64,000 bases of DNA from an uncultured Myxococcales bacterium (GTDB taxonomy: Bacteria > Myxococcota_A > UBA9042 > DTJE01), in the NCBI GenBank assembly GCA_903936705.1, contig CAIZWN010000044.1, positions 62,001-126,000 of the forward strand. Reading direction: 5' to 3'. The translations under genes were made by a program, and so were the position numbers. This document shows positions 1 through 64,000 of this stretch, in pieces (the stretch's first letter is position 1; each line of letters opens with the position of its first letter). Under the pieces are notes generated by a model. It did no database searches. It had not been told where the DNA came from and saw nothing but the letters and a program-made list of their open reading frames with translations.

Positions 1-2
1 AC

Positions 3-605
3 GACGCGACCCGCGAGAAAGTCTGGAGGTGGTTCGAAGGCCGTTTCAAGAGGGCCGAGCCAGGGACCGCGATGCTGAGGCTGGGTTCAATGCTGGCACG
101 GCGCATCGGCCCTCCATTTGATGCCGAACTTCGGGCGCTGGTCCGCGAAGTCGTGACGCCGGCAGTCGGTCGGCTGGTCGATGCCGACCGGCACGAGGAT
201 ATTCGTGAAAACATCGATCGCCTGCTGGAAGTCACTGGAAGTGACATCGGAATCCAGAAGGCCGTCGCGGACTGGTTTCTTGAATGGCGCCCGTCCAACG
301 TCGATTGGATGGCAGCACAGGCGACGGTGGGTGAGTGGCTTTCTTCGCGCCTGACGGGTGATGCATCCCAGCGTGTTCGGCACAAGACGGGACAGCATCT
401 TGTCGGGATGCTGCAGGCATCGACTGCCGCAAGTTCGCAGGTTTCCGTGATGGAAAGGTTGTCGGCGTTGCAACCCGACGATCCCAATCTTTCGAAAATG
501 CTTTTGGACATACGATCGACGGTAGCCAGTCAGCGGCGCATATCGCTGTATATTGCCGCAGGCTTTGGCCTGGCCGTCATCCTGCTGTGGTTCCTGTTGC
601 GCTGA
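3..605 (+). CDS. C-terminal part of an unknown tail-anchored protein (partial at window edge)
   Basis: The reading frame is open from the left edge, so this is the 3' part of a gene that begins outside the window; the first internal ATG is at 72. I do not recognise the family. What is visible is a soluble, mostly helical, charged region followed by one hydrophobic segment at the extreme C-terminus ending in Leu-Leu-Arg. This is the pattern of a tail-anchored inner-membrane protein with its bulk in the cytoplasm. It ends 65 bases before the M16 peptidase gene on the same strand, so the two could be cotranscribed. No function is proposed. Confidence 0.6.
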   Translation, partial: DATREKVWRWFEGRFKRAEPGTAMLRLGSMLARRIGPPFDAELRALVREVVTPAVGRLVDADRHEDIRENIDRLLEVTGSDIGIQKAVADWFLEWRPSNVDWMAAQATVGEWLSSRLTGDASQRVRHKTGQHLVGMLQASTAASSQVSVMERLSALQPDDPNLSKMLLDIRSTVASQRRISLYIAAGFGLAVILLWFLLR

Positions 606-670
606 TCAGGCCGTGGAATGAATGGGCATCGGTTGTGTTCATGGGCTCTGCCATGGTTTGGGGGTGTGAG

Positions 671-3460
671 ATGCGTTCGGGCGTTGTAATATTCGCGGCG
701 GTTTTGCTGGTCGCAGGTGTATCGACAACATCCAAGGCGTCAGCCAGGAAAGCGATCCAATCAAGAGGGAGCCCGAGAATGGAAAACCCGATCCGCGATT
801 TGAAGCCGGAAGTCATACGCCTGAAGAACGGACTGACCGTTTTTCTGGTCGAGGACCATCGAGTGCCTCTGGTGGCGGTAGATATCAACTACCAGGTTGG
901 TTCCAAGAACGAAAAGCCTGGCCGCACCGGTTTTGCCCATCTGTTCGAGCACCTGATGTTCCAAGGTTCCAAGCACTACGATGACGACTACTTCAAGCCG
1001 CTGCAGGATATCGGTGGCCTGGTCAACGGCGCCACCAGTACCGATCGGACCCGCTACTGGGAGGTGGTCCCGGCCGGATACCTCGAACGCGTTCTGTGGC
1101 TGGAAGCCGATCGTATGGGCTTTCTGCCTGATGCGATGACGCAAAAGCGGCTTGATAATCAGCGATCGGTGGTGCAGAACGAACGCCGCCAGAACTACGA
1201 TAACCGTCCGTACGGCACCGTCTGGGAAAAGACCCTGGCCGTCCTCTACCCCCCGAATCATCCGTACAACTGGCCAACCATAGGCTCGATGGAGGACTTG
1301 TCGGCTGCGAGCATGGATGACGTCAAGGAATTCTTCCGCACCTACTACGCACCGGATAACGCCAGTCTGGCAATTGTCGGCGACTTCGATTCGAAGGTCG
1401 CGAAAGCCCTCGTGGAAAAATTTTTCGGGGCGATACCGCCAGGACCTCCTGTGTCGCGGGTTGACCAGTGGGTCCCACGGCTGTCGGGCGACATCAACCT
1501 TGTCGTGCAGGACCGGGTGCAGTTGCCCAGAACGTACAAGACGTGGAACACCGTACCGCTGTTCCATGACGACGACGCCGCGCTGGACGCCTTTGCCCAG
1601 GTGCTGGGCGGAGGCAAGACGTCGCGCCTGTACCAGGAACTGGTCTACAAGCGCCAGATTGCCCAGGAAGCCGTTGCATTCCACATGTCGTCCCAGGTGG
1701 CTGGAGTCATGCAGATGATGCTGACACCACGCCCGGGGCATACAACGGAGGATGTCGAGAAGGCTGCCGATGAGGTACTTTCCGAACTTCTTGCCAATGG
1801 CATCACCCAGGAGGAACTGGAGCGTGTACGTACATCAACCATGGCCGATTTTGTTCGCGCCATGCAGAACATCGGTGGATTCGGCGGAATAGCAGACAGG
1901 CTGAACGCCTACTACCACTCGCTGGGCAGCCCGGACAACTTCCGCTTCGACCTTCAGCGCTATCTCGACCTTGACGTGGTTAAGGTGAACGCGGCGGGAC
2001 AGAAGTACATGAAGGCTCCGCGTGTGGCCGTCCGGGTGGTTCCTGTCGATCCGGCCCTGGCTGCTGCCGACGCTGGCGAGGCCGCAAGCCTGGACCGCAC
2101 CAAAATGCCGTCCAAGGGCCCCGAGTCAGCTTTCCAGTTGCCGCAGCGCGAGCGGTTTTCGATGCCAAACGGACTCGATGTAACGCTGGTCGAACATCAC
2201 GCGCTGCCCCTGGTGTCGTTCTCGATCGTTCTGCCTGGAGGTTCCTCGGCCGAGCCGACCGAACGACCCGGACTGGCCACCATGGTGGCAGCCCTGATGC
2301 AGGAGGGCGCCGGGGGCAGGACGTCCAAGCAGATCGCCGATGCGACCGAGGCATTGGGTGTCCAACTGGAGGTCCAGGGATCGACCGATGCCATGGTTGC
2401 TCATCTTTCGACCTTGAAATCGCGGATGGACGAGTCGCTGGCGTTGATGGCGGACGTGGTGCTGCGGCCTGACTTCCCTGCGGACGAGCTCGAGCGCCAG
2501 CGTACGCGCCGCCTTGTCCAGTTGAAACAGGTCCTGGATCAACCGCAATACGTGGCCTACACCGTCGGGCAGAAGGTTGTGTTCGGAGACCATCCCTACG
2601 GGCGCCCAGGTCTTGGGACGCCGGAGGCCGTGAAGGCATATTCGTTGCCGGATGTGAAGGATTTCTGGCGCGGGCAGTTCGTGGCTTCGAACGCGAAGAT
2701 GATCGTGGTCGGAGACATCACGCGCAAGGAACTGGATGAGGCGCTTGGCAAGGCGTTCGGGGCCTGGGCGAAGGGCAGGGCGATCAAGGCCGATCTGCCT
2801 GCGCCCCCCGCCGCTAAACCGCGCGCGATCTACCTCGTGGACAAGCCCGGCGCGGCGCAGTCGGTCATCCTGGCGACGCTTCCAGGGGTGAAACGAACGA
2901 TACCCGAATACGCAACCTTCGAGGTCATGAACACTGTCCTGGGTGGGCAGTTCGTGTCCAGGCTGAACCTGAACCTGCGGGAAGACAAGGGATACACCTA
3001 TGGCGCCAGGACGCGTTTCGACTACGGAGTCGTCGGCGGGGATTTCACTGCCTCGGCCCCGGTCCAGAGCAAGGTGACGGCTGCAGCCCTGAAGGAGATG
3101 CTGGCTGAACTTGCCGAGATCGGCGGCAAGCGCCCGGTCACAAAAGACGAACTCGCGTACGCTGTCGGTTCTATCGTGAATGGCTACGCCCGCCGTTTCG
3201 CCACGCCTGGCCAGATCGCTGCCGAGCTTGCCGATGTGATCCTGTACGGACTTCCCGACAATGCCCCCGAGACGTTCCCTGGGCAGGTTTCGTCCGTCAA
3301 GATCGGCGATGTGACAAGGGTCGCAGCAGCAAGATTGCCTGCCGAAAATGTCGCGATCGTCGTTGTCGGCGACGCTTCTGTCATCCGTGCAGACCTCGAA
3401 GCATTGAAGGTTGGCCCGATTGTCGAACTGGATCGCGAGGGCAACCCGGTCGCGCGCTGA
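671..3460 (+). CDS. Secreted M16-family zinc metalloprotease, fused double-domain form
   Basis: About 929 residues, the size of a pitrilysin/insulinase-type protein with two fused M16 halves. The N-terminal half carries the inverted zinc motif H90-L-F-E93-H94 and a glutamate exactly 76 residues later (E171), matching HxxEH-X76-E, so this half should be catalytic. The second half, starting near residue 490, has the M16 fold pattern but no HxxEH and should be the non-catalytic partner that closes the chamber. The ATG at 671 was chosen over an upstream in-frame start because it begins a good signal peptide (hydrophobic core, then Ala-Ser-Ala), implying a periplasmic location. The substrate is unknown; the family degrades oligopeptides. 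Confidence 0.9.
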   Translation: MRSGVVIFAAVLLVAGVSTTSKASARKAIQSRGSPRMENPIRDLKPEVIRLKNGLTVFLVEDHRVPLVAVDINYQVGSKNEKPGRTGFAHLFEHLMFQGSKHYDDDYFKPLQDIGGLVNGATSTDRTRYWEVVPAGYLERVLWLEADRMGFLPDAMTQKRLDNQRSVVQNERRQNYDNRPYGTVWEKTLAVLYPPNHPYNWPTIGSMEDLSAASMDDVKEFFRTYYAPDNASLAIVGDFDSKVAKALVEKFFGAIPPGPPVSRVDQWVPRLSGDINLVVQDRVQLPRTYKTWNTVPLFHDDDAALDAFAQVLGGGKTSRLYQELVYKRQIAQEAVAFHMSSQVAGVMQMMLTPRPGHTTEDVEKAADEVLSELLANGITQEELERVRTSTMADFVRAMQNIGGFGGIADRLNAYYHSLGSPDNFRFDLQRYLDLDVVKVNAAGQKYMKAPRVAVRVVPVDPALAAADAGEAASLDRTKMPSKGPESAFQLPQRERFSMPNGLDVTLVEHHALPLVSFSIVLPGGSSAEPTERPGLATMVAALMQEGAGGRTSKQIADATEALGVQLEVQGSTDAMVAHLSTLKSRMDESLALMADVVLRPDFPADELERQRTRRLVQLKQVLDQPQYVAYTVGQKVVFGDHPYGRPGLGTPEAVKAYSLPDVKDFWRGQFVASNAKMIVVGDITRKELDEALGKAFGAWAKGRAIKADLPAPPAAKPRAIYLVDKPGAAQSVILATLPGVKRTIPEYATFEVMNTVLGGQFVSRLNLNLREDKGYTYGARTRFDYGVVGGDFTASAPVQSKVTAAALKEMLAELAEIGGKRPVTKDELAYAVGSIVNGYARRFATPGQIAAELADVILYGLPDNAPETFPGQVSSVKIGDVTRVAAARLPAENVAIVVVGDASVIRADLEALKVGPIVELDREGNPVAR

Positions 3461-3549
3461 TGACATGAAAAACAACATCGCTGGATAACAATTTGGCGCA
3501 AGGCCCTCGGCATGGATCTGCTTCCGATCCACGGCGGATGGAATCACGT

Positions 3550-4416
3550 TTAGCCACAGGGGATATGCACCTTCGTTGACCGGATCGACTGCCCCATCAG
3601 ACGCCCGCCAAGCTCGTCGAATCTGGACGAATCATCCGTAGTCCAGAACTCGCACCCGCCGCCTCGGGAAAGTCGCTCGTCCATCTCCGGGTGCCGGATC
3701 AACCAGTCATGCAGCCGCCCCGCAACAATCGGTCCCTGCGACAGCACCTCTATCCCGGGGGGCACAATCTGGCGGATTCCAGGCATCAACACCGGGTAGT
3801 GAGTACATGCAAGCAGAATCCGGTCTGGCGGCTGCGGCCGATCAAGCAACGGGTCCAGATAGCGGTGAAGAAACCAATCCGGACCGGCGCCGACAGTCTC
3901 TCCGGACTCGACCAGAGGCACCCACATCGGGCACGCCTGCTGCAACAAACGCAACCCAGGAGCAAGGTGGGCGAGTTCGATGCGATAGGAATCCGATGCA
4001 ACGGTACCCTGCGTTCCCAGAATCGCCACGACCCCTTCGGCCATCGATGGCACGGTAACCCCGGGCAGCGCCCCAGGAGGCAGCCCGGCAAGGGCCTCGA
4101 CCGACGGCCTGACAACGCCAAGGACCCTTCGATCCGGCCGATGCGCTGGAAGATGCTGCTGCTGGATCGTGCGCAACGCACGTGAAGACGCTGTATTGCA
4201 GGCCAGAACAATCAATGGGCAACCGGCATCGAACAGCATCTCGACGGCTTCCAGCGTGAACTGGTGAACCACATCGAACCCGCGGGTCCCGTAAGGCGTG
4301 CGAGCACTGTCTCCCAGGTACAGGTAATCCAGTTCCGGCAGCACTTCGCGCAGTGATCGCAGGACGGTAAGCCCGCCAAAGCCAGAATCAAACACCCCGA
4401 TCCTGCCGCCGTTCAT
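3550..4416 (-). CDS. murI: Glutamate racemase
   Basis: MurI interconverts L- and D-glutamate in the cytoplasm without a cofactor and supplies D-Glu for peptidoglycan. The protein has 288 residues, normal for the family. It opens with the substrate-binding Asp-Ser-Gly motif (FDSGFGG) and has GDSARTPYG. Its two catalytic cysteines are in ACNTASS (C73) and ACTHYP (C204). It is convergent with the M16 protease gene and divergent from the Rrf2-ferredoxin pair, so it is probably a single transcription unit. A TACAAT -10-like element lies about 30 bases upstream of the ATG. All expected motifs are present. Confidence 0.96.
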   Translation of the reverse strand: MNGGRIGVFDSGFGGLTVLRSLREVLPELDYLYLGDSARTPYGTRGFDVVHQFTLEAVEMLFDAGCPLIVLACNTASSRALRTIQQQHLPAHRPDRRVLGVVRPSVEALAGLPPGALPGVTVPSMAEGVVAILGTQGTVASDSYRIELAHLAPGLRLLQQACPMWVPLVESGETVGAGPDWFLHRYLDPLLDRPQPPDRILLACTHYPVLMPGIRQIVPPGIEVLSQGPIVAGRLHDWLIRHPEMDERLSRGGGCEFWTTDDSSRFDELGGRLMGQSIRSTKVHIPCG

Positions 4417-4445
4417 TCGTCGTGGAACCCCGTCATCTGGTGCGG

Positions 4446-4451
4446 ATTGTA
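4446..4451 (-). promoter_or_regulatory. Possible -10 element for murI
   Basis: On the minus strand this reads TACAAT, five of six matches to the sigma-70 -10 consensus, 30 bases before the murI start. No good -35 hexamer is found 16-18 bases further upstream, so the call is weak. Confidence 0.25.
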
Positions 4452-4533
4452 GCCCTTAGTTGCTGGGCGAACGATAGACGCGGCGACGCTTTCGCCAGTT
4501 GGCTGAAAATTCAATATCTTACGAGGTTCCTGG

Positions 4534-4562
4534 TTACCACTATCAATAGAATCGGCTATAAA
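4534..4562 (+). promoter_or_regulatory. Candidate promoter of the Rrf2-ferredoxin pair, with repeated GGTTACC
   Basis: TTACCA at 4534 (four of six matches to TTGACA) is followed after exactly 17 bases by TATAAA at 4557, placing transcription start near 4569, 25 bases before the Rrf2 GTG. The heptamer GGTTACC occurs at 4532-4538, over the -35, and again at 4570-4576, at the predicted start. Such placement would suit an autoregulatory operator, which Rrf2 proteins often have. The operator reading is inference. Confidence 0.45.
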
Positions 4563-4593
4563 GGGTCCGGGTTACCTAAATTCCGGAGGTGCC

Positions 4594-5025
4594 GTGAACG
4601 AGGTCGTGAGGGTATCAGAAGCAGCAAGCATGGCTCTGCACGCGTTGGTAATCCTTGGACAGCAGAACAATCGCTCGATGTCGGTACGCGAGATAGTGGA
4701 GAAACTGCCGGTTTCCGCTGCCCACCTGGCCAAGGTTCTTCAGCGACTTGCAAGGCTGGGGCTTCTTGATTCGGTCAGGGGCCCCAGAGGAGGGTTTCGC
4801 CTGGCTCGCGACCCCAAAAACATGTCGCTTCTGGAGGTCTACGAGGCAGTGGACGGCCCGTTACGCCCAGGCGGCTGCGTCTTTGATCATCCGGTCTGTC
4901 CGGCAGGGAACTGTCTGTTCGGTGGCGTACTGATTGCGGCAGCCACTCAAATCAGGGAACGGCTTGCAACAACCCATCTGTCGGACCTTCCTGTATCGAC
5001 TAACGGAGGCAACGAACGTGCTTAG
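4594..5025 (+). CDS. Rrf2-family transcriptional regulator with three cysteines
   Basis: A 143-residue winged-helix regulator of the Rrf2 family (IscR, NsrR, CymR relatives). The N-terminal helix-turn-helix region contains VREIVEKLPVSAAHLAKVLQ followed by a RGPRGGF wing, both typical. The dimerisation/sensor part has Cys95, Cys102 and Cys107 (C-X6-C-X4-C), consistent with binding an Fe-S cluster and sensing iron, redox state or NO. The GTG at 4594 is preceded by GGAGG at a good distance. The 3' end overlaps the next gene by 8 bases, implying translational coupling to the ferredoxin, which is the most likely regulatory target together with the gene's own promoter. Confidence 0.9.
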   Translation: MNEVVRVSEAASMALHALVILGQQNNRSMSVREIVEKLPVSAAHLAKVLQRLARLGLLDSVRGPRGGFRLARDPKNMSLLEVYEAVDGPLRPGGCVFDHPVCPAGNCLFGGVLIAAATQIRERLATTHLSDLPVSTNGGNERA

Positions 5026-5794
5026 AAACGTTATCAGGATCGACGAGTCAAAGTGCGATGGCTGCGGCATCTGCGTCGACGCCTGTCACGAAGGGGCCAT
5101 TCAGCTTGTGGATGGAAAGGCGCGCGTGGTTTCAGAGTCGTACTGCGATGGCCTGGGCGCTTGTCTTGGCGAGTGCCCGCAGGGTGCGATCTCTTTGACG
5201 ACGGCTGAGGCCGTGGCGTTTTCGGGCCCAGCCCCGGGATCGGTTGCAGCCAGGAGTCCGGCGGTCCTGAGTGGCCATCCGCGTTTGCACGCCGTTGCGG
5301 CTTGTCCGGGTTCGGCGGTCCGCCAGATGGCACCGTCCGAAAGGGATCGGGCTGCCAGGCCTGCCAACGTGGCAAGCACCTCGGCCGCAGGTCCTGATGA
5401 CCAATCCGCAGAACAGCTTTCGATGTTGTCGCACTGGCCTGTCCAACTGATGCTGGTCCCTCCAGGAGCCCCGTTCCTGAAGGGTTCCAACCTGGTCGTT
5501 TGCGCGGACTGCGTTCCTTTTGCCGTGCCAGATTTTCACAAGCGTTATCTGGACGGACGGTCGATTGTCGTAGGATGCCCCAAGCTTGACGACCTGGACC
5601 ACTACCGCGAGAAACTGAAGGCCATTATTGCGATGGCCGCACCGGCAAAGCTGACGGTAGTCCGAATGGAGGTGCCGTGTTGCGGCGGGATTGCTGCGGC
5701 TGTGGTCGAGGCCCGCGACCTTTCAGCACCAGGGCTGCCCGTAGAGGTTCACACCGTCAAGATCGGCGGCGATATCACGTCGGTTGTTCGCTAG
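5018..5794 (+). CDS. 4Fe-4S ferredoxin-domain protein with a cysteine-rich C-terminal domain
   Basis: The GTG at 5018 was chosen because GGAGG lies eight bases upstream and the first ferredoxin strand begins at once; earlier in-frame ATGs lie inside the Rrf2 gene. The 258-residue product has a complete CX2CX2CX3C site (C13, C16, C19, C23). A second, atypical cysteine set follows (C43, C49, C53, YCDGLGACLGEC). After a Pro/Ala-rich linker, a C-terminal domain has further cysteines (VVCADC, VGCP, VPCCGG). Proteins of this layout are annotated as ferredoxins in many anaerobes and near Rrf2 regulators; their redox partner is not established. Coupling to the upstream regulator suggests redox- or NO-responsive expression. 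Confidence 0.85.
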   Translation: MLRNVIRIDESKCDGCGICVDACHEGAIQLVDGKARVVSESYCDGLGACLGECPQGAISLTTAEAVAFSGPAPGSVAARSPAVLSGHPRLHAVAACPGSAVRQMAPSERDRAARPANVASTSAAGPDDQSAEQLSMLSHWPVQLMLVPPGAPFLKGSNLVVCADCVPFAVPDFHKRYLDGRSIVVGCPKLDDLDHYREKLKAIIAMAAPAKLTVVRMEVPCCGGIAAAVVEARDLSAPGLPVEVHTVKIGGDITSVVR

Positions 5795-5836
5795 GCTTCA
5801 CCACGCTTTAGAAGCCAACGAAGGATATGGCTGGCC

Positions 5837-8068
5837 TCAGGAAACCTTGTCGCCGGGGCGAGCCTCGCCATCGAACGTGGCCACGAAAAGGCCGGTCTCG
5901 GGCTCGCCAGCAGCAAGGCACATCCCTTCCGACAGCCCGAATTTCATTTCGCGCGGCTTCAGGTTTGCGACCACGATTACGCGTCGCCCTACCAGGACCG
6001 CAGGGTCGGGATAGGCGGCCCTGATTCCGGCAAAAACCGTCCTCAGATGGCCTTCACCAACATCGACGCACAGCCTGATCAGCTTCTTGGCTCCCTCAAC
6101 GAGACCGGCTTCCTTGACCAGCCCTACGCGCAGGTCGATCTTCGCGAAATCATCGATAGTGATCTGCGCGGCCAGCGGCTTGAAGTCGGCCAATGCCTGC
6201 ACGCTGGCACCAGACTGACCCGGCGCCGCAACCGGTACCGAAGATTCGCCGGCGTTGACGACAGCCGCTGCAAAAAGGGCAGGGCCGGAATTCAACGCCG
6301 GATCGCCAACGCCCTTGGCCTTCAACGAATCCTTGCCCTTCCTTTCGGCCCTGGCCCACGAGTCCTTCAGGCCTACCGTCCTGTTGAAAACAGGCCGTGA
6401 TGGCGAGTGATCCTTGGAGTCGGCGCAGAAGTATCCGATGCGCTCGAACTGGACCCGTTCGCCTGGCGCCACCGAGGCCAGCGCCGGCTCAACTTTGCAG
6501 CAGGGCAACTCCTCCAGCGAGTCCGGATTCAAAAAATCCAGGAATGACTGGGGGCACCCTGGGTTCGAGGCGTTCGGGTTCTCGACGTTGAACAGACGAT
6601 CGTACAGCCTGACCTGGGCATCGACCGCGTGCATAACCGACACCCAGTGCAAGGTTCCCCTGACCGTACGTCCGTCCGGAGAGTTCCCTCCCTTGCTGTC
6701 CATGTCCATTGTGGCCCGCAGTTCCACCACCTCACCAGTGGCAGGGTCCTTGACGACACCTGTGCAGCGAACAAGGCAAGCGTAACGCAGGCGGACCTCG
6801 GCCCCCGGCGACAAGCGGAACCAGCCCTTGACGGCCTCCTCCTTGAAGTCGTCACGCTCGATGTACAACACCTTCGAAAACGGAAGCGTCCGGGTCCCGT
6901 GCGAGGGGTCTTCGGGAAAGTTCGGTGCCTGGATATCCCACGTCTCGCCCTCGGGCCAGTTCTCGATTACCAGACGCAACGGCTTCAAGACGGCCATCAT
7001 GCGTGGCGACCGCCTGTTCAAATCCTCGCGCACGGCATGTTCAAGAAGGGCAACGTCCACCACGCTGTCGTTCTTCGCCACTCCAATGCGTTCGCAGAAG
7101 GCGCGAATGGCCTCGGGCGTGTATCCGCGTCGTCGCATCCCTGCCAGGGTCGGCATCCGCGGATCGTCCCAGCCGGTCACACGGTTCTGCTGCACCAACT
7201 GCAGCAGTTTGCGCTTGCTCATTACGGTGTAAGTCAGGTTCAGCCTTGCAAACTCGATCTGACGCGAGGGGAAGGCATCGCACTTCTCGATGAACCAGTC
7301 GTACAGAGGCCTGTGGGCCTCGAACTCGACCGTGCAGATGCTGTATGTGATGCGTTCGAGGGAATCCGACAGTGGGTGGGCAAAGTCGTACATCGGATAG
7401 ATACACCAGTCATTGCCGGTACGATGGTGATGGGCGTGCTTGATGCGGTACAGCAACGGGTCCCGCAGGTTCATGTTCTGGCTGTTCAGATCAATCTTGG
7501 CCCTCAGGACCTTCGCTCCGTCAGCGAAAGCGCCTTCGCGCATCGCCTTGAAAAGTTCAAGGTTCTCGTCGACGGTCCGGTCTCGGAAGGGACTTTCGCG
7601 CCCCTTTACGTAGAAGTTGCCGCGATACTCCCGGATCTGTTCCTCGTCAAGGTCGTCCACGTAGGCCAGGCCCTTACGGATCAACAGGCAGGCGAACTCG
7701 TAGATGCTCTCGAAATAGTCCGAGGCGTAGTGCAAGCTGGCCCACTGAAATCCCAGCCATCGGATATCGGCCTCGATGGCATCCACGTATTCGACGTCCT
7801 CGACAACTGGATTGGTGTCGTCGTAACGCAGGTTGCACGTGCCGTCGTACTGGTTGGCAATTCCAAAGTCGATGCAGATGGCCTTGGCATGGCCAATGTG
7901 CAAATACCCGTTCGGCTCGGGAGGGAACCTCGTGGCAACGCGCCCGCAGCTTTTCCCGGTCCGCAGATCCTCCTCGACAAACTCGCGGATGAAGTCCGAC
8001 GGTCTCGCGACCTGGTCTGCCGCAAGGGCCGCCGCTTCATCCACCGTCGAAGTAGGGTCGATCATCAT
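5837..8068 (-). CDS. glnS: Glutaminyl-tRNA synthetase with C-terminal Trbp111-like tRNA-binding domain
   Basis: Charges tRNA-Gln with glutamine. The class I catalytic core has HIGH within [14 protein letters not shown] and a KMSKS-type loop VMSKRKL, followed by the two-barrel anticodon-binding domain to about residue 560. The remaining ~180 residues are a linker and then a domain beginning [14 protein letters not shown] and containing [18 protein letters not shown]. These are signatures of the Trbp111/MetRS C-terminal (EMAPII-like) tRNA-binding OB fold. The total of 743 residues is well above the ~550 of E. coli GlnS. The ATG at 8068 is preferred; the in-frame upstream codons look non-conserved. 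The window also encodes a GluRS, so Gln-tRNA formation here may be direct. The fusion is the notable feature. Confidence 0.93.
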
Positions 8069-8155
8069 GGCCTCGCTGGTTGGGGTCAGAAGACGGCGTA
8101 CTCTAACTCCGGCGCGCCCTGTAGGCAACGGCCCGGCCTTCGCGAAATGCGCCTA

Positions 8156-8186
8156 TTGACTTCGGGAATCGAGGCTCAATTATACG
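8156..8186 (+). promoter_or_regulatory. Promoter for ahpC, overlapping a divergent TATAAT facing glnS
   Basis: TTGACT at 8156 (five of six) is followed by the segment CAATTATACGG, giving a -10 (TTATAC or TATACG) at an 18-19 base spacing. It points to the peroxiredoxin gene, whose ATG is about 65 bases further on. The same A/T-rich segment reads as a perfect TATAAT on the minus strand (8179-8184), facing glnS. The two divergent promoters would share one core. No operator was recognised. Confidence 0.55.
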
Positions 8187-8252
8187 GACCTCAGCCATCA
8201 GAGATGTCTCGCTGTGAGGCATTTGTGAAGATTTTCTTAAGGAGGTTTTCAA

Positions 8253-8843
8253 ATGAGCAACCAGAGCCTCGTGACCCAGCCCGCCCCTCTGTTTTCAGCC
8301 CCGGCAGTCAAGGGACACGAAATTTCAACGGTCGATCTTGCATCGTACAAGGGCAGGTGGGTGGTGTTGTTCTTCTACCCGCTGGACTTCACCTTTGTCT
8401 GCCCGACCGAAATCACGGCGTTCAGCGACGAGATCGATTCGTTCACCAATCTGAACACCGATGTAATCGGCGCATCAGTCGACAGCCAGTTCTCGCACCT
8501 TGCGTGGGTCAACACGCCGCGAGCCGAAGGCGGTCTTGGCGAGGTTCGGTTTCCACTGGTGGCGGATCTGACCAAGAAGATTGCCGCTGACTACGGAGTC
8601 CTGCTGCCCTCCGGCATCGCCCTTCGTGGACTTTTCATCATCGACCCGGAAGGCCGTGTTGCATACCAGACCGTGCATGACCTGGGCATCGGCCGTTCGA
8701 CTGCCGAAACCTTGCGCGTGCTGAGGGCGATCCAGTTCACTCGCGAACACGGCGAGGTTTGCCCGGCCAACTGGACCCCTGGTGGCGATACCATGAAGGG
8801 AGATCCCAACGGATCGAAGGAATATTTCAGGAAGCACGGCTGA
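8253..8843 (+). CDS. ahpC: Typical 2-Cys peroxiredoxin (AhpC/Prx1 family)
   Basis: Reduces hydrogen peroxide, alkyl hydroperoxides and peroxynitrite in the cytoplasm. The 196-residue protein has the peroxidatic Cys50 in DFTFVCPTE and the resolving Cys170 in EVCPANW, with a C-terminal tail running through YFRKHG, the helix that unfolds in sensitive 2-Cys enzymes. The GGLG and C-terminal YF motifs of sensitive Prx proteins are both present. It has a very strong ribosome binding site (AAGGAGG). No dedicated AhpF reductase gene is adjacent, so the electron donor must be encoded elsewhere. It is divergent from glnS. Confidence 0.95.
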
Positions 8844-8927
8844 CGATTCCCGATTGTTGAAACGAAAGCCTCGCCACGCACCATCGATTGGGGCTAGTAT
8901 CTGGGCGCCGGATCGAAGAGGGGACAG

Positions 8928-9902
8928 ATGGATAAGACCGTGAATGCCTTGCTGGACGGATCAATCGACTACGCCGGCGTTTTTCCCCCTGCTTCGTTGG
9001 AACTTTCAAGAGCCGTATCCGAATATTCCCGCTGCCGGGAGGGGGGCGACGCCTGGATGCTGGGACGCTTCGTGGTTTCATGCAGTCGCCTTCCCGAAGC
9101 AAGGACCTTGGCGCAGGACCTGCCGGCCAAGGATGGTCGGCCTTGGCGTTTTGCGGCTCTTGTGGGCGGGGGCGAGTCGGAGGGCGATGTCCTTGGGCGT
9201 TTGCACTCCGAGGGTGACATTTTGGCTGCGATACGTGGACGCGGGGGTTCGGCCCGGCCTTTCGTTGTCGAGGCCCTGGAGATGCGCGTTCCCGGCGACG
9301 TGCTGTCGTCGTGCAAGCCCGAGCGCGTTCGTTCGTTCGTGGTGCGCGCACTTGAGACGTTGGAGGACGCAGTCCCGTCCACGATCGAGATGTTCATCGA
9401 AGGTTCTACTGGTGAAAGCGAGACAGCCATGGACCGCGCGATCGTCGAAGGTCTTGCCGGAGTCGGTGGATCGGCGAAGATCGGAGTCAAGCTGCGTTGT
9501 GGCGGGCAGGACAGCACTTCATTTCCGCCGGTCATTCGCGTGGCAAACCTTCTGACGCACTGCAAGGCAATGGGAGTGCCTTTGAAACTTACTGGCGGGC
9601 TGCATTCGCCGGTTCGAGGCACCTTGGCCGATCAGACACACCATGGCTTCGTGAATATCATGGGAGCATCAGTCCTGCTGCAGGCCGGTGTGATTGATGG
9701 GGCTGATGTGGCCGCCTGCATCGGCGAAACCGAGCCTTCGGCATTCTCGTTTTCCGATGGCGTCTTCGCGTGGCGAGCCAGACGGGCGCCGCTTGCAGCC
9801 GTCTTGAAGGCCAGAAAGAGTCTGGTAGTCGGTTTCGCATCCTCGCGATTCGGCGAGCCAGCCAAGGGATTACGAGCCCTCGGGTGGCTGCCACCTGCCT
9901 GA
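8928..9902 (+). CDS. Conserved protein of unknown function
   Basis: 324 residues, no signal peptide and no membrane segment, so probably cytoplasmic. The N-terminus contains IDYAGVFPPASLELSRAV followed by a GDAWMLGRFVV segment. A later stretch reads LKLTGGLHSPVRG and then HHGFVNIMGAS. I recall the same pattern from uncharacterised conserved proteins in several phyla, but I know no assigned activity. The Gly/His-rich TGGLH segment could be a ligand-binding loop of an alpha/beta barrel; that is inference only. A GAGGGG ribosome binding site precedes the ATG. It sits between ahpC and the RND pair, followed by a hairpin. Confidence 0.75.
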   Translation: MDKTVNALLDGSIDYAGVFPPASLELSRAVSEYSRCREGGDAWMLGRFVVSCSRLPEARTLAQDLPAKDGRPWRFAALVGGGESEGDVLGRLHSEGDILAAIRGRGGSARPFVVEALEMRVPGDVLSSCKPERVRSFVVRALETLEDAVPSTIEMFIEGSTGESETAMDRAIVEGLAGVGGSAKIGVKLRCGGQDSTSFPPVIRVANLLTHCKAMGVPLKLTGGLHSPVRGTLADQTHHGFVNIMGASVLLQAGVIDGADVAACIGETEPSAFSFSDGVFAWRARRAPLAAVLKARKSLVVGFASSRFGEPAKGLRALGWLPPA

Positions 9903-9914
9903 CCGGAATACTGG

Positions 9915-9947
9915 CAAGGTGTTTTCACGCCAAAGGTGGAAACCTTG
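9915..9947 (+). terminator. Hairpin after the unknown gene, possible terminator
   Basis: CAAGGT at 9915 pairs with ACCTTG ending at 9947. The inner bases TTT/AAA and CAC/GTG also pair, with small bulges, around the loop GCCAAAG, for about 12 base pairs in all. It begins 13 bases after the stop codon at 9902. There is no following T tract, so Rho-independent function is uncertain. Confidence 0.35.
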
Positions 9948-10010
9948 TCAAACGGGCTTTCGGTCGGCTAGCAATCGTCTATGATTCGCTCGAGTGCAAG
10001 GGGGGCCGAG

Positions 10011-11126
10011 ATGCCACTAATCGGACGGACTGGCGGACTGGTCCTGGTGATGCTGTGCGCCTTTGCGTGCAAAGGGCGCCCGGAGGTCCATAAGCCTCCT
10101 CTGCCCGTAAGGATTCAGCCTGTCCAGACCGGCAGCCCCGAATTGACCCAGCGCTTCTCGGCCAACATCGAGCCTGGCATCCGGGTGGACCTTGCATGGA
10201 AGGTTGGCGGGTACATCGACGAGATCCTGGTGGTCAAGGACGACGCCGGCCGCTCGCGCCTGCTGCATGACGGCGACATGGTCCACAAGGGCCAGGTGCT
10301 GGCAAGAGTCCGGGATGCCGACTACCAGGTACGCCTGGCACAGGCCAGGGGTGGCTTGGCGCAGGCCGAGGCCGCGATGAGTGCGGCCCGTCAGGATCAT
10401 GTACGCGCCACGACATTGCGGGCCGAACAGGCAATTCCCCAGGCCATCATGGACGGAGCCAAGGCAAAGCTGGACGGCACGCAGGGCGCGGTGGATCTGG
10501 CTGCTGCGTACGTAAGGCAGGCGCAACTGGCGGTCGACGACACGGCTTTGCATGCTCCGATCAACGGGGTAGTGCTGAAGCGTCTGATCGAGGTTGGATC
10601 ACTTGTCGGGCCAGGCTCCGGCGGTTTCGTCCTGGCTGACAACGTATTCGTGAAGGCGGTGCTTGGCGTCCCGGACAGTGCCTTGTCAAGGTTCCCGATC
10701 GGCGCCAAGGTTCCAATACGTGTGGATGCCATTGACGCATCTGCCGAAGGCCTCGTGACGCGAGTCTCACCGTTTGCGGATCCACGCAGCCGGGTATTCG
10801 ACGTCGAAGTCTCGATTCCCAACCCGACCGGCGTTTTGAAGCCAGGCATGGTTGCCAGCGCTACGACCCGCAAAGCCTCGGAACAAGCGGTTATGCAGGT
10901 TCCGTTGGCCTGCGTCCGCCGCCCGCCTGGCGCTGCCGCGGGCTATGCCGTTTTCGTCGTCGATGACAGTGGCGGCACCCCCGTTGCCAGGGTGCGCCCG
11001 GTCGTGATCGGCGAGGTGCGTGGCGGCTCGATCGAGATTCTTGATGGCGTTCGCGAGGGCGAACGCGTAGTCGTGTCAGGATCCGCACTTGCCGTTGACG
11101 GCGGTGCGGTGGCAATAATCCCGTAG
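10011..11126 (+). CDS. RND efflux periplasmic adaptor (membrane fusion protein), probable lipoprotein
   Basis: 371 residues of the HlyD/AcrA-type adaptor family, bridging an RND pump to an outer-membrane channel. The N-terminal signal runs to CAFAC, a weak lipobox, suggesting anchoring to the inner membrane through Cys. A split lipoyl domain (WKVGGYIDEILV with VHKGQVLARV, and later LHAPINGVVLKRLIEVGSLV) flanks an alpha-helical hairpin rich in Ala and Gln. Beta-barrel and membrane-proximal domains follow. The ATG at 10011 has AAGGGGGG upstream and is preferred to the ATG at 9981, which lacks a good site. The permease gene follows after 15 bases. No TolC-like gene is linked. Confidence 0.92.
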   Translation: MPLIGRTGGLVLVMLCAFACKGRPEVHKPPLPVRIQPVQTGSPELTQRFSANIEPGIRVDLAWKVGGYIDEILVVKDDAGRSRLLHDGDMVHKGQVLARVRDADYQVRLAQARGGLAQAEAAMSAARQDHVRATTLRAEQAIPQAIMDGAKAKLDGTQGAVDLAAAYVRQAQLAVDDTALHAPINGVVLKRLIEVGSLVGPGSGGFVLADNVFVKAVLGVPDSALSRFPIGAKVPIRVDAIDASAEGLVTRVSPFADPRSRVFDVEVSIPNPTGVLKPGMVASATTRKASEQAVMQVPLACVRRPPGAAAGYAVFVVDDSGGTPVARVRPVVIGEVRGGSIEILDGVREGERVVVSGSALAVDGGAVAIIP

Positions 11127-11141
11127 ATCCCGGGGGCGTCG

Positions 11142-14100
11142 ATGGCGCACGAGTCCGACGAGTCCCTTATCCGGCGCACCCGGAACACAGCGCGCTTCTT
11201 CACCGAGAACCGGCACGTCGCCTGGGTTGTGCTTGTGGCAACGCTGCTGTGGGGCGTCTACGGATACATGAAGATGCCCAAGCGGAAGGACCCGGTAATC
11301 CCAATCCGGGTCGGAGCAGTCGTGTGCGCCTGGCCGGGCCGCAGCGCCACTGATATCGAGCAGTCCGTTACACGCCCGATAGAGCAGAAGATTTCCGAGA
11401 ATGGCAACGTTGAAAAGTTGTTCACAACCATTCGAAACAGTGTCAGCGTCACCCTCATCATCCTGCAGCCGTCCATTCTTGATATTGGCAAGGAACTGGA
11501 TGATATCAAAGGTAAACTAGATCAATTGCACGGTCTGCCAGAGGGCGCGGGGCCAATCCAGTTCCTGAAGGACTTTCGTGACACGTCCGCCTTGATGTTG
11601 ACTGTTGCCAGCCCGGTGGTTGACGAAGTCGAACTGTCGATCCGCACGGATGCACTGAAGACCGCCATTTCCGATCTGCGTGCAGGAACCAGCGGTCCGC
11701 GTGCGTCGCTGGTAGTTTCCTTCCCGCATGACCTGGATCCGGCGACGATGATGCGCGTGCTGCGCGGCTTTCCGGATTTCCTGGCTTCGGATCCGCGTGG
11801 GATCTTGTCCCGCATGGCCGAGCGACCAGGCTTCGTAGTGATCGACGCTGGCTTTTCGGGTACGGATGGCGAGTTCCTTGATCTTTACGAACGGTACGTC
11901 CGGGAGCATCTTGACCCGTCTGACATCCACCCTGACTTGTGGCAGCCGGCAGTGGTTGTGAATCCGGCCGATGCCGGCGCCAGGTTGATGAAGGTTGCAG
12001 GGGCCAAGTACACCTACCGTCAACTGGACGACTGGACCGACCTGATTGCGCGCACTTTGCAAACGGTTCCGACGGTGTCCAAGGCCACGCGCCTGGGCGT
12101 CCTGCCGGAGGCCGTATTCCTGACCTATTCGCAAGACCGCCTGGCTGCCTACGGGCTGCAGCCAGCCATGCTGCAGGAGGTCTTCAAGGCCCGCAACCTT
12201 GCGGTGCCAGGCGGATTGCGCGAGGCGGGGGGGCGCACGATAGCGCTTGAACCATCCGGTGAATTCAAGGACGAAGGCGACCTGCGCGACGTGATTATCG
12301 GGGCGTCGGATCGTGGCCTTCCAGTCCAGGTGCGTGACGTATTCGAGGTGAGTCGCGAATATCAGACTCCACCTCGCTATTTGAACTTCTTCTCGTTTCG
12401 CGACTCCGAAGACAACTGGCAGCGCACTCGCGCAGTTACCCTGTCGGTTTTGATGCATCCCGGTCGACAGATCGGCGATTTCGGCACCGAGGTTGATCAG
12501 GCGCTTGTAGAGTTGCGACCGCAGTTACCCGACGATCTGGTGATGTCTCGAACGTCGGACCAGCCGCTGCAGGTGCGCGAGATTGTCGCGCTGTTCATGC
12601 GCAGCCTTCTTGAGGCCGTGCTGTTGATTGTGGCCGTCGCCTTCCTCGGCTTCCGCGAGTGGCGCTCGGCCGTACTGATGGCCCTTTCGATCCCGCTGAC
12701 GTTGGCGATGACGTTCGGGATGATGCTGCTGCTGGGACTGGACTTGCAGCAGGTATCGATAGCATCCCTGATAATCGCGCTGGGACTGCTGGTCGACGAC
12801 CCGGTGGTGGCAGGAGATGCCATCAAGCGAGCCCTCGCGGCCGGCCACAAGCCGGTTATTGCGGCATGGCTGGGGCCGACACGCCTGGCGAACGCGATTC
12901 TGTTCGCCACCGCGACGAACATTGCTGCATACCTTCCGTTGCTGCTGATGGGGGACGACACCGGGCGGTTCATCTACAGCCTGCCAGTCGTCATGACGTG
13001 CTCGCTGGTGGCGTCGCGAATCGTGTCCATGACCTTCGTGCCACTGCTGGGTTACCACCTCCTGCGGGGCAATCCCGACGAGCGGGATGTTCGCAAGACG
13101 CGTTTTGCCGGAGCCTACTATCGCCTGGTCGGCTGGGCCATCGACCACCGCTGGCGAGTGCTTGCCGTGTCGATAGTTGCGCTGATCGGCACCGGGCTGG
13201 TGGCGGGTCGGTTGAAGTCCTCGTTCTTCCCGAAGGACCTTCAGTACATGTTCTACGTGGACGTCTGGCTGCCGGAGGATGCACCATTGTCGGCCACCCG
13301 CGAGGCTGCCGCCGCGGTTGATTCAGTGGTCCGGGAAGTTGCCGACGAGTACGGTCGTTCACATCCGGGGCCGGATGGGAAACCGCGCGAGGTCCTTGAA
13401 TCAAGCGTCAGTTTTGTTGGCGGAGGAGGCCCCAGGTTCTGGGTCACTCTGGTTCCCGAACAACAGCAGGTCAACTACGCCCAGGTGGTTGTCCAGGTGA
13501 AGGACAAGCACGACACGGCGGCACTTGTGAATCCGATTCAGAAGGCGCTGTCATCGCGTCTGCCTGGCGTGATGTCCGATGTCCGGGAACTGGAGACTGC
13601 ATTTCCGGTTGGCGTGCCTGTTGCTTTTCGCTTCCAGGGCGAGGACATCGCTACGCTGCGCCGCGTGGCCGAGAAGGCGAAGGCCATTCTGCGGTCTGCT
13701 CCTGACTCGGACCGCGTGCGTGACGACTGGGGCGCCGAGATGCTGGCCATCAAGATGCAGATTGACCCGGCGCGCGCGAATCTGGCCGGCCTTACGAATC
13801 TGGACGTGGCATTGTCGTCCATCGCGGGTTCCAGCGGGCTGCCATTGACCAGCCTGCGCGACGGTGACCGCCAGGTTCCCGTGTACGCCAGGCTTCGTGC
13901 CGAGGAGCGCGTTGGCGTGGAGGACCTTCAGAATCTGTACGTCACCGGGTTGCGCACAACCCAGAAGGTTCCCCTGACACAGGTAGCTTCGATGACCACG
14001 GTCATGGAACCCGAGAAGCTGAGGCGGCGGAATCACTTCCGCACAATCACGGTAGCTGCGTACCCGGTGGCCGGGGTCCTGCCGTCACAGCTACTGAACG

Positions 14101-14723
14101 AGGTTCGCGCCGAAGTACTGGCCCTGAGGCAGGAACTTCCGCCCGGCTATACGCTGGAAATTGGTGGCGAGGAGGAAGAACAGGTCAAATCGTTCAAGCG
14201 AATTGCAGTAGTCATGCTGGTTTCGATCGTGCTGATCTATTTGATGCTGGCGATCGAGTTCCGGCATGTGGTCAAGCCCCTGGTCGTTTTTGCAGCTATA
14301 CCCTTCGGGTTGGTTGGAGCACTGGCTTCGCTGGCAATTGCCGGCGCCCCGTTCGGATTCATGGCGTTCCTTGGGTGCGCCAGTCTGGTTGGCGTCATCG
14401 TCAGCCATGTCATCGTGCTGTTCGATTTCATCGAGGTCAGCCACGAGCAAGGACGGCCCCTGCGCCTGTCCCTGATGGAAGCAGGGGTCGTTCGGATGCG
14501 CCCGGTCATGATTACCGTCGCCGCCACTGTGCTGGGCCTGGTGCCACTGGTCCTGCACGGCGGGCCGTTGTGGGAGCCCTTGTGCTACGCCCAGATCGGC
14601 GGCCTGACGATTGCCACGGCGATCACGCTGTTGCTGGTACCAGTTTTGTACGCCATCTTCGTTCTGGATCTGCGGATCATCCGCTGGAACGAGGTCAAGG
14701 GCGCTGATTCGATCGGCAATTGA
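11142..14723 (+). CDS. RND-family efflux permease (AcrB/HAE1-like) with enlarged N-terminal porter region
   Basis: A proton-driven inner-membrane exporter of 1193 residues with the RND layout of twelve membrane helices and two large periplasmic loops. The paired aspartates of helix 4 are present at D552-D553 in GLLVDDPVV. In AcrB these are D407-D408, so the N-terminal half is about 145 residues longer while the C-terminal half is normal. The extra sequence is around residues 190-340. In the helix-10 region the sequence is GVIVSHVIVLFDF, where AcrB-like pumps usually have a Lys-Asn pair in the position of Ser-His, so the proton relay must differ. It pairs with the adaptor just upstream. The substrate is unknown. 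Confidence 0.93.
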   Translation: MAHESDESLIRRTRNTARFFTENRHVAWVVLVATLLWGVYGYMKMPKRKDPVIPIRVGAVVCAWPGRSATDIEQSVTRPIEQKISENGNVEKLFTTIRNSVSVTLIILQPSILDIGKELDDIKGKLDQLHGLPEGAGPIQFLKDFRDTSALMLTVASPVVDEVELSIRTDALKTAISDLRAGTSGPRASLVVSFPHDLDPATMMRVLRGFPDFLASDPRGILSRMAERPGFVVIDAGFSGTDGEFLDLYERYVREHLDPSDIHPDLWQPAVVVNPADAGARLMKVAGAKYTYRQLDDWTDLIARTLQTVPTVSKATRLGVLPEAVFLTYSQDRLAAYGLQPAMLQEVFKARNLAVPGGLREAGGRTIALEPSGEFKDEGDLRDVIIGASDRGLPVQVRDVFEVSREYQTPPRYLNFFSFRDSEDNWQRTRAVTLSVLMHPGRQIGDFGTEVDQALVELRPQLPDDLVMSRTSDQPLQVREIVALFMRSLLEAVLLIVAVAFLGFREWRSAVLMALSIPLTLAMTFGMMLLLGLDLQQVSIASLIIALGLLVDDPVVAGDAIKRALAAGHKPVIAAWLGPTRLANAILFATATNIAAYLPLLLMGDDTGRFIYSLPVVMTCSLVASRIVSMTFVPLLGYHLLRGNPDERDVRKTRFAGAYYRLVGWAIDHRWRVLAVSIVALIGTGLVAGRLKSSFFPKDLQYMFYVDVWLPEDAPLSATREAAAAVDSVVREVADEYGRSHPGPDGKPREVLESSVSFVGGGGPRFWVTLVPEQQQVNYAQVVVQVKDKHDTAALVNPIQKALSSRLPGVMSDVRELETAFPVGVPVAFRFQGEDIATLRRVAEKAKAILRSAPDSDRVRDDWGAEMLAIKMQIDPARANLAGLTNLDVALSSIAGSSGLPLTSLRDGDRQVPVYARLRAEERVGVEDLQNLYVTGLRTTQKVPLTQVASMTTVMEPEKLRRRNHFRTITVAAYPVAGVLPSQLLNEVRAEVLALRQELPPGYTLEIGGEEEEQVKSFKRIAVVMLVSIVLIYLMLAIEFRHVVKPLVVFAAIPFGLVGALASLAIAGAPFGFMAFLGCASLVGVIVSHVIVLFDFIEVSHEQGRPLRLSLMEAGVVRMRPVMITVAATVLGLVPLVLHGGPLWEPLCYAQIGGLTIATAITLLLVPVLYAIFVLDLRIIRWNEVKGADSIGN

Positions 14724-14753
14724 ATTCCGGCGGCTGATTTCAAGAGGAAGATC

Positions 14754-15899
14754 ATGGCCCCCATGAATGGGACGACTTGCAGACTGTGCGGCGCGCTCCT
14801 ACTCGACCCTCCGGCCTTGACGCTTGAACGCGTTCCAGTTGGTGCACAGGCTTTTCTGGACAGCCCAGGCGACTTGAATCAGCATGCAACCGTTGATCTG
14901 ATTCTGGCCGAATGCGCGGGATGTGGGTTGCTTCAGCTGCGAAACCAGCCGGTCGCCTACTATCGAGAGGTGATCACGGCTTCGTCGGTTTCCGCCACAG
15001 TGCTGTCGGCACGTCGCCAGCAGTTTTGCGCGTTCATCGACGAGTTCGGCCTGCAAGGCAAGAAGGTCATCGAGGTCGGGTGCGGCAAGGGTCACCTGCT
15101 GGACACGCTGGAGGAACTTGGTGTCCAGGCGTGGGGGCTGGAATCCGGGAGCGCCTCGGTCGCAGCCGGTCGCGCACACGGGCGCCGGATCCTGGAAGGA
15201 TACCCGGGTGAGACCACGGCATCGGACCCGATATTTGATGCGTTCTTCTGCTTCAACTTTCTGGAACATTCGCCGCACCCAGGCGAGTTCCTGAAGGGCG
15301 TGCGTGGTCTACTGAAGGATGGCGCGGTCGGAATAGTCGAGGTGCCCAACTTCGACAACGACATTTCGATCCAGCGGCACTATGACCTCGTCATCGACCA
15401 TCTCCTGAATTTCACATCGCAAACGTTGGGGCTGACGCTGGCCTTCAGCGGATTTGATGTACTCTCGGTGGGGACGTGCTGGGACGGAGACAGCATCCGG
15501 ATGGTCGTTCGCAAGCGCGCTCCAAGCAACTACCAAAACTGGAAGACGAACAACCCCGTTCTTGGGAAGATGAACGATATTCTGGCGGACCCCGAGTCCG
15601 GGCGCGTAGCAGTCTGGGGCGCAAGCCACGAGGGGCTGACTCTGGTGTCGATGGTGAACCATCTCCCGGTTTGCATCCTGGATTCCGCCCAGTTCAAGCA
15701 GGGCAAGTACGAACCCAGCCGTGGAATCCCGATCGTGGCACCTGGGGAACTGGAGTCCCGAAAGATCGACACGGTCATCGTGCTGGCGGCAATATATTCC
15801 GAGGAAGTCGTCCAGACGCTGGTACACCGAATGGGCTTTTGTGGGAACATTTTCCGGGTCGAGAAGGGATTGCTGGTGCAGGTCCAGGGGAGGCATTGA
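14754..15899 (+). CDS. SAM-dependent C-methyltransferase of sugar/polyketide type with zinc-finger N-terminus
   Basis: 381 residues in the three-part layout of the TylC3/NovU-like nucleotide-sugar C-methyltransferases. The N-terminal zinc site has CRLCG and, near residue 53, CAGCGLLQL. The central Rossmann methyltransferase has VIEVGCGKGHLLDTL for SAM binding. A C-terminal domain contains VAVWGASHEG, as in the methyltransferase C-terminal domain family. It would transfer a methyl group to a deoxy-keto sugar. It is followed after one base by an SDR sugar enzyme and then by an RfbH dehydrase on the same strand. This supports a branched or deoxy sugar pathway for surface glycan, although no NDP-sugar synthase is present here. 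Confidence 0.85.
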   Translation: MAPMNGTTCRLCGALLLDPPALTLERVPVGAQAFLDSPGDLNQHATVDLILAECAGCGLLQLRNQPVAYYREVITASSVSATVLSARRQQFCAFIDEFGLQGKKVIEVGCGKGHLLDTLEELGVQAWGLESGSASVAAGRAHGRRILEGYPGETTASDPIFDAFFCFNFLEHSPHPGEFLKGVRGLLKDGAVGIVEVPNFDNDISIQRHYDLVIDHLLNFTSQTLGLTLAFSGFDVLSVGTCWDGDSIRMVVRKRAPSNYQNWKTNNPVLGKMNDILADPESGRVAVWGASHEGLTLVSMVNHLPVCILDSAQFKQGKYEPSRGIPIVAPGELESRKIDTVIVLAAIYSEEVVQTLVHRMGFCGNIFRVEKGLLVQVQGRH

Positions 15900-15900
15900 T

Positions 15901-16956
15901 ATGGCGCATCCGCTGTCTGGCGACCTGGACCACGTTCTCGAATGCACCCGACCCATGTGGGAGGAACTGCGAGGCAGGCGCATCTTCGTCACCGGCGGGA
16001 CGGGCTTTTACGGTTGCTGGCTGCTGGAGACCTTTCTTTGGGCGAACCACCGGCTGGGCCTGGACGCCTCGGCGGTCGTTTTGACGCGAAACCCTGATGC
16101 CTTTGCCAGAAGGGTGCCCCATTTGGCCATCGACCCGGCCCTGCGATTCGTGGCGGGTGACGTCCGAGACTTCGATTTCCCGGAAGGGGAGTTCAGCCAT
16201 GTTGTGCACGCCGCCACAGATGCCAGTTCCTACGTGGCCGCCAGTCAGTTGGCATACCTGGACGTGATTGCAAAAGGAACGCAACGGACGCTTGAATTCG
16301 CAAGGCAATCTGGCGCAAGGAAATTCCTGTTCGCGAGTTCGGGTGGGGTTTACGGCCGCCAGCCTCCCGAACTGGAGCGGATCGACGAGGACTACCTGGG
16401 CGCGCCTGATGTGACTGGACCTGGTGCGTGCTATCCGGAAGGAAAAAGATTCGCCGAACTGTTGTGCGTGCTGTACGCCAGGGAACATGGCATCGAACCA
16501 AAACTGGCCCGGGGCTTTTCGTTTCTTGGCCCGTACATGCCACTGGGGGGTCGATCGGCGATAACCGGTTTCATGCGGGATGCATTGAATGGCACTACCA
16601 TAAAGGTCAACAGCGACGGGACAACCTACCGAACCTATCTTTACGGCGCCGACCTGGCGATCTGGCTGTGGACGATTCTCTTCAAGGGAGTTTCGTGCAG
16701 GCCGTACAATGTCGGATCGGGGGCCGCCGTGTCCATCGCAGATACGGCGAGGGCTGTGGCCAAGGCATTCGATCGACAAGTTCACGTCGACATTGCGGGG
16801 ACGCCCGACCCGACAAAGCTTCCCGAGCGGTACGTCCCTTCGCTGGCCCGCGCCGAGAGTGAACTTGGCCTGTACCAGACAATCGGATTCGACGAGGCTA
16901 TAGCACGTTCGGTCGCGTGGTATTCCCGGCGGCCCCCGGCGATGGTCAACGAGTGA
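15901..16956 (+). CDS. NAD(P)-dependent nucleotide-sugar epimerase/dehydratase (extended SDR)
   Basis: 351 residues. The N-terminal Rossmann motif is TGGTGFYG, and the catalytic YxxxK is present as [14 protein letters not shown] supplies the catalytic Ser region, and [12 protein letters not shown] plus RPYNVGSG are typical of NDP-sugar SDRs in O-antigen clusters. Many relatives are labelled dTDP-glucose 4,6-dehydratase-like, but the substrate is not settled. Next to RfbH, it could instead act as a 4-keto reductase such as the CDP-abequose/paratose synthases. The ATG at 15901 starts one base after the methyltransferase stop, so the two are coupled. It is followed 16 bases later by the RfbH gene. 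Confidence 0.85.
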
Positions 16957-16972
16957 TTGCGGAGGATTCCTT

Positions 16973-18280
16973 ATGAATGCCGACGAACTGAGGACGAAGA
17001 TCCTCGAGTTGGTCACCGACTACACGCGGGAGCGCTGGCCAACCCTGCCGTTCAGGCCAGGAAAGGATCTGATACCGACCTCAGGCAAGGTGTTTGACGA
17101 GGATGAAGTATCGAACCTTGTCGATTCCAGCCTGGACTTCTGGCTGACTACCGGGCGGTTCGCCGAGGAGTTTGAAACCTCGTTTGCCAGGACGATGGGC
17201 GTCCAGTCGGCGATGCTTACCAACTCGGGATCCAGTGCGAACCTGCTGGCCGTGTCTGCGCTGACGTCGCATCTTCTGGGAGATCGTCGTCTGGTTCCGG
17301 GTGACGAAGTATTAACGGTCGCCGCAGCCTTTGCCACAACGGTAAACCCTATCCTTCAGAACGGTCTGGTTCCGGTATTCGTGGATATCGTGCTGCCTAC
17401 CTACAACGTTGATGTGTCGCGGCTGGAGGCGGCAATCTCGCCTCGAACCAAGGCTATCATTCTTGCTCACATGCTGGGCAACCCGTTCGACCTGGACGCC
17501 GTAATGGACATCGCGCGAAGGCATCGCCTATGGGTGATCGAGGACGTGTGCGACGGTGTGGGCGGGGGGTACAAGGGGCGGCGGCTTGGATCTTTCGGGG
17601 ACATGGGTACGGCCTCGTTCTATCCGGCGCACCAGATCACGATGGGGGAGGGCGGGGCGGTAGTGTGCGACGACCCGATCCTGAAGCGAGCGATTCAGTC
17701 CTTTCGCGACTGGGGACGGGACTGCTGGTGCCAGCCGGGTCACGACAACACCTGCGGCCGACGGTTCGGTTGGAAGCTGGGTGAACTGCCGGAGGGTTAC
17801 GACCACAAGTACACTTTCGGGCATATCGGATACAACCTCAAAGTCACCGATATGCAGGCGGCGATTGGCGTCGCCCAGTTGAAGAAGCTGGGTCGATTCG
17901 TGACGGCACGTGCCAGGAATTTCCGGGCTCTTCATGAAGGGTTGCTGGACCTTTCCGACGTGCTGATCCTGCCCGAGGCGACGCTTGGTTCGCAGCCGTC
18001 CTGGTTCGGATTCCCGATTGCCGTACGCGAGGACGCCCCAATCACCCGCGACCAACTGGTCCAGCGGCTTGAGGACGCGCGCATCGCCACCCGGCAACTA
18101 TTCTGCGGGAACCTGCTGCGCCAACCTGCGTATAAGAACATCGAACATCGTGTGTCCGGCAACCTTGCGAACACCGACTTCGCCATGCGCAATGTCTTCT
18201 GGATCGGCGTCTACCCAGGGATCGACGAGGCGAGAACGGACTACATGATCAAGACGATCAAGCAGATTTTCCACCCGTAG
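16973..18280 (+). CDS. rfbH: RfbH/E1-type CDP-4-keto-6-deoxyglucose-3-dehydrase (PMP and 2Fe-2S)
   Basis: 435 residues of the DegT/StrS aminotransferase fold. The usual PLP-binding lysine is replaced by histidine in [12 protein letters not shown], the hallmark of the E1 dehydrase. The cysteines fit C-X57-C-X-C-X7-C exactly (EDVC, then CWC and NTC), the known 2Fe-2S ligand pattern of Yersinia E1. The enzyme removes the C3 hydroxyl of CDP-4-keto-6-deoxyglucose on the way to 3,6-dideoxyhexoses or branched sugars. Its partner reductase E3 and the CDP-glucose genes are not in this window. The 3' end overlaps the convergent GtrB-like gene by 23 bases. Confidence 0.94.
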
Positions 18281-19217
18281 ATTCGTCAGGAAAGTTGACC
18301 CGCTCGCGTTCGACGACCCGTGGTCGCTTCAACACCTGCGTGTGGATCGCCCCGATATACTCGCCAAGAACGCCGATGAACATCAACTGCACGGACGAGA
18401 AGAAGAACAGGCCGATTACGATGGGCGCCATACCCAACTGGAACGAATCCCACATAAAGAGCTTGTAGACGAAGTAGCCGACCGCAACAGCCAGACTCAG
18501 GAACGCAAGAAGGAACCCTGCCATCGTGGCCAGGCGCAGCGGCACCTTGGTGTGGTTGGTGATCCCCAGCATCGCCATGTCGAAAAGCGTGTAGAAGCCG
18601 TTCTTGGTCTTCCCGCGCTTTCGAACAGGCTGGTGGTAGAAAACCTCGGCGCGCTGGTAGCCCAGGTCGCAGATGAGCCCCCTGAAATAGGGGTATGGGT
18701 CATCAATCAGCCGCAACTGCATGATCACCTGCTGATCATACAGGCCAAACCCGGTGAAATTCCTGACCAGCTCAATGTCGGAAAGTCGCGTGATTACCGA
18801 ATAGTATGCCTTGCGCAGCGCAAAGACCAACGACGGTTCCTCGCTGCCGGACTTGATTCCAACGACGACCTTGTAGCCTTCCTCCCACTTTGCCAGGAAC
18901 ATCGGAATCATCTCGGGAGGGTCCTGGAGGTCCGATGTCAGAGACAGGACAGCCTCACCCCGGGCCTGAAGCAGGCCGTGAAAAGGAGAACGGATGTGCC
19001 CGAAGTTGCGCTGGTTGACGATGACGCGAACACGTGAATCGCTCGCGGCGATCCCCCGCAGGATATCGACGGTACCATCGCTGGAATGGTTGTCGATGAA
19101 GATGTGCTCGTATGCGTATTGAGGCAGACCGGTAAAAACCTCGCGAACCCGGTCGATCAACTCGCGAACGTTCTCTTCCTCGTTGAAACAGGCCGACACC
19201 ACCGAAATCATCTTCAT
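18258..19217 (-). CDS. GtrB/DPM1-like polyprenyl-phosphate glycosyltransferase (GT2)
   Basis: 319 residues. The GT2 domain has [12 protein letters not shown], the metal-binding [10 protein letters not shown] and NFTGFGLYD, all typical of enzymes that move a sugar from an NDP donor to undecaprenyl phosphate on the inner face of the membrane. The C-terminus has two hydrophobic helices, as in GtrB and ArnC. The lipid-linked sugar would then be flipped and used by a GT-C enzyme; the large membrane protein at 26690-28309 is a candidate user. The gene overlaps the flippase-like gene upstream by four bases (ATGA) and the convergent rfbH at its 3' end. Confidence 0.9.
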
Positions 19218-20497
19218 GATTCTTTAGCCTCCAAGCCTCTGACTCGCCGACGATGTCTGTAGATCAAGGCTGTGACGGGAACCCCGGCAACCACCATAAG
19301 AAGGTTGGACACGGCAACATCCATCATGGTCCCGTATCGCGCCGTCAGCCAGACTATCGCCAGTACCAGCAGGCCTCCAACCAGGCTTGGGATGAGCATC
19401 GGTTCACGACCCTCTGCCCGAAGGAAGACGGCGATACAGCCAACGATGTGATGGACGACGGCGCAGGAAAGAATCACCGCGGTCATCGCGGGGGCAGTCA
19501 ACCGTTCCGCAAACACCATCCCCTGTTCCCGGGCAAACCACAGCAGCAGAATCAGAGCGGTCGTCCCGATTGCGGATAAAACGGTCGAGCGCAGAAGAAT
19601 CACCGGGAATTCAGCATCAAGCTCACGAAACCTGCGACCGACCAGCATCGATGTATAGCGCGCCGTCTGACTCATCGGCCACGCCAGCGTGATCGAGATC
19701 AGAAGATTCATCATCGCGATAGCCAGGCCGAACTGACCAGCCAGCACCGGTCCCTTTTCGTACATGATCAGCGGTGAAAATGCCCGAAAGATCAGGAATC
19801 CCGACAGCCAACTCAGCCCGATCTTCCATTGAAATGGCCAACTCTCCTTCATCCATTGATCGGTCTTGAACCGGGTGGTGTCCGTGGAAAATCGCAGCGG
19901 ATCACCAAGCCGAAGCCATGCCGCTGATGCCAGGCCCCGCGTGACGGCAAGAACGGCCAGGCTCCACAAGCCGGCTCCAAAATACAAGGCAACCAGACAC
20001 GCTGATGCGCCCAGCAACTCGGCCACCAGGCGCAGTCGCCACATCGGGGTCACGTTCCCGCCGCCCTCCCGAAGGGACATCCCAGGAAGGCTCCACTGCG
20101 AGACAAGAATTCCCAGCAGATAAGCTACCCAAGGGGCAGGCCAGGAAATCGGGGCCGACGAGGACTCCAAAGCGGCACCGGAAAACACAAACCAGCCGAG
20201 CCCGGCAACTACGACCGCTGTTACTGCCGACAACAGCACGTTGAACCTGTTAACAAATCGACCAAGTCCTGGAAGATCGTGTGTTCGTCCCGCCCCAACC
20301 ATGCGGCCGGCCGTCACCAGTGTGGCGTAGGAAAGGCCGAAATCCGAGATCTGCAACAAGCCACCAAGACTTAGGAACGAGAAAAAGAAGCCCTGCTCCC
20401 CAGGCGTCAGACGCAGCGTGGCCAACCAGGCGACAGCAAACATGCCGATGCCGGCACCAGCCGTGCTTGACATCGCCAGGATGGCGCGCACCTTCAT
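19214..20497 (-). CDS. Wzx-like polysaccharide/oligosaccharide flippase
   Basis: About 427 residues with roughly twelve hydrophobic segments and few charged loops, the pattern of the MOP-superfamily flippases that move lipid-linked O-units across the inner membrane. Characteristic stretches are GEQGFFFSFLSLGGLLQISDFGL near the start and paired helices throughout; sequence motifs are poorly conserved in this family. I chose the ATG at 20497, which has GGGGGAG upstream and opens with the first helix, over a start at 20587 that adds 30 unlike residues. It overlaps the GtrB-like gene by four bases, so the two form an operon. The substrate is not predictable. Confidence 0.82.
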   Translation of the reverse strand: MKVRAILAMSSTAGAGIGMFAVAWLATLRLTPGEQGFFFSFLSLGGLLQISDFGLSYATLVTAGRMVGAGRTHDLPGLGRFVNRFNVLLSAVTAVVVAGLGWFVFSGAALESSSAPISWPAPWVAYLLGILVSQWSLPGMSLREGGGNVTPMWRLRLVAELLGASACLVALYFGAGLWSLAVLAVTRGLASAAWLRLGDPLRFSTDTTRFKTDQWMKESWPFQWKIGLSWLSGFLIFRAFSPLIMYEKGPVLAGQFGLAIAMMNLLISITLAWPMSQTARYTSMLVGRRFRELDAEFPVILLRSTVLSAIGTTALILLLWFAREQGMVFAERLTAPAMTAVILSCAVVHHIVGCIAVFLRAEGREPMLIPSLVGGLLVLAIVWLTARYGTMMDVAVSNLLMVVAGVPVTALIYRHRRRVRGLEAKES

Positions 20498-20670
20498 CGT
20501 CAGCCAGCTCCCCCGGTTGCCTTGTCGATGTGCCGGGCAGATGCTCCGCACACCTGTCAAAATCCGGTTTGAAAAGTACGACCGCACCCAGTATCCGGGC
20601 CGATTCCTGTTCCGTCAAGCGCATCGGCAAAGCTTCCTAACCCTCGCCGCGACTGCTAGAGTACGACGCA

Positions 20671-21696
20671 ATGAAGTCGTCAACCGACAGTTTTGTCCTG
20701 ACCATCGCGATTCCAACCTTCGATCGCAACCAGCACCTTGAGCGCTGTGTCGGCATTCTTCTGCCCCAGCTACGGCCCGGGGTGCAACTGGTGATCTGCG
20801 ACAATGCGTCGCCCAACCCAGTCTCGGAATCTCTTGCAGCGCTGCTGGCATCTGGAGCCGATGGACGTGTTCAGGTAATACGCAACCGCTGCAACATCGG
20901 CGGCAACGCCAACATTTTGCGCTGCCTGGAGGAATGTCAAACCGAGTGGGTCTGGGTGCTGGGCGATGATGACGAACCCCTGCCCAACGCGGTAGATCAG
21001 ATTCTTCAGGACATTGAGACCGCCGACGAATCGCTTGTCAGCGTCAACTACAAGTGCGAGTTGTTTGACCGCGAGAGGGCCCTGGATCTGGAGGGAACCG
21101 AAGCCTTTCTGCGAGATATGGATTCGCTGTCCAATGTGCTGTTCCTGTCAACCAGCATCTTTCGCGCGCCGGCTCTGGTGCAGCACCTGCGACTTGCCTA
21201 CTCGTATTCCTATTCGTTGATGCCACACGTGATCGCGCTTGCGTTCGCCCTGGGGAATCATGGCAAAGTCACTCTGGCAATGAACCGGATCGTTTCGTGG
21301 CACCAGGGGGAATTCGGCCAGATGTGGTCGGTCGTGAATGCGGCACTGGCTTTTCCAACCCTGCTGGACGTGCCTCCCTTGCACCGCTATCGCCAGGTTC
21401 TTGCCAGGAAGATGGAACAGGACGTGCATCCCGAGATTCTGGGATTGGCAAGGCAACTTCTGATGCTGGCTTGTCACGAAGGCGATTTTGCCGGGGCCCG
21501 CTGGACCTGGGGACAAATCTATTACCGGCGTTTCGCAGGCACTTCATGGTCATTTCGAAGGGTGGTGGCCAGATGCCTCACCCTTCTGTTCGTATTCCCG
21601 CGCCTGTCCCACCTGGTCGTGGAACGGCTGGCGCGACTGGTCCTGGGCAGGCGGGCAACCGTCAACACCATCCAGGATCGCGTTACACGAATATGA
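20671..21696 (+). CDS. Family 2 glycosyltransferase
   Basis: 341 residues, cytoplasmic or peripheral. The GT-A nucleotide-binding half opens with LTIAIPTFDRNQHLERC, then VICDNASP, NIGGNANILRC and the metal-binding triad in VLGDDDEPLP. The C-terminal part has basic and hydrophobic helices that probably touch the membrane. Donor and acceptor cannot be told from sequence. It is divergent from the flippase gene (intergenic 174 bases) and convergent with the HAD protein gene, and lies inside the glycan region. Confidence 0.88.
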   Translation: MKSSTDSFVLTIAIPTFDRNQHLERCVGILLPQLRPGVQLVICDNASPNPVSESLAALLASGADGRVQVIRNRCNIGGNANILRCLEECQTEWVWVLGDDDEPLPNAVDQILQDIETADESLVSVNYKCELFDRERALDLEGTEAFLRDMDSLSNVLFLSTSIFRAPALVQHLRLAYSYSYSLMPHVIALAFALGNHGKVTLAMNRIVSWHQGEFGQMWSVVNAALAFPTLLDVPPLHRYRQVLARKMEQDVHPEILGLARQLLMLACHEGDFAGARWTWGQIYYRRFAGTSWSFRRVVARCLTLLFVFPRLSHLVVERLARLVLGRRATVNTIQDRVTRI

Positions 21697-21735
21697 TCTC
21701 GCTTTAGATCCGGCATGCAGCCACCAGGTCCGTCG

Positions 21736-23598
21736 TCACGACGCCAGCCTTCTGGCCAGGCGGATCAATCCGGTCTTGAACACGATCCAATCGCAACACA
21801 GCCAGAACACTCCACCGGGAAGGCCGGCAGTACGAACGGCCCAGGCCCCTTTCCATGGACAAGCAAAGCCCTTGATCCACGCGATCGGATGCCGCCATGC
21901 GGCCACATGCTGCCGCCCCCACAGCCGGACGCTGTAGTCGGAATGGGACTCCTCGCAAGTTAGCCTTTCGGCCAGAACCATCGCGTCCTTCCCGGGAAAA
22001 TGTGAAAGCCGGAACAGCCGACTGTCCGACATGCGCTTCAATCTGTCCTGGAACACAAGATTGTTCGCCGGGCTGTGCCTGACGGCTCCGGCAATCAGTC
22101 GCAGCGAAAGAAGGATCCCCTGCCGAACAGCAAGAAGCTCCTCGGGATCGTCTTGTTCTGGTGAAGGTTCCTTGCAGATTGATTCCAGCAGGCCATACAG
22201 GTCCCAGGCCGATTTTTCCGCCAGCGATTCCCTTGATTCCTGGTCGGCGACAAGTCCAACATCGCCCAGGCGCAGGTTTTCCTTGCCTCGCTCGGACCAC
22301 CTTGCAAAGAAGGCCCAGCGCGTCCGGATCGCCGGAACGGCGGCATCGAACATCCTCCCGATGCTTCCCCGCCAGCCGATGTCAACGAACATGAAATCGG
22401 GACCCAGCGCCAGAAGCTCGGCAGCAAGGGACTCACGGGTTTCGCCGGCTATTTTGGCGAGGACAGGGAAGCGAACACCAGCAACCTCGGATTCGAACTC
22501 CAACAGCGAATAGTCATCTGGCGAACAGCCTGGAAACAGATTGGAAAACTCGACTCCCAGCCACGCTGCCGCCTGAACTGGACCCATTGCAGCGGCCTTG
22601 ACCTCCCTTGCGTCGCCCAGGGCCGAAACGGCATCCGCTGGGGTCATGATGCTTGCAAGTCGAGCTCGGCAGCGAGGAATCAGTGAGTAACCAAAGGTGT
22701 CATCCCGGTCGAACACCTCCCGCGACCATGCCTCGGCGCACATCTTCAGAAACCAGCCGTCCCTTGCAACGAAAACAAACCTACCGCTTGGCTGGTCCGA
22801 TGGAAGCAACGCAAACAACTTCAGACAGAACAGCGCAAACACCGGGCCCAGTTCCGAAAAACCCAATCGAAATGCGCGGCTGCATCGATCCTGACCAGGT
22901 TCAGTTTCGGCCGCTGGAACCACCCTCGCGCTGATTCCTTCGGCTGCCGCTGAAAATCCATCCGCCAACCGATCGTCCCCGATGTGCAGCAACTGGCATC
23001 CCGCGAAATCCTTGGACAGACGATGCAATCCGCCCCTGAACTTCCCGCGAGCATGATCACAGGACGAATGGATCGAGGAAGCCGGAAAACGATCGATGCC
23101 TGATTTCCCCAGGAGGGCAGCCAGATCACCGGCACCGAACCGGGAATCCGAACATAAGGACACTTTCTTCCCGGCGGCCAACGCCTGTTCAACGATGGTC
23201 ATGGCCGCCGTATTCGAAGATGTGGTGGCGGCCAAAGCCTCCAGTTCAACGGCGTGAATGGCGTTGGCGAATTCAGGCGCCAGCCCGACCAGCGAACAAT
23301 ATCGTTCCCATATTGCAAGCGATGAACACTCCGGATCGCCGTCAACGGCCCGCCTGGAGTCGGCAACGGCCGCGTCGAAAGCACTCCCTGGCTGAACAAG
23401 TGATCCCAGGATGCCAGCGATCGCCCGCTGTTCCCAGTCGGGATCAAGTCGCGCAAGAACGGTGCCGAAGCAGTCGAACGAAATGTGACCAAATCCTGTG
23501 GTATCAACAGACTTCCAATCGGATTTCGAGGCCCGACCCGAGAGCGCCCCCCCGACCAATCTGGCTGCGGTTTGCAACTTGTGCAGAAAGGAATCCAC
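21736..23598 (-). CDS. Large HAD-superfamily protein of glycan clusters (COG5610-like)
   Basis: 620 residues. The N-terminal HAD domain has the nucleophile motif SFDCFGTVL, a Ser in LCSDSRFG, a lysine region ARGKFRGG, and the acidic motif HIGDDRLAD. All the catalytic positions of an active HAD hydrolase are therefore present. The C-terminal ~370 residues contain FVFVARDGWFLK and resemble the long HAD proteins common in LPS and capsule clusters; their role is not established. It is the last gene of the minus-strand run that begins near 34343, 51 bases after the TPP enzyme, and is convergent with the GT2 gene. Confidence 0.75.
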   Translation of the reverse strand: MDSFLHKLQTAARLVGGALSGRASKSDWKSVDTTGFGHISFDCFGTVLARLDPDWEQRAIAGILGSLVQPGSAFDAAVADSRRAVDGDPECSSLAIWERYCSLVGLAPEFANAIHAVELEALAATTSSNTAAMTIVEQALAAGKKVSLCSDSRFGAGDLAALLGKSGIDRFPASSIHSSCDHARGKFRGGLHRLSKDFAGCQLLHIGDDRLADGFSAAAEGISARVVPAAETEPGQDRCSRAFRLGFSELGPVFALFCLKLFALLPSDQPSGRFVFVARDGWFLKMCAEAWSREVFDRDDTFGYSLIPRCRARLASIMTPADAVSALGDAREVKAAAMGPVQAAAWLGVEFSNLFPGCSPDDYSLLEFESEVAGVRFPVLAKIAGETRESLAAELLALGPDFMFVDIGWRGSIGRMFDAAVPAIRTRWAFFARWSERGKENLRLGDVGLVADQESRESLAEKSAWDLYGLLESICKEPSPEQDDPEELLAVRQGILLSLRLIAGAVRHSPANNLVFQDRLKRMSDSRLFRLSHFPGKDAMVLAERLTCEESHSDYSVRLWGRQHVAAWRHPIAWIKGFACPWKGAWAVRTAGLPGGVFWLCCDWIVFKTGLIRLARRLAS

Positions 23599-23649
23599 TT
23601 TTTGATAGCCTCATGCCAGCCTGGACAATCGGTCGCCCCAATACGGTAA

Positions 23650-25452
23650 TCAGGGTCGCGATACGGTGTTCAGCGCCATTTCTGCGGAATCCAGGAATGG
23701 CCACATGTCATCAAGCGCTCTCGATACCATCCGGCCGTCCGGAAGGCGTTCCGATGCCACCTTGGGCGCAAACTGGCAATCGGGGTCCACCCGCACCACA
23801 CAGAACGTCGGACCAGGCAGTTCAAGGACATCGCGAACGGTACACTCGACCTGTTCAGGACTTTCAATCACGAAGGATTGCAGCCCGAATGCCTCGGCCA
23901 GCCTGGCAAAGTCGGGAAAGCCGACGCCCGATTCGCATCCGCACCCGACATACGGCAACCCGAAATGATTCTTCTGCGACTGTCTGATCGAGGCATAACC
24001 GCCGTTGTCCAACAGGAAGATCTTGACCGGAAGGCGATGTTCGGCCAGCGTCGCCAGTTCCTGAACATTCATCATCAGGCTGCCGTCACCCGCAAGGCAG
24101 ACTACCCGCTGTCCGGTGCCAATCGCAGCTCCAATCGAGGCCGGAAGATCGTAGCCCATCGATGCGCATCCGCTGTTGCAGATCATTCGCGCCCCGCCAC
24201 GAACAACTCCGGCCTGGAACAGAGCGATGCTGGCGGTGCCGTTTGCCGACACCAGCGTGTCGCCGGTATCCATCAAGCTGGTCAGGTGCTGGACAAACCG
24301 GTATGGGTCTATCCGATTCGATCTGACCGGATGATCCCCAAGAACCGGATATCGCACCAGTCGCTCCTGGCACCATGCCAGCCACGCATTCCATTGCTCG
24401 CGCATCGGCGGGGAGCCTGCTGGAAGAAGCCGACTGAATGCCCCAAGGAAGAAGCCTGCATCGGCATGGATCGCGATGTCGGGCCGCAACGTTGGCTTGT
24501 CCAGTTCGGCCCTGTCGATATCCACGACGACCTTCCTGGCGTTGGGCGCGAACATTGCCCATGAATATCCAATCTGCCTGATGTTGTTGCGGGTGCCGAC
24601 GAACAGGATCAGGTCGGCCGACTGCAGTGCAAAGTTTCCAGCACGGGTGCCGATCGTGCCTATACGACCTATCCAGCGAGGCTCGTCCGACGGCACCAGA
24701 TCAAATCCGTTGAACGTGGTAACCACCGGAATATCAAGTGACGCCACGAGTTTCAGGAACTGCTGCCCAGCGCCAGCAAGCCGGATCCCGTGACCTGCTA
24801 CCAGTAGGGGCCGTCGCGAAACCTCAAGGGCTCGGACAGCCGATTCGACACCACGCAGTGCCTCGGCCTGATCGAACACAGGATCGGTCGCCGGGTCGAT
24901 CAACGTCGATGCCGGTGGCAACAAGACAGGAGCCCCTTGAACGTTCATCGGAACGTCCAGCCATACCGGCCCGGGGCGCCCCGAGGTCGCGGCTGCCAAG
25001 GCCTTGTCGACAAGCCCCAGCGCATCGGCCGGGTCCAGGATTGTCGCCGCAAACTTCGTAAGGGGCCGAACCAGGGACAGGATATCAACCTCCTGATCGC
25101 CCAGTTGCCGCAATGGGACCTGGCGACAGGAGGCGACGGTGGTCTCGTACTTGACCTGTCCGGAAATGTAGACGACAGGTACCGAATCGGTCCACTGCCC
25201 AAGAAGACCAGTCAAGGTGTTCGTGCCACCCGGTCCGGTTGTCACGTTTACGGCTACCGGACGTCCGGTAGACCTGACGTAGCCTTCGGCAGCCATCGCA
25301 CACGCCTGTTCGTGGTGGAAGAAGAAACACCGAAGGCCGTGGTGCTTGCCGAACGCATCGTTCAAGTGCATTGCGCCGCCGCCGGTGATCATGAACACGT
25401 GCCTGATTCCCAGTTCAAACAAGCGATCGGCTATGACGTCGGCAACGCGCAT
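23650..25452 (-). CDS. Thiamine diphosphate-dependent enzyme, acetolactate-synthase-like
   Basis: 600 residues in the three-domain TPP fold. The N-terminal domain has the catalytic glutamate in HHEQACAMAAEGY and a TTGPGGTNTLTG motif. The middle domain has LLVAGHGIRLAG. The C-terminal cofactor domain has GDGSLMMNVQEL and a following Asp-Asn-Gly-Gly, matching GDG-X~26-N. Homologues in polysaccharide clusters are generic TPP enzymes; one characterised example, YerE, adds a two-carbon unit from pyruvate to a CDP-keto-deoxy sugar formed by an RfbH-type enzyme. With RfbH at 16973 this role is possible but unproven. It lies 36 bases after the NeuB-like gene and 51 before the HAD gene. Confidence 0.85.
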   Translation of the reverse strand: MRVADVIADRLFELGIRHVFMITGGGAMHLNDAFGKHHGLRCFFFHHEQACAMAAEGYVRSTGRPVAVNVTTGPGGTNTLTGLLGQWTDSVPVVYISGQVKYETTVASCRQVPLRQLGDQEVDILSLVRPLTKFAATILDPADALGLVDKALAAATSGRPGPVWLDVPMNVQGAPVLLPPASTLIDPATDPVFDQAEALRGVESAVRALEVSRRPLLVAGHGIRLAGAGQQFLKLVASLDIPVVTTFNGFDLVPSDEPRWIGRIGTIGTRAGNFALQSADLILFVGTRNNIRQIGYSWAMFAPNARKVVVDIDRAELDKPTLRPDIAIHADAGFFLGAFSRLLPAGSPPMREQWNAWLAWCQERLVRYPVLGDHPVRSNRIDPYRFVQHLTSLMDTGDTLVSANGTASIALFQAGVVRGGARMICNSGCASMGYDLPASIGAAIGTGQRVVCLAGDGSLMMNVQELATLAEHRLPVKIFLLDNGGYASIRQSQKNHFGLPYVGCGCESGVGFPDFARLAEAFGLQSFVIESPEQVECTVRDVLELPGPTFCVVRVDPDCQFAPKVASERLPDGRMVSRALDDMWPFLDSAEMALNTVSRP

Positions 25453-25487
25453 CGTGGCAAATCTCCGCAGGAAGCACTTTCAGCGCG

Positions 25488-26567
25488 TCAAAGCCCACGA
25501 CCGTAAATCCGGGCCTTCAGCGATTCCACCTTTGCATACGGAACGTCGAGGATATCGATCATGATGGGTTCGTCCTGCTTGACAGGCGTCAGCAGCACCT
25601 CGCCCCGCAGCAATTCCCGACAGGAAATCTGCCCCCGCTGCAACGGTATCGCCAGGTACACGTCGTCGTCACTGAGAGCATGTCCTGCAGGCAAGTCGCG
25701 TTTGGCATAGACACCTCGGACCAGGCGGTCCAGGTAATCGGTCTCGAGTGGCGAAATCGACCGCCTTTGATCGGGCGAACCTCCGCACATCTCGCGAACC
25801 TTCTGCCATGCCTTGAACCACTCATCGATCTGGTGAGGCTGCGAGCAGTATGGCGAAACCGGGTGCTGCCCGTCATCGATATCGATGTGACGCTCGAACG
25901 TCCTGGCGCCCTTGGCGTAGGCGATCAATATCGACGACGTCCAGTCGTTGTGCTCGTGTGTCGACAAACCGATCACGAGATCCGGGTATCGTTCCTTCAG
26001 AAAGTCGATCTGGGAAAGTTCCAATTGCCAGTCCTCGGTCGGGTACATCGCAACACAGTGATTGATGGCCAAGGGGATGTTCCGGTTTCCGAAGAACTTG
26101 ACCAGGTCGTCAATGTCCTTCAGGGAGGATCCCCCTGTCGACACAATCACTGGCTTGCGCGTCTTTGCAATCTTTTCGATCAGTATCCAGTCGTTGATAT
26201 CCGACGACGCAACCTTGATGATTTCGATCCCAAGATTGACGCACAGATCGACCGAGCGCTCGTCGAAAGGCGTGGCCATAGGGATGCATCCGGCCTGACG
26301 GATACCGTTCACCAGAAGAACGAAATCCTCGTCTGACATCCGTGTCGCAACAGTCTTCTGGATGTACCGAATGTCGGTACGGTCACGAAAATCCTTGTGG
26401 ATGAAGCTCTGGACGTCCCTGAACTGCAACTTGATGGCAGCCCTGACATTGTTGAAACGGACGATGGTCGCGAACTCGTTAACGATTCGCAGACCGCGCT
26501 GGACCATGCCCCAGTGGTTGTTCGCCAGTTCCAGAACGAACAGGTCATCGAATATCTTGGCCTTCAT
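25488..26567 (-). CDS. NeuB-like nonulosonate (sialic acid type) synthase
   Basis: About 359 residues. The barrel starts with LELANNHWG and contains CIPMATPFDE, KVASSDIND, KPVIVSTGG, GLSTHEHND and FERHIDID, the active-site landmarks of PEP-condensing NeuB enzymes. A C-terminal SAF (antifreeze-like) domain follows (YAKRDLPAGHALSDDDV). It would condense PEP with an N-acyl hexosamine to form a nine-carbon acid; the exact substrate is open. The ATG at 26567 has GGGGG seven bases upstream. A GTG at 26693 overlapping the GT-C stop is in frame but adds 42 non-conserved residues. No NeuA or NeuC gene is present in the window. A sialidase is encoded 11 kb away. Confidence 0.88.
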   Translation of the reverse strand: MKAKIFDDLFVLELANNHWGMVQRGLRIVNEFATIVRFNNVRAAIKLQFRDVQSFIHKDFRDRTDIRYIQKTVATRMSDEDFVLLVNGIRQAGCIPMATPFDERSVDLCVNLGIEIIKVASSDINDWILIEKIAKTRKPVIVSTGGSSLKDIDDLVKFFGNRNIPLAINHCVAMYPTEDWQLELSQIDFLKERYPDLVIGLSTHEHNDWTSSILIAYAKGARTFERHIDIDDGQHPVSPYCSQPHQIDEWFKAWQKVREMCGGSPDQRRSISPLETDYLDRLVRGVYAKRDLPAGHALSDDDVYLAIPLQRGQISCRELLRGEVLLTPVKQDEPIMIDILDVPYAKVESLKARIYGRGL

Positions 26568-26689
26568 CGCCATACCCCCAGAAGCTCGGGAACACGCGGC
26601 ATTATTGCAGGGACATGCCGCGGGCTCAACATCGGACTCGACTCGGCCATGTCGGTGAACAAAAGATTTCCTGCTGAATGATTGGGGTG

Positions 26690-28309
26690 TCACCCGGAAG
26701 CGCTGCCGTTCAGAACGAACCTGGTCGCACGCAGCTCGTAGCCCTGATGCTGGTAGACCCGCTGTTCGACCTCAAGGTACCGCGTCCGAAGAATCTGCAA
26801 TTCCAACTGGTTATCAGGGTGATTCGGAAGTTCCAGATACCAGAGTTCGGAAGGCGCCTTGGAATCGGCAATCAGCGCCATGACGCGAAGATAGGTTGGA
26901 TTGACCACGTCGGAAGTGCACGCGGTCCTGCGATAGGTGCCGCGCTCCAATGGTCCCAGGGAAAACCAGTTGGCGTCGCGGTGCGTCACTATCGTGGTAC
27001 CAGTGTCGGGCCGAACATCCTGTAGGAAAGAATCCTGAAGGCGACCCAACTGCATGAATTCCAGGTTATAGACAAGCTGGTCGCGCCCGTAGCCGGCGTA
27101 TTCCTCGGTCACAGAGGTCATGTCCAGCAACTGGTGACGACCGAACGAAAAGGTTCCGAAGATCGCCCTTGATACCGGATCGGCAGTGACGAAGACCGAC
27201 GCCAGAAGCAATGTTGACAGAATCGCAAGGAATCCGCGCCTGACACCTGGAAGCCGAGGCAGCAGTTCGCGCAACGATGCACTGGCCAAAAGAAGCAACA
27301 ATGGGAACAGCGGCAGAAAGTAGCGCACGTTCACGAACGTGCGAAAGCGGGTCAGCACGAACAAAGCCCCCAGGAACACGAACGCGATGAAGGCCACGTC
27401 AAGACGCAGCGCAGGGTCGGTCCCGGGTCGAGCATCCGAAGCAGCCGATGTCGCGGCCGGTTTCCATGGACGACAGAAAACGACCCACGCAACCGGCAAG
27501 ATCGACAGCATCCACTGGAACTGCAGCACGAAGACCAGCAGCAGGTTGGCCAGCAACAGACGATCCAGATCCAGCCTCAGCAGCGATCCGACAAGGCCCA
27601 CCGCGTCCTGATTCGACCACAACAGCGCATGACTTGGGGTGGAGGCACGCATCGCCAGATAGCCACCAAAAACCAGTAACGGAATTCCCAGCGGCAGCAG
27701 TCGCGCAAGCCGAGCCAGGCGTTCCGCAGGTGTGCCCGGCGACAACAGAAGGGAAACAAGCGCGTGGCCCGAAACGGACAGACCGAAGAGCACGACACCT
27801 GACTCCTTGGAAAGCACCAATCCGGCACCTGCCAGCGCCGCCAGAAAATAGCGGCGCCGAAGAAGGGCCAGAAGAAAGGGGACAAAGAAGACAAGAACGC
27901 CAAAATCGGCGTTCAAATTCGCCATGCAGGCGTGGAAAGCCGGGTTGACGGCCATGGGAAGAACCAGCAACCACGACTCGGCAATGCCTGCCGTCGGAAA
28001 CAGATGCCGCACTACGCGAAAATAGGCCAGCAGGACAAGGCCTCCCAGCAGGAGGTTTGCAAGGCCCAGCATCATCAGATTGCATGAATCGGCCAGCAGC
28101 GACAGGCCCAGCGGGATGAAGTAGGCCATCGAAGGATGGCCGAAAAGGTTGAACGCCATCGGATTGAATGGGCCTGACAGGGCCTGCTGCAGATGGACAA
28201 GATACTGGCGCCCGTCCCACATCGGGACCTCGCCAATGTAGAACGAGGCAATCACCACATAAACAAGGAACACTACGGCGGGTGCCACAAACCGTGCCGC
28301 CGACTTCAT
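26690..28309 (-). CDS. Polytopic membrane protein, probable GT-C glycosyltransferase
   Basis: 539 residues with about ten or eleven hydrophobic helices followed by a ~100-residue C-terminal soluble region. After the first helix comes an acidic loop motif MWDGRQY, and a second in NLNADFGVLVFF, the loop acidic residues expected in GT-C enzymes that use a polyprenyl-phosphate sugar on the periplasmic face. The helix arrangement resembles GT39/GT83-type enzymes, but the family cannot be fixed by eye. It starts three bases after the nitrogenase-like gene, so the two appear cotranscribed. The GtrB-like enzyme could supply its donor; that link is inference. Confidence 0.7.
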   Translation of the reverse strand: MKSAARFVAPAVVFLVYVVIASFYIGEVPMWDGRQYLVHLQQALSGPFNPMAFNLFGHPSMAYFIPLGLSLLADSCNLMMLGLANLLLGGLVLLAYFRVVRHLFPTAGIAESWLLVLPMAVNPAFHACMANLNADFGVLVFFVPFLLALLRRRYFLAALAGAGLVLSKESGVVLFGLSVSGHALVSLLLSPGTPAERLARLARLLPLGIPLLVFGGYLAMRASTPSHALLWSNQDAVGLVGSLLRLDLDRLLLANLLLVFVLQFQWMLSILPVAWVVFCRPWKPAATSAASDARPGTDPALRLDVAFIAFVFLGALFVLTRFRTFVNVRYFLPLFPLLLLLASASLRELLPRLPGVRRGFLAILSTLLLASVFVTADPVSRAIFGTFSFGRHQLLDMTSVTEEYAGYGRDQLVYNLEFMQLGRLQDSFLQDVRPDTGTTIVTHRDANWFSLGPLERGTYRRTACTSDVVNPTYLRVMALIADSKAPSELWYLELPNHPDNQLELQILRTRYLEVEQRVYQHQGYELRATRFVLNGSASG

Positions 28310-28312
28310 GCG

Positions 28313-29569
28313 CTATGTCCCCATCGCCTCGAGAATTCGCGTCGCCGTCGCAAGGACGCCTTCAAAGCCGATGAATGGAGACGGTGACAACGGCTGCCAG
28401 CCACGGCAGGGCATCCCGAACTCGACCCCTGTTACGCCGCATCTGCGGGCACACTGGACTTCGTTAGTGGTACCGATCACCAGGTCGATCGCACGGTCGG
28501 ACACCGCCTGACGCAACCTGGATTCGACCGCGTTCAGTCCGGGCGCATCCAGTACTTCGACACCTTCCGCGGCGGCGCCAACCGCAGCAGTGCGGCCGTC
28601 CAGCGCACCGGCGAGTACAGGCACCATTCGCAAATCACGACACAGGCCCAGCAGGCCCCCAAGGCGAGGACCGTCCGAAAAAACAGCCACGGGTCGTCCG
28701 ACCAGTGGTTCTGCGGCCTGGCGCAGGACACTGCGCACCCTGGCCTCCTCGCGGTCTGCAAGGCCAACGGCTCCATCCATGCACCCGAATGCATCCCCAA
28801 GACGCACCAGAAACTCCCTTGTTGCCGCGATCCCGATCGGCCACGGAACGTCAATCCTGACATGTCCCAGACGTCTCACCAGCACGTCGGACGCAGCTTC
28901 GCCACCCGGCAGGGTAACGGCTGCACCGGCGCGAGGCAGGTCGGCCAGGCGCCCCGACATCCCGCCTCCCAGCAGAGCCGTGTTCAACACAAGGCCAAGT
29001 TCAGCCATGTACGACGTCAGCAGATCAATGTTTGCAACATGTTCGTAGAACGGACGATCAAACAGGTAGCCGACCAGATTTACGCGTTTGTCCATGCCAG
29101 AAATCGCCGGCGTACCAGGCAAGGCAAACCGCTCTGCCAAAGCAGCCAGTGCTCGTCCATAGCCCTCAAAAAGATCCCCTGAAAAGTCTGGGGCGTAGAC
29201 GTAGACAGACGGAATGCCAAGGAGTTTCTCGAGATCCTGGCCAAGCCGATCGCGATCAATGCCGGCAATCTCGACAAACGATGCCGATGTGACGACAAGC
29301 ATCCGGGCCTTGACCCGCCGGACTATGTCCTGCGCCAACCTAGCCAGGACCTGTCCAGGGTCCAGCACCAGGTCGGCTTCGGTGATCTTGGTACACACGA
29401 CTCGCCGATGAACCTCTCCCGATGGATTATGGAACCTCATCAGTGAGTGCAGTTTGATGTCGCAACCTGCGCCTCCGTGCAGTATCACCACGGCATCAGG
29501 GATCGCCAGGCCGGCGATGCAGGCGCCAATGCTGGCGGTAGCCTGGTACGTCTTCGGCTCGAACGTCAC
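28313..29569 (-). CDS. Nitrogenase component 1-like protein (stand-alone subunit)
   Basis: 418 residues of the NifD/NifK/BchN/CfbD superfamily. Visible landmarks are GACIAGLAIPDAVVILHGGAGC, CTKITEADLVLD, which matches the CT-x-x-x-E-x-D-I-V motif, and a C-terminal FGMPCRGWQPLSP with SPFIGFEG. Cysteines at 17 and 36 fit the first two cluster-ligand positions. Where the third is expected the sequence is VVTSASFVE, with no Cys, while Cys59 lies in the CTKIT motif. It overlaps the fusion gene upstream by four bases (ATGA), strongly suggesting the two products form a heteromer. It is not NifD or NifK proper: it is shorter and the gene sits among glycan genes. No NifH-like reductase gene is linked. 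Function unknown. Confidence 0.8.
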   Translation of the reverse strand: MTFEPKTYQATASIGACIAGLAIPDAVVILHGGAGCDIKLHSLMRFHNPSGEVHRRVVCTKITEADLVLDPGQVLARLAQDIVRRVKARMLVVTSASFVEIAGIDRDRLGQDLEKLLGIPSVYVYAPDFSGDLFEGYGRALAALAERFALPGTPAISGMDKRVNLVGYLFDRPFYEHVANIDLLTSYMAELGLVLNTALLGGGMSGRLADLPRAGAAVTLPGGEAASDVLVRRLGHVRIDVPWPIGIAATREFLVRLGDAFGCMDGAVGLADREEARVRSVLRQAAEPLVGRPVAVFSDGPRLGGLLGLCRDLRMVPVLAGALDGRTAAVGAAAEGVEVLDAPGLNAVESRLRQAVSDRAIDLVIGTTNEVQCARRCGVTGVEFGMPCRGWQPLSPSPFIGFEGVLATATRILEAMGT

Positions 29570-32259
29570 GCCATCACCCCTTCAAGCGCCATGAGGGTTC
29601 GTTCGATTCCGGAAAACCCCGGTTCGAACCGCATGAAATGAAAGTAGGTCACGCCAGCGGCGTCAATGAAATGTTTCTGGCACGACTCGTTTGTTGCAAG
29701 GTCGAAATTCCCTGAGCGCAGTATCGATTCAAGCCCCTCCGGCCTGCGGTGCAGGTACACCTCCGGGCTGGCGCCCAGGAAGGTCGCCAATGCACGAACT
29801 CGGTTGAGCTGCTGTGTTGATTCCTCGGTTAGCGCCACAAGAACCGGTTTCAGCCCCAGTTCCAGAAGGAAAGGAACATACCCGACGCCCAGATGAACCG
29901 TCGTCATCGAGCCAGTCCCCTTACGGTTATTGCCGAAGGACACAGCTACGCGACGCCCCTGGTGACGCGCCTTGAACGCCGAAATCCGCTCGTTCAGCCG
30001 CCGTAACCTGGGCTCCAGCAACAGTGCCATTTCTGTCTCTCGTCCCATCCTTCGCCCGATTTCCAGGAAGAAGGAATGGACCGATCCGACAGCAAATGGC
30101 GTTGCCTGGTCAACAACCTCAGCCGAGGTCAGCGAACCTACAGCCTCAAGAAACGAGCTGAAGACGACCCTCTCGGGAGCCATTACCAATCGGGACGAGG
30201 CAATGCTGGACAAGGCTTCAAGGCCACCGGAGGGCCAGAAAGCGCCAACCGATATCCCGGCTTCGGACAGAATTGCCTGGACTTCCTGCTCGAAACGCCC
30301 CGCGTCGTCAGGATACCCGACGAACGATACCTGGTTCGCCGGCTGACCCGCCGACCGCAGAAAACGGGAAGCCAACGCCCCATGAACACGGCGAGCAACC
30401 TCTATGGGTCGCAATGGACGCAATCCATTGGCCTGTATCGCGACTACAGGAACGCCAAGATCCTGTTCCAGTTCAGTGGCAACCTGTTCAAGATCGTCGC
30501 CAATCATCTCGGACAGGCAGGTTCCAACAATGACAAGCGCGCGCGAGGACGGGCGAATGTCAATCGCCCCACGTGCCGCTTCGTGCAACCGGCGCTCGCC
30601 CCCGTCAATCACGTCCATCTCTCGCATATCGCTCGAGAATATGTTTCCTGACGACTGCTCAAATGCAGGAAGACAACCGCGGTCCCCATGCACCAGAATC
30701 GCAAATTCGGCCGGCAACTCCTGAAGAACATCCAGCGCACCCATCATCCCGCAAGCGGTGTCCCCGAAAGCATCCTCCAGTGGCATGTCATCCGGTAGCG
30801 CAGCCGAATCGTCAACAGCAGGTAACGCGATGGCAGGCGATGGCGCCGACTGAGGGGTAGGCTGTGCAGACAGTCGATCCCAGGCGGCCTCAATTTCCTC
30901 GAACTTCGTGTTCATTCGGGTGCGAGCAAGCCTGGCGATGACCTTCAGAGCAGGCGCCTCGACAGTCCCGGCGCCGTGCGACAGGTTCAGGTGTACCGTT
31001 CGAAGATAGGATGGGCGCGAGTCGTCACGAGGCGATATCTCGAGGATAGTCGTGCGGCCCCCGGAATCAAGCATCGTCAGCGACAATTTTCCGGCAGCGC
31101 TGCCGGCGGAAATCCCATGGATTCCAGCGCGCGCCAGCATCTCCAGCGGCGAATCAAGAAGCCATGCCAGAAGGCTGGTGGCAACAGTTTCCGGCGGGAG
31201 ACTGGCTGACACTGACGCCGGTTTCGGCGCGCTGTCCATTGGCAGTGACTTTACAGGCAGGAATTCATCCCAGCCGAAACGCTCGATGTATGTAACCTGC
31301 ACGCCGCTGCACACGGGTTCCAGCTTGCATTCCCGGCACGCAGGGCGCTTTGCGTAGTAGGGATCTGGCGACCCGACGACATTCGTCTGGCCTCGATCCC
31401 TGACAAACCTGTGATCCGGCACATCCACCGACGGAACCGGGCCACCGTCAGCCGAACGGGACAGCACCACGCAACCTGGAACCTCGCACAGCCGCAACGA
31501 AACCGGGGCGCCAAGGGAACGCCACGCGTGCAGCCAGGCATCCATCAGATCGCCGTATCCAAGTTCAAGATCGTCGCGGGTGGCCAAGGCACTGCCCAGC
31601 GGCTTCATTGCGGAACAGCAAATCCCGTCGCCAAGCTTCGGGGACGCATGCGCCAGGAAGAACTGGTAGATCTCGGCAATACGGGCCACGTTCCGGCGAG
31701 TCATGACAACCAGGAATTCCAGCCGAAAGCCACTGGCGGGACGGATCCGCGCCAGCTTCTTCAGGCCCTCTACAACCTCGTCAAAGGCACCAGGGCGCTG
31801 GACAATTGCGTCGTGATCTTCTGCACGATCTCCATGAATCGACAGCACTATCCTGCCCATTCCGGCATTCAGCAGGTCTTCAAGCAGACTGCCACGGTGC
31901 AGCAAACGACCGTTCGTGTTCATCGATACAAGTTCGAATCCCATGTCGCGAGCCATCCGGACCGCTGCAACAAGATGGCGGCCCATCGTCGGCTCGGCGA
32001 TGGTGAACGCAGCCTCCCGCAACCCCAGACCATAGCCTTCCTCGAGGTTCGCCCGGATCTCGTCGAGAGTCGGGGGATGAACCGGAACTCCTGGAATGCG
32101 TCCGTCAATGCGCCCGTTCAGGCAGAACACGCAGGAATTGTTGCAGGCATCGCTGACAGCCAAGTGCAGTGCTCGACGCTTTGACTGGGGCACGGACTGC
32201 CCGGACTCGGCCCGGCCTGCCGGGGATGGATTCGAAGCGGCCACCTGTTCAACCTCCAC
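29566..32259 (-). CDS. Fusion of a radical SAM enzyme with a nitrogenase component 1-like domain
   Basis: 897 residues. Residues ~28-250 form a radical SAM domain with C39-N-N-S-C43-V-F-C46 (CX3CX2C). A SPASM-like cysteine group CRECKLEPVC follows near residue 310. Residues ~340-480 are a linker region I cannot assign. From ~495 to the end is a nitrogenase component 1-like domain with Cys503, Cys529 in HGDRGC, and Cys581 in VGTCLSEMIGDDL. The first two are separated by 25 residues, as are NifD Cys62 and Cys88, and the third motif matches the TC-x-x-E-x-IGDD pattern. This is the more canonical cluster-binding partner of the downstream subunit. I know no named enzyme with this architecture; the reaction is unknown. 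Confidence 0.85.
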   Translation of the reverse strand: MEVEQVAASNPSPAGRAESGQSVPQSKRRALHLAVSDACNNSCVFCLNGRIDGRIPGVPVHPPTLDEIRANLEEGYGLGLREAAFTIAEPTMGRHLVAAVRMARDMGFELVSMNTNGRLLHRGSLLEDLLNAGMGRIVLSIHGDRAEDHDAIVQRPGAFDEVVEGLKKLARIRPASGFRLEFLVVMTRRNVARIAEIYQFFLAHASPKLGDGICCSAMKPLGSALATRDDLELGYGDLMDAWLHAWRSLGAPVSLRLCEVPGCVVLSRSADGGPVPSVDVPDHRFVRDRGQTNVVGSPDPYYAKRPACRECKLEPVCSGVQVTYIERFGWDEFLPVKSLPMDSAPKPASVSASLPPETVATSLLAWLLDSPLEMLARAGIHGISAGSAAGKLSLTMLDSGGRTTILEISPRDDSRPSYLRTVHLNLSHGAGTVEAPALKVIARLARTRMNTKFEEIEAAWDRLSAQPTPQSAPSPAIALPAVDDSAALPDDMPLEDAFGDTACGMMGALDVLQELPAEFAILVHGDRGCLPAFEQSSGNIFSSDMREMDVIDGGERRLHEAARGAIDIRPSSRALVIVGTCLSEMIGDDLEQVATELEQDLGVPVVAIQANGLRPLRPIEVARRVHGALASRFLRSAGQPANQVSFVGYPDDAGRFEQEVQAILSEAGISVGAFWPSGGLEALSSIASSRLVMAPERVVFSSFLEAVGSLTSAEVVDQATPFAVGSVHSFFLEIGRRMGRETEMALLLEPRLRRLNERISAFKARHQGRRVAVSFGNNRKGTGSMTTVHLGVGYVPFLLELGLKPVLVALTEESTQQLNRVRALATFLGASPEVYLHRRPEGLESILRSGNFDLATNESCQKHFIDAAGVTYFHFMRFEPGFSGIERTLMALEGVMA

Positions 32260-32282
32260 GTTCCAACAGATCGGACACCTGG

Positions 32283-34343
32283 CTACAGCGGCCTGAAGTC
32301 ACGTGTTTCAAGGTGCTGCCTGAGTATCGCTTCCATGGCGGCGATATCGTATCGCAGTACGTTCGGCAGGTCAGCAGCCCGCTGACGCACGTCCCTCTGG
32401 AAAGTCGTAACCGCGTTTTGCAGGGAAGCCTCGTCGGTAAAGACGCTCTCGTCACCGTCATTGCGTTCCACAGCCAGGAATCTGAAAGCCGCTCCCAGGC
32501 CGCTGGCCAGATCGACGAAATCGGCAGCCTCGTGGATGTTCGAACGCATCACGACGAACGACAGAACAATGCGCGGTCGGTGCCGCCACCCCCTGGAGCG
32601 TTCCAGCAACAGACGAACATTCGATAGCACCTTTTCGAATCCGCCGGCATTGCCGGTTATTCGCTCGAAGGTCTCGCTGGTAGTGGCATTGATCGAGACT
32701 ATCAACGTATGGAAACGGGCACGAGACATGTCAGACAGGATCGAATCGCCCAGAAGGATGCCGTTCGTCGTCATCGACAACTGCAGGTCCGGGAAACGAT
32801 CGCTGTCGCACTCACGCACCAGTTCGGCAAAACGTGATGACATCAACGGCTCGGCGCCAGCCAGCGACAGATCGCGCAACGTGGGCAGAAGGTCCTTCAC
32901 CGAATCGAACACCACGTCAGGAATCTCTTCCAGGGAACGGTAGTTGCGATGAATCTCGCACATCGTGCAATGGTGGTTGCACCTCAAAGACGGAGCAATC
33001 ACCAAACAGGTTGGGCGTGATCGAAGGAAGTCGGCCCGTTCCAGGGTTTCCTGCATCTGTAGAATCAGGTTGTCGTGGAAAGCTCGACCGATCGGCAAGG
33101 CGCTGGGAACTGCCGAGGAATGGGCCCCACCGCGAAACACCGGGCAGATGTCACGACATACATCATCACCCTTGCCGGCAGCAATGGACCGACGGATCTG
33201 GCGAAGGCCATCCGAGTTCCAAACATCCAGCAGTGGCTGACGCAGCCAGTTTCCAGTCGAGAAACGGACTTCTTCCGTCAGCAGGCTTCCCTTGCAAGGA
33301 GCCACGCCGCCCGACGGATCCTGCGCGCCAAGGACACTCCATGGGCTGGTACAGAAAAGGGCAGGTGCGCGACCAAGCCGCTCGACCATGTCGTCCAGCG
33401 TCAGGCGCCTGATATGAAACTCCACGGCACTTGGCCCAGGAATTGAACCGGCAGGTCCGTCCGGCGTCAACGAAGGGATTTTGGTGATAGGCAGCACCGA
33501 ACCCAGCTTGGAATCAGGAGCGAAATGGGGCAGGGCGGGAGGACAAGCGCCCGCGAGGATGCACTGATTACAAACTGGGAAGGGTCCTGGCTTGGTTTGA
33601 TGATGCAACGGGGCCAGGATCGCTGGATACAGATCGGGGGCCACAACCTCGGTCGATAACAGGCATGGCGGGGGTGACGGCGGCGTAAGTCGCAGGGGCA
33701 CATGCGCCTCCAGAGCCCACGCCTGGATGGCACTGATCCTGGCGGCTGCCAGCCTGAAATCCCATGGCAGCGGTCTGGTCCTGTCAGCCTCGCCACAGAA
33801 CGCCAAGTGAATTCCTGCCAACCTGCCAGCCCTAGCCAGCACCCTCGTGGCAGTATCCAACAACCCTGGCAGTGTCGAAGGCACCACCGGAATGTCGATC
33901 TCCAGATCCAGTCCGCGCAGTTTGACGAGATCAATCAGGCGGGCCAAGCGAGTCAGGGTACCGGTGCCCCTGGTCAACCTGGCTATCGATTCCTTGTCGG
34001 CGGCTGGGACGCAGAGTCTAATCCCGGTCATGCCGGCATCTGCCAGAATATCGAAAGCATCAGTGTCAGTGAATCCGGCATGACCGTAGACCAGAACCTC
34101 TCCGGAAGACTCGTGGCGCAACCGGCGGATCAGCGGCGCCAGATCAGCCCGTAGAACGTCTCCGGCCATGATCAGAACACGTCTGGCCTGCGGGATTCGG
34201 AAGTCGGGCGACAGCACGGATGGCACAGGAAGACCCGTCCGCCCTTGCTCATGTCGGCAGAACACGCAAGACTGCGAGCACCCGGCGGCCAGCCGCAAAA
34301 CGGCTTCATCGCTGGGAATCGGAAAGCCGACAGAATCCGGCAA
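32283..34343 (-). CDS. Tandem radical SAM protein with internal SPASM-type region
   Basis: 686 residues. Module 1 has C22-S-Q-S-C26-V-F-C29 (CX3CX2C) and a divergent barrel, then an auxiliary cysteine group CNQCILAGAC near 260. A SPASM-like stretch follows (CTSPWSVL, then GGVAPC, GNWLRQPLLDVWNS and CRDIC). Module 2 has C455-N-H-H-C459-T-M-C462 and a more standard barrel to the end. SPASM normally follows its radical SAM domain; here it precedes module 2, so it may serve module 1. The start is TTG at 34343 with GGGGGGA just upstream; the CX3CX2C near residue 22 leaves no room for a later start. It is first in the operon, 23 bases before the radical SAM-nitrogenase fusion gene. Confidence 0.85.
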   Translation of the reverse strand: MPDSVGFPIPSDEAVLRLAAGCSQSCVFCRHEQGRTGLPVPSVLSPDFRIPQARRVLIMAGDVLRADLAPLIRRLRHESSGEVLVYGHAGFTDTDAFDILADAGMTGIRLCVPAADKESIARLTRGTGTLTRLARLIDLVKLRGLDLEIDIPVVPSTLPGLLDTATRVLARAGRLAGIHLAFCGEADRTRPLPWDFRLAAARISAIQAWALEAHVPLRLTPPSPPPCLLSTEVVAPDLYPAILAPLHHQTKPGPFPVCNQCILAGACPPALPHFAPDSKLGSVLPITKIPSLTPDGPAGSIPGPSAVEFHIRRLTLDDMVERLGRAPALFCTSPWSVLGAQDPSGGVAPCKGSLLTEEVRFSTGNWLRQPLLDVWNSDGLRQIRRSIAAGKGDDVCRDICPVFRGGAHSSAVPSALPIGRAFHDNLILQMQETLERADFLRSRPTCLVIAPSLRCNHHCTMCEIHRNYRSLEEIPDVVFDSVKDLLPTLRDLSLAGAEPLMSSRFAELVRECDSDRFPDLQLSMTTNGILLGDSILSDMSRARFHTLIVSINATTSETFERITGNAGGFEKVLSNVRLLLERSRGWRHRPRIVLSFVVMRSNIHEAADFVDLASGLGAAFRFLAVERNDGDESVFTDEASLQNAVTTFQRDVRQRAADLPNVLRYDIAAMEAILRQHLETRDFRPL

Positions 34344-34367
34344 AACGTCCCCCCGCGGCGGCGTCGA

Positions 34368-34396
34368 ATACTAGCGACCGACATGGTTGAAGTCAA
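34368..34396 (-). promoter_or_regulatory. Sigma-70-type promoter of the radical SAM/nitrogenase-like operon
   Basis: On the minus strand TTGACT (34391-34396) is followed after exactly 17 bases by TAGTAT (34368-34373): five of six and four of six matches to consensus. Predicted transcription starts near 34361, about 18 bases before the TTG start codon and spanning the GGGGGGA ribosome binding site. This defines the tandem radical SAM gene as first in the transcript and separates it from the rRNA methyltransferase gene upstream. Confidence 0.6.
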
Positions 34397-34490
34397 TTTG
34401 CCCGGCTATCCGGGGCACACGAAAGGGCAGTCGCACGCGCCAAGACCGCACACAATCTGGCACTGCAACAAAGGGACAATCGGCGAGGGC

Positions 34491-35765
34491 TCAGCAGCGC
34501 GCCAGGACGACTATCACGCGAAGACCGCCATTCGCGATCTGCAGCCGTCCGTTTTCGCGCAGCCCCAGCGCGTTTGCAGTGGCAGGGGAGGGCGCCACAA
34601 CTGCGCATTTCCAACCCTTCCAGACCTCCAACAGGCGCGTTCCAACCTGGCGGTAGAACGCCACTGGATCATCGCTGCCCGTTGAAAGCCGAAGCCCGTA
34701 GGGCGGATTCAGCACGACCAGGCCGGCAGGGCCGACCGGCGCTGGGGCCTGGAAGAAATCGTTGTTTTCGAAGGTGATGTCGCCAAAAACGCCTGCCGCC
34801 TTTGCATGCCTGCGGGCGATATCAAGAACCGGCGTCCCGTTATCGCGAGACAGTATCGGATGCCCCGCGCGGGCTCGAACCTCGCCCTCGGTCTGACGCC
34901 GAAGATGATTGAACGCCGGCTCGCGATACGACGGCCAGCGTTGAAACATGAAGCCACGAGCCCGCCCCGGCGGCAGACCGCGGGCGATGGAGGCAGCCTC
35001 GACGGCAAAAGTCCCAGACCCGCACATTGCGTCCACAAGGGTCGAGGAACCGTCATACCCGGCCGCCATCAGGATGCCTGCGGCCAGTGTCTCCCTGAGA
35101 GGCGCACCTCCGTGACTGATCCGAAAGCCCCGTCGATGCAAAAGCTGGCCGCTGGAATCAAGCGACAACTCAAGTCGGTTCGAATCCAGGCGCGCCAGAA
35201 GTATCTGCCTGGTCAGACCCTCCTCGATCTCGTCAGCATCCTCATCGACAATGCGTTCGTCGGAATCAAGAGGAGGGACGGAAAGTCCCAGGCTGCGCAA
35301 TCTTCGTACAATGGCATCCAGCAGCGGACGACCCAGCATTCCCGAGCCAAACAATCGCGAATTTGCAGTTGTCGCCTGCACACGCACCGGAATCCCGGCC
35401 GGCAGCAGCGCTTCCCAAGGCAGGCCATGCGCCTCGCGGTAGACGTCTTCAGGTGCCCGAGCAGAAAACGCTCCGATGCGCATCCACACCCGGTTTGCCA
35501 CTCGCAAATGCAAATTTGCCCGGTGGCCGTCACCCAGGCGCCCGACAAACGTCACCCCTCCCTGGATGGCTGCTGCATCTGCCAGCCCAATCGTACGGGC
35601 TTGCGCCAGCAGGACCGGTTCAAGACCTGGGGTACAAGCGGCAAACCATCCGTGCACGGGCCCGATGACGTGCTGCCTGATGCGGCGCTCCAGGTTGACC
35701 GGCGCCCTGGCACCCTCAATTTCCCTGCTGGCTTTGATTGGACGATTACCTGAAGGCTCATTCAT
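34491..35765 (-). CDS. THUMP-domain class I SAM-dependent RNA methyltransferase (RlmL/YpsC-like)
   Basis: About 424 residues. A THUMP-type RNA-binding N-terminus (FAACTPGLEPVLLAQ, near residues 40-190) is followed by a Rossmann methyltransferase. That domain has LVDAMCGSGTFAVEAA for SAM and LNPPYGLRL as the catalytic NPPY motif for N2-methylguanine formation. It lacks the second methyltransferase half of E. coli RlmKL, so it corresponds to the RlmL part or to YpsC; 23S rRNA is the likely substrate. The ATG at 35765 was chosen because the preceding 18 codons look non-conserved. It ends 95 bases before the -35 of the downstream operon promoter and is probably independent of it. Confidence 0.88.
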   Translation of the reverse strand: MNEPSGNRPIKASREIEGARAPVNLERRIRQHVIGPVHGWFAACTPGLEPVLLAQARTIGLADAAAIQGGVTFVGRLGDGHRANLHLRVANRVWMRIGAFSARAPEDVYREAHGLPWEALLPAGIPVRVQATTANSRLFGSGMLGRPLLDAIVRRLRSLGLSVPPLDSDERIVDEDADEIEEGLTRQILLARLDSNRLELSLDSSGQLLHRRGFRISHGGAPLRETLAAGILMAAGYDGSSTLVDAMCGSGTFAVEAASIARGLPPGRARGFMFQRWPSYREPAFNHLRRQTEGEVRARAGHPILSRDNGTPVLDIARRHAKAAGVFGDITFENNDFFQAPAPVGPAGLVVLNPPYGLRLSTGSDDPVAFYRQVGTRLLEVWKGWKCAVVAPSPATANALGLRENGRLQIANGGLRVIVVLARC

Positions 35766-35890
35766 CGCCCCGAAGTGTATCACTATCAAGAATTGCAGTC
35801 CCGATCTCGAGGACGACATCAGGGTCGTCTTGCCTTCGGGCGCCGGCGATGGTAACTCTGCTCCACCTGCGACGACGACCGAGGAAAGTC

Positions 35891-37261
35891 ATGGTGACAT
35901 CGATTCCTGAGAACAAGACAGCCGCAGATCCCAGCCATCTATTGCGTTGGCAACTTCAGACTTTTGGCCTTTTGTGGGCAGCCTACGCCGCCTACTACCT
36001 GTGCCGGATGAACTTCGCCGTGGCCCAACCGCTGATTCTCAAGGAATTCCCCGACTGGTCAGCGGCCCGGGTCGGACTGATCCCTTCGGTCTACGCGACC
36101 TGTTACGCGATCGGACAGTTCATAAACGGACAACTTGGCGAGAAGTTCGGCGCACGCAAGATGATGACGGGCGCGATGGCGATTGCGTTGCTGTCCAATC
36201 TGGCGTTCGCGTTCACCTCGTCCTATCCGGTCATGCTGCTCTTGTGGGGATTGAACGGCTACGCGCAGTCGGCAGGCTGGTCGCTGGTGGTGAAGACCCT
36301 GACAAACTGGACGACCGCCAAACGACGAGGGTTGTTTATCGGGTTGATCAGCACGTGCTATCAGGTTGGCAACGTCGTTTCGTGGCTGCTGGCCGGTTGG
36401 CTTTGCGATGCATTCATGGACTGGCGACCGGCGTTCTGGATTCCAGCCCTGATCATGATACCGATTACGACCCTTTTCGCGATTGCGTTGCGCAACAGTC
36501 CCGAGGATGCCGGCTTTCCTGCAGTTCGTGACGACCTGGGTGACCTGCCATCATCGAAGAAGGGGGATGCCTCGGGCACCGACAGTGGTCTTGCCACTGC
36601 GATGGACGTCCTGCGAATGACCTTGTCGAACCGGATACTGTGGATTCTGGCCGTCGGCTATTTCTGCATGAATTCGGTGCGATACGCCTTCATGAACTGG
36701 GCGGTCACGTACATGGCCGACTTCCACGGCCGTTCTATAAAGGGCAGCGCATTCACGGCCGTTGCCTTGCCTTTGATCGGCGCAATCGGAGCCGTGTCGG
36801 CGGGCTGGTTTTCGGATCGACTGTTCGGGCGTCGGCGCGCCCCTGTGTGCGCCATCAGCCTGTTCCTGCTTGCCGGCGTGTGCATTGGTTTCATCATGGT
36901 GCCGCGTGGCGAATGGGTCGTGGCAACCGCCATGCTGGGCCTGGCTGGGTTCCTGATCTACGGCCCCGACATGCTGATGAGCGGCGCAGCTACGGCCGAC
37001 GTTCATCCACGGGCGACCGCGGCAGCAACCGGCTTTACCATGTGCATGGGCGCGACGGGGTCGATACTGTCGGGCGCCGGAGTTGGCTGGCTGAAGGACG
37101 TCACACCGGGAATGGTGGAGGATCTGCGCACTATCGTGCCGTCATGGGCAGCAGACAGCATGTCTGAATGGACGTTGATCTTCGCGATTCTGGCTGCGTT
37201 GTCTGTCGTATCCGCTCTGCTGATGGTTTCCATCTGGAACTCGCGTCCCAAGACCGCATAG
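35891..37261 (+). CDS. MFS transporter of the organophosphate:phosphate antiporter (OPA) type
   Basis: About 456 residues with twelve predicted membrane helices. The opening YAAYYLCRMNFAVAQPLIL, then YAIGQFINGQLGEKFGARKMM (the helix 2-3 MFS motif) and MDWRPAFWIPA are characteristic of the GlpT/UhpT/UhpC family. Substrate could be glycerol-3-phosphate or a hexose phosphate; the sequence does not decide. A glpD gene at 62190 would fit glycerol-3-phosphate use, though it is not linked. The ATG at 35891 has GAGGAAAG upstream; earlier in-frame codons overlap the promoter region of the divergent RNA methyltransferase gene. It is convergent with the sialidase gene. Confidence 0.88.
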   Translation: MVTSIPENKTAADPSHLLRWQLQTFGLLWAAYAAYYLCRMNFAVAQPLILKEFPDWSAARVGLIPSVYATCYAIGQFINGQLGEKFGARKMMTGAMAIALLSNLAFAFTSSYPVMLLLWGLNGYAQSAGWSLVVKTLTNWTTAKRRGLFIGLISTCYQVGNVVSWLLAGWLCDAFMDWRPAFWIPALIMIPITTLFAIALRNSPEDAGFPAVRDDLGDLPSSKKGDASGTDSGLATAMDVLRMTLSNRILWILAVGYFCMNSVRYAFMNWAVTYMADFHGRSIKGSAFTAVALPLIGAIGAVSAGWFSDRLFGRRRAPVCAISLFLLAGVCIGFIMVPRGEWVVATAMLGLAGFLIYGPDMLMSGAATADVHPRATAAATGFTMCMGATGSILSGAGVGWLKDVTPGMVEDLRTIVPSWAADSMSEWTLIFAILAALSVVSALLMVSIWNSRPKTA

Positions 37262-37286
37262 CAGGCTGGCCTTTCCCTGCGAAAGA

Positions 37287-39239
37287 TCAGCCTCCGCTGG
37301 CGCCGAAGACCGGCTCCAACAACCAGACTGGATTCAACACCGAGAAGACTATCGAATCATAAGGCGATAGTTCCCCGCGCTCGTACAGGACACCAATAGT
37401 CCCATCGCTAAACTCGGTCATGTCCGAATAGGCTGCGGGGCCAGGGTACAGCCACTGCGCGACAGGCCACGTGGAGCCTCCGTCCAGACTGGCCCGAACG
37501 GTCAGGAACTCGCGCTGGGTCGAGCCAATGTTGGACAAAAGCAGAACGCCTGAACTTCCGGTGGCGGCCTCCCACGATGGATTGGTGGTTCGCAGCAGGG
37601 ACCCCTGGCAGTGGGGATCGATGAACGCATCCTCCTCCTGTCCCGGGGTCCAGGTCGAGCCCCGATCCGAACTATGCGAGAACCCGCGCCGGTTCACCGA
37701 ATAGCGGCTGCGGAAACTCATCAGCAGGGTACCGTCTGATCGCTCGGCGATGGACGACTCGTCCCCGAATCCGCCCGGAACGCTGCCTCCGGCACTCCAA
37801 GTGACTCCGTGATCGTCGCTGACGATCGAGCACGATACCGCGTCGCCCGACTGCGGGCCCACCGTGTAGTTGCACGGGGCTACGAGGCGTCCGTCGGACA
37901 ACTGGATGCCGTGACCAGGGCCGGTAGCCAGCCACCTCCAGTTCGCACCCTTGACGAACGAGCTGATGAGGGTCGGGATGGCCCAGGTGAGGCCACTGTC
38001 CGAACTGGAGGTTACCCACGCATCGCGAGTTCCCTTGCCGGCGTTGATCTCGCTCTCGCTGAGGTCGCCGTCGGCGGTCGTGTACACCAGCCATATCTTC
38101 CCGGTCTCGTTGTCCACGATTGGAACCGGGTTGCCGCAGGTGTTATCGGCGTCGTCCACCACCACCTGCAGCGGGCCCCAGGTAATCCCACCGTCCAGGC
38201 TGCGCTGCAGCACAAGGTCGATGTTGCCGGAATCTCCCTCGCCGTCCACGCGGCCTTCGGCAAAGGCCAACAGCGTGCCGGTGGAAGCCTCACGGGCAAG
38301 CGCAGGAATCCGGAAGACACTATACCCGTTTGCGCCGCGCTGAAACACGGCAAGGGCAGCGGGGGGTGGCGCCAGCGGACGAGTGGTGCCGTCAACCCAG
38401 AAGTCCGACACCGACACCATTGCCTCGGACGCGCACATGCCGAACAGCCACACAGCAAGGCCGGGCGCCACGCCGACCGTCCCGAACTCGCCGGAATCGA
38501 TGGTTGCCGTGTACAGCGACACGTCGTCCAGCCGCAGGTCCAGACTGTTGCCCACTCGAACCAGTTCCAGCGTGAACGGAACGTCGTCCTTGATGCCAGA
38601 AGGACCCAGGGGCAACGAGTCATTCGGGAACAAAGGCCCTTCCAGCTTCATGTTTCCGACGACGTCGCGGAACAAAAGGTGGTTGCTGCCCTGGAACAGG
38701 AATACGGCTCCTTCGGGGCTGCTGATCTTCATCCGCAAGGAGACCCTGAAATCCCCGGTTCCGATGCGTCGGCCCGCGTGAACAAAACGGCTGCAGCCAC
38801 TGGCGGTCAGCCACTTGTCCTGGCTGGCCCATGGGCTGCCTTCGTACAGGATGTCGATAGGCGCTCCGGCCTCAACGAACACCGCACGCGGAAGAATTAC
38901 GGTCTCGGCGGCATCAATGTCGCCGGAAAGGTCCAATTCATTGCTCGCAAGGTCCGCTTGGTCAGCGATGTCTTCACTGGGCAGAAGGTCCTCAGCAGGC
39001 AAGTCGTCTTGCCCCGCGCTATCAACAAGTTCCTGCAGTACGTCGCCAACAGCGTCGTCATGCCCCGCGCACCCTGCCTGGCCAATCGGGAGTGCGAACG
39101 ACATGGCAATGGCGACGAGGAGGCGGATGCCAAAGACTGGCGCCGTTAGACAAACACCAAGCGAGGCCCATTTTTCCGGGGCAAGCGTCGAGCAGGCCCC
39201 GGTCACGTTCTCTGAATCAACATCGCGATGTGCAGGCAT
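37287..39239 (-). CDS. Exo-alpha-sialidase (GH33-like), probable surface lipoprotein
   Basis: 650 residues. A hydrophobic segment ends in the lipobox QAGC near residue 56, followed by a ~50-residue Asp/Glu-rich linker and a jelly-roll-like domain (about 110-290). The catalytic propeller follows. It has the arginine motif YSVFRIPAL, the acidic DSGNIDLVL, and five Asp boxes of S-x-D-x-G-x-T-W type (RSLDGGITW, SSSDSGLTW, VSDDHGVTW, HSSDRGSTW, ASLDGGSTW). It would release terminal sialic acids from glycans outside the cell or at the outer membrane. The start is uncertain: the ATG at 39239 lacks a clear ribosome binding site and leaves a long n-region. The gene lies downstream of a HAD phosphatase gene. 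Confidence 0.85.
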   Translation of the reverse strand: MPAHRDVDSENVTGACSTLAPEKWASLGVCLTAPVFGIRLLVAIAMSFALPIGQAGCAGHDDAVGDVLQELVDSAGQDDLPAEDLLPSEDIADQADLASNELDLSGDIDAAETVILPRAVFVEAGAPIDILYEGSPWASQDKWLTASGCSRFVHAGRRIGTGDFRVSLRMKISSPEGAVFLFQGSNHLLFRDVVGNMKLEGPLFPNDSLPLGPSGIKDDVPFTLELVRVGNSLDLRLDDVSLYTATIDSGEFGTVGVAPGLAVWLFGMCASEAMVSVSDFWVDGTTRPLAPPPAALAVFQRGANGYSVFRIPALAREASTGTLLAFAEGRVDGEGDSGNIDLVLQRSLDGGITWGPLQVVVDDADNTCGNPVPIVDNETGKIWLVYTTADGDLSESEINAGKGTRDAWVTSSSDSGLTWAIPTLISSFVKGANWRWLATGPGHGIQLSDGRLVAPCNYTVGPQSGDAVSCSIVSDDHGVTWSAGGSVPGGFGDESSIAERSDGTLLMSFRSRYSVNRRGFSHSSDRGSTWTPGQEEDAFIDPHCQGSLLRTTNPSWEAATGSSGVLLLSNIGSTQREFLTVRASLDGGSTWPVAQWLYPGPAAYSDMTEFSDGTIGVLYERGELSPYDSIVFSVLNPVWLLEPVFGASGG

Positions 39240-39373
39240 AACTGGCTTTTCACGGTTGCAGCTTGGGTTCAGATCCTACGCATCCAAGGACTGAACCACA
39301 ACGGCATATGAGTTGGGTTTATCGACAGCAGAAACGCACGGTTGGCGACAAGCTGAAAACGCCGGCATCCAAT

Positions 39374-40123
39374 CTAGAACAGGTGATGGTTCCAGCCGCT
39401 GGCCTTTGCCAGCTTCATCATTTCGTTTTCCTTTTCACCGGAATGACCGACAACCAGCCGCCAGCGGGCGGCTTCCAGCATCTCTCGGTCGCCCAGGCTG
39501 TCTCCGATGGCGATTGCGGGTGGCCCAACGAACTTTTCAAGAACGTCGACCTTGCCCTGATTGCAGACGACAGGCTGCACCAGGCGGTCGCTTAGTACCA
39601 GGCCGACGCCAGGAATCTCGTCCATTTCGGTTTCGATGCCGAACACGCCGTCAACCTCGGCATCAAGGTACAACATGCCGCGCCGGATGATCCAGGCGTT
39701 GCTGGCGGTGACGATGAAGACCTTCATCCCGCCTTCCTCGCGCAGACCGTTCAGCAGCCCTGCCATCTTGGGCTTGTAGAAGCGCCAGGTACCAGCGACG
39801 TAGTCCATCCACGTCACCAGGTCGGCGAACTCGATGCCGCCCATGGCCTGCACGGCGAAACCGTACGCATTACCGCGATCCTTCTTCAGCAGCTTCAGGT
39901 AGTCCTTCCAGACCGAGGGGGGAAGGATGGCCGGATCAGGGCCACCATCTACCATTCCGCACAGCCACTGAAGGAAATGTTCGCCCAGGTCATGGCGCCA
40001 AAGGGTGCCATCCGCATCCACGGCCACAATCCGCGAATGGTCAGAGGCCTTGATCGCCTCCATGACGTCGTTCCGAAAACCTACCGGGAATCCATTGAGC
40101 CAGTCCGGGTAGCTGCGAGCCAT
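39374..40123 (-). CDS. HAD-superfamily phosphatase (phosphoserine-phosphatase-like, subclass IB)
   Basis: 249 residues. The four HAD motifs are present: VDADGTLWR with the nucleophile Asp, IVTASNAW, a lysine in NQGKVDVL, and IGDSLGDREML. An alpha-helical cap sits between motifs I and II, as in SerB-like enzymes. Substrate is unknown; the family dephosphorylates serine phosphate, choline/ethanolamine phosphates and others. The ATG at 40123 has AGGA eight bases upstream, and the promoter found at 40151-40180 rules out the longer frame starting at 40180. The sialidase gene follows 134 bases downstream. Confidence 0.87.
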   Translation of the reverse strand: MARSYPDWLNGFPVGFRNDVMEAIKASDHSRIVAVDADGTLWRHDLGEHFLQWLCGMVDGGPDPAILPPSVWKDYLKLLKKDRGNAYGFAVQAMGGIEFADLVTWMDYVAGTWRFYKPKMAGLLNGLREEGGMKVFIVTASNAWIIRRGMLYLDAEVDGVFGIETEMDEIPGVGLVLSDRLVQPVVCNQGKVDVLEKFVGPPAIAIGDSLGDREMLEAARWRLVVGHSGEKENEMMKLAKASGWNHHLF

Positions 40124-40150
40124 CCGACAATCCTGAAAGAAGACCCGCAC

Positions 40151-40180
40151 ATTAGATTCCACACCCAGCCAGGAAGTCAA
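40151..40180 (-). promoter_or_regulatory. Promoter of the HAD phosphatase gene
   Basis: On the minus strand TTGACT (40175-40180) and TCTAAT (40151-40156) are separated by 18 bases, each five of six matches to the sigma-70 consensus. Transcription would start near 40144, leaving a leader of about 20 bases with an AGGA site before the ATG at 40123. Confidence 0.55.
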
Positions 40181-40303
40181 CGACCAGAAGCGCTAATTCC
40201 CCTTTCCGCATGCGCCACCACTGTTGCTGCCCGCACCCCGCTGCTACTATCCTTTACCGGCAATTGCCCGGTCTTGCGTCCAGCGAATAGACGAGGTGAT
40301 CCA

Positions 40304-41134
40304 GTGATCGAGCTGACCCCGGGTGCAATCAGCCGCTTTCATTCTACGAAGGCCTTCGCCCTGGACATGGATGGCACCACCTACCTTGGTGGCCGGCTTT
40401 TGCCTGGTGCGCGCGAGTTCGTGGAACTGATGGTGAATCGTTCGATTCCATACACCTTTTTGACCAACAACTCTTCGAAAAGCCGATCCGACTACGGCCT
40501 GAAACTGAACTCAATGGGCCTTCCATGCGGAATCGACAGCGTGATGACATCTGGCGAAGCCACCATCCGTTACCTGTTGCGCGAGAAGCCTGGTCAGCGG
40601 GTATATCTTGCATCGACTCCGTCCTACAGGGCCGAGGTTGAGGCCGCCGGAATCCGACTGGCGCAGGGGCGCGACGACGCCGACCTGGCCGTCCTTGCAT
40701 ACGACACGACTCTGACATTCGAACGACTCGTGGTTCTGTGCGACCTTGTTCGCGACAAGAAGATGCTGGTGGCCACCCATCCAGACGTGAATTGCCCTGT
40801 TGAAGGTGGGTACTGGCCGGATGTTGGGTCGTTCCTTGCGCTGATACAAACGTCTACTGGACGCGGGGCGGACCTGGTAATTGGCAAGCCCGGCTTGATG
40901 ATGGTCCAGGCTCTCTGCGAGAGGGTCGGATTCCAGGCATCACAGATTGCCTACGTAGGCGACAGGCTGTACACCGACGTTGCCATGGCGCGGCGATCTG
41001 GCATGCTGGCGGTGCTGGTCCTGTCGGGCGAAACGACCATGGCTGACCTGGATGGTGCGACCGAGCCACCAGACCTGGTCGCCGACGGTCTGGCCGAGCT
41101 TGCCAGTCTGCTGGAATCTGGGATTCAGACGTAG
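40304..41134 (+). CDS. HAD subfamily IIA phosphatase (NagD/p-nitrophenylphosphatase-like)
   Basis: 276 residues from a GTG at 40304 with GAGGTGAT upstream. Motifs are FALDMDGTTYLGGRLLPGA (nucleophile Asp), FLTNNSSKSR, the cap-domain region, IGKPG with the motif III lysine, and YVGDRLYTDVAMA. These match the NagD/phosphoglycolate phosphatase-like IIA subclass, which hydrolyses small phosphorylated sugars and nucleotides in the cytoplasm. A longer in-frame start would run through the divergent HAD gene and is rejected. It ends one base before the stop of the convergent outer-membrane protein gene. Confidence 0.88.
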   Translation: MIELTPGAISRFHSTKAFALDMDGTTYLGGRLLPGAREFVELMVNRSIPYTFLTNNSSKSRSDYGLKLNSMGLPCGIDSVMTSGEATIRYLLREKPGQRVYLASTPSYRAEVEAAGIRLAQGRDDADLAVLAYDTTLTFERLVVLCDLVRDKKMLVATHPDVNCPVEGGYWPDVGSFLALIQTSTGRGADLVIGKPGLMMVQALCERVGFQASQIAYVGDRLYTDVAMARRSGMLAVLVLSGETTMADLDGATEPPDLVADGLAELASLLESGIQT

Positions 41135-41135
41135 G

Positions 41136-42782
41136 TCACAGGATCTGCCAACTGAATCTCAGCAGTACCCGGTGTTCGGTTTGAAGGTGCTCGGATCGAT
41201 CCTTGTCAGACAGCAACCTGAAGATGTAGTTCACCGACAGGAATGACGCAATACGAATTCCCACGCTGTTGTCCCACTCGACGATTGGGTGCCTCCAGTC
41301 GGTAAACGGTTCCAGGATTTCAAGGTCGGTTGCAGCCAGTATCCATCGGGAAATCCGCAAGGTCGCTACCAGCGTTGCCTCGGCGCCGTACTGGTAGGCG
41401 TCCCCAAGGCGGCGAACAGTAAGAGTTCGCGGGGAATCGTTGAATGTCACCGGGCTGAGCGTTTTGCGAGTGTACAAGGCTCGTCCGCCGATTCCGATGC
41501 GCAGGTTCGCGTCCAGCCAGTACGAACCTGTGATCAGGAAGCCAAGGCCGCCGCCAGCCTTGATCTGGCTTGGGGCCCCCGACCGCGAAATCAGGTAGTT
41601 TCCTTCGTGCGTGCCCAGACTGCGAAGCGTCTGCCCCTTCGCATCGACCTCCAGCAGTTCGGTCTTGTCGTCCAGATAGACGTATCCCGGAAACAGGGCA
41701 GTGGACGACCCGACCCGGATATATGGTCCCAGCCAGGGGAGGGCGCGGTAGACGTACAAGGCATCGAACTTCATTTCGTCCAGGTCCTTCTGGAACGGAT
41801 GGTCCGGCACCTTTATCTGTTTTTCCTCCAGCTTCAATCGCAGGTACACGTAGTGCTTCCTGGGTTTGTACTGCGCCAGGAAGTCGAGGTAGCCGCCCAG
41901 AGTGAATCCGTATCCCGACGGAAAACCGACGACGTCCGAGCGACGGTTGAACTCGGCGTCGGCGCCCAGGACCAGATGCAGACGCCAGTCCTTAGGAAGA
42001 AACGAACGCCGCCTCAAGATCTCGATCTGGCCGGCTCCCATAAAGGAACCGTCCTCGCGATTCATGACCAGGGTAACAGTCGACAATTCGCCCGGCTGCA
42101 GCCTGAATGTGAAGAAGTCGCGCCGCGCCTGGGCATTTTCCCCAGCCTTGATCAGGAGATACGAGCCTGGTTCAAGAATCCAGGTCCTGACCTCTTCGCC
42201 TAGTTCGATGTCGGCGCCAAGGCCCATCCCCATGTTGCGGCGCTCGGGCAGTCGCAGCAGTTCGTACGACCCGCGAAACGGGGTAGAACGATCATCGACC
42301 ACGGCAACTACAAGGCCCGACCAGGTTGCAGGCACGGTCGTGGTACGGCCATCCTTGACCAAAACCTTTCGCACCAGCCTTTCCAGCAGGCCGCCCGAAC
42401 CGATTCTAATTTCGTAGATCCCGGCATCGACGACAGCCCGGTGGCCTGGAGTAGCAGTCTGGATCACCTTGCCATCGCGCAGGATCAGCCAGGGGGGTTC
42501 CAGCCTTGGGTCCGTCATGGACGGTACAAAGATCGCGCCTTTGCCTGGAGGGACCAGCGTTCCATCGCGTTCAAGTTGCTCGCTGATCGACGGGGCGTCC
42601 CAGGTGCTGGCACCAGAAGCCGCCGTCTCGGCAGGCGAGGCAATACGAGGAGGCAGTGACGTCGCCCTGGCGGAAGATGAGGCTTCATCGGCAAGCGCAG
42701 ATTGCGTCCGTGGTCCCAGAAAAACGCTCGTCAAAAGAACAAATATCGCAAGGGTCCGCTTGTGTCTGCAGCGGGACCTCAT
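41136..42782 (-). CDS. Secreted protein with probable C-terminal outer-membrane beta-barrel, unknown function
   Basis: 548 residues. An N-terminal signal peptide ends near TQSALADEA. A Ser/Pro-rich linker and a domain with LILRDGKVIQTATPGHRAVVDAGIYEIRIGSG follow, which looks beta-rich. From about residue 265 the sequence alternates polar and hydrophobic residues with many aromatics and ends in FSWQIL, suggesting transmembrane strands. I do not recognise the family. Its start overlaps the stop of the auxiliary lipoprotein gene by four bases, so it belongs to the Mla-like operon. It may be the outer-membrane element of that transporter, which is inference. Confidence 0.7.
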   Translation of the reverse strand: MRSRCRHKRTLAIFVLLTSVFLGPRTQSALADEASSSARATSLPPRIASPAETAASGASTWDAPSISEQLERDGTLVPPGKGAIFVPSMTDPRLEPPWLILRDGKVIQTATPGHRAVVDAGIYEIRIGSGGLLERLVRKVLVKDGRTTTVPATWSGLVVAVVDDRSTPFRGSYELLRLPERRNMGMGLGADIELGEEVRTWILEPGSYLLIKAGENAQARRDFFTFRLQPGELSTVTLVMNREDGSFMGAGQIEILRRRSFLPKDWRLHLVLGADAEFNRRSDVVGFPSGYGFTLGGYLDFLAQYKPRKHYVYLRLKLEEKQIKVPDHPFQKDLDEMKFDALYVYRALPWLGPYIRVGSSTALFPGYVYLDDKTELLEVDAKGQTLRSLGTHEGNYLISRSGAPSQIKAGGGLGFLITGSYWLDANLRIGIGGRALYTRKTLSPVTFNDSPRTLTVRRLGDAYQYGAEATLVATLRISRWILAATDLEILEPFTDWRHPIVEWDNSVGIRIASFLSVNYIFRLLSDKDRSEHLQTEHRVLLRFSWQIL

Positions 42783-43618
42783 CGCCCGCCCTCCTCGTCG
42801 GGAACAATCAGTTCGTCATCTTGCAGACGCGCTGCTGCCGGAGCGACGGCATCGCCGGGCTGGCGCGCGCCCGTGGCTTTCGGCGACGATGATGCCCTTC
42901 CGTCGGGCGTCGGAATCACGGGCACGCTAGCGTCGTCTTCCACCGGATCAGGCATCGGCAGCGTAGCCTGAACCCCGCGCTCCACCGAAAGAACCCGGTC
43001 AATCTCGGCAGTCACACGGCGCAATTCCTCGCTGAGAATCTCGGACAAGGCTCGGACGATCAGGACCTGCTTCTGCTCGTGCACCCGACGCTTCCGGTCG
43101 AAGTCGTAGCGCCATATGACGGCCTGGTCCGAGAATCGAACCAGTTCGAACCTGATTGACAGATGACCGTACCAGGCGTCGCCCGCGTCGAATTCCTCGA
43201 TGGCGCGGACCTCGGCTGCCAGTTCATAGGCCGGAGTAACGTCACCGAACTCGCGTGTCGTCTCCAGGACCAGACGCTGGGCTCGAATGTGCTGTTCCAC
43301 CATCTCGCGCAACATCTGCTGCGGCTTTGACGACCACAGGCGGTATGGGTCGTAGTTGAATTCATACGGGGAATGACGGTAGACCATCTGGGGGCGGTCG
43401 TACGGCAGGGCAATCTGAAAAGGGCGAATCCGCAGGCGCACCGGGTGCAACGGCGGTCGCGACTCGGTAACGCGGTCCGATTCCATCGGGTAGGAAAGGC
43501 CGTAAAACAGGCGTTGCGGGGCCGAACCACATCCAGACGCAACGGCCGCGATCAGCAGCGCCAGAACCAGCGAAACCGGGTCGCATGACCCGAAGACTGT
43601 CGCCCATCTATTCCTCAC
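42779..43618 (-). CDS. ABC-transport auxiliary lipoprotein (PqiC-like)
   Basis: 279 residues with a signal peptide ending at the lipobox ASGC near residue 30. The mature part has RIRPFQIALPYDRPQMVYR and a following region with YDPYRLWSSKPQQMLREMV, matching the ABC-type transport auxiliary family whose members accompany MCE proteins and include PqiC. A Pro/Ala-rich tail follows residue 215. It is probably an outer-membrane lipoprotein contacting the periplasmic MCE assembly. The gene overlaps both neighbours by four bases, so translation is coupled through the operon. Confidence 0.85.
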   Translation of the reverse strand: MRNRWATVFGSCDPVSLVLALLIAAVASGCGSAPQRLFYGLSYPMESDRVTESRPPLHPVRLRIRPFQIALPYDRPQMVYRHSPYEFNYDPYRLWSSKPQQMLREMVEQHIRAQRLVLETTREFGDVTPAYELAAEVRAIEEFDAGDAWYGHLSIRFELVRFSDQAVIWRYDFDRKRRVHEQKQVLIVRALSEILSEELRRVTAEIDRVLSVERGVQATLPMPDPVEDDASVPVIPTPDGRASSSPKATGARQPGDAVAPAAARLQDDELIVPDEEGGR

Positions 43619-44625
43619 AGTTTTCTCTCCTTCTCCTCGGCCCCTCCCAGCAGCAGCGACGGGTTCTCGCGTATCTGGCGACTGAATTCACTGAGGTTCT
43701 CAAGCGTCTCCTGCAGGTACGAGAGACTTGCAAAGATCGACTCGCGGCCGCGCAGAACGGTAGTGTCCAGGTTCCTGGCAACCTTCAGGATAACGGCCAA
43801 AAGATCCTTGAACTGGGCGCCGGCGGCAGGAAGATCCGCAGCATCCACCCCGCCACGCACCTGCGTCGATATCTTCTCGACGCTGTTCACGATCGATCGG
43901 ATCTTGTTCGGCTCGACCTCGTCGCGCACACGTTCGGATACCTGGCGCAACGCCCTTGCTGCCCCGGTGGTCTCGACCTCAAGAATCGCAACCGCTGAAT
44001 TGACACGGCTGCCGGCTTCCTTCAAGGTCGCGGCCAGTTCCCGGACCGCCGGGCGGTTCTCCTCGATCGTGCCAGTGGCGCTGAGCACCAACTGATCGAT
44101 GTGGTCCACCACCGCGATGATCTTCTTCTGGTTCTCGGCGCCGGTGAACGTGTTCAACTGTTCGGTAAGGACCTGGATCTTCTCGGCTATGTCTTCAGCC
44201 CGCCCGGTCAGGCGATCCAGCGTTGATTCGCCGGCCGTAATGACGCCATGCTCGGGCACGAAGGCAGTCTCGGCCGTCCCGCCAGACAGTTCGATGAACT
44301 TCGACCCGGTGATGCCGGCAAGATTCACCACAGCCTTCGTGTCGGCCTTTACCGGCGTGCCATGATCCAGGCTGATGTTCACGATGACAACCGCCGGATC
44401 GTCACGGTCAATACGGATGACGTCGACCCGTCCGACACGCACGCCATTGAACTTGACTGCGGCCCCAGGTTCCAGGCCGCTGAGGGACATCTTGTAGCGG
44501 ATCGTGTACTCGTCCCTTTTCTCGGCCAGACTAAGGCCGGCCAGCACCAGCATGGTCCCAAGCAGCAGTGCGGACGACGCGACCAGGAATATCCCCAGCC
44601 GCACCTTCTGGGCGCGAGTGATCAT
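43615..44625 (-). CDS. MCE-domain protein (MlaD-like)
   Basis: 336 residues. One N-terminal membrane helix (residues ~9-33) is followed by an MCE domain at about 37-115 (LEPGAAVKFNGVRVGRVDVI, then GITGSKFIELSGG) and a long helical region. This is the layout of MlaD-type substrate-binding proteins that form hexameric rings carrying lipids across the periplasm. The long helical tail, longer than in E. coli MlaD, could form an extended channel. It lies between the ATPase and auxiliary lipoprotein genes, with four-base overlaps on both sides. Confidence 0.9.
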   Translation of the reverse strand: MITRAQKVRLGIFLVASSALLLGTMLVLAGLSLAEKRDEYTIRYKMSLSGLEPGAAVKFNGVRVGRVDVIRIDRDDPAVVIVNISLDHGTPVKADTKAVVNLAGITGSKFIELSGGTAETAFVPEHGVITAGESTLDRLTGRAEDIAEKIQVLTEQLNTFTGAENQKKIIAVVDHIDQLVLSATGTIEENRPAVRELAATLKEAGSRVNSAVAILEVETTGAARALRQVSERVRDEVEPNKIRSIVNSVEKISTQVRGGVDAADLPAAGAQFKDLLAVILKVARNLDTTVLRGRESIFASLSYLQETLENLSEFSRQIRENPSLLLGGAEEKERKL

Positions 44626-45443
44626 GCACGTGCCTCCGGTCTGATGACTTTTCCCTTCAGCACTTCCAGCAGCGATCTGGTTCCTTCCGGGGCGCCAACG
44701 GCCCGTCGCGCGAAGAAGTCGGCTACCTCCGGCACCAGGCAGGCTCTGGCCCCAGCCAGCGGCCCAGCGTAGTGCAGGACGCCTCCACGACCCAGGAACA
44801 CGACGTCGTCGGCAATCGTATCGATGCTTGCCAGTTCGTGTGTAACCACAACGACCGACATTTTAAATGTGTCCTTCAAGCTGAGTATCAGGTCATCCAG
44901 ATCGGCGGCAGTCCGAGGGTCCAGGCCGGCCGAGGGCTCGTCGCACAGCAGAAGTTCCGGGTCCAACGCCATTGCCCTGGCCAGCGCGGCGCGCTTGCGC
45001 ATGCCTCCGGACAGTTCGGATGGAAGCTTCTGGGCGGCGTGCGCAAGGCCGACGCTTTGCAGCTTCAGCCTGACCATCTCGTCCATTACTTCGGCGGGAA
45101 GATCTGTGTGTTCCTTCATTGGCAGCAATATGTTCTCGGCCACGGTGGTCGAATTCAGCATCGCCCCCTGCTGGAACAGCAGCCCGACTCGGGCCAGCGC
45201 CTTTGGCAACTCGTCCTCTTCCAGGGATGACAGGTCGCGGCCGGCAACCAGAACGCGACCGGACAAGGGCCTCAACAGACCCACGATGCACTTGAACAGG
45301 GTGCTCTTTCCGCAACCCGAAGTACCGACGACCGCCGTGACGCGCCCCCGCCTGAAATCCACGGAAAGGTCGGTCAGAACAGGCGGCCCCTCGCCGTAAC
45401 CAGCCGAAAGATCGACCACCTGGATGATCGGGTCGATTCCCAC
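44622..45443 (-). CDS. ABC transporter ATP-binding protein (MlaF-like)
   Basis: About 273 residues. Walker A is GTSGCGKST, the Q-loop region is GLLFQQGAML, the signature is LSGGMRKRAA, and Walker B is LLLCDEPSAGLDP; the H-loop is in VVVTHEL. The signature Gly-Gly-Met and the AML segment are typical of MlaF. I prefer the GTG at 45443, one base after the permease stop and with GGGGAG just upstream, over an ATG at 45491 inside the permease gene. It powers lipid movement through the permease and MCE ring. Confidence 0.9.
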   Translation of the reverse strand: MGIDPIIQVVDLSAGYGEGPPVLTDLSVDFRRGRVTAVVGTSGCGKSTLFKCIVGLLRPLSGRVLVAGRDLSSLEEDELPKALARVGLLFQQGAMLNSTTVAENILLPMKEHTDLPAEVMDEMVRLKLQSVGLAHAAQKLPSELSGGMRKRAALARAMALDPELLLCDEPSAGLDPRTAADLDDLILSLKDTFKMSVVVVTHELASIDTIADDVVFLGRGGVLHYAGPLAGARACLVPEVADFFARRAVGAPEGTRSLLEVLKGKVIRPEARA

Positions 45444-45444
45444 G

Positions 45445-46554
45445 TCACTCCCCAAAATAGAACAGCAGGCTGAAGAAGGCGTCAGCCGCAATCACCAGGA
45501 AAATCGCCTGCACCACGGAGGACGTCGTTGCGCGGCCAACGCCTTCAGCGCCGCCCTTTACGCAAAATCCGCGATGCGCGCCGACGAACACGATGATCCA
45601 GGCAAAGGAAACACTCTTTATCAGTCCGGTCATTATGTCCTTGATCTGCAGCGCGCCAATCAACTGATCCATGAACGGCGTCGCGCCGATCTGCAGGTAC
45701 GTCACTGCGATCACGAAGCCGCCAGCGATGCCAAGGGCGTCTGCCACCACGGTCAGAAGGGGTTGGGTTATCGTCAGCGCCAGGAAGCGGGGCACCACCA
45801 GGAAGCCGATCGGATTGACACCCATGACCTTCAGGGCATCGACCTCCTCGGTAATCACCATGGTAGAGATCTCGGCCGCCACGGCCGAACCGCTGCGTCC
45901 CGCAACCAGGATGGCGGTCATCAGCGGGCCCATCTCGCGTGTCATCGCGATGCCAATCAGGTCGGCGATGTAGATGTTCGCGCCGAACTGGCGCAGCTGG
46001 AAGGCGGATTGAAGCGCAACTGTCAGGCCGACCAGAAGCGAGATCAACGATACGATGCCAAACGACTCGAGTCCCATCCTGACCATCTGTTCGACAACCA
46101 CGTGGCCGCGGACGCGCTCGCCCCGGACAAACAACCCACGAAAGGTCGCGTGCAGCGTGTCGGTAAACAGGACCAGCAGTTCGACCGTCGCGGTCCCAGC
46201 TTCAATCGCCTTGGAGCCAAGTCGTTCCAGGAAACCCAATGGGGGTAAAGCGGGCGGGATGACATCCTCGCGCACCCGGAACAGGGACAGTGATTCGGCG
46301 GCCTCTGGACTTGATGCCACAAGCCTCAATTCCCCCCCGGCCCGGTCGATCATGGTCTTCAGTACATGGCAAAAGGCAGCTCCGGCCGAATCCATCAGAG
46401 TGACGCCTGAAAGATCGAGGTCGATTGCAGGCTGACGGACGCCTCGAAGTCGATTTGTGCAATCAAGGTGCAGTGCCGAAACCGTGTTCTTGTCCAGAGG
46501 ACCTTCTGGCCGAATCTGCAGGGGAGGGCCGGACGGGTTTGAGGTACTGCGCAT
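45445..46554 (-). CDS. MlaE-like permease with fused N-terminal STAS domain
   Basis: About 369 residues. The first ~95 form a STAS-like domain (LDLSGVTLMDSAGAAF), which in E. coli is the separate protein MlaB. The rest is an MlaE permease with GLTVALQSAFQLRQFGANIYIADLIGIAMTREMGPL, then EVDALKVMGVNPI and five or so membrane helices. This is the membrane core of a phospholipid transporter between the two membranes. The ATG at 46554 has GAGGGA upstream and is preferred to the one at 46626. It is the first gene of the five-gene operon and is divergent from the nitroreductase gene across a repeat-bearing spacer. Confidence 0.9.
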   Translation of the reverse strand: MRSTSNPSGPPLQIRPEGPLDKNTVSALHLDCTNRLRGVRQPAIDLDLSGVTLMDSAGAAFCHVLKTMIDRAGGELRLVASSPEAAESLSLFRVREDVIPPALPPLGFLERLGSKAIEAGTATVELLVLFTDTLHATFRGLFVRGERVRGHVVVEQMVRMGLESFGIVSLISLLVGLTVALQSAFQLRQFGANIYIADLIGIAMTREMGPLMTAILVAGRSGSAVAAEISTMVITEEVDALKVMGVNPIGFLVVPRFLALTITQPLLTVVADALGIAGGFVIAVTYLQIGATPFMDQLIGALQIKDIMTGLIKSVSFAWIIVFVGAHRGFCVKGGAEGVGRATTSSVVQAIFLVIAADAFFSLLFYFGE

Positions 46555-46631
46555 TGGCGGAATCCCTCGCGACGAATCAAACCCAGGCACACTCGACAGG
46601 TCCTCGCGTATTCTGGAGGCATGCACGCCGT

Positions 46632-46700
46632 CCGGTCAAGGAACCACGACGAGAAACCCGGTCAAGGAACCACGTCAAGGAACCACGTCGAGAAACCGGT
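46632..46700. repeat. Compact repeat array in the mlaE/nitroreductase spacer
   Basis: The 13-mer GTCAAGGAACCAC occurs at 46635-46647, 46661-46673 and 46674-46686, the last two directly abutting. GACGAGAAACC at 46648 and GTCGAGAAACC at 46687 follow the first and third copies. CCGGT brackets the array at 46632, 46658 and 46696. The unit looks like a ~26-base repeat with one internal 13-base duplication. It lies between divergent genes and upstream of both starts. Confidence 0.8.
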
Positions 46701-46791
46701 GAACACTTGGCGGCAAAGACGGTGCCCGAAATCAGGGTTGACCTGAAGGACCGGGGCCGCAAGAATGGAGGCCTTCGCTAGGGGAACTTCG

Positions 46792-47715
46792 ATGATTCGA
46801 ACTGTGACCACCGTTATCGATTCCGAGTTGTGTATCGGATGCGGGAAGTGCATCCCGGTTTGCCCCACGGGCATCCTGGAGATGAAGGATGGCGTGGCTA
46901 TCGTTTCAGGTACCGAGTCGCTTCAGTGCGGCCACTGCGTGGCGGTCTGTCCCGTTGACGCAGTGCGCGTCGATGCCATCGACCCAGGCATGCAATCGTT
47001 TGCGACATTCAAGATGGCCAGGGAGTGGATGCCGTACGGACGTTTCGATACCGCCGAGCTGGTCAGGCTGATGGCGTCCCGACGGTCGTGCCGGAACTTC
47101 AAACCGGATCCGGTTCCCAGGGAGGTTCTTGAGGATCTCGTGAAGATTGCGTGCACCGCACCGTCGGGAACAAACGAGCAACCCTGGACATATCCGGTTC
47201 TTGCCGACCGCGAGTCTGTACTTGCCCTTGGAAAGCGGGTGATGGCCTTCTTCCAGCGACTTGTCTCGCTGTCGTCCAAACCGCTATTGAGGAACGCCCT
47301 TCGGCTGGTGGGCCAGCCCGAACTGCATGCCTTCCATCGGGACTATTCGCAGAAGGTCAGCGAGGCAATCGAGGAATTTAGCAAGAATGGTCGCGACCGT
47401 ATGTTCCACGGTGCGCCGGCCGTCATCCTTGTCTGTTCCAGGAATGGCGTTTCCACCCCTGCCGACGACGCTCTGTTGGCCACGCAGAACATGCTGCTGG
47501 CGGCTCATGCCATGGGATTCGGAACGTGCCTGATCGGTTTCGCGGTTGCAGCGCTGTCGCGAGACCGTTCGATCAAGGCATCACTTGGCCTTGCGAGGAA
47601 CGAAAAGGTCCATGCGGTCATCGCCCTGGGCCGACCTGACGAGACCTGGCACACGGTGGCAGGACGTCGCAAGGCCACGCCCAGGTTCATCGATGCGAAA
47701 ATGATAAACGGTTAG
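46792..47715 (+). CDS. Nitroreductase-family flavoprotein with N-terminal 2x[4Fe-4S] ferredoxin domain
   Basis: About 307 residues. The N-terminus has CIGCGKCIPVCPTG (CX2CX2CX3C) and CGHCVAVCPVDA, a two-cluster ferredoxin. From about residue 70 a nitroreductase domain begins with SRRSCRNF and continues with TAPSGTNEQPW, ATQNMLLAAHAMGFGTCLIGF and VHAVIALGRP, the FMN-binding landmarks. The fusion would pass electrons from the clusters to FMN and on to an unknown acceptor. The ATG at 46792 has AGGGGAAC upstream. It abuts the convergent DHODH-like gene with no spacer. Confidence 0.9.
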   Translation: MIRTVTTVIDSELCIGCGKCIPVCPTGILEMKDGVAIVSGTESLQCGHCVAVCPVDAVRVDAIDPGMQSFATFKMAREWMPYGRFDTAELVRLMASRRSCRNFKPDPVPREVLEDLVKIACTAPSGTNEQPWTYPVLADRESVLALGKRVMAFFQRLVSLSSKPLLRNALRLVGQPELHAFHRDYSQKVSEAIEEFSKNGRDRMFHGAPAVILVCSRNGVSTPADDALLATQNMLLAAHAMGFGTCLIGFAVAALSRDRSIKASLGLARNEKVHAVIALGRPDETWHTVAGRRKATPRFIDAKMING

Positions 47716-48699
47716 CTATTCGATTCCGACCTGGATCTTCATGAACTGGACCCGCTCGAAAGCCATGGGGTCGCCACTTGACGCCTGGCGCATCCGGCCA
47801 CGGAAATCGTTGATCGATGCGAACCCGTGCTGAATCATCCAGTTCTGCAGGTCCGAAATCATGCCGGTCAGGTGCCCGACCCCGCTTTCGTACAACGCCG
47901 AACACACCTGAACAGTGCTGGCGCCGGCCAGCAGCGCCTTGACGACGGACCTGCCGTCATGGAAACCGGTCGATGCGGCAAGGTCGCCATGCACCCTGCC
48001 GGAAAGAATCGATATCCAGCGCAACGCGGACTCCGATTCCGATGGGTTGCTGATCATCGAGGCAGGAACCATCGTCATCCGCTCGATGTCGAAATCCAGA
48101 CGGAAGAAGCGGTTGAAAAGGACCAGTCCGTCGACTGATTTGGACAGGCGCATGGCGAAATTGGACAGCCCCGAGAAGTAGGGACCGATCTTCATCGCAA
48201 TGGGAATTGTGACCGCGTGTCGAACCTCGCGGGCGATGTCGAAATACGTGCGCTCAATCTCGGCGCCGGTGCGCCTGGGGTCCATGGGGGGAATGAACAC
48301 GTTCAGCTCGATCGCCGATGCCCCTGCATCCTGGGCCTGCTTCGCAAAGTGGGTCCAAGCGCCGGCAGACACGCAATGGATGCTGGCAATAACCGGAATA
48401 TCAACGGCGGCGCGCGCTTCCCTAATCGTCTCAAGGTACTTCTGGATTGCCTGGTGGTGCGCGTGCCTCCTGATGAATTCGTAGGCATCCGGCAGTTGTC
48501 GTCCGGTGAAGTGGGCATCCTCGGCCTGCGCAATTTCGGCCTCGATCTGCTCCTCGAAAATCGACTTTATTACCACTGCGCCGGCACCGGCAGCAGCACA
48601 GTCGGCGATGACGTCGGCGGATCTTGTCAGGCCGCTGGCCGACACAATTATCGGGGACCTCATGTCCAGCCCGAGATATCGGGTGCGAATGTCGACCAT
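47716..48699 (-). CDS. Dihydroorotate dehydrogenase-like FMN protein
   Basis: 327 residues of the DHODH-like barrel family. Features are the N-terminal MRSPIIVSASGLTRS, AIELNVFIPP, the lysine in IAMKIGPYFSG, and STGFHDGRSVVKALLAGASTVQVCSALY, the C-terminal phosphate-binding region for FMN. The canonical catalytic base loop is not clear, and proteins of this group are often found outside pyrimidine synthesis. The ATG follows directly on the stop of the EutL-EutT gene (TGA-ATG), so it is the last gene of the eut operon. A role with the ethanolamine pathway is inference from position only. Confidence 0.8.
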   Translation of the reverse strand: MVDIRTRYLGLDMRSPIIVSASGLTRSADVIADCAAAGAGAVVIKSIFEEQIEAEIAQAEDAHFTGRQLPDAYEFIRRHAHHQAIQKYLETIREARAAVDIPVIASIHCVSAGAWTHFAKQAQDAGASAIELNVFIPPMDPRRTGAEIERTYFDIAREVRHAVTIPIAMKIGPYFSGLSNFAMRLSKSVDGLVLFNRFFRLDFDIERMTMVPASMISNPSESESALRWISILSGRVHGDLAASTGFHDGRSVVKALLAGASTVQVCSALYESGVGHLTGMISDLQNWMIQHGFASINDFRGRMRQASSGDPMAFERVQFMKIQVGIE

Positions 48700-50031
48700 T
48701 CAGGTCATCCCCGTTCGATTCGGACCCGAGGCCTCGACCTGCCGGCGCTTCGAAACCTTGGCGACCGTACGACAGACCATCACGTAGATGGCGTTGGAAA
48801 GGCGGTTCAAACCGTGCAGCAAACGATCACGGTTGTCAGTGGTCAGGTGCGACTGGACACCGAACGCGTCAGTGGCGGCGATCTCAAGCTGACGACACCA
48901 CGCTCGCAGAAGATTCAGTTTGACAACCGTCAAACCCATCGACGCGTCCGGCAACACCCAACCTACACCAAGAAACCTCATGGTGTTATGCGATAACCTA
49001 TGAAGTTCGTCGGCGGTGAAACCCGCCACGACGGGTTCGGGCATCGTGCGTCCCAGCACCTCGGCTCCCATCACCTCGCGCAAATACCGCAGGACGTCGT
49101 CCAGGTCCTTCGCAACGTCTGGCCAGCCATCAAGAAGGGCGGACACCTGGACGTCGAGGACATGTGCCTGCAGAAGATCAAGCTGTCCGCGAAAGCGGAT
49201 GACCGGATGCGCCTTCGGGACCAGCGACAGGTTATCGAACAGGTGAGTATAGCCTTCGGGCTTCGCGTCCAGTTCCAAACCGCTTTCAAGGATCCGGTAT
49301 CGGGCAGGCCCATTTGAACCCTTGCGCGCAGCCGTCTGCCCGAACCGCGCGGCAAGGCAATCGACATCCGGAAGTGGCGTCAGCAGTTGCGGTCGTGTCG
49401 TCATATCGATGACAGCGTCCTGGAAGGCTGCAGCCGCTGCCTGGACGGCATCAATGGTTCCGACCAGAAGGCCGCCTGCGAAGTTCGTTTCGCTGGGCGG
49501 GGCGTAGAAGACCTTCATCTGGACGTCTGCGACCTTCAACGCCGCGTCCAGCCCCATCGTGGCCTCGATCGGTGGCGCGATCAGGTACGCCATCGGGGTA
49601 CCAGGTTCGACGCCAGCCACACCGGCCAGGTAACGGCCCACCGATGGGATTACGTGCGGAAAGAAGGCCAGCCGGCCCGATTCGTCGGCGGAATAGAACC
49701 AAGCCGTTGTATCGAGGTACCGAAGACAAGCCTGGAGCCCGCTGGATACAGTCTCGGGATCGGGCGCCGCCAGGATGCCGATAACCTCGCCGGACAGTGG
49801 TCCCGACGCATGGGCAGAACCGGCGTAGAAGGACTTGGCGTAGACGACATCGACCTCGGCGGCCTTGGTCGCGTGATCCAAGGCGGCGTAAAGCGCGTCG
49901 TCGCTGGTGCAGGTAATCAGCCCCAGGCTGCGCTGATGCGGCGCCAGTTTCAGGTCGCGGGCGAGATCCGGCGCCACGTTCGGAATCATCCGCATGCCCA
50001 GCACGCGCGGCTTGATTGGTTCCAGGATCAT
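48700..50031 (-). CDS. Fusion of microcompartment shell protein EutL with EutT-like cobalamin adenosyltransferase
   Basis: 443 residues. Residues 1 to ~215 match EutL (RVLGMRMIPNV, LKLAPHQRSLGLITC, EVVYAKSFY-like DVVYAKSFYAG, AYLIAPPIEATMGLDAALK, PPSETNFAGG), the pseudohexameric shell protein with a gated pore. From ~240 on it matches EutT: KPEGYTHL, RFRGQLDLLQA, AEVLGRTM, LHRLSHNTMRFLG and LNRLSNAIYVMV. EutT makes adenosylcobalamin, the cofactor of ethanolamine ammonia-lyase. The CCxxC metal site of E. coli EutT is absent, as in the EutT class that does not need it. The gene starts three bases after eutC, which fits the cofactor-supply role. I know no described EutL-EutT fusion. Confidence 0.88.
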   Translation of the reverse strand: MILEPIKPRVLGMRMIPNVAPDLARDLKLAPHQRSLGLITCTSDDALYAALDHATKAAEVDVVYAKSFYAGSAHASGPLSGEVIGILAAPDPETVSSGLQACLRYLDTTAWFYSADESGRLAFFPHVIPSVGRYLAGVAGVEPGTPMAYLIAPPIEATMGLDAALKVADVQMKVFYAPPSETNFAGGLLVGTIDAVQAAAAAFQDAVIDMTTRPQLLTPLPDVDCLAARFGQTAARKGSNGPARYRILESGLELDAKPEGYTHLFDNLSLVPKAHPVIRFRGQLDLLQAHVLDVQVSALLDGWPDVAKDLDDVLRYLREVMGAEVLGRTMPEPVVAGFTADELHRLSHNTMRFLGVGWVLPDASMGLTVVKLNLLRAWCRQLEIAATDAFGVQSHLTTDNRDRLLHGLNRLSNAIYVMVCRTVAKVSKRRQVEASGPNRTGMT

Positions 50032-50034
50032 CTG

Positions 50035-50943
50035 CTACCTGTTTGCGTCTACGCCGGTACGCTTGTCCCGCAATGCATTCCGGATGTTCTGAATGATCCC
50101 CCCGACAGCCTCCTCGGGTGGCAAACCACCAGCGTGGATGTTGGAGATCACGTTCCGCATCGCCTCGTTGAACTGGCGCACCTTCATATAGGTCACGTAG
50201 GCGCCCATCGATTCGGCGGTCTTCAGGCCGGGACGCTCGCCCACCAGCAGCAGCAGGACCTCGGCGCCGGTCAGCCGCGCGACCTCGTCAGCGCAAACTA
50301 CGCGCCCCAGGTTGACCAAGAAGGGCGTGCCTGTGCGTATGCCGGCAGCGGCCAGTTCCTTGTTCAACGTAGGCAAAATCTTCGGCAGGTTAGCGGTCAG
50401 GGCCTCGGCCGACAGACCGTCAACAGCCACGATCTGCACCTGCGGGCCGCGCACGCCCTTCTTCTGAACGATCTCGCGAGAAGCGTCGTCAAGGCGCCTG
50501 CCCAGATCGGGGCGGCGCAGGAACCTGGTCCTGTCACCGGCAGCCGATTTCAGCGCCACCAGGCCAAGTGACGCCACGACCTGCGGATCAACCACCGAGG
50601 CGACCGCATCGCGCGCCGCCGCATGATCTGCCAGAAAGCGAAGAATGGTGTCGGTCCGATAGCGCACGCCGGCCGAACCGACGCCCAGCCGCGCAGGTGT
50701 CTTCCCCAGATACATGGCGCGGTCGCCGGCGGCGTGCCAGGACATCAATACCGGTGGCGCCGGAAGGCCCGCACCCAGCCAGTTCGCAGCCTTCTTGGCC
50801 AGCAGAACGTCCTGCGGGGCGACGTGCCGATCGCGTGGGACAACCGGTACGCCGGTTGGCGACGAGGTGGCGCCGGTCGCTTCCCCCGAAAGGGCTCCGA
50901 CCACAACGGCCCTCACCAGTTCACGCAGTTCCTTCTCGTCCAT
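50035..50943 (-). CDS. eutC: Ethanolamine ammonia-lyase small subunit
   Basis: 302 residues. EutC binds adenosylcobalamin with EutB, and the enzyme converts ethanolamine to acetaldehyde and ammonia. Visible landmarks are LGVGSAGVRYRTDT, VVADG-like IVAVDGLSAEAL, GVRGPQVQ, LLVGERPGLKTAESMGAY and GGLPPEEAV, all in the family order. A ~45-residue Ala/Thr/Pro-containing N-terminal part is variable in this family and may serve as a targeting or linker segment. It lies 44 bases after eutB and three before the EutL-EutT fusion gene. Confidence 0.93.
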   Translation of the reverse strand: MDEKELRELVRAVVVGALSGEATGATSSPTGVPVVPRDRHVAPQDVLLAKKAANWLGAGLPAPPVLMSWHAAGDRAMYLGKTPARLGVGSAGVRYRTDTILRFLADHAAARDAVASVVDPQVVASLGLVALKSAAGDRTRFLRRPDLGRRLDDASREIVQKKGVRGPQVQIVAVDGLSAEALTANLPKILPTLNKELAAAGIRTGTPFLVNLGRVVCADEVARLTGAEVLLLLVGERPGLKTAESMGAYVTYMKVRQFNEAMRNVISNIHAGGLPPEEAVGGIIQNIRNALRDKRTGVDANR

Positions 50944-50987
50944 TCGTCATCCGTCTGCCATGTCCCCTTGGGGGGCCGGCCCGAACA

Positions 50988-52349
50988 TCACAAGAACACG
51001 CGCATGTCCCCTGCCAACGACGTCAGCCGTCCATCCTTCATCAGCCCCATCCTTTCCATCCAGGCCTCGAACTCGGGCGTGGGGCGCAGGTTCAGCAACT
51101 GGCGCAGTGAAGCGTTATCGTGAAACGACGTCGACTGGTAGTTCAGCATGATGTCGTCACCCATGGGCAGGCCCATCATGAAGTTGCAGCCGGCAGTCGC
51201 CAAAAGAATCGCCAGGTTTTCCAGGTCGTTCTGGTCCGCTTCCATGTGGTTCGTATAACAGACGTCGCATCCCATTGGCAGGCCGTGAAACTTCCCCATG
51301 AAGTGGTCTTCCAGGCCGGCGCGCGCCACCTGCTTGCCGTCAAAAAGATACTCGGGGCCGATGAACCCGACGACGGTGTTGACCATGAACGGGTGGTAGT
51401 GACGCGCCAGGCCATAGCAGCGCGCCTCCATCACTACCTGATCCGACCCGTGGTGACCGCCGCTGGACAATTCCGAACCCTGGCCAGTCTCGAAGTACAT
51501 CAGGTTCGGTCCGGGCGCCGTGCCCTTTTCGGCGATCATCGCCGTCGCCTCGGCCAACATCTTGTTCGTGATTCCGAAGGCGCGGCAACTGATCTCGGAA
51601 CCGGCCAGACTCTGGAACAGGACATCCATCGGGCAGCCCAAGCGCAGGGCCTCCATCTGTGTCGTGACGTGCGCCAGGCAGCAATGCTGGGTAGGGATAC
51701 CCCAGGATCGCGTGAAATCGTGCAGCATCTGGAGGATCGCGCAGGTCGCATCAACGCTGTCGGTCACCGGATTGACGCCGATCAGCGCGTCACCCATGCC
51801 CCACGACAGACCTTCCATAGCCGTCGCAAGAATGCCGTCGGGGTCATCCAGCGTATGGTTCGGCTGCAGGCGAACGCTGTGACGTCCACGAAGTCCCAGT
51901 GTCGTGTTCGCGTGCGTGACAACTCGAACCTTGGACGAGGCCAATACCAGGTCCATATTGGTCATCAGCTTGGCGACAGCGGCGATGCATTCGCTGGTCA
52001 GGCCACGCCCCAACGCAAGAATATCCTCGCCCGAGGTCGTGGATGCCAGCACGTACTCGCGAACCTGGGCGACGGTCCAGTCGCGGACGCGGGCAAACAC
52101 TGCGGCGTCCACGTCATCCTGGATCAGCCGCGTAACCTCGTCAGTTTCGTAAGGCGCAGCAGGTGACTCGCGCAATTCGACCATGCGGACGTCGGCCAGG
52201 ACGCGCCGGGCCGCCACGCGCTCGGTGTCGTTCTGCGCGGCCACTCCTGCAAGTTCGTCGCCGGACTTGCGCTCGTTGGATTTGGCCAGGACCTCCCGAA
52301 GATCCTGGAAGGTGAAGTTACGACCCCTGACCTGGGAAGACATGTTCAT
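50988..52349 (-). CDS. eutB: Ethanolamine ammonia-lyase large subunit
   Basis: 453 residues, the normal EutB length. The barrel has NTTLGLRGRHSVRLQPNHTLDDP, GDALIGVNPVTDS, the active-site glutamate region YFETGQGSELSSGGHHGSDQ, MGCDVCYTNHMEADQ and GDDIMLNYQSTSFHDNA. All are characteristic of EutB. Two ATGs are possible (52349 and 52343); a promoter at 52358-52386 would start transcription only a few bases ahead of either, so the message may be leaderless. It is first in the operon eutB-eutC-eutLT-DHODH. No EutA reactivase gene is nearby. Confidence 0.95.
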   Translation of the reverse strand: MNMSSQVRGRNFTFQDLREVLAKSNERKSGDELAGVAAQNDTERVAARRVLADVRMVELRESPAAPYETDEVTRLIQDDVDAAVFARVRDWTVAQVREYVLASTTSGEDILALGRGLTSECIAAVAKLMTNMDLVLASSKVRVVTHANTTLGLRGRHSVRLQPNHTLDDPDGILATAMEGLSWGMGDALIGVNPVTDSVDATCAILQMLHDFTRSWGIPTQHCCLAHVTTQMEALRLGCPMDVLFQSLAGSEISCRAFGITNKMLAEATAMIAEKGTAPGPNLMYFETGQGSELSSGGHHGSDQVVMEARCYGLARHYHPFMVNTVVGFIGPEYLFDGKQVARAGLEDHFMGKFHGLPMGCDVCYTNHMEADQNDLENLAILLATAGCNFMMGLPMGDDIMLNYQSTSFHDNASLRQLLNLRPTPEFEAWMERMGLMKDGRLTSLAGDMRVFL

Positions 52350-52357
52350 CGGGCGAA

Positions 52358-52386
52358 AGCCTAGAACGATGCGAGGTATGCGTCAA
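52358..52386 (-). promoter_or_regulatory. Candidate promoter of the eut operon, close to the start codon
   Basis: On the minus strand TTGACG (52381-52386) is followed after 17 bases by TAGGCT (52358-52363). The -35 is good (five of six) and the -10 poor (three of six). Predicted transcription start is within a few bases of the eutB ATG at 52349. A poor -10 suggests dependence on an activator; none is recognisable in the window. Confidence 0.4.
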
Positions 52387-52467
52387 CGCCAAATGGTCGT
52401 TCTCGCTGCAGCTTGCAACCGGTCCGGTGTGCAGGGTATATCCGTGCCCGAATTACCCGGAGGCAAC

Positions 52468-53271
52468 ATGGCTGGAATGCCGCGCGCCTTGACGATCGCC
52501 GGTTCCGATTGCAGCGGAGGCGCCGGGATCCAGGCGGACATCAAGACTTTCCAGCGCTTCGAGGTCTACGGGCAATCGGTCGTGACGGCAGTTGTCGCCG
52601 AGAACACGGTCGGGGTTCAGGGCGTGCTGGCGGTTCCGCCGGAATTCGTCGCCATGCAGATTGCGTCCTGTCTGACAGACGTTGGTGCCGACGCCATCAA
52701 AACCGGGATGCTGGTGGACGCACCGACCATCATGGCAGTTGCCGCAGCACTGCGGGCTTGCACGGCGTGTAGGCTGGTGGTTGATCCTGTGATGCGAGCG
52801 AAGGGAGGGGATCCCCTGATCGATCCCGACGCAGTTCGCATACTGGTCGCCGAGATATTCCCACTGGCTCGACTGGTTACACCTAACGTTCCCGAGGCCG
52901 AAGCGCTGGTCGGGGCGTCGCTGCGAACGCACGATGACTTCCGCCAGGCCGCGGAAACGATCCGGCGCATGGGCCCCGACATCGTGTTGCTGAAGGGAGG
53001 GCACAGTCCTGTAAACCCCGACGGGCAGTCGATTGATTTTGCCTGGGACGGCCACACGTTCCAGGAATTCACCGGAACAAGATCGTCCGACCGCAACACC
53101 CACGGCACCGGCTGCACCCTTTCGGCTGCAATCACCGCATTACTGGCACGCGGGGTCGAACCGTTCGAGGCGATCGCGCGGGCCAAGCGCTATATCAGTG
53201 CGGCAATCGCCTCGGCACCTGGACTAGGTCACGGCCACGGGCCGGTCAACCATCTTGCTCCTGCAGACTGA
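52468..53271 (+). CDS. thiD: Hydroxymethylpyrimidine/phosphomethylpyrimidine kinase
   Basis: About 267 residues. ThiD phosphorylates HMP and HMP-phosphate in thiamine synthesis. The N-terminus ALTIAGSDCSGGAGIQADIKTF, the central TGMLVD, VVDPVMRAKGGDPL and LVTPNVPEAEAL, and the C-terminal THGTGCTLSAAI anion-hole and catalytic Asp/Cys region are all present. The ATG at 52468 has GGAGG four bases upstream. No TPP riboswitch is seen in the 118-base spacer it shares with the divergent eut operon. Other thiamine genes are not in the window. Confidence 0.95.
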   Translation: MAGMPRALTIAGSDCSGGAGIQADIKTFQRFEVYGQSVVTAVVAENTVGVQGVLAVPPEFVAMQIASCLTDVGADAIKTGMLVDAPTIMAVAAALRACTACRLVVDPVMRAKGGDPLIDPDAVRILVAEIFPLARLVTPNVPEAEALVGASLRTHDDFRQAAETIRRMGPDIVLLKGGHSPVNPDGQSIDFAWDGHTFQEFTGTRSSDRNTHGTGCTLSAAITALLARGVEPFEAIARAKRYISAAIASAPGLGHGHGPVNHLAPAD

Positions 53272-53317
53272 AGTTATTGTCTCGTTTCCTTCGAATCGGC
53301 CTCATGGTCTTCAAAGC

Positions 53318-53372
53318 TGGACAGATTGGACAAGATTCAAACGTGTCCATGCGTACGACATCGATGGACACG
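53318..53372. promoter_or_regulatory. TGGACA cluster with perfect 9-base inverted repeat upstream of radC
   Basis: CGTGTCCAT at 53342-53350 and ATGGACACG at 53364-53372 form a perfect inverted repeat with a 13-base spacer. The core hexamer TGGACA, or its complement TGTCCA, occurs four times in 53 bases: 53318, 53327, 53344 (complement) and 53365. It lies between thiD and radC with no T tract. It could be an operator for radC or a hairpin after thiD; repeated direct copies favour protein binding. The binder is unknown. Confidence 0.5.
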
Positions 53373-53509
53373 GGACAACGTCAGTAAATTCCGAGTGTTG
53401 AATGACGCATCCCACTGGCACGCGCCTTGCGTCTTGTGGCGTGCTGCAGGCAGGGAATGTGCCTGAACTTGAATCTCTTCTTTCGAGACCCGCAACGGAG
53501 GGTTCGGCC

Positions 53510-54181
53510 ATGGACGGGGTAGGGGAGGGGCCTCGCGAGAGGCTGGTAGGCGGTCAGATCGCCGCGATGTCGGATGCCGACCTGCTGACGCTGCTGGTAT
53601 CACCCGGGTCAAGGGGGCTTCCTGGTGACAGGGTGGCCAGGCGTCTGCTGGAGGACTGCGGTTCGTTGCGACGGCTGGTCGATCGTCGCCCGCGTGAACT
53701 GGCCGCAGTTCCGGGAGTCGGGCTGGCCAAGGCATGTCGTGTCCTGGCCGCAATCGAACTGGGGCGACGGACCCTGGGGCCTCCGGTCGAGGGCCTCCCG
53801 ATGATGCGTGCTGTCGATGTTGCCGCCAGGTTTGTACGATTGGCCAGCGACCCGGTCGAGTCGTTCGTTGCCGTGGCTGTCAACTCGAGAAACCGCGTCA
53901 CGGGAGAATGGATTGTCGCCCGCGGCTGGGAGAGCGGCGTAAACCTGACGCCGCGCCAGGTATTCACCCTGCTTGTAAAGGAATCGGCGCACCGCGTGGT
54001 CTTTGTCCACAACCATCCTTCGGGGGACCCGACGCCCAGTTCCGAGGACATCCGATTCACCTCCAGGCTGCTTGAGGCGTCAAAATGCCTCGATATCCGG
54101 ATCCTGGACCACGTGGTCGTATCCTCGGGCGGCTTTGCCTCGCTGCGCGAGCGTCCCGGCACCGACCTTGAATTCGGGTGA
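53510..54181 (+). CDS. radC: RadC-family (JAB1/MPN) protein
   Basis: About 223 residues. The N-terminal helix-hairpin-helix region (LAAVPGVGLAKACRVLAAIEL) is followed by a JAMM/MPN domain with HNHPSGDPTPSSED, the H-x-H-X7-S-x2-D zinc motif. The conserved upstream Glu is expected around the ES of DPVESFV. The historic DNA-repair label has not held up well experimentally; the biochemical role is unclear. The ATG at 53510 with GGAGGG upstream is chosen because the product then has normal RadC length; an in-frame start at 53402 would add 36 unlike residues. A TGGACA cluster lies 140 bases upstream. Confidence 0.9.
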   Translation: MDGVGEGPRERLVGGQIAAMSDADLLTLLVSPGSRGLPGDRVARRLLEDCGSLRRLVDRRPRELAAVPGVGLAKACRVLAAIELGRRTLGPPVEGLPMMRAVDVAARFVRLASDPVESFVAVAVNSRNRVTGEWIVARGWESGVNLTPRQVFTLLVKESAHRVVFVHNHPSGDPTPSSEDIRFTSRLLEASKCLDIRILDHVVVSSGGFASLRERPGTDLEFG

Positions 54182-54241
54182 GTCCCGCGCTAGCATCGCC
54201 CGTCGCGTCGCGGCCTTGCGCGTCGTTTCGGGAGGGTGCCA

Positions 54242-54850
54242 ATGCAGGGGCTTCTGGTCGTGATCAGCGCTCCATCCGGGGTTGGAAAATCCACGATCAT
54301 CCGGCACCTGTTGTCGGTTGATTCGAACTGCGTGTTTTCGGTATCGCACACCACCCGGCCTCCGCGAGCCGGCGAGGAGGACGGCGTCCACTATCATTTC
54401 GTGGATGACGACACCTTCACGCAAATCCAGCAGTCGGGCGGCTTCGTCGAGTGGGCGCACGTCCACTCGAACCGATACGGAACCTCGGTTGCCGAGGTCG
54501 AACGACTGCGAGCTCTGGGCCGGGACGTGATCTTCGAGGTGGATTTCCAGGGTGGCAGGTCGCTGATGCGCAGCTATCCGGATGCCGTTTCGATCTTTGT
54601 TCTGCCGCCGTCGATGGCCGAGGTTCGCAGTCGGCTTGTCGGGCGAGGGACTGACGACGAGGCCGCCATCAGCCTCAGGTTGAACAACGCCCGCGTCGAG
54701 ATCGCTACGGCAGGGGAATACCGCTACAACGTGACCAACGAGGTCCTTGAACACGCCATCGAAGACGTCCTTGCGATATTGCGGGCCGAGCGCCTGCGAT
54801 CGACAAGGTGCACCAGGCAGATAAGGGATCTAGTTGCCGAGGAGGTTTGA
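54242..54850 (+). CDS. gmk: Guanylate kinase
   Basis: About 202 residues. Gmk makes GDP from GMP and ATP in the cytoplasm. P-loop SAPSGVGKST, the GMP-binding SHTTRPPRAGEEDGVHYHF and the lid region VSIFVLPPSMAEVRSRL with GRGTDDE are present. The ATG at 54242 follows GGAGGG by five bases. It ends five bases before the GltX start region, so gmk and gltX form an operon. It shows no unusual features. Confidence 0.95.
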   Translation: MQGLLVVISAPSGVGKSTIIRHLLSVDSNCVFSVSHTTRPPRAGEEDGVHYHFVDDDTFTQIQQSGGFVEWAHVHSNRYGTSVAEVERLRALGRDVIFEVDFQGGRSLMRSYPDAVSIFVLPPSMAEVRSRLVGRGTDDEAAISLRLNNARVEIATAGEYRYNVTNEVLEHAIEDVLAILRAERLRSTRCTRQIRDLVAEEV

Positions 54851-54855
54851 CGCAC

Positions 54856-56316
<1,461 letters not shown>

Positions 56317-56336
56317 GTAGCAGGTTGAAACAGAAA

Positions 56337-56756
56337 CTAGACCAGGGATTGCGCGGGGAAGAAGTACGAGATTTCGACTGTGGAAGTCTCGGCGGCGTCG
56401 GACCCGTGCACTGCATTCAACGCCACGTCTGTCCCATAGCGCCCGCGAACGGTGTCCGGACCGGCCTTCTTCGAGTCGGTCGCGCCCATCAGGTTTCGCC
56501 ATGTCGCGATGGCGTCCTCGCCCTCCAGGACCAGGGCCACGATCGGCCCTGATGACATGAAGTCGCACAGCTCGCCGTAGAAGCCGCGCTCCCGATGGAC
56601 CACATAGAACGCCTCGGCTTGTGCCTTCGACAGTTTCGTCATTCGCAACGACAGAATCTTCAGGCCAGCCGCCTCCATCATCGCAATAATGGCGCCGGTT
56701 TTTCCTGCCGCCACCGCGTCAGGTTTCACCATCGCCAGGGTTCTCTGAAGTGCCAT
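56337..56756 (-). CDS. ndk: Nucleoside diphosphate kinase
   Basis: About 139 residues. Ndk equilibrates nucleoside di- and triphosphates. RTLAMVKPDAV at the start, and NAVHGSDA with the phosphorylated histidine, identify it, together with RNLMGATD and VRGRYGTDV. The ATG at 56756 has GGAGG upstream; an in-frame start at 56789 lies inside sucD. It is the third gene of sucC-sucD-ndk, 16 bases after sucD. The pairing is sensible: Ndk can exchange phosphate between the nucleotides made by succinyl-CoA synthetase. Confidence 0.96.
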   Translation of the reverse strand: MALQRTLAMVKPDAVAAGKTGAIIAMMEAAGLKILSLRMTKLSKAQAEAFYVVHRERGFYGELCDFMSSGPIVALVLEGEDAIATWRNLMGATDSKKAGPDTVRGRYGTDVALNAVHGSDAAETSTVEISYFFPAQSLV

Positions 56757-56772
56757 GTTCGCCTCCGCAGTT

Positions 56773-57654
56773 CTACTTCCGCCAACCAATGCGTTTTGCC
56801 AGGGTCGCGCCGATATCGGCCGGCGTCTCGGCCACGTCGATGCCGTTTTCGTTAAGGCACTTGATCTTGGATTCGGCCGTCCCTTCGCCGCCGCTGATTA
56901 TAGCACCGGCGTGCCCCATACGGCGTCCAGGTGGCGCAGTACGCCCGGCGATGAAGGCGATCACCGGCTTCGTCATGTGGGCCTTCACGAACGCGGCTGC
57001 CTTCTCCTCGGCCGACCCGCCAATCTCGCCAATCAGGACTACAGCCTCGGTGTCCGGATCGTCCTGGAATGCTTGCAGGACCTCGATGAAGCCCGTGCCG
57101 GCCACCGGGTCGCCGCCGATGCCGACTGCCGTGCTCTGGCCAAGGCCCAGTTCTGTCAACTGCGCCACGGCCTCGTAGGTCAGGGTGCCCGAACGTGAAA
57201 CGACACCGATGTGGCCAGGCTGGTGGATGGAAGCCGGCAGGATTCCGATCTTGCACCGCCCTGACGGGCTGATCAGACCAGGGCAGTTCGGCCCGATCAA
57301 CCGCACGCCTGCGCGGTCCACCACCGGCTTTACCGCCAGCATGTCCAGCACCGGCACGCCCTCGGTGATGCACACTATCAGCTTGACGCCTGCGTCGACC
57401 GCCTCGAGGATTGCATCCTTGCAGAATGGCGCCGGGACAAAGATGCACGTGGCATCGGCTCCGGTCGCCTTGACGGCCTGGCTGACCGAATCGAACACGG
57501 GAATCTCGTCAACCTTGGTGCCGCCCTTGCCCGGCGTCACGCCACCAACCACCTTGGTTCCATAGGCGACCATCTGGCGGGCATGGTACGAGCCGGCGCC
57601 GCCCGTGATTCCCTGTACCAGTACCCGCGTGTTCGCATCAACGTAGATCGACAT
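56773..57654 (-). CDS. sucD: Succinyl-CoA synthetase alpha subunit
   Basis: 293 residues. The alpha subunit binds CoA and is phosphorylated on a histidine while succinyl-CoA is converted to succinate with nucleotide triphosphate formation. CoA-binding [12 protein letters not shown], the SRSGTLTYE region, [10 protein letters not shown] and the histidine loop [13 protein letters not shown] are present. It starts three bases after sucC, with GGGAGG upstream, so the two subunits are made together. A TCA-cycle role is expected. Confidence 0.96.
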
Positions 57655-57657
57655 TTT

Positions 57658-58821
57658 TCAACCTCCCTTGCTGGCGCGAACGACGGCCTCGGCAGCCTCG
57701 CGCATGGACTCGACCGGCGTGATTCGCAGTCCCGACTTCGCAAGGATTTCGCGCCCGGCATCCCGGTTGGTTCCCTGCAGACGGACCACCAGTGGGACGG
57801 TAAGCCCGACGTCCCTGGCCGCAGCCACGACGCCCTCGGCGATTACGTCACACTTCATGATGCCGCCGAAGATGTTGACCAGGATTGCCTTGGGTTTGTC
57901 GCTTAGAATGATTTCGAACGCCGCCTTCACGCGCTCACGATCCGCAGAACCGCCCACGTCCAGGAAGTTCGCGGGCGAACCGCCGAAGTGCTGGATCGTG
58001 TCCATGGTAGCCATCGCCAGCCCGGCACCATTGACCAGGTTGCCGATGTCTCCTGACAGCTTGATGTAGTTCAGGTCGTGCGCGGTTGCACGAACCTCCA
58101 GGGGATCCTCCTCGTCCGTGTCCCGCAAGCCTGCGATGTCGGGGTGGCGGAACAAGGCGTTGTCGTCGAAGTTGACCTTGGCATCAAGGGCCAACAGGTC
58201 GCCATCGGCGGTCACAACAAGCGGATTGATTTCGGCCAGCGAGGCGTCCTTATCGACGAATGCCTTGTACAACGCTGGCAGGAACACGGCGGCCCGCTTG
58301 GCGGCAACCCCCGTCAGTCCCAGCGCCGCACAGGTGTTCCGGACGTGGAACGGCTGGATGCCAACCGAGTAGTCGATGAATTCCTTGTGAATCCTTTCCG
58401 GCTGGTGGGCGGCGACCTCCTCGATCTCCATCCCCCCCTCGGTGGACGCCATCAGCACGATACGGCAGGTCTCGCGGTCCATCACCATCGCGACGTACAG
58501 TTCCCGCGCGATGGCCAGGCCCTCCTCGATGTACACCTTGCGCACCAACCGACCTTCCTCGCCAGTCTGGGGCGTCACTAGTGTCATGCCGATGACGGCG
58601 GCGGCCTTGTCGCGAACCTCGTCCAGCGACTTGCAAACCTTGATTCCGCCGCCCTTTCCGCGCCCGCCGGCATGCACCTGGGCCTTCACGACCCAGACCG
58701 CACCACCAAGCCCCTGGGCCACGGTGCGCGCCTCTTCCGGCGTCGTCGCCAGTCCGCCTCGCGGGACGGCCACACCGAACGAGGCCAGCACTGCCTTAGC
58801 CTGGTACTCATGGATTTTCAT
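57658..58821 (-). CDS. sucC: Succinyl-CoA synthetase beta subunit (ADP/GDP-forming)
   Basis: 387 residues, normal length. The N-terminal ATP-grasp domain begins [22 protein letters not shown] and has [18 protein letters not shown] and [10 protein letters not shown]. The C-terminal ligase domain has [14 protein letters not shown] and [16 protein letters not shown]. Nucleotide specificity cannot be read with confidence. GGAGGAG lies upstream of the ATG. It is the first gene of the sucC-sucD-ndk unit; a TATACT element lies 120 bases upstream. Confidence 0.96.
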
Positions 58822-58942
58822 TAATTTCTCCTCCCGTAGCTTCGGTCAACGCTACATTCGCGTTTCCCGGTCGAAGAACAGATTCACCTGAACAAGGTCG
58901 GGACGAGGATGCACCCGTCGAACGAAGACGTAACGACTACGC

Positions 58943-58948
58943 AGTATA
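58943..58948 (-). promoter_or_regulatory. Possible -10 element of the sucCD-ndk operon
   Basis: On the minus strand this reads TATACT (five of six), inside the 173-base spacer between nadE and sucC. The -35 region 16-17 bases upstream has only about three matches. It would give a leader of about 115 bases before the sucC ATG. Confidence 0.35.
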
Positions 58949-58994
58949 ACAAGATGAAATCCTTGAATAAAACAGTTCGATTCCAAACGGGACG

Positions 58995-60656
58995 TCAACC
59001 AAGATCCTCTCGAAATCGCTGGACGATGGGGTAGCGGCGCCCAACGCCGAATGCCTTTGGCGTCACCTTGAGGCTGATCGGCGCCTGGCGTCGTTTGAAC
59101 TCGGCTGCCGGAACCGTGCGCGTCACCCAGGACACGGTTTCACGCGCAAATCCACGAGCCACAAGGCCGCGTCCATCCAGGTTGTCGAGGATCATCGCGT
59201 CAAGCAAGGGGTCCAGGACAGGGTAGGGCGGCAGGCTGTCCTCGTCCTTCTGGTCGGGTCGCAATTCGGCCGATGGCGGCCGCGAAATGACAGCTTCGGG
59301 GATCGCAGCGCCATTGATCAGATTCAACTCGCGAGCCACGTCATAGACAAGCGCCTTGTTCAGGTCGCCTATCACGGCAAGGCCTCCGACCATGTCACCA
59401 TAAAGGGTCGAATAGCCAACAGCCAGTTCGGACTTGTTGCCGGTGTTCAACACGATAGCGCCCGTACGGTTCGACCAGGCCATCAGCAGCATCCCCCGGA
59501 TCCGAGCCTGTAGATTCTCCTCGGTCAGGCCGCCTGGCCGACCACCGAACACCGGTTCAAGCGCCGACAGAAACGCCTGGAAAAGCGGCTCGATAGGAAT
59601 TTCATGAAATGCGATGCCCAGGTTGCGACAAAGGGTTGCGGCATCCGCACGCGTACCTTCGGAACTGTAGGGTGACGGCATCGAAATCCCGGTCACGGCA
59701 GAAGGGCCCAGCGCGTTCACAGCCAGCGCCGCCACGACAGCGGAATCGATGCCGCCCGAAACACCAACAACGACGGACGAAATCGAAAGCTTGCCGCAGA
59801 AATCCCGGATGCCAAGGCTGAGGGCGCCCAGAACCTCGCTGCCGGGCGATCTTTCCAATGCAGAATCAGGAACCTCAGGCGCGTTCGCAGCGGCAAGATC
59901 GACGACAAACAGGTCCTCGCCAAACGCCTTGGCAATATGCAGCAGCTTGCCGTCCCTGGCCACGACGAACGATTCGCCGTCAAACACCAGACCGTCGTTC
60001 CCGCCAACCTGATTCGCGTAGACGACCGGGACCCCAAGACGGCAAGCAAGCCGCCTGGCCAGGGCCAAACGCGTCATTATCTTGCGTGCGAAGAAGGGCG
60101 AAGCCGAAACGTTGACCACGACATCTGGAAGAAGATCCTGCAAGTCGACCACGGGATCGCCGACGTAACGTGTGCCTCCGGAAGCCATGCCAGGGTCGTT
60201 CCAGATGTCCTCGCAGATGGTCACACCGATCCGACCGTACGGACGAGCAACGACCGTGGGCTTGGTGGATGCCTCGAAATATCGTTCCTCGTCAAAAACG
60301 TCGTACGTGGGCAACAGCGCCTTGCGGTGGACTGCCAGGACGCGTCCCTGGGACACAAAGGCCGCCGCATTGAACAAAGGCTTGCCGCGCCCGGAGGTAT
60401 TGGGTTGCGCAAACCCGACTACTGCGTCGGGACCATCGACGAATCCCGCCACGGCATCCAGCGCATCAAGGTTTGCCTGGACGAACGCCGGACGTTCCAG
60501 GAAATCCATCGGCGGGTAGCCGGAAACCGCCAGCTCGGGAAACAGAACCAGGTCGGCGCCAAGAACAGCCGCGCGGCGGTACGCATCCCGGATGCGCAGA
60601 ACGTTTCCCTGGAAGTCCCCGACGGTGGTATCAATTTGTGCGACGCCGATTTTCAT
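58995..60656 (-). CDS. nadE: Glutamine-dependent NAD+ synthase
   Basis: About 553 residues with two domains. The N-terminal nitrilase-type glutaminase has its catalytic triad in LFPELAVSGYPP (Glu), HRKALLPTYDVFDE (Lys) and TICEDIW (Cys). The C-terminal NAD synthetase has the PP-loop VVGVSGGIDSAV, then LNTGNKSELAVGYSTLYGDM and the PDQKDEDSLPPY segment. It amidates nicotinic acid adenine dinucleotide with ammonia tunnelled from glutamine. The ATG at 60656 is seven bases after a perfect TATAAT, so the transcript may be leaderless. A 32-base tandem repeat lies just upstream. Confidence 0.95.
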   Translation of the reverse strand: MKIGVAQIDTTVGDFQGNVLRIRDAYRRAAVLGADLVLFPELAVSGYPPMDFLERPAFVQANLDALDAVAGFVDGPDAVVGFAQPNTSGRGKPLFNAAAFVSQGRVLAVHRKALLPTYDVFDEERYFEASTKPTVVARPYGRIGVTICEDIWNDPGMASGGTRYVGDPVVDLQDLLPDVVVNVSASPFFARKIMTRLALARRLACRLGVPVVYANQVGGNDGLVFDGESFVVARDGKLLHIAKAFGEDLFVVDLAAANAPEVPDSALERSPGSEVLGALSLGIRDFCGKLSISSVVVGVSGGIDSAVVAALAVNALGPSAVTGISMPSPYSSEGTRADAATLCRNLGIAFHEIPIEPLFQAFLSALEPVFGGRPGGLTEENLQARIRGMLLMAWSNRTGAIVLNTGNKSELAVGYSTLYGDMVGGLAVIGDLNKALVYDVARELNLINGAAIPEAVISRPPSAELRPDQKDEDSLPPYPVLDPLLDAMILDNLDGRGLVARGFARETVSWVTRTVPAAEFKRRQAPISLKVTPKAFGVGRRYPIVQRFREDLG

Positions 60657-60663
60657 GCGCCGG

Positions 60664-60692
60664 ATTATAGGCACGATGCCACCGAGGATCCA
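60664..60692 (-). promoter_or_regulatory. nadE promoter, probably leaderless
   Basis: On the minus strand a perfect TATAAT (60664-60669) lies seven bases before the nadE ATG at 60656. A weak -35, TGGATC (60687-60692), is 17 bases upstream. Transcription would start at about the A of the ATG. No ribosome binding site is present between them. Confidence 0.5.
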
Positions 60693-60700
60693 GACGATTG

Positions 60701-60764
60701 GAACCCGCAAACATCAGATCAACGTTTGTTACGAACCCGCAAACATCGGATCATCGCTTGTTAC
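60701..60764. repeat. Tandem 32-base duplication upstream of nadE
   Basis: Two abutting copies, 60701-60732 and 60733-60764, start GAACCCGCAAACATC and end TTGTTAC, with three mismatches between them. They begin nine bases upstream of the nadE -35 candidate. No third copy was found nearby. A duplicated binding site for a regulator of NAD synthesis is one possibility; simple slippage is another. Confidence 0.8.
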
Positions 60765-61085
60765 AGATACCGGCCAACCTGACCGCAGGATATATCACAA
60801 TGTCCGATAAGAGATATTATGTCAACTCATGGCAGGATGAAGCCCCCAGTGCGCTTCAAAGGCAAGGCGGCAGGCAACCCGCTTTCGCCCTCCCGCATGC
60901 ATCCGCGTCAATCTCCCTGAAACTTCAAGACTATTCGTGGCGCCCCTGGTTTGCACGACAGTCGACATCATCACGACCGATTCGTTTCCTTTGGTTCGCC
61001 CCAGATAGCTGCGATGCTGGTCAAGCGCGGCAGGACCGGTCGCGCATGTCGGAATCCTGAAGATTGGAAGCGTGGGGGCAAGAGG
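60765..61085. other. Intergenic stretch without recognised gene
   Basis: 321 bases between the tandem repeat and the small membrane ORF. Its first part (60790-60820) is unusually A/T-rich for this region (GATATATCACAA and GAGATATTATG). Short open frames on both strands show no conserved pattern, codon bias or ribosome binding site. I see no tRNA, hairpin terminator or known riboswitch. Confidence 0.5.
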
Positions 61086-61193
61086 ATGGAAAACCTGCTG
61101 GTGTTCGGTACCGTTCTGCTGACCACCGGCCTCGGTCTGAGTGTCTCGCTCAGCACTTTATGGGTGATCGTCCACTTCGGAATGCGACACTAG
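61086..61193 (+). CDS. Small 35-residue single-helix membrane protein, tentative
   Basis: The ATG at 61086 follows a GCAAGAGG stretch, and the product is almost entirely one hydrophobic helix (about residues 4-30: LLVFGTVLLTTGLG and LSTLWVIVHF) ending in Arg-His. This resembles the small inner-membrane proteins found across bacteria. It has no neighbours on the same strand within 300 bases upstream. Its stop is five bases before the end of the convergent HEAT-repeat gene. It could be a chance frame. Confidence 0.35.
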   Translation: MENLLVFGTVLLTTGLGLSVSLSTLWVIVHFGMRH

Positions 61194-61197
61194 AACT

Positions 61198-62091
61198 CTA
61201 TTTCCAGTTCTCCGACTTCGGACCTTTGTCACGTCCGGTAATCGTCTTCAATGCGTCTCTGGCCCGCTCGCGAACCATCGGGCTCTTGTCATCCAGCAGG
61301 ATTATCAATTCAGGGACGGCCTCTTTTGGCTTCAGTTTCAGAACCGCACTTGCAGCCTTCAGCCGGACATTCGTGTCTGTGTCGGAAAGCGCCTTGCGCA
61401 GCGCGGGAACAGCGGCCTTGTCGCCGCACTCACCAAGGGCCCAGGCCGCATTGGAACGAGCCGCCTCGTAAGGGTCCTGTTCCAGCGAGATGATCAGGCT
61501 ATCCACAGCCTTGCGCGCGGGAATGCCAAGAAAGGACCTGGCCGCCATGGCCCGCACGTCCTGGTCGCGGTCAAGAATCAGGGAATCAGCAACTGCATCA
61601 ACGGTTTCCACCGATTTGTCCTTCAGCAACCCCAGCATCACGGCCGCCTGGATCCGAACCTCGCGGTTCGCGGAACGCAGTGCGCGGCGCAGGAACGCCA
61701 TGTTGCCCTTCGCGTCCTTCTTCAGTTCGTTGTAGATCTTCTCGGCTCCACCCATGGCGTCTGCCATTCCCGTCATGTACGCCTTCTCGGTCTCGTTAAG
61801 GGCAACCTCGACGGCCGGCAGCAGCGAATAGGATCGCCCTCGGGCAGCCGGGTGGGTCCTGGGACGCAGTTCTTCCTGATCAATTGCGGGCTTGGATGCC
61901 GGCGCCGTCACGACCGCCACATCCTGACCCTGGGTGCCAGATGCATCCGGCGCCGCCTTTGCCGCCGCGCTGAGCATGGCATCCACCTTGTTGCCGGCCC
62001 CGCATCCGGCCAGCAGGCAGGCCGTGGCAAGAACAACGCACCACTCCCCTGCCCTGGTTGACGTCAGCGAATATTGCCGGCTGATAAACAT
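61198..62091 (-). CDS. HEAT-repeat lipoprotein
   Basis: 297 residues. An N-terminal signal with lipobox LLAGC near residue 30 is followed by an Ala/Pro-rich linker to about 100. About five HEAT/PBS-lyase-type repeats run to the end, visible as the recurring pattern FLRRALRSANREVRIQAAVMLG, DSLILDRDQDVRAMAARSFLG, SLEQDPYEAARSNAAWALGE and ALSDTDTNVRLKAASAVLKL. Such repeats form a curved protein-binding scaffold; no enzyme activity is expected. It is probably anchored in a membrane facing the periplasm. GGAGG precedes the ATG. It is divergent from glpD. The partner is unknown. Confidence 0.82.
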   Translation of the reverse strand: MFISRQYSLTSTRAGEWCVVLATACLLAGCGAGNKVDAMLSAAAKAAPDASGTQGQDVAVVTAPASKPAIDQEELRPRTHPAARGRSYSLLPAVEVALNETEKAYMTGMADAMGGAEKIYNELKKDAKGNMAFLRRALRSANREVRIQAAVMLGLLKDKSVETVDAVADSLILDRDQDVRAMAARSFLGIPARKAVDSLIISLEQDPYEAARSNAAWALGECGDKAAVPALRKALSDTDTNVRLKAASAVLKLKPKEAVPELIILLDDKSPMVRERARDALKTITGRDKGPKSENWK

Positions 62092-62189
62092 TGTGCGAAT
62101 CCTCCAAATACCGTGGTGCAGGCCAGTCTATCCAGCCTGGCACGTCGGCATCGTACTACAATCCGCTGGAATCGGACTGGGGGTATTGA

Positions 62190-63851
62190 ATGTCTTTCGG
62201 GTTGGGGCAGCGCGAGTCGATTGAATCCCGGATGGCCTCTGAACATTTCGATTTGGTGATCGTAGGCGGGGGCATCACCGGCGCCGGAATCTTTCGCGAT
62301 GCCGCCCTTCGCGGACTGAAGGTGGCGCTGGTCGAGATGGAAGACTTTGCCTTTGGAACCTCGTCGCGATCATCGAAACTGGTTCATGGCGGCCTGCGAT
62401 ATCTGGAAACCTACCAGTTCGGTCTTGTCCACGAAAGCACCACCGAACGGACAAGGCTCGAGGGCCTGGCCGCCCATCTGGTTCGTCCGCTGCCATTCCT
62501 GATGCCTGTTTGGAAGGGCAGCAAGCATGGTTTATGGTTCATGAATCTGGGTCTATGGCTGTACGACGCACTCAGCCTGTTCCGGGTGTACCGCCTGCAT
62601 TCCAGGCTGATTCCCGGAAAAGTGGTCCAGACTGCTCCTCCTGTGAAAACGGAAGGGCTCACTGGCGGTCTGCTGTACTACGATTCGGTGACTGACGATA
62701 CGCGCCTGACCTTCGAGAATATCCTTGGTGGAGTCCGTGCGGGAGGCCTGGCGATAAGTCGAGCGCGCGCAAATGGCTTCGTCGAGAAGGACGGAAGGAT
62801 TGTCGCCGTGAAGGCAAGGGACCTTCTGAACAGCTGCGACTTCGTCATCAGGACCACTGCGGTGATCGCGGCAGCCGGACCTTGGAGCGAGTCGGCACAG
62901 GAAGCACTTGGTGTTCAGGACGGGCCAAGATTGCGCCCCACCAAGGGCACACACATTGTCGTCCCGTTGGCAAAGGCGCCTTTGCCGACAGCCGTGGTGA
63001 TGCAGGCCCCCCAGGACGGAAGGGCTTTCTTCATCATTCCGTGGCACGGCGCTACGGTAATCGGCACGACCGATACCGACTACGACGGTGATCCGGCAAA
63101 CGTGATGGCATCGAAGGAGGACGTCGAATACCTGCTTGCCGCAGCCAGGCACCATTTTCCGGGTATCACTGCCGTACCGGCCGACATCATCGGCACGTGG
63201 TCGGGCTTGCGGCCCCTGCTGCGGGCGAACGACGTCTCGGAAAGCGCAGTGTCCCGCGAACATCAAATCCACGTTGACCAGCGGGGAGTAGTAACGATAG
63301 CCGGTGGCAAACTGACTACCTATCGACTGATGGCGCAGCAGGCGTTGAAGGCGGTGAAACCATTTCTTGAAAAGAACCTGCCTAAATCGACGACCGACAA
63401 GATCCCCCTGCCCTACCGCGGGAATCTTGCCAACGAAGCGGCCCGCGAGGCTGTTGTCGTCCAGCTGTCGTCATCCAGGGACATTCCCGAGGATATCGCC
63501 AGGCACCTGACCGAGACATACGGAGAGTCTGCCCAGATACTTCTGGATCTGGGCCGGTCGAATCCGGAACTGCTGCAGCGGCTGGATGCGAACTGGCCTT
63601 ACATCGGGGTTGAGATCGCGTGGGCCGCACGCGAGGAAATGGCCATCACGCTGATCGATGCAATGTGCCGACGTACCCTGGTGTTCTTCCTTCTTGGCGA
63701 CCGCCTGGAACCTGCCGCCAGGAAGGCGGCTGCCATCATGGCCGGGGAGCTTGGCTGGTCCCGGGATCGTGTCGAGGAGGAGGTGGCCCAAATCCTTGAT
63801 TCCCAGCGCCAGCACCTTGACTGCGCGCGAGAATCAGAGCCTCCCGCGTGA
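62190..63851 (+). CDS. glpD: FAD-dependent glycerol-3-phosphate dehydrogenase
   Basis: 553 residues. GlpD oxidises glycerol-3-phosphate to dihydroxyacetone phosphate at the inner membrane and passes electrons to quinone. The FAD-binding VIVGGGITGAGIFRDAALRG is at residues 22-41, followed by FAFGTSSRSSKLVHGGLRYLE, the substrate-site region. Later come FFIIPWHGATVIGTTDTDYDGD and the C-terminal FAD segment VTIAGGKLTTYRLMAQ. The C-terminal helical domain is present (EEMAITLIDAMCRRT). GGGGG precedes the ATG at 62190 and TACAAT at 62157 may be its -10. A GC-rich hairpin follows. An OPA-family transporter at 35891 might supply substrate. Confidence 0.95.
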   Translation: MSFGLGQRESIESRMASEHFDLVIVGGGITGAGIFRDAALRGLKVALVEMEDFAFGTSSRSSKLVHGGLRYLETYQFGLVHESTTERTRLEGLAAHLVRPLPFLMPVWKGSKHGLWFMNLGLWLYDALSLFRVYRLHSRLIPGKVVQTAPPVKTEGLTGGLLYYDSVTDDTRLTFENILGGVRAGGLAISRARANGFVEKDGRIVAVKARDLLNSCDFVIRTTAVIAAAGPWSESAQEALGVQDGPRLRPTKGTHIVVPLAKAPLPTAVVMQAPQDGRAFFIIPWHGATVIGTTDTDYDGDPANVMASKEDVEYLLAAARHHFPGITAVPADIIGTWSGLRPLLRANDVSESAVSREHQIHVDQRGVVTIAGGKLTTYRLMAQQALKAVKPFLEKNLPKSTTDKIPLPYRGNLANEAAREAVVVQLSSSRDIPEDIARHLTETYGESAQILLDLGRSNPELLQRLDANWPYIGVEIAWAAREEMAITLIDAMCRRTLVFFLLGDRLEPAARKAAAIMAGELGWSRDRVEEEVAQILDSQRQHLDCARESEPPA

Positions 63852-63858
63852 TCGGCTG

Positions 63859-63897
63859 GGCCCGGACCGAACGGGCCTGCAACTCCCGTACTTGCAG
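63859..63897 (+). terminator. Double hairpin after glpD
   Basis: GGCCCG/CGGGCC (63859-63864 with 63872-63877, 7-base loop) lies eight bases after the glpD stop. Next to it is CTGCAA/TTGCAG (63877-63882 with 63892-63897, 9-base loop). Both arms are perfect. The first is the better terminator candidate, although no T tract follows. The remaining bases to the window end hold nothing I can assign. Confidence 0.45.
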
Positions 63898-64000
63898 TAA
63901 TTCTCCCTTCTCGGCGCAGACCAGTCCTCCCAGGTGTGGCAACGACCAGTTCAAAACCGAGTAGTGCCTGTCGGCAAAAGCTGTCGGCATGACAGTCCCG

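Follow-up and report, generated by a model that had tools for sequence, protein, structure and literature searches.

A radical SAM protein fused to a nitrogenase-like subunit in an uncultured Myxococcales bacterium, a candidate biosynthetic reductase

What does a nitrogenase-like protein do when a radical SAM enzyme is built into the same polypeptide? The question is raised by an operon in the window, the whole 64,000-nucleotide stretch analysed here, which comes from an uncultured Myxococcales bacterium whose genome is designated G000. A preliminary description had placed three minus-strand genes at 28313-34343 (-), and they were found there. These genes, the domains of the middle one and the genes that follow are listed below.

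32283..34343, minus strand: tandem radical SAM protein, 686 aa; start TTG or later; two CX3CX2C motifs with a SPASM region between them
29566..32259, minus strand: 897-aa fusion of a radical SAM/SPASM part, a mid domain and a D-like nitrogenase component 1 part
31225..32184, minus strand: radical SAM/SPASM part of the fusion, residues 26-345; cluster Cys39, 43 and 46; auxiliary-cluster Cys263, 308, 311 and 317
30871..31206, minus strand: mid domain of the fusion, residues 352-463; new, and found also on other D subunits and radical SAM proteins
29569..30819, minus strand: nitrogenase component 1-like part of the fusion, residues 481-897; Cys503, 529 and 581 correspond to NifD Cys62, 88 and 154; type-specific Cys860-x-Lys862-His863
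28313..29569, minus strand: 418-aa nitrogenase component 1-like K subunit; Cys36 corresponds to NifK Cys95; type-specific Cys59 and Cys388
26690..28309, minus strand: predicted multi-pass membrane protein, GT-C glycosyltransferase-like, no Pfam match; probable operon member
25488..26693, minus strand: NeuB-family synthase, N-terminus probably over-extended; possible operon member
23650..25452, minus strand: thiamine pyrophosphate-dependent enzyme of the surface-sugar locus; possible operon member

The 23-base spacer described between the genes for the 686-aa and 897-aa proteins was confirmed. The gene overlap has the described length of 4 bases and reads GTGA instead of ATGA. The single promoter proposed for the operon was not substantiated, as the promoter-like site at 34396-34368 lies at chance level (4 found versus 3.5 expected).

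The membrane-protein gene starts 3 bases past the 418-aa gene; a transcript of more than three genes is therefore possible, and the operon probably extends beyond the third. From its sequence the membrane protein appears to resemble GT-C enzymes; its gene is not kept beside the fusion in other genomes. Same-strand genes run from the fusion operon on to 21736, and positions 14754-28309 form a deoxysugar or surface-polysaccharide locus with C-methyltransferase, epimerase, DegT/DnrJ aminotransferase family, NeuB-family, thiamine-diphosphate enzyme, GT2 and flippase-like genes. Because the operon runs into the glycosyltransferase-like, NeuB-family and thiamine-diphosphate genes of this locus, it might modify a surface polysaccharide or a sugar precursor, and sugar genes were also seen, by eye, near some related pairs (L043, L083, L093). 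This is improbable, given that the corresponding gene pairs in two other genomes (G007 and G021) have no such neighbours and that most related clusters have unrelated flanks.

Pfam identified Radical_SAM (PF04055) in residues 35-200 of the 897-aa protein (66 bits, cut-off 29.5; motif CNNSCVFC) and Oxidored_nitro (PF00148) in its residues 503-870 (107 bits, cut-off 28.6); the 418-aa protein scored 173 bits with the latter model. These scores place both proteins in the nitrogenase component 1 superfamily and the 897-aa protein in the radical SAM superfamily as well. They bear out the earlier observation that the middle gene joins a CX3CX2C radical SAM domain and a SPASM-like region to a component 1-like domain, with no stop or frameshift between them. 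Between the SPASM and nitrogenase parts is a separate domain of about 115 residues, designated mid, which the earlier account had missed. Of the NCBIfam radical SAM models, HxsC4 and MoaA ranked first for the fused radical SAM part. The best family match, to the HxsC/HxsC4 maturases, reached 149.9 bits, far below the cut-off of 500, and no Hxs peptide genes occur among the window genes examined. The nifB model was absent from the 25 best NCBIfam matches of the fusion. Structure prediction of the whole fusion was too poor for use (mean pLDDT 47, pTM 0.30).

Homologues and gene neighbourhoods were compared in 53 relatives, and a fusion profile search of 379 genomes of the phylum found the fusion type in three: G000, G007 and G021. 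The G007 fusion (889 aa, about 54-55% identity, aligned over residues 19-895) has the same architecture, and its K gene follows with a 4-base overlap. It is recorded in VGRB01000004.1, from a Deltaproteobacteria bacterium MAG of the K_DeepCast series, a name that occurs in a Lake Tanganyika metagenome paper (PMC8245535). The cluster and auxiliary-cluster cysteines of the radical SAM/SPASM part are kept in both G007 and G021. Rarity (3/379) and the many contigs of these metagenome-type genomes would be compatible with an assembly or gene-calling artefact, or with a decaying gene, but an uninterrupted homologue in an independent assembly, at 54% identity and with all predicted cluster cysteines kept, refutes that explanation and leaves it a negligible probability. 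G021 carries a mid-nitrogenase gene, truncated by the contig start, plus a K gene. On another contig it has a complete 547-aa radical SAM-mid protein that lacks a nitrogenase part and lies behind a tandem radical SAM gene. That these are the pieces of one split fusion was considered and rejected, because the two mid domains differ, which makes them two genes.

The 686-aa protein has CX3CX2C motifs at residues 22 and 455. Pfam detects its SPASM region (342-397) and the second Radical_SAM domain (451-608), and the first radical SAM half is visible only by its motif and by its relatives. An orthologue in G007 (49% identity over 684 aa) lies directly upstream of a NifH homologue (L082), and after these two genes comes a mid-bearing D fragment whose frame is at the contig end.

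The preliminary description had found no nif, bch, cfb or mar partner genes and had called for a search for a NifH-like ATPase elsewhere in the genome. Two NifH homologues, one of them on contig C68, and three DK pairs besides the window pair were found in the same genome. The absence thus holds for the window and not for the genome, which has four DK pairs in all. Component 1 domains occur in 32 of 52 genomes of the class. G007 shows an unusual expansion, with 28 PF00148 matches, six NifH homologues and no NifB above cut-off. With a K-profile, the clan was detected in 38 of the 379 phylum genomes, and 32 of these belong to this class.

To place the two subunits, a tree was built with IQ-TREE from 48 sequences. 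The K subunits of the class form one group (support 100/98) apart from NifK, NifN, VnfK, BchB, BchZ and MarK, the last of which falls on the Nif/Vnf K side. Among the D subunits, the fusion sequence and a set designated type B form a group (98/95), and a further set, type C, is separate (100/100). Both the group of fusion and type-B D and the K clan are apart from NifE/NifN. The tree placement suggested earlier therefore puts the window pair outside the NifDK, NifEN, VnfDK, BchNB, BchYZ and MarK references; the MarK sequence was taken from a printed PDB alignment, and MarD entered the first tree only, as a fragment. CfbD, Isr and Nfa were left out of the tree, CfbD being judged by its NCBIfam model and Isr by its published cysteine pattern. 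The CfbD equivalog TIGR03282 gave 32.8 bits versus a cut-off of 268.4. The DPOR and COR equivalogs (BchNB, BchYZ) gave about 20-43 bits, at most 43, versus cut-offs of 324-529. These sequence comparisons put the two subunits in a clan of nitrogenase-like DK pairs that has no earlier description, set apart from CfbD by model score and from Isr by cysteine pattern.

The cysteine ligands bear on the kind of cluster and substrate. The equivalents of NifD Cys62, Cys88 and Cys154 are cysteine in all three fusion-type D sequences and in nearly all type-B D. In type-C D the equivalents of Cys88 and Cys154 remain and that of Cys62 has been lost. In K of all types only the NifK Cys95 equivalent is kept, those of Cys70 and Cys153 being lost. 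With three cysteines in D and one in K versus the six P-cluster cysteines, and with no FeMo-co ligands, the pair does not have the ligand set of NifDK, VnfDK or AnfDK. It has a 3+1 cysteine site at the D/K interface like that of NifEN, a feature that is unspecific, as other nitrogenase-like enzymes have one too. The fusion-type DK is predicted to hold one [4Fe-4S] cluster, liganded by three D cysteines and one K cysteine, and no P-cluster. A single [4Fe-4S] cluster is also found in NifEN and COR. The equivalents of the FeMo-co ligands NifD Cys275 and His442 are absent in all D types (Glu and a gap in 3/3 fusion-type D). DPOR, COR and Isr, whose substrates are organic molecules, lack them as well (PMC11423573), which favours an organic substrate here. 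Very probably, the operon makes or modifies some molecule rather than fixing nitrogen.

Partners for such a reductase were assessed by gene co-occurrence. The NifH homologues of G000 (C68), G007 (C182) and G021 (C87) form a private clade (100/99) that excludes the 42 other NifH surveyed and includes the NifH next to the G007 orthologue of the tandem protein. The C68 protein has a P-loop and both cluster cysteines. A C68-type K was found in the same three fusion-bearing genomes (support 0.93, FastTree), and in G021 the private-clade NifH is the only NifH and lies near the fusion-K pair. Fusion and private NifH co-occur in 3/3 genomes versus 49 genomes with neither; the resulting probability of 4.5e-5 would hold for independent genomes, which these are not, since two share a family. 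Since the fused D and the C68 NifH are encoded in different operons, their pairing is drawn from co-occurrence in three genomes only. Another type of K gene, named for contig C6, is directly followed by a CX3CX2C gene, radical SAM by similarity, in 10 of the 10 cases with downstream room on the contig. From the co-occurrence, the synteny in G007 and these C6-type neighbours, we conclude that the partnership between these reductases and radical SAM proteins is a lasting one.

The reading we prefer, at a probability of roughly 0.55, is that the system reduces an organic substrate at the cost of ATP, receives its electrons from the C68 NifH and couples this to radical SAM chemistry on the same substrate, which mid would hold. 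The DK heteromer would consist of the 418-aa K and, as D, the C-terminal half of the fusion, and would hold one [4Fe-4S] cluster; the C68 NifH-like protein would pass electrons to it with ATP hydrolysis. Radical steps on this substrate, or elsewhere in its pathway, would fall to the fused radical SAM/SPASM part and the tandem radical SAM protein, before or after the reduction. The mid domain, present also on the partner D at C68, might keep the substrate, or a partner that both activities share, in place for radical and reductive steps in succession. The product would be an organic molecule and not ammonia.

An alternative is that the fusion and K form a NifEN-B-like scaffold, in which radical SAM chemistry would build or alter a metallocluster that DK holds and passes to the C68-type DK; NifH would then act on the two pairs alike. 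NifEN shows the same 3+1 cysteine pattern, and each of the fusion-bearing genomes carries the private NifH together with a second DK type. The preliminary description had stated that NifB is known only as a separate protein, which is not so: in clostridia, a NifB of three domains includes a NifN-like one (PMC5715403). This NifN-NifB is a direct precedent for a maturase, and a radical SAM-nitrogenase-like fusion is therefore not unprecedented. The type-specific residues point the same way. Cys860-x-Lys862-His863 of D and Cys59 and Cys388 of K are invariant in the fusion type (three sequences only), and the Cys860 position is Phe in 23-sequence type-B D in 21 cases and His in 2. Cys860, Cys59 and Cys388 could hold a second metal site, which would be needless for a plain two-electron reductase and so counts against the reductase reading. 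However, the fused radical SAM domain is not NifB: the NifB model TIGR01290 has no match in G000 or G021, and the models that rank first are others. Furthermore, the presumed recipient, type-C D, lacks the equivalents of Cys62, Cys275 and His442, and in G021 a radical SAM-mid protein stands alone. A maturase is thus a real but distinctly less probable explanation, and we favour the biosynthetic reductase. The preliminary proposal of a new reductase or maturation complex, with the radical SAM step tied to the reductase half, stands as to the new pair and the covalent tie to D; as between the two, the evidence leans toward a reductase.

The distribution of mid also bears on this choice. In G000 the D subunits encoded at C68 and C6 start with this domain, and a mid HMM, built from six copies, was extended to 63 distinct copies in the fetched loci. 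Most type-C D subunits begin with it, and it occurs on radical SAM proteins of both the tandem and the stand-alone kind (10/10 of the stand-alone ones examined were Radical_SAM by Pfam). Two further carriers are a B12-binding radical SAM protein (L143), encoded by a gene that overlaps one for an H-D fusion, and a membrane protein resembling glycosyltransferases (L091). At L092:7889-9091 it is joined to a WelO5-type halogenase within a His-Xaa-Ser peptide locus that has HxsB (567 bits, cut-off 370), HxsD and an aKG-HExxH peptide hydroxylase. No copy was found on plasmids. Sequence comparison with the PDB gave no relatives of mid beyond chance, and comparison of a model of fair quality (pLDDT 79) gave no fold match at E < 0.04, with TM-scores near 0.25. 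We infer that mid is a docking or substrate-binding module. Its presence on a halogenase, on many radical SAM proteins and on a B12 radical SAM protein speaks against a maturase, as we read mid-bearing proteins as tailoring enzymes and not cluster builders. More doubtfully, mid might recognize a carrier-bound or ribosomal peptide, which would make the fusion the first nitrogenase-like enzyme of peptide or carrier-tethered tailoring. If so, one polypeptide would perform radical SAM chemistry and ATP-driven low-potential reduction on a single tethered substrate.

To our knowledge, only a handful of nitrogenase-like enzymes have an assigned job, in the metabolism of chlorophyll, F430, methylthio-alkanes and isethionate. 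DPOR (BchLNB) and COR (BchXYZ) share with the proposed reductase a single [4Fe-4S] cluster in DK and the ATP-dependent reduction of an organic molecule; they have no radical SAM fusion, and their clades are separate from the window pair. NifEN and the clostridial NifN-NifB share a radical SAM domain joined to a component 1 subunit, the 3+1 cysteines and a second DK pair alongside, but in NifN-NifB the fused subunit is N/K-like and here it is D-like, and the tree separates them. Closest in gene content is Isr (IsrBHDK), like Mar and Nfa a member of group IV, in which a radical SAM gene (B) adjoins nitrogenase-like H, D and K. Radical SAM genes accompany the nitrogenase-like HDK genes in Mar, Nfa and Isr, where the radical SAM partner is a separate protein of unclear role (PMC11423573). 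Isr acts on an organic substrate, and IsrD, like the window D, lacks FeMo-co ligands. However, Isr has one cluster cysteine in D and three in K (PMC11423573), and the window pair has three and one. The window system thus differs from Isr, Mar and Nfa in its clan and cysteine pattern and adds the fusion, a second radical SAM protein, mid and a second DK pair. Among the open papers searched, no nitrogenase-like/radical SAM fusion beyond that of NifB was found. The natural fusion limits the possible roles of the radical SAM partner, an open question in Mar and Isr (PMC11423573), and offers a single protein for testing it. More broadly, a large clan stands apart within a single bacterial class, and its members are linked to radical SAM enzymes again and again through a shared new domain, and once by fusion.

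Several other arrangements were seen among the related loci. NifH is fused in frame to D in four genes of 876-1085 aa (L083:1774-4764, L135:5539-8796, L138:642-3272 and L143:5241-8240) from three genomes, L083 and L138 both lying in G027; a single chain there unites the reductase with one half of the catalytic component that it serves. On C6 of G000, a gene with two family III CoA-transferase domains (L012:11427-13997) lies directly upstream of a type-B DK pair, with an H-D-K cluster running in the divergent direction. In G006, an H-D-K-radical SAM cluster is accompanied at L089:4532-10874 by two CobW/HypB-type GTPases with a C-terminal CxxC, an ABC-type ATPase and a pair of radical SAM proteins, a gene set that looks like one for metal or cofactor handling. 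On a plasmid of Treponema saccharophilum, nitrogenase-like H, D and K genes lie between iron ABC transporter genes (L166:4059-7232).

Follow-up and report, generated by a model that had tools for sequence, protein, structure and literature searches.

Two adjoining genes on the reverse strand of the window, by which we mean the whole stretch of 64,000 nucleotides analysed from an uncultured Myxococcales contig, encode nitrogenase component 1-like chains, one of them fused to a radical SAM domain, and the locus raises the question of what metallocluster such a pair would hold and what it would be used for. The answer that we consider probable is a nitrogenase-like reductase fed by a NifH-like protein and sharing its substrate with the radical SAM domain, its two chains holding one [4Fe-4S] cluster between them by three cysteines of one and one of the other. 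Both ORFs were located in the window as follows:

29566..32259, - strand: fused gene (897-aa ORF), radical SAM domain, domain X and alpha-type component-1 domain
28313..29569, - strand: short-chain gene (418-aa ORF), beta-type component-1

The two genes share 4 bases, the GTG start of the short chain lying over the stop of the fused gene. The component-1 fold is shown at sequence level by Pfam family PF00148, which matches the short chain (E 1e-50) and residues 503-870 of the fused protein (E 1e-30), the two chains scoring 173 and 107 bits against a curated cut-off of 28.6. AlphaFold models of the chains are of low confidence (pLDDT 48.9 and 47.0, with two sequences per chain in the alignment), and Foldseek searches with both returned only nitrogenase-type component-1 chains among the matches listed (best 50 each), which weakly supports the same fold.

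The part of the fused protein that precedes the component-1 domain contains these features:

32122..32145, - strand: radical SAM motif CNNSCVFC (Cys39, 43 and 46; CxxxCxxC), kept in the orthologous locus L012
31309..31473, - strand: Cys263, 308, 311 and 317 of the radical SAM part, all four kept in L012
30862..31224, - strand: domain X, residues 346-466 (about 120 aa), common to other alpha chains and partner radical SAM proteins

A match to PF04055 over residues 35-200 (E 7.3e-18, 65.7 bits) places this part in the radical SAM superfamily, and its four further cysteines likely hold one auxiliary [4Fe-4S] cluster. It matches the HxsC4 and MoaA profiles, the score against HxsC4 family NF038332 (149.9 bits) lying below the 500-bit cut-off. 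The domain X stretch had no Pfam match, and its profile no match in the PDB; searched against 4714 ORFs, a domain X profile built from alpha chains only picks out four partner radical SAM proteins, all at 2.3e-3 or better. In the open-licence literature we found no paper on a radical SAM domain fused to an alpha-type nitrogenase-like chain, nor on domain X. Such a natural fusion provides a handle on the substrate, the ligand of the radical enzyme being probably what the reductase reduces.

The fusion can also be read as a cluster-building scaffold, in which a NifB-like radical SAM part would hand a complex Fe-S cluster to the component-1 part in the manner of NifN-B; a natural NifN-NifB fusion is known in clostridia (PMC5715403), and among NCBIfam families the alpha part matches NifE best, if weakly (61.1 bits). 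We regard this as unlikely, since the NifE score falls far under the 505-bit cut-off, NifB is not among the best 25 families listed for the radical SAM part (which matches HxsC4 and MoaA instead), and NifB was found in 0/52 class genomes in a search whose controls were positive. Moreover, the FeMoco ligand region lacks its cysteine, the region of MarD Cys270 (NifD Cys275) aligning to VMAPERV in the fused protein.

The pair is present in three of the 52 class genomes. The fused protein is 54 % identical to its orthologue L012:7335-10004 and the short chain 59 % identical to L012:10001-11263, with a third orthologue of the short chain at L047 (49 %). This rarity, together with the lack of a known substrate, would suit a drifting paralogue whose radical SAM fusion serves no joint purpose, its activities being independent or one of them dead. 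That is improbable: at 54-59 % identity, the L012 orthologue still has the motifs needed for catalysis in both halves, among them CxxxCxxC, the four auxiliary cysteines and the cluster triad, and there are no internal stop codons.

The nature of the cluster turns on residues that a sequence-only reading of this DNA had named (Cys503, Cys529 and Cys581 of the fused protein; Cys17, Cys36 and a TSAS segment of the short chain), all of which are present. Their conservation was counted in alignments of 57 alpha-type chains from the fetched loci and 60 beta-type chains, always over the chains with letters at the column concerned (54-55 in the beta columns):

30751..30753, - strand: codon of Cys503, first alpha ligand position (DTACGMM), kept in all 16 aligned chains of the three-cysteine class
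30673..30675, - strand: codon of Cys529, second alpha ligand position (DRGCLPA), 53/53 alpha chains
30517..30519, - strand: codon of Cys581, third alpha ligand position (VGTCLSE), 54/54 alpha chains
29680..29682, - strand: codon of Cys860, an extra cysteine, only in the three orthologues (3/54 alpha chains)
29519..29521, - strand: codon of Cys17, a non-ligand position (IGACIAGL), 2/54 beta chains
29462..29464, - strand: codon of Cys36, single predicted beta ligand (GAGCDIKL), 54/54 beta chains
29279..29281, - strand: Ser97 in TSAS, third beta ligand position, to which MarK Cys121 aligns

The three alpha cysteines occupy the cluster-triad positions of NifD-type chains and align, profile to profile, with the triad of the solved chain 9spz_A. 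For Cys503 the count is 18/52 alpha chains when a shift of one column is allowed and 17 at the exact column, and 34/52 relatives carry even fewer alpha cysteines. On the beta side, MarK Cys56 aligns with Cys36 and MarK Cys32, the first ligand, with Ala12; 54 beta chains have no cysteine within two residues of position 12, and a third beta cysteine restored in homologues, by which the earlier reading could have been overturned, was found at the Ser97 column in 0/55. Because Cys36 is conserved throughout and the other two beta positions are without cysteine, the ligand set is unequal, three against one, and this pattern is not chance. The profile alignment with BchB (3aet_B) starts at residue 7 of both BchB and the short chain, and the aspartate ligand of BchB, which we take to be residue 36, matches Cys36 provided that no gap intervenes. 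A single beta chain (locus L060 of G113; 1/55) has a cysteine one residue before the Ser97 column.

The inequality first noticed in the sequence is therefore real, and the case made there against a P-cluster is supported, beta positions 12 and 97 holding Ala and Ser. P-cluster enzymes (NifDK, VnfDK, AnfDK, MarDK) have three cysteines per chain, against three alpha and one beta here, and are further marked by a cofactor cysteine and a genomic NifB, both missing in this case. An enzyme with a P-cluster or double cluster, in which non-cysteine ligands replace the two beta cysteines, could draw on the complete alpha triad and on the precedent of DPOR, where Asp takes the place of a Cys ligand (PMC11423573), yet is highly unlikely given the lack of any cysteine near position 12 or at position 97 and the still smaller alpha sets of most relatives. 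A cluster held by "about five cysteines", obtained in the earlier reading by counting Cys17 as a ligand, is scarcely credible: the closest orthologue keeps both Cys17 and Cys36, but Cys17 aligns with MarK Met37, five residues beyond the first ligand position, is Ile in L047 and is missing from 52/54 short chains, and a [4Fe-4S] cluster requires four ligands. What survives as the best prediction from the alignments is one interface cluster of the [4Fe-4S] type, as had also been proposed.

In the reductase that we favour, an ATP-dependent relative of nitrogenase, catalysis would rest with the alpha and beta chains. A NifH-like protein encoded on contig C68 would deliver electrons to a single [4Fe-4S] cluster between the two chains, with alpha Cys503, Cys529 and Cys581 and beta Cys36 as ligands. 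The cluster would reduce an organic substrate in the chain cavity, and the N-terminally fused radical SAM domain, with domain X in between, would most likely act on the same substrate, so that one protein would couple radical chemistry to a low-potential reduction. Here we infer the cluster type, the electron path and the common substrate; the sequences themselves show the folds, the conserved ligand residues, the missing P-cluster and FeMoco cysteines, an intact NifH-like gene that co-occurs with the pair, and the sharing of domain X between alpha chains and radical SAM partners. Two NifH-like genes are found in the window genome, neither of them adjoining the pair, which counts against the model, as does the low confidence of the predicted structures. 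The NifH-like protein of locus L015 has intact motifs, GKGGIGKS for the P-loop and GVGCAGRG and GDVVCGGF with the cluster cysteines, and its close orthologues (66-70 %, next best 50 %) occur in exactly the same 3/52 genomes as the pair; in G170 one contig carries both the orthologue and the pair. The same three genomes also hold another pair type, so that this co-occurrence singles out no one partner, and because the proposed NifH adjoins a different alpha gene in G000 and G204 (the alpha gene being truncated there in G204), it may serve that other pair first.

Among known systems, the beta chain of COR (BchZ) has a cysteine at the position of the DPOR aspartate. Judged by homologous sequence positions, DPOR (BchNB) and COR (BchYZ) resemble the predicted enzyme in having three alpha cysteines and one beta ligand, a separate NifH-like reductase (a candidate here) and no FeMoco cysteine. 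The pair differs from DPOR in that its beta ligand would be Cys rather than Asp, and from both in carrying a radical SAM domain and domain X on the alpha chain; its scores against TIGR01278, TIGR01279 and TIGR02015 are at most 37.3 bits, far below cut-offs of about 420 or more. The DPOR cluster is held by three BchN cysteines and one BchB aspartate, and the same source describes the isethionate reductase IsrBHDK of Rhodobacter capsulatus as a nitrogenase-like HDK with a radical SAM enzyme and four predicted interface cysteines (PMC11423573). The ligand set of IsrDK is the mirror image of that proposed here, with one on IsrD and three on IsrK, and its radical SAM enzyme is a separate gene, whereas ours is fused (PMC11423573). 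Clostridial NifN-B likewise combines a component-1-like chain and a radical SAM domain on one polypeptide, but there the radical SAM part is NifB and the chain a beta-type NifN (PMC5715403), and no NifB was found in this class. The methylthio-alkane reductase MarHDK shares the nitrogenase-like fold and provided the solved match for position mapping; according to PMC12552129 it contains a large Fe-S cofactor besides its six P-cluster cysteines, whereas the pair is without two of the beta cysteines and the cofactor cysteine.

The immediate surroundings of the pair are less readily accommodated. Upstream lies a further radical SAM gene:

32283..34343, - strand: 686-aa radical SAM protein with two radical SAM stretches and SPASM, lying 23 bases upstream of the fused gene

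A 49 % relative is encoded in G204 immediately upstream of a NifH-like gene, and the window genome itself has copies at 73 % and 53 % on contigs C35 and C8; since the protein belongs to a multi-copy family, it was rejected as a specific marker of the pair. In the window the pair is followed by NeuB-like, TPP-enzyme and glycosyltransferase-like genes at spacings of -4 to 51 bases, and no such neighbours were found at the orthologues L012 and L047; the reductase model leaves these neighbours unaccounted for, and this counts against it. An all-against-all search of the fetched loci for conserved neighbours gave non-core clusters that resembled antisense or alternative frames, none of which was accepted, and our home-made gene caller is crude, having overlooked a 620-aa gene.

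Known relatives of nitrogenase carry out a handful of hard reductions (of N2, tetrapyrroles and C-S bonds). It is a conceivable but unlikely proposition that this lineage made nitrogenase-like reductases into tailoring enzymes of radical SAM biosynthesis, with X as a transferable module that recognises a substrate common to them all; the module would then be carried alike by radical SAM, B12-dependent radical SAM and nitrogenase-like enzymes. At locus L152 of G177, a single-contig genome, X-bearing radical SAM genes adjoin a full His-Xaa-Ser cassette (HxsA4, HxsB, HxsC4 and HxsD), so that a ribosomal peptide is a possible substrate; if true, this would be the first case of a nitrogenase relative reducing a peptide. 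Four or more His-Xaa-Ser repeats were found in one of 163 fetched loci (L152) and in L172 of G170, neither of these beside a nitrogenase-like pair, and a shuffled control gave 1 match of three or more repeats. HxsB was found in 44/52 class genomes, and its presence therefore says little.

Up to 30 component-1 domains occur in one genome of this bacterial family, many members having only two alpha cysteines. As predicted from its aligned cysteines, the family spans at least two ligand classes, 3+1 and a 2+1 class with only three cysteines. NifD homologues other than IsrD are said in PMC11423573 to keep three cysteines, a statement that would fail for the members with two. The extra Cys860 of the fused protein possibly sits near the substrate cavity.

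The ligand asymmetry of the nitrogenase component 1-like pair in the window resides in two adjoining genes, the fused protein comprising an rSAM part, an unnamed domain (domain X) and an alpha-type component-1 part, and the short chain being of beta type:

32259-29566, - strand: fused protein, 897 aa (rSAM, PF04055, residues 35-200; component-1, PF00148, residues 503-870)
30862-31224: domain X, about 120 aa, between the rSAM and component-1 parts of the fused protein
29569-28313, - strand: ORF, short component-1 chain, 418 aa

The two genes overlap by 4 bases, and an rSAM gene (686 aa) lies 23 bases upstream of the fused gene. Downstream come a glycosyltransferase-like gene (so labelled by eye, Pfam giving no match), a NeuB-family gene, a TPP-enzyme gene and one for a 620-aa protein, the successive gaps being 3, -4, 35 and 51 bases (window:21736-28309); the first three kinds of neighbour were not found beside the orthologous pairs at loci L012 and L047.

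The sequence-only reading proposed an interface 4Fe-4S cluster, rather than a P-cluster, held by alpha Cys503, Cys529 and Cys581 and beta Cys17 and Cys36. Every one of these cysteines was found at its assigned residue, and alignment of 57 alpha and 60 beta chains, truncated ones included, showed the asymmetry to be real and conserved. These chains come from fetched loci, representing part of the short-chain matches in the phylum and part of the domain matches in the window's family, and score at least 100 bits against profiles built for the analysis (this threshold left out lower-scoring chains, among them the L092 alpha); near-identical chains from related genomes were retained, so that the counts are not independent events. 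Among chains with letters at the column, Cys529 is present in 53/53 and Cys581 in 54/54, and beta Cys36 lies within one column in all 54. Cys503 occurs within one column in 18 of 52 chains (17 exactly; that of locus L077 is one off), and its spacing of 26 from Cys529 is that of NifD Cys62-Cys88, as numbered in PMC11423573. Cys17, by comparison, is found in only 2/54 beta chains. The broad inference on the cluster was right, with its 3+2 cysteine set giving way to 3+1. In a profile alignment with MarK (9d9u_C), the SIGA blocks pair with each other, which equates MarK Cys32 with Ala12 and Cys56 with Cys36 (MarK numbering from PMC12552129). No Cys occurs within two residues of beta position 12 in 54 chains, nor at column 97 in 55, where one chain (L060) has Cys one residue earlier. 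Cys17 would fall within a helix (8-21) in a low-confidence predicted secondary structure, which was given no weight. Beta Cys59 (3/55 chains) and alpha Cys860 (window:29680-29682; 3/54) are confined to the three orthologues; Cys860 may lie in the substrate cavity.

The full set of six P-cluster cysteines is not present in the pair, and the region of the FeMoco cysteine reads VMAPERV in the fused chain. The 3+1 pattern is shared with COR, in which BchZ supplies a Cys as the beta-type ligand. DPOR likewise has three ligands on the alpha-type chain and one on the beta-type (three BchN Cys and one BchB Asp), whereas IsrDK is the mirror image, 1+3 (both as given in PMC11423573). NifB was found in 0/52 genomes of the class, control genomes being positive. 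Curated family scores were all far under cut-off, the best for the component-1 parts being NifE (61.1 bits vs 505). The ligand pattern and these scores together indicate that the pair is outside every named family tested and, as judged by its ligands, is predicted to work like DPOR/COR.

The pair occurs in three of the 52 class genomes (G000, that of the window; G204; G170). In G204 (VGRB01000004.1, Deltaproteobacteria bacterium K_DeepCast_100m_m1_326; L012) the short chain is 59 % and the fused protein 54 % identical; in G170 the alpha frame runs past the contig start, leaving the rSAM fusion there putative. A search of 377 phylum genomes for more distant short-chain relatives gave matches in 38 (E <= 1e-8). 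The larger finding is that nitrogenase-like reductases have undergone a lineage-specific expansion and are linked with rSAM enzymes through a common unnamed domain. Component-1 domains occur in 12 of 13 genomes of the window's family (30 in G204, 12 in G175, 11 in G030, 9 in G064, 8 in G000), as against 0 to 6 NifH-like genes per genome, which implies that several pairs either use a reductase in common or have none within the assembled sequence. In 34/52 alpha chains the second and third cysteines alone are kept (L013 11824-13719, L015, L063, L064 and others), which with one beta cysteine would make three at the interface.

Domain X is common to alpha chains, rSAM and B12-dependent rSAM proteins (L013, L152, L156 and others besides the window copy). 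In many other alpha chains, and likewise in the partner rSAM proteins, it lies close to the N-terminus. A profile of 27 alpha copies retrieved four rSAM copies among 4714 ORFs (1.6e-8, 9.3e-8, 4.2e-6, 2.3e-3), and one of nine rSAM copies retrieved alpha copies from 4.9e-5. Neither the window copy nor three further ones matched a Pfam family, and a fifth gave only a below-cut-off Ig-domain match; no match was found in the PDB. The profile matches 43/282 phylum genomes, weak matches near 1e-6 included; at the loci inspected from other families the domain is mostly C-terminal, on rSAM and B12-dependent rSAM proteins. At L152:237-11990 (G177) such genes adjoin a His-Xaa-Ser cassette (HxsA4, HxsB, HxsC4 and HxsD, each above its own cut-off), a context that, in this one genome, suggests a peptide substrate.

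Two NifH-like genes occur in the window genome, on contigs C6 and C68; the pair has neither in its vicinity. In the C68 protein the P-loop is present, as are both of the cluster cysteine motifs. Close orthologues of this protein, at 70 and 66 %, occur in G204 and G170 only, other class genomes reaching at most 50 %, so that the genomes with this NifH are the three with the fused pair. In G170 it shares a contig with the pair, 4.6 kb apart on the opposite strand. Other contexts tell against a simple partner reading: in G000 it heads its own alpha-beta pair, in G204 the contig ends in a domain-X frame just after it, and G170 also has a beta chain of this other type. Co-occurrence in just three genomes may stem from common descent. 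Residues 140-196 of the C68 alpha chain (L015:8516-10522) are rich in Gly and Asp and resemble collagen, with a PF01391 match below cut-off. On C6 (L013:5605-18165), two component-1 pairs point away from each other around a NifH-like gene, and the locus further encodes an 856-aa tandem CoA-transferase of family III as well as an rSAM protein (about 1021 aa).
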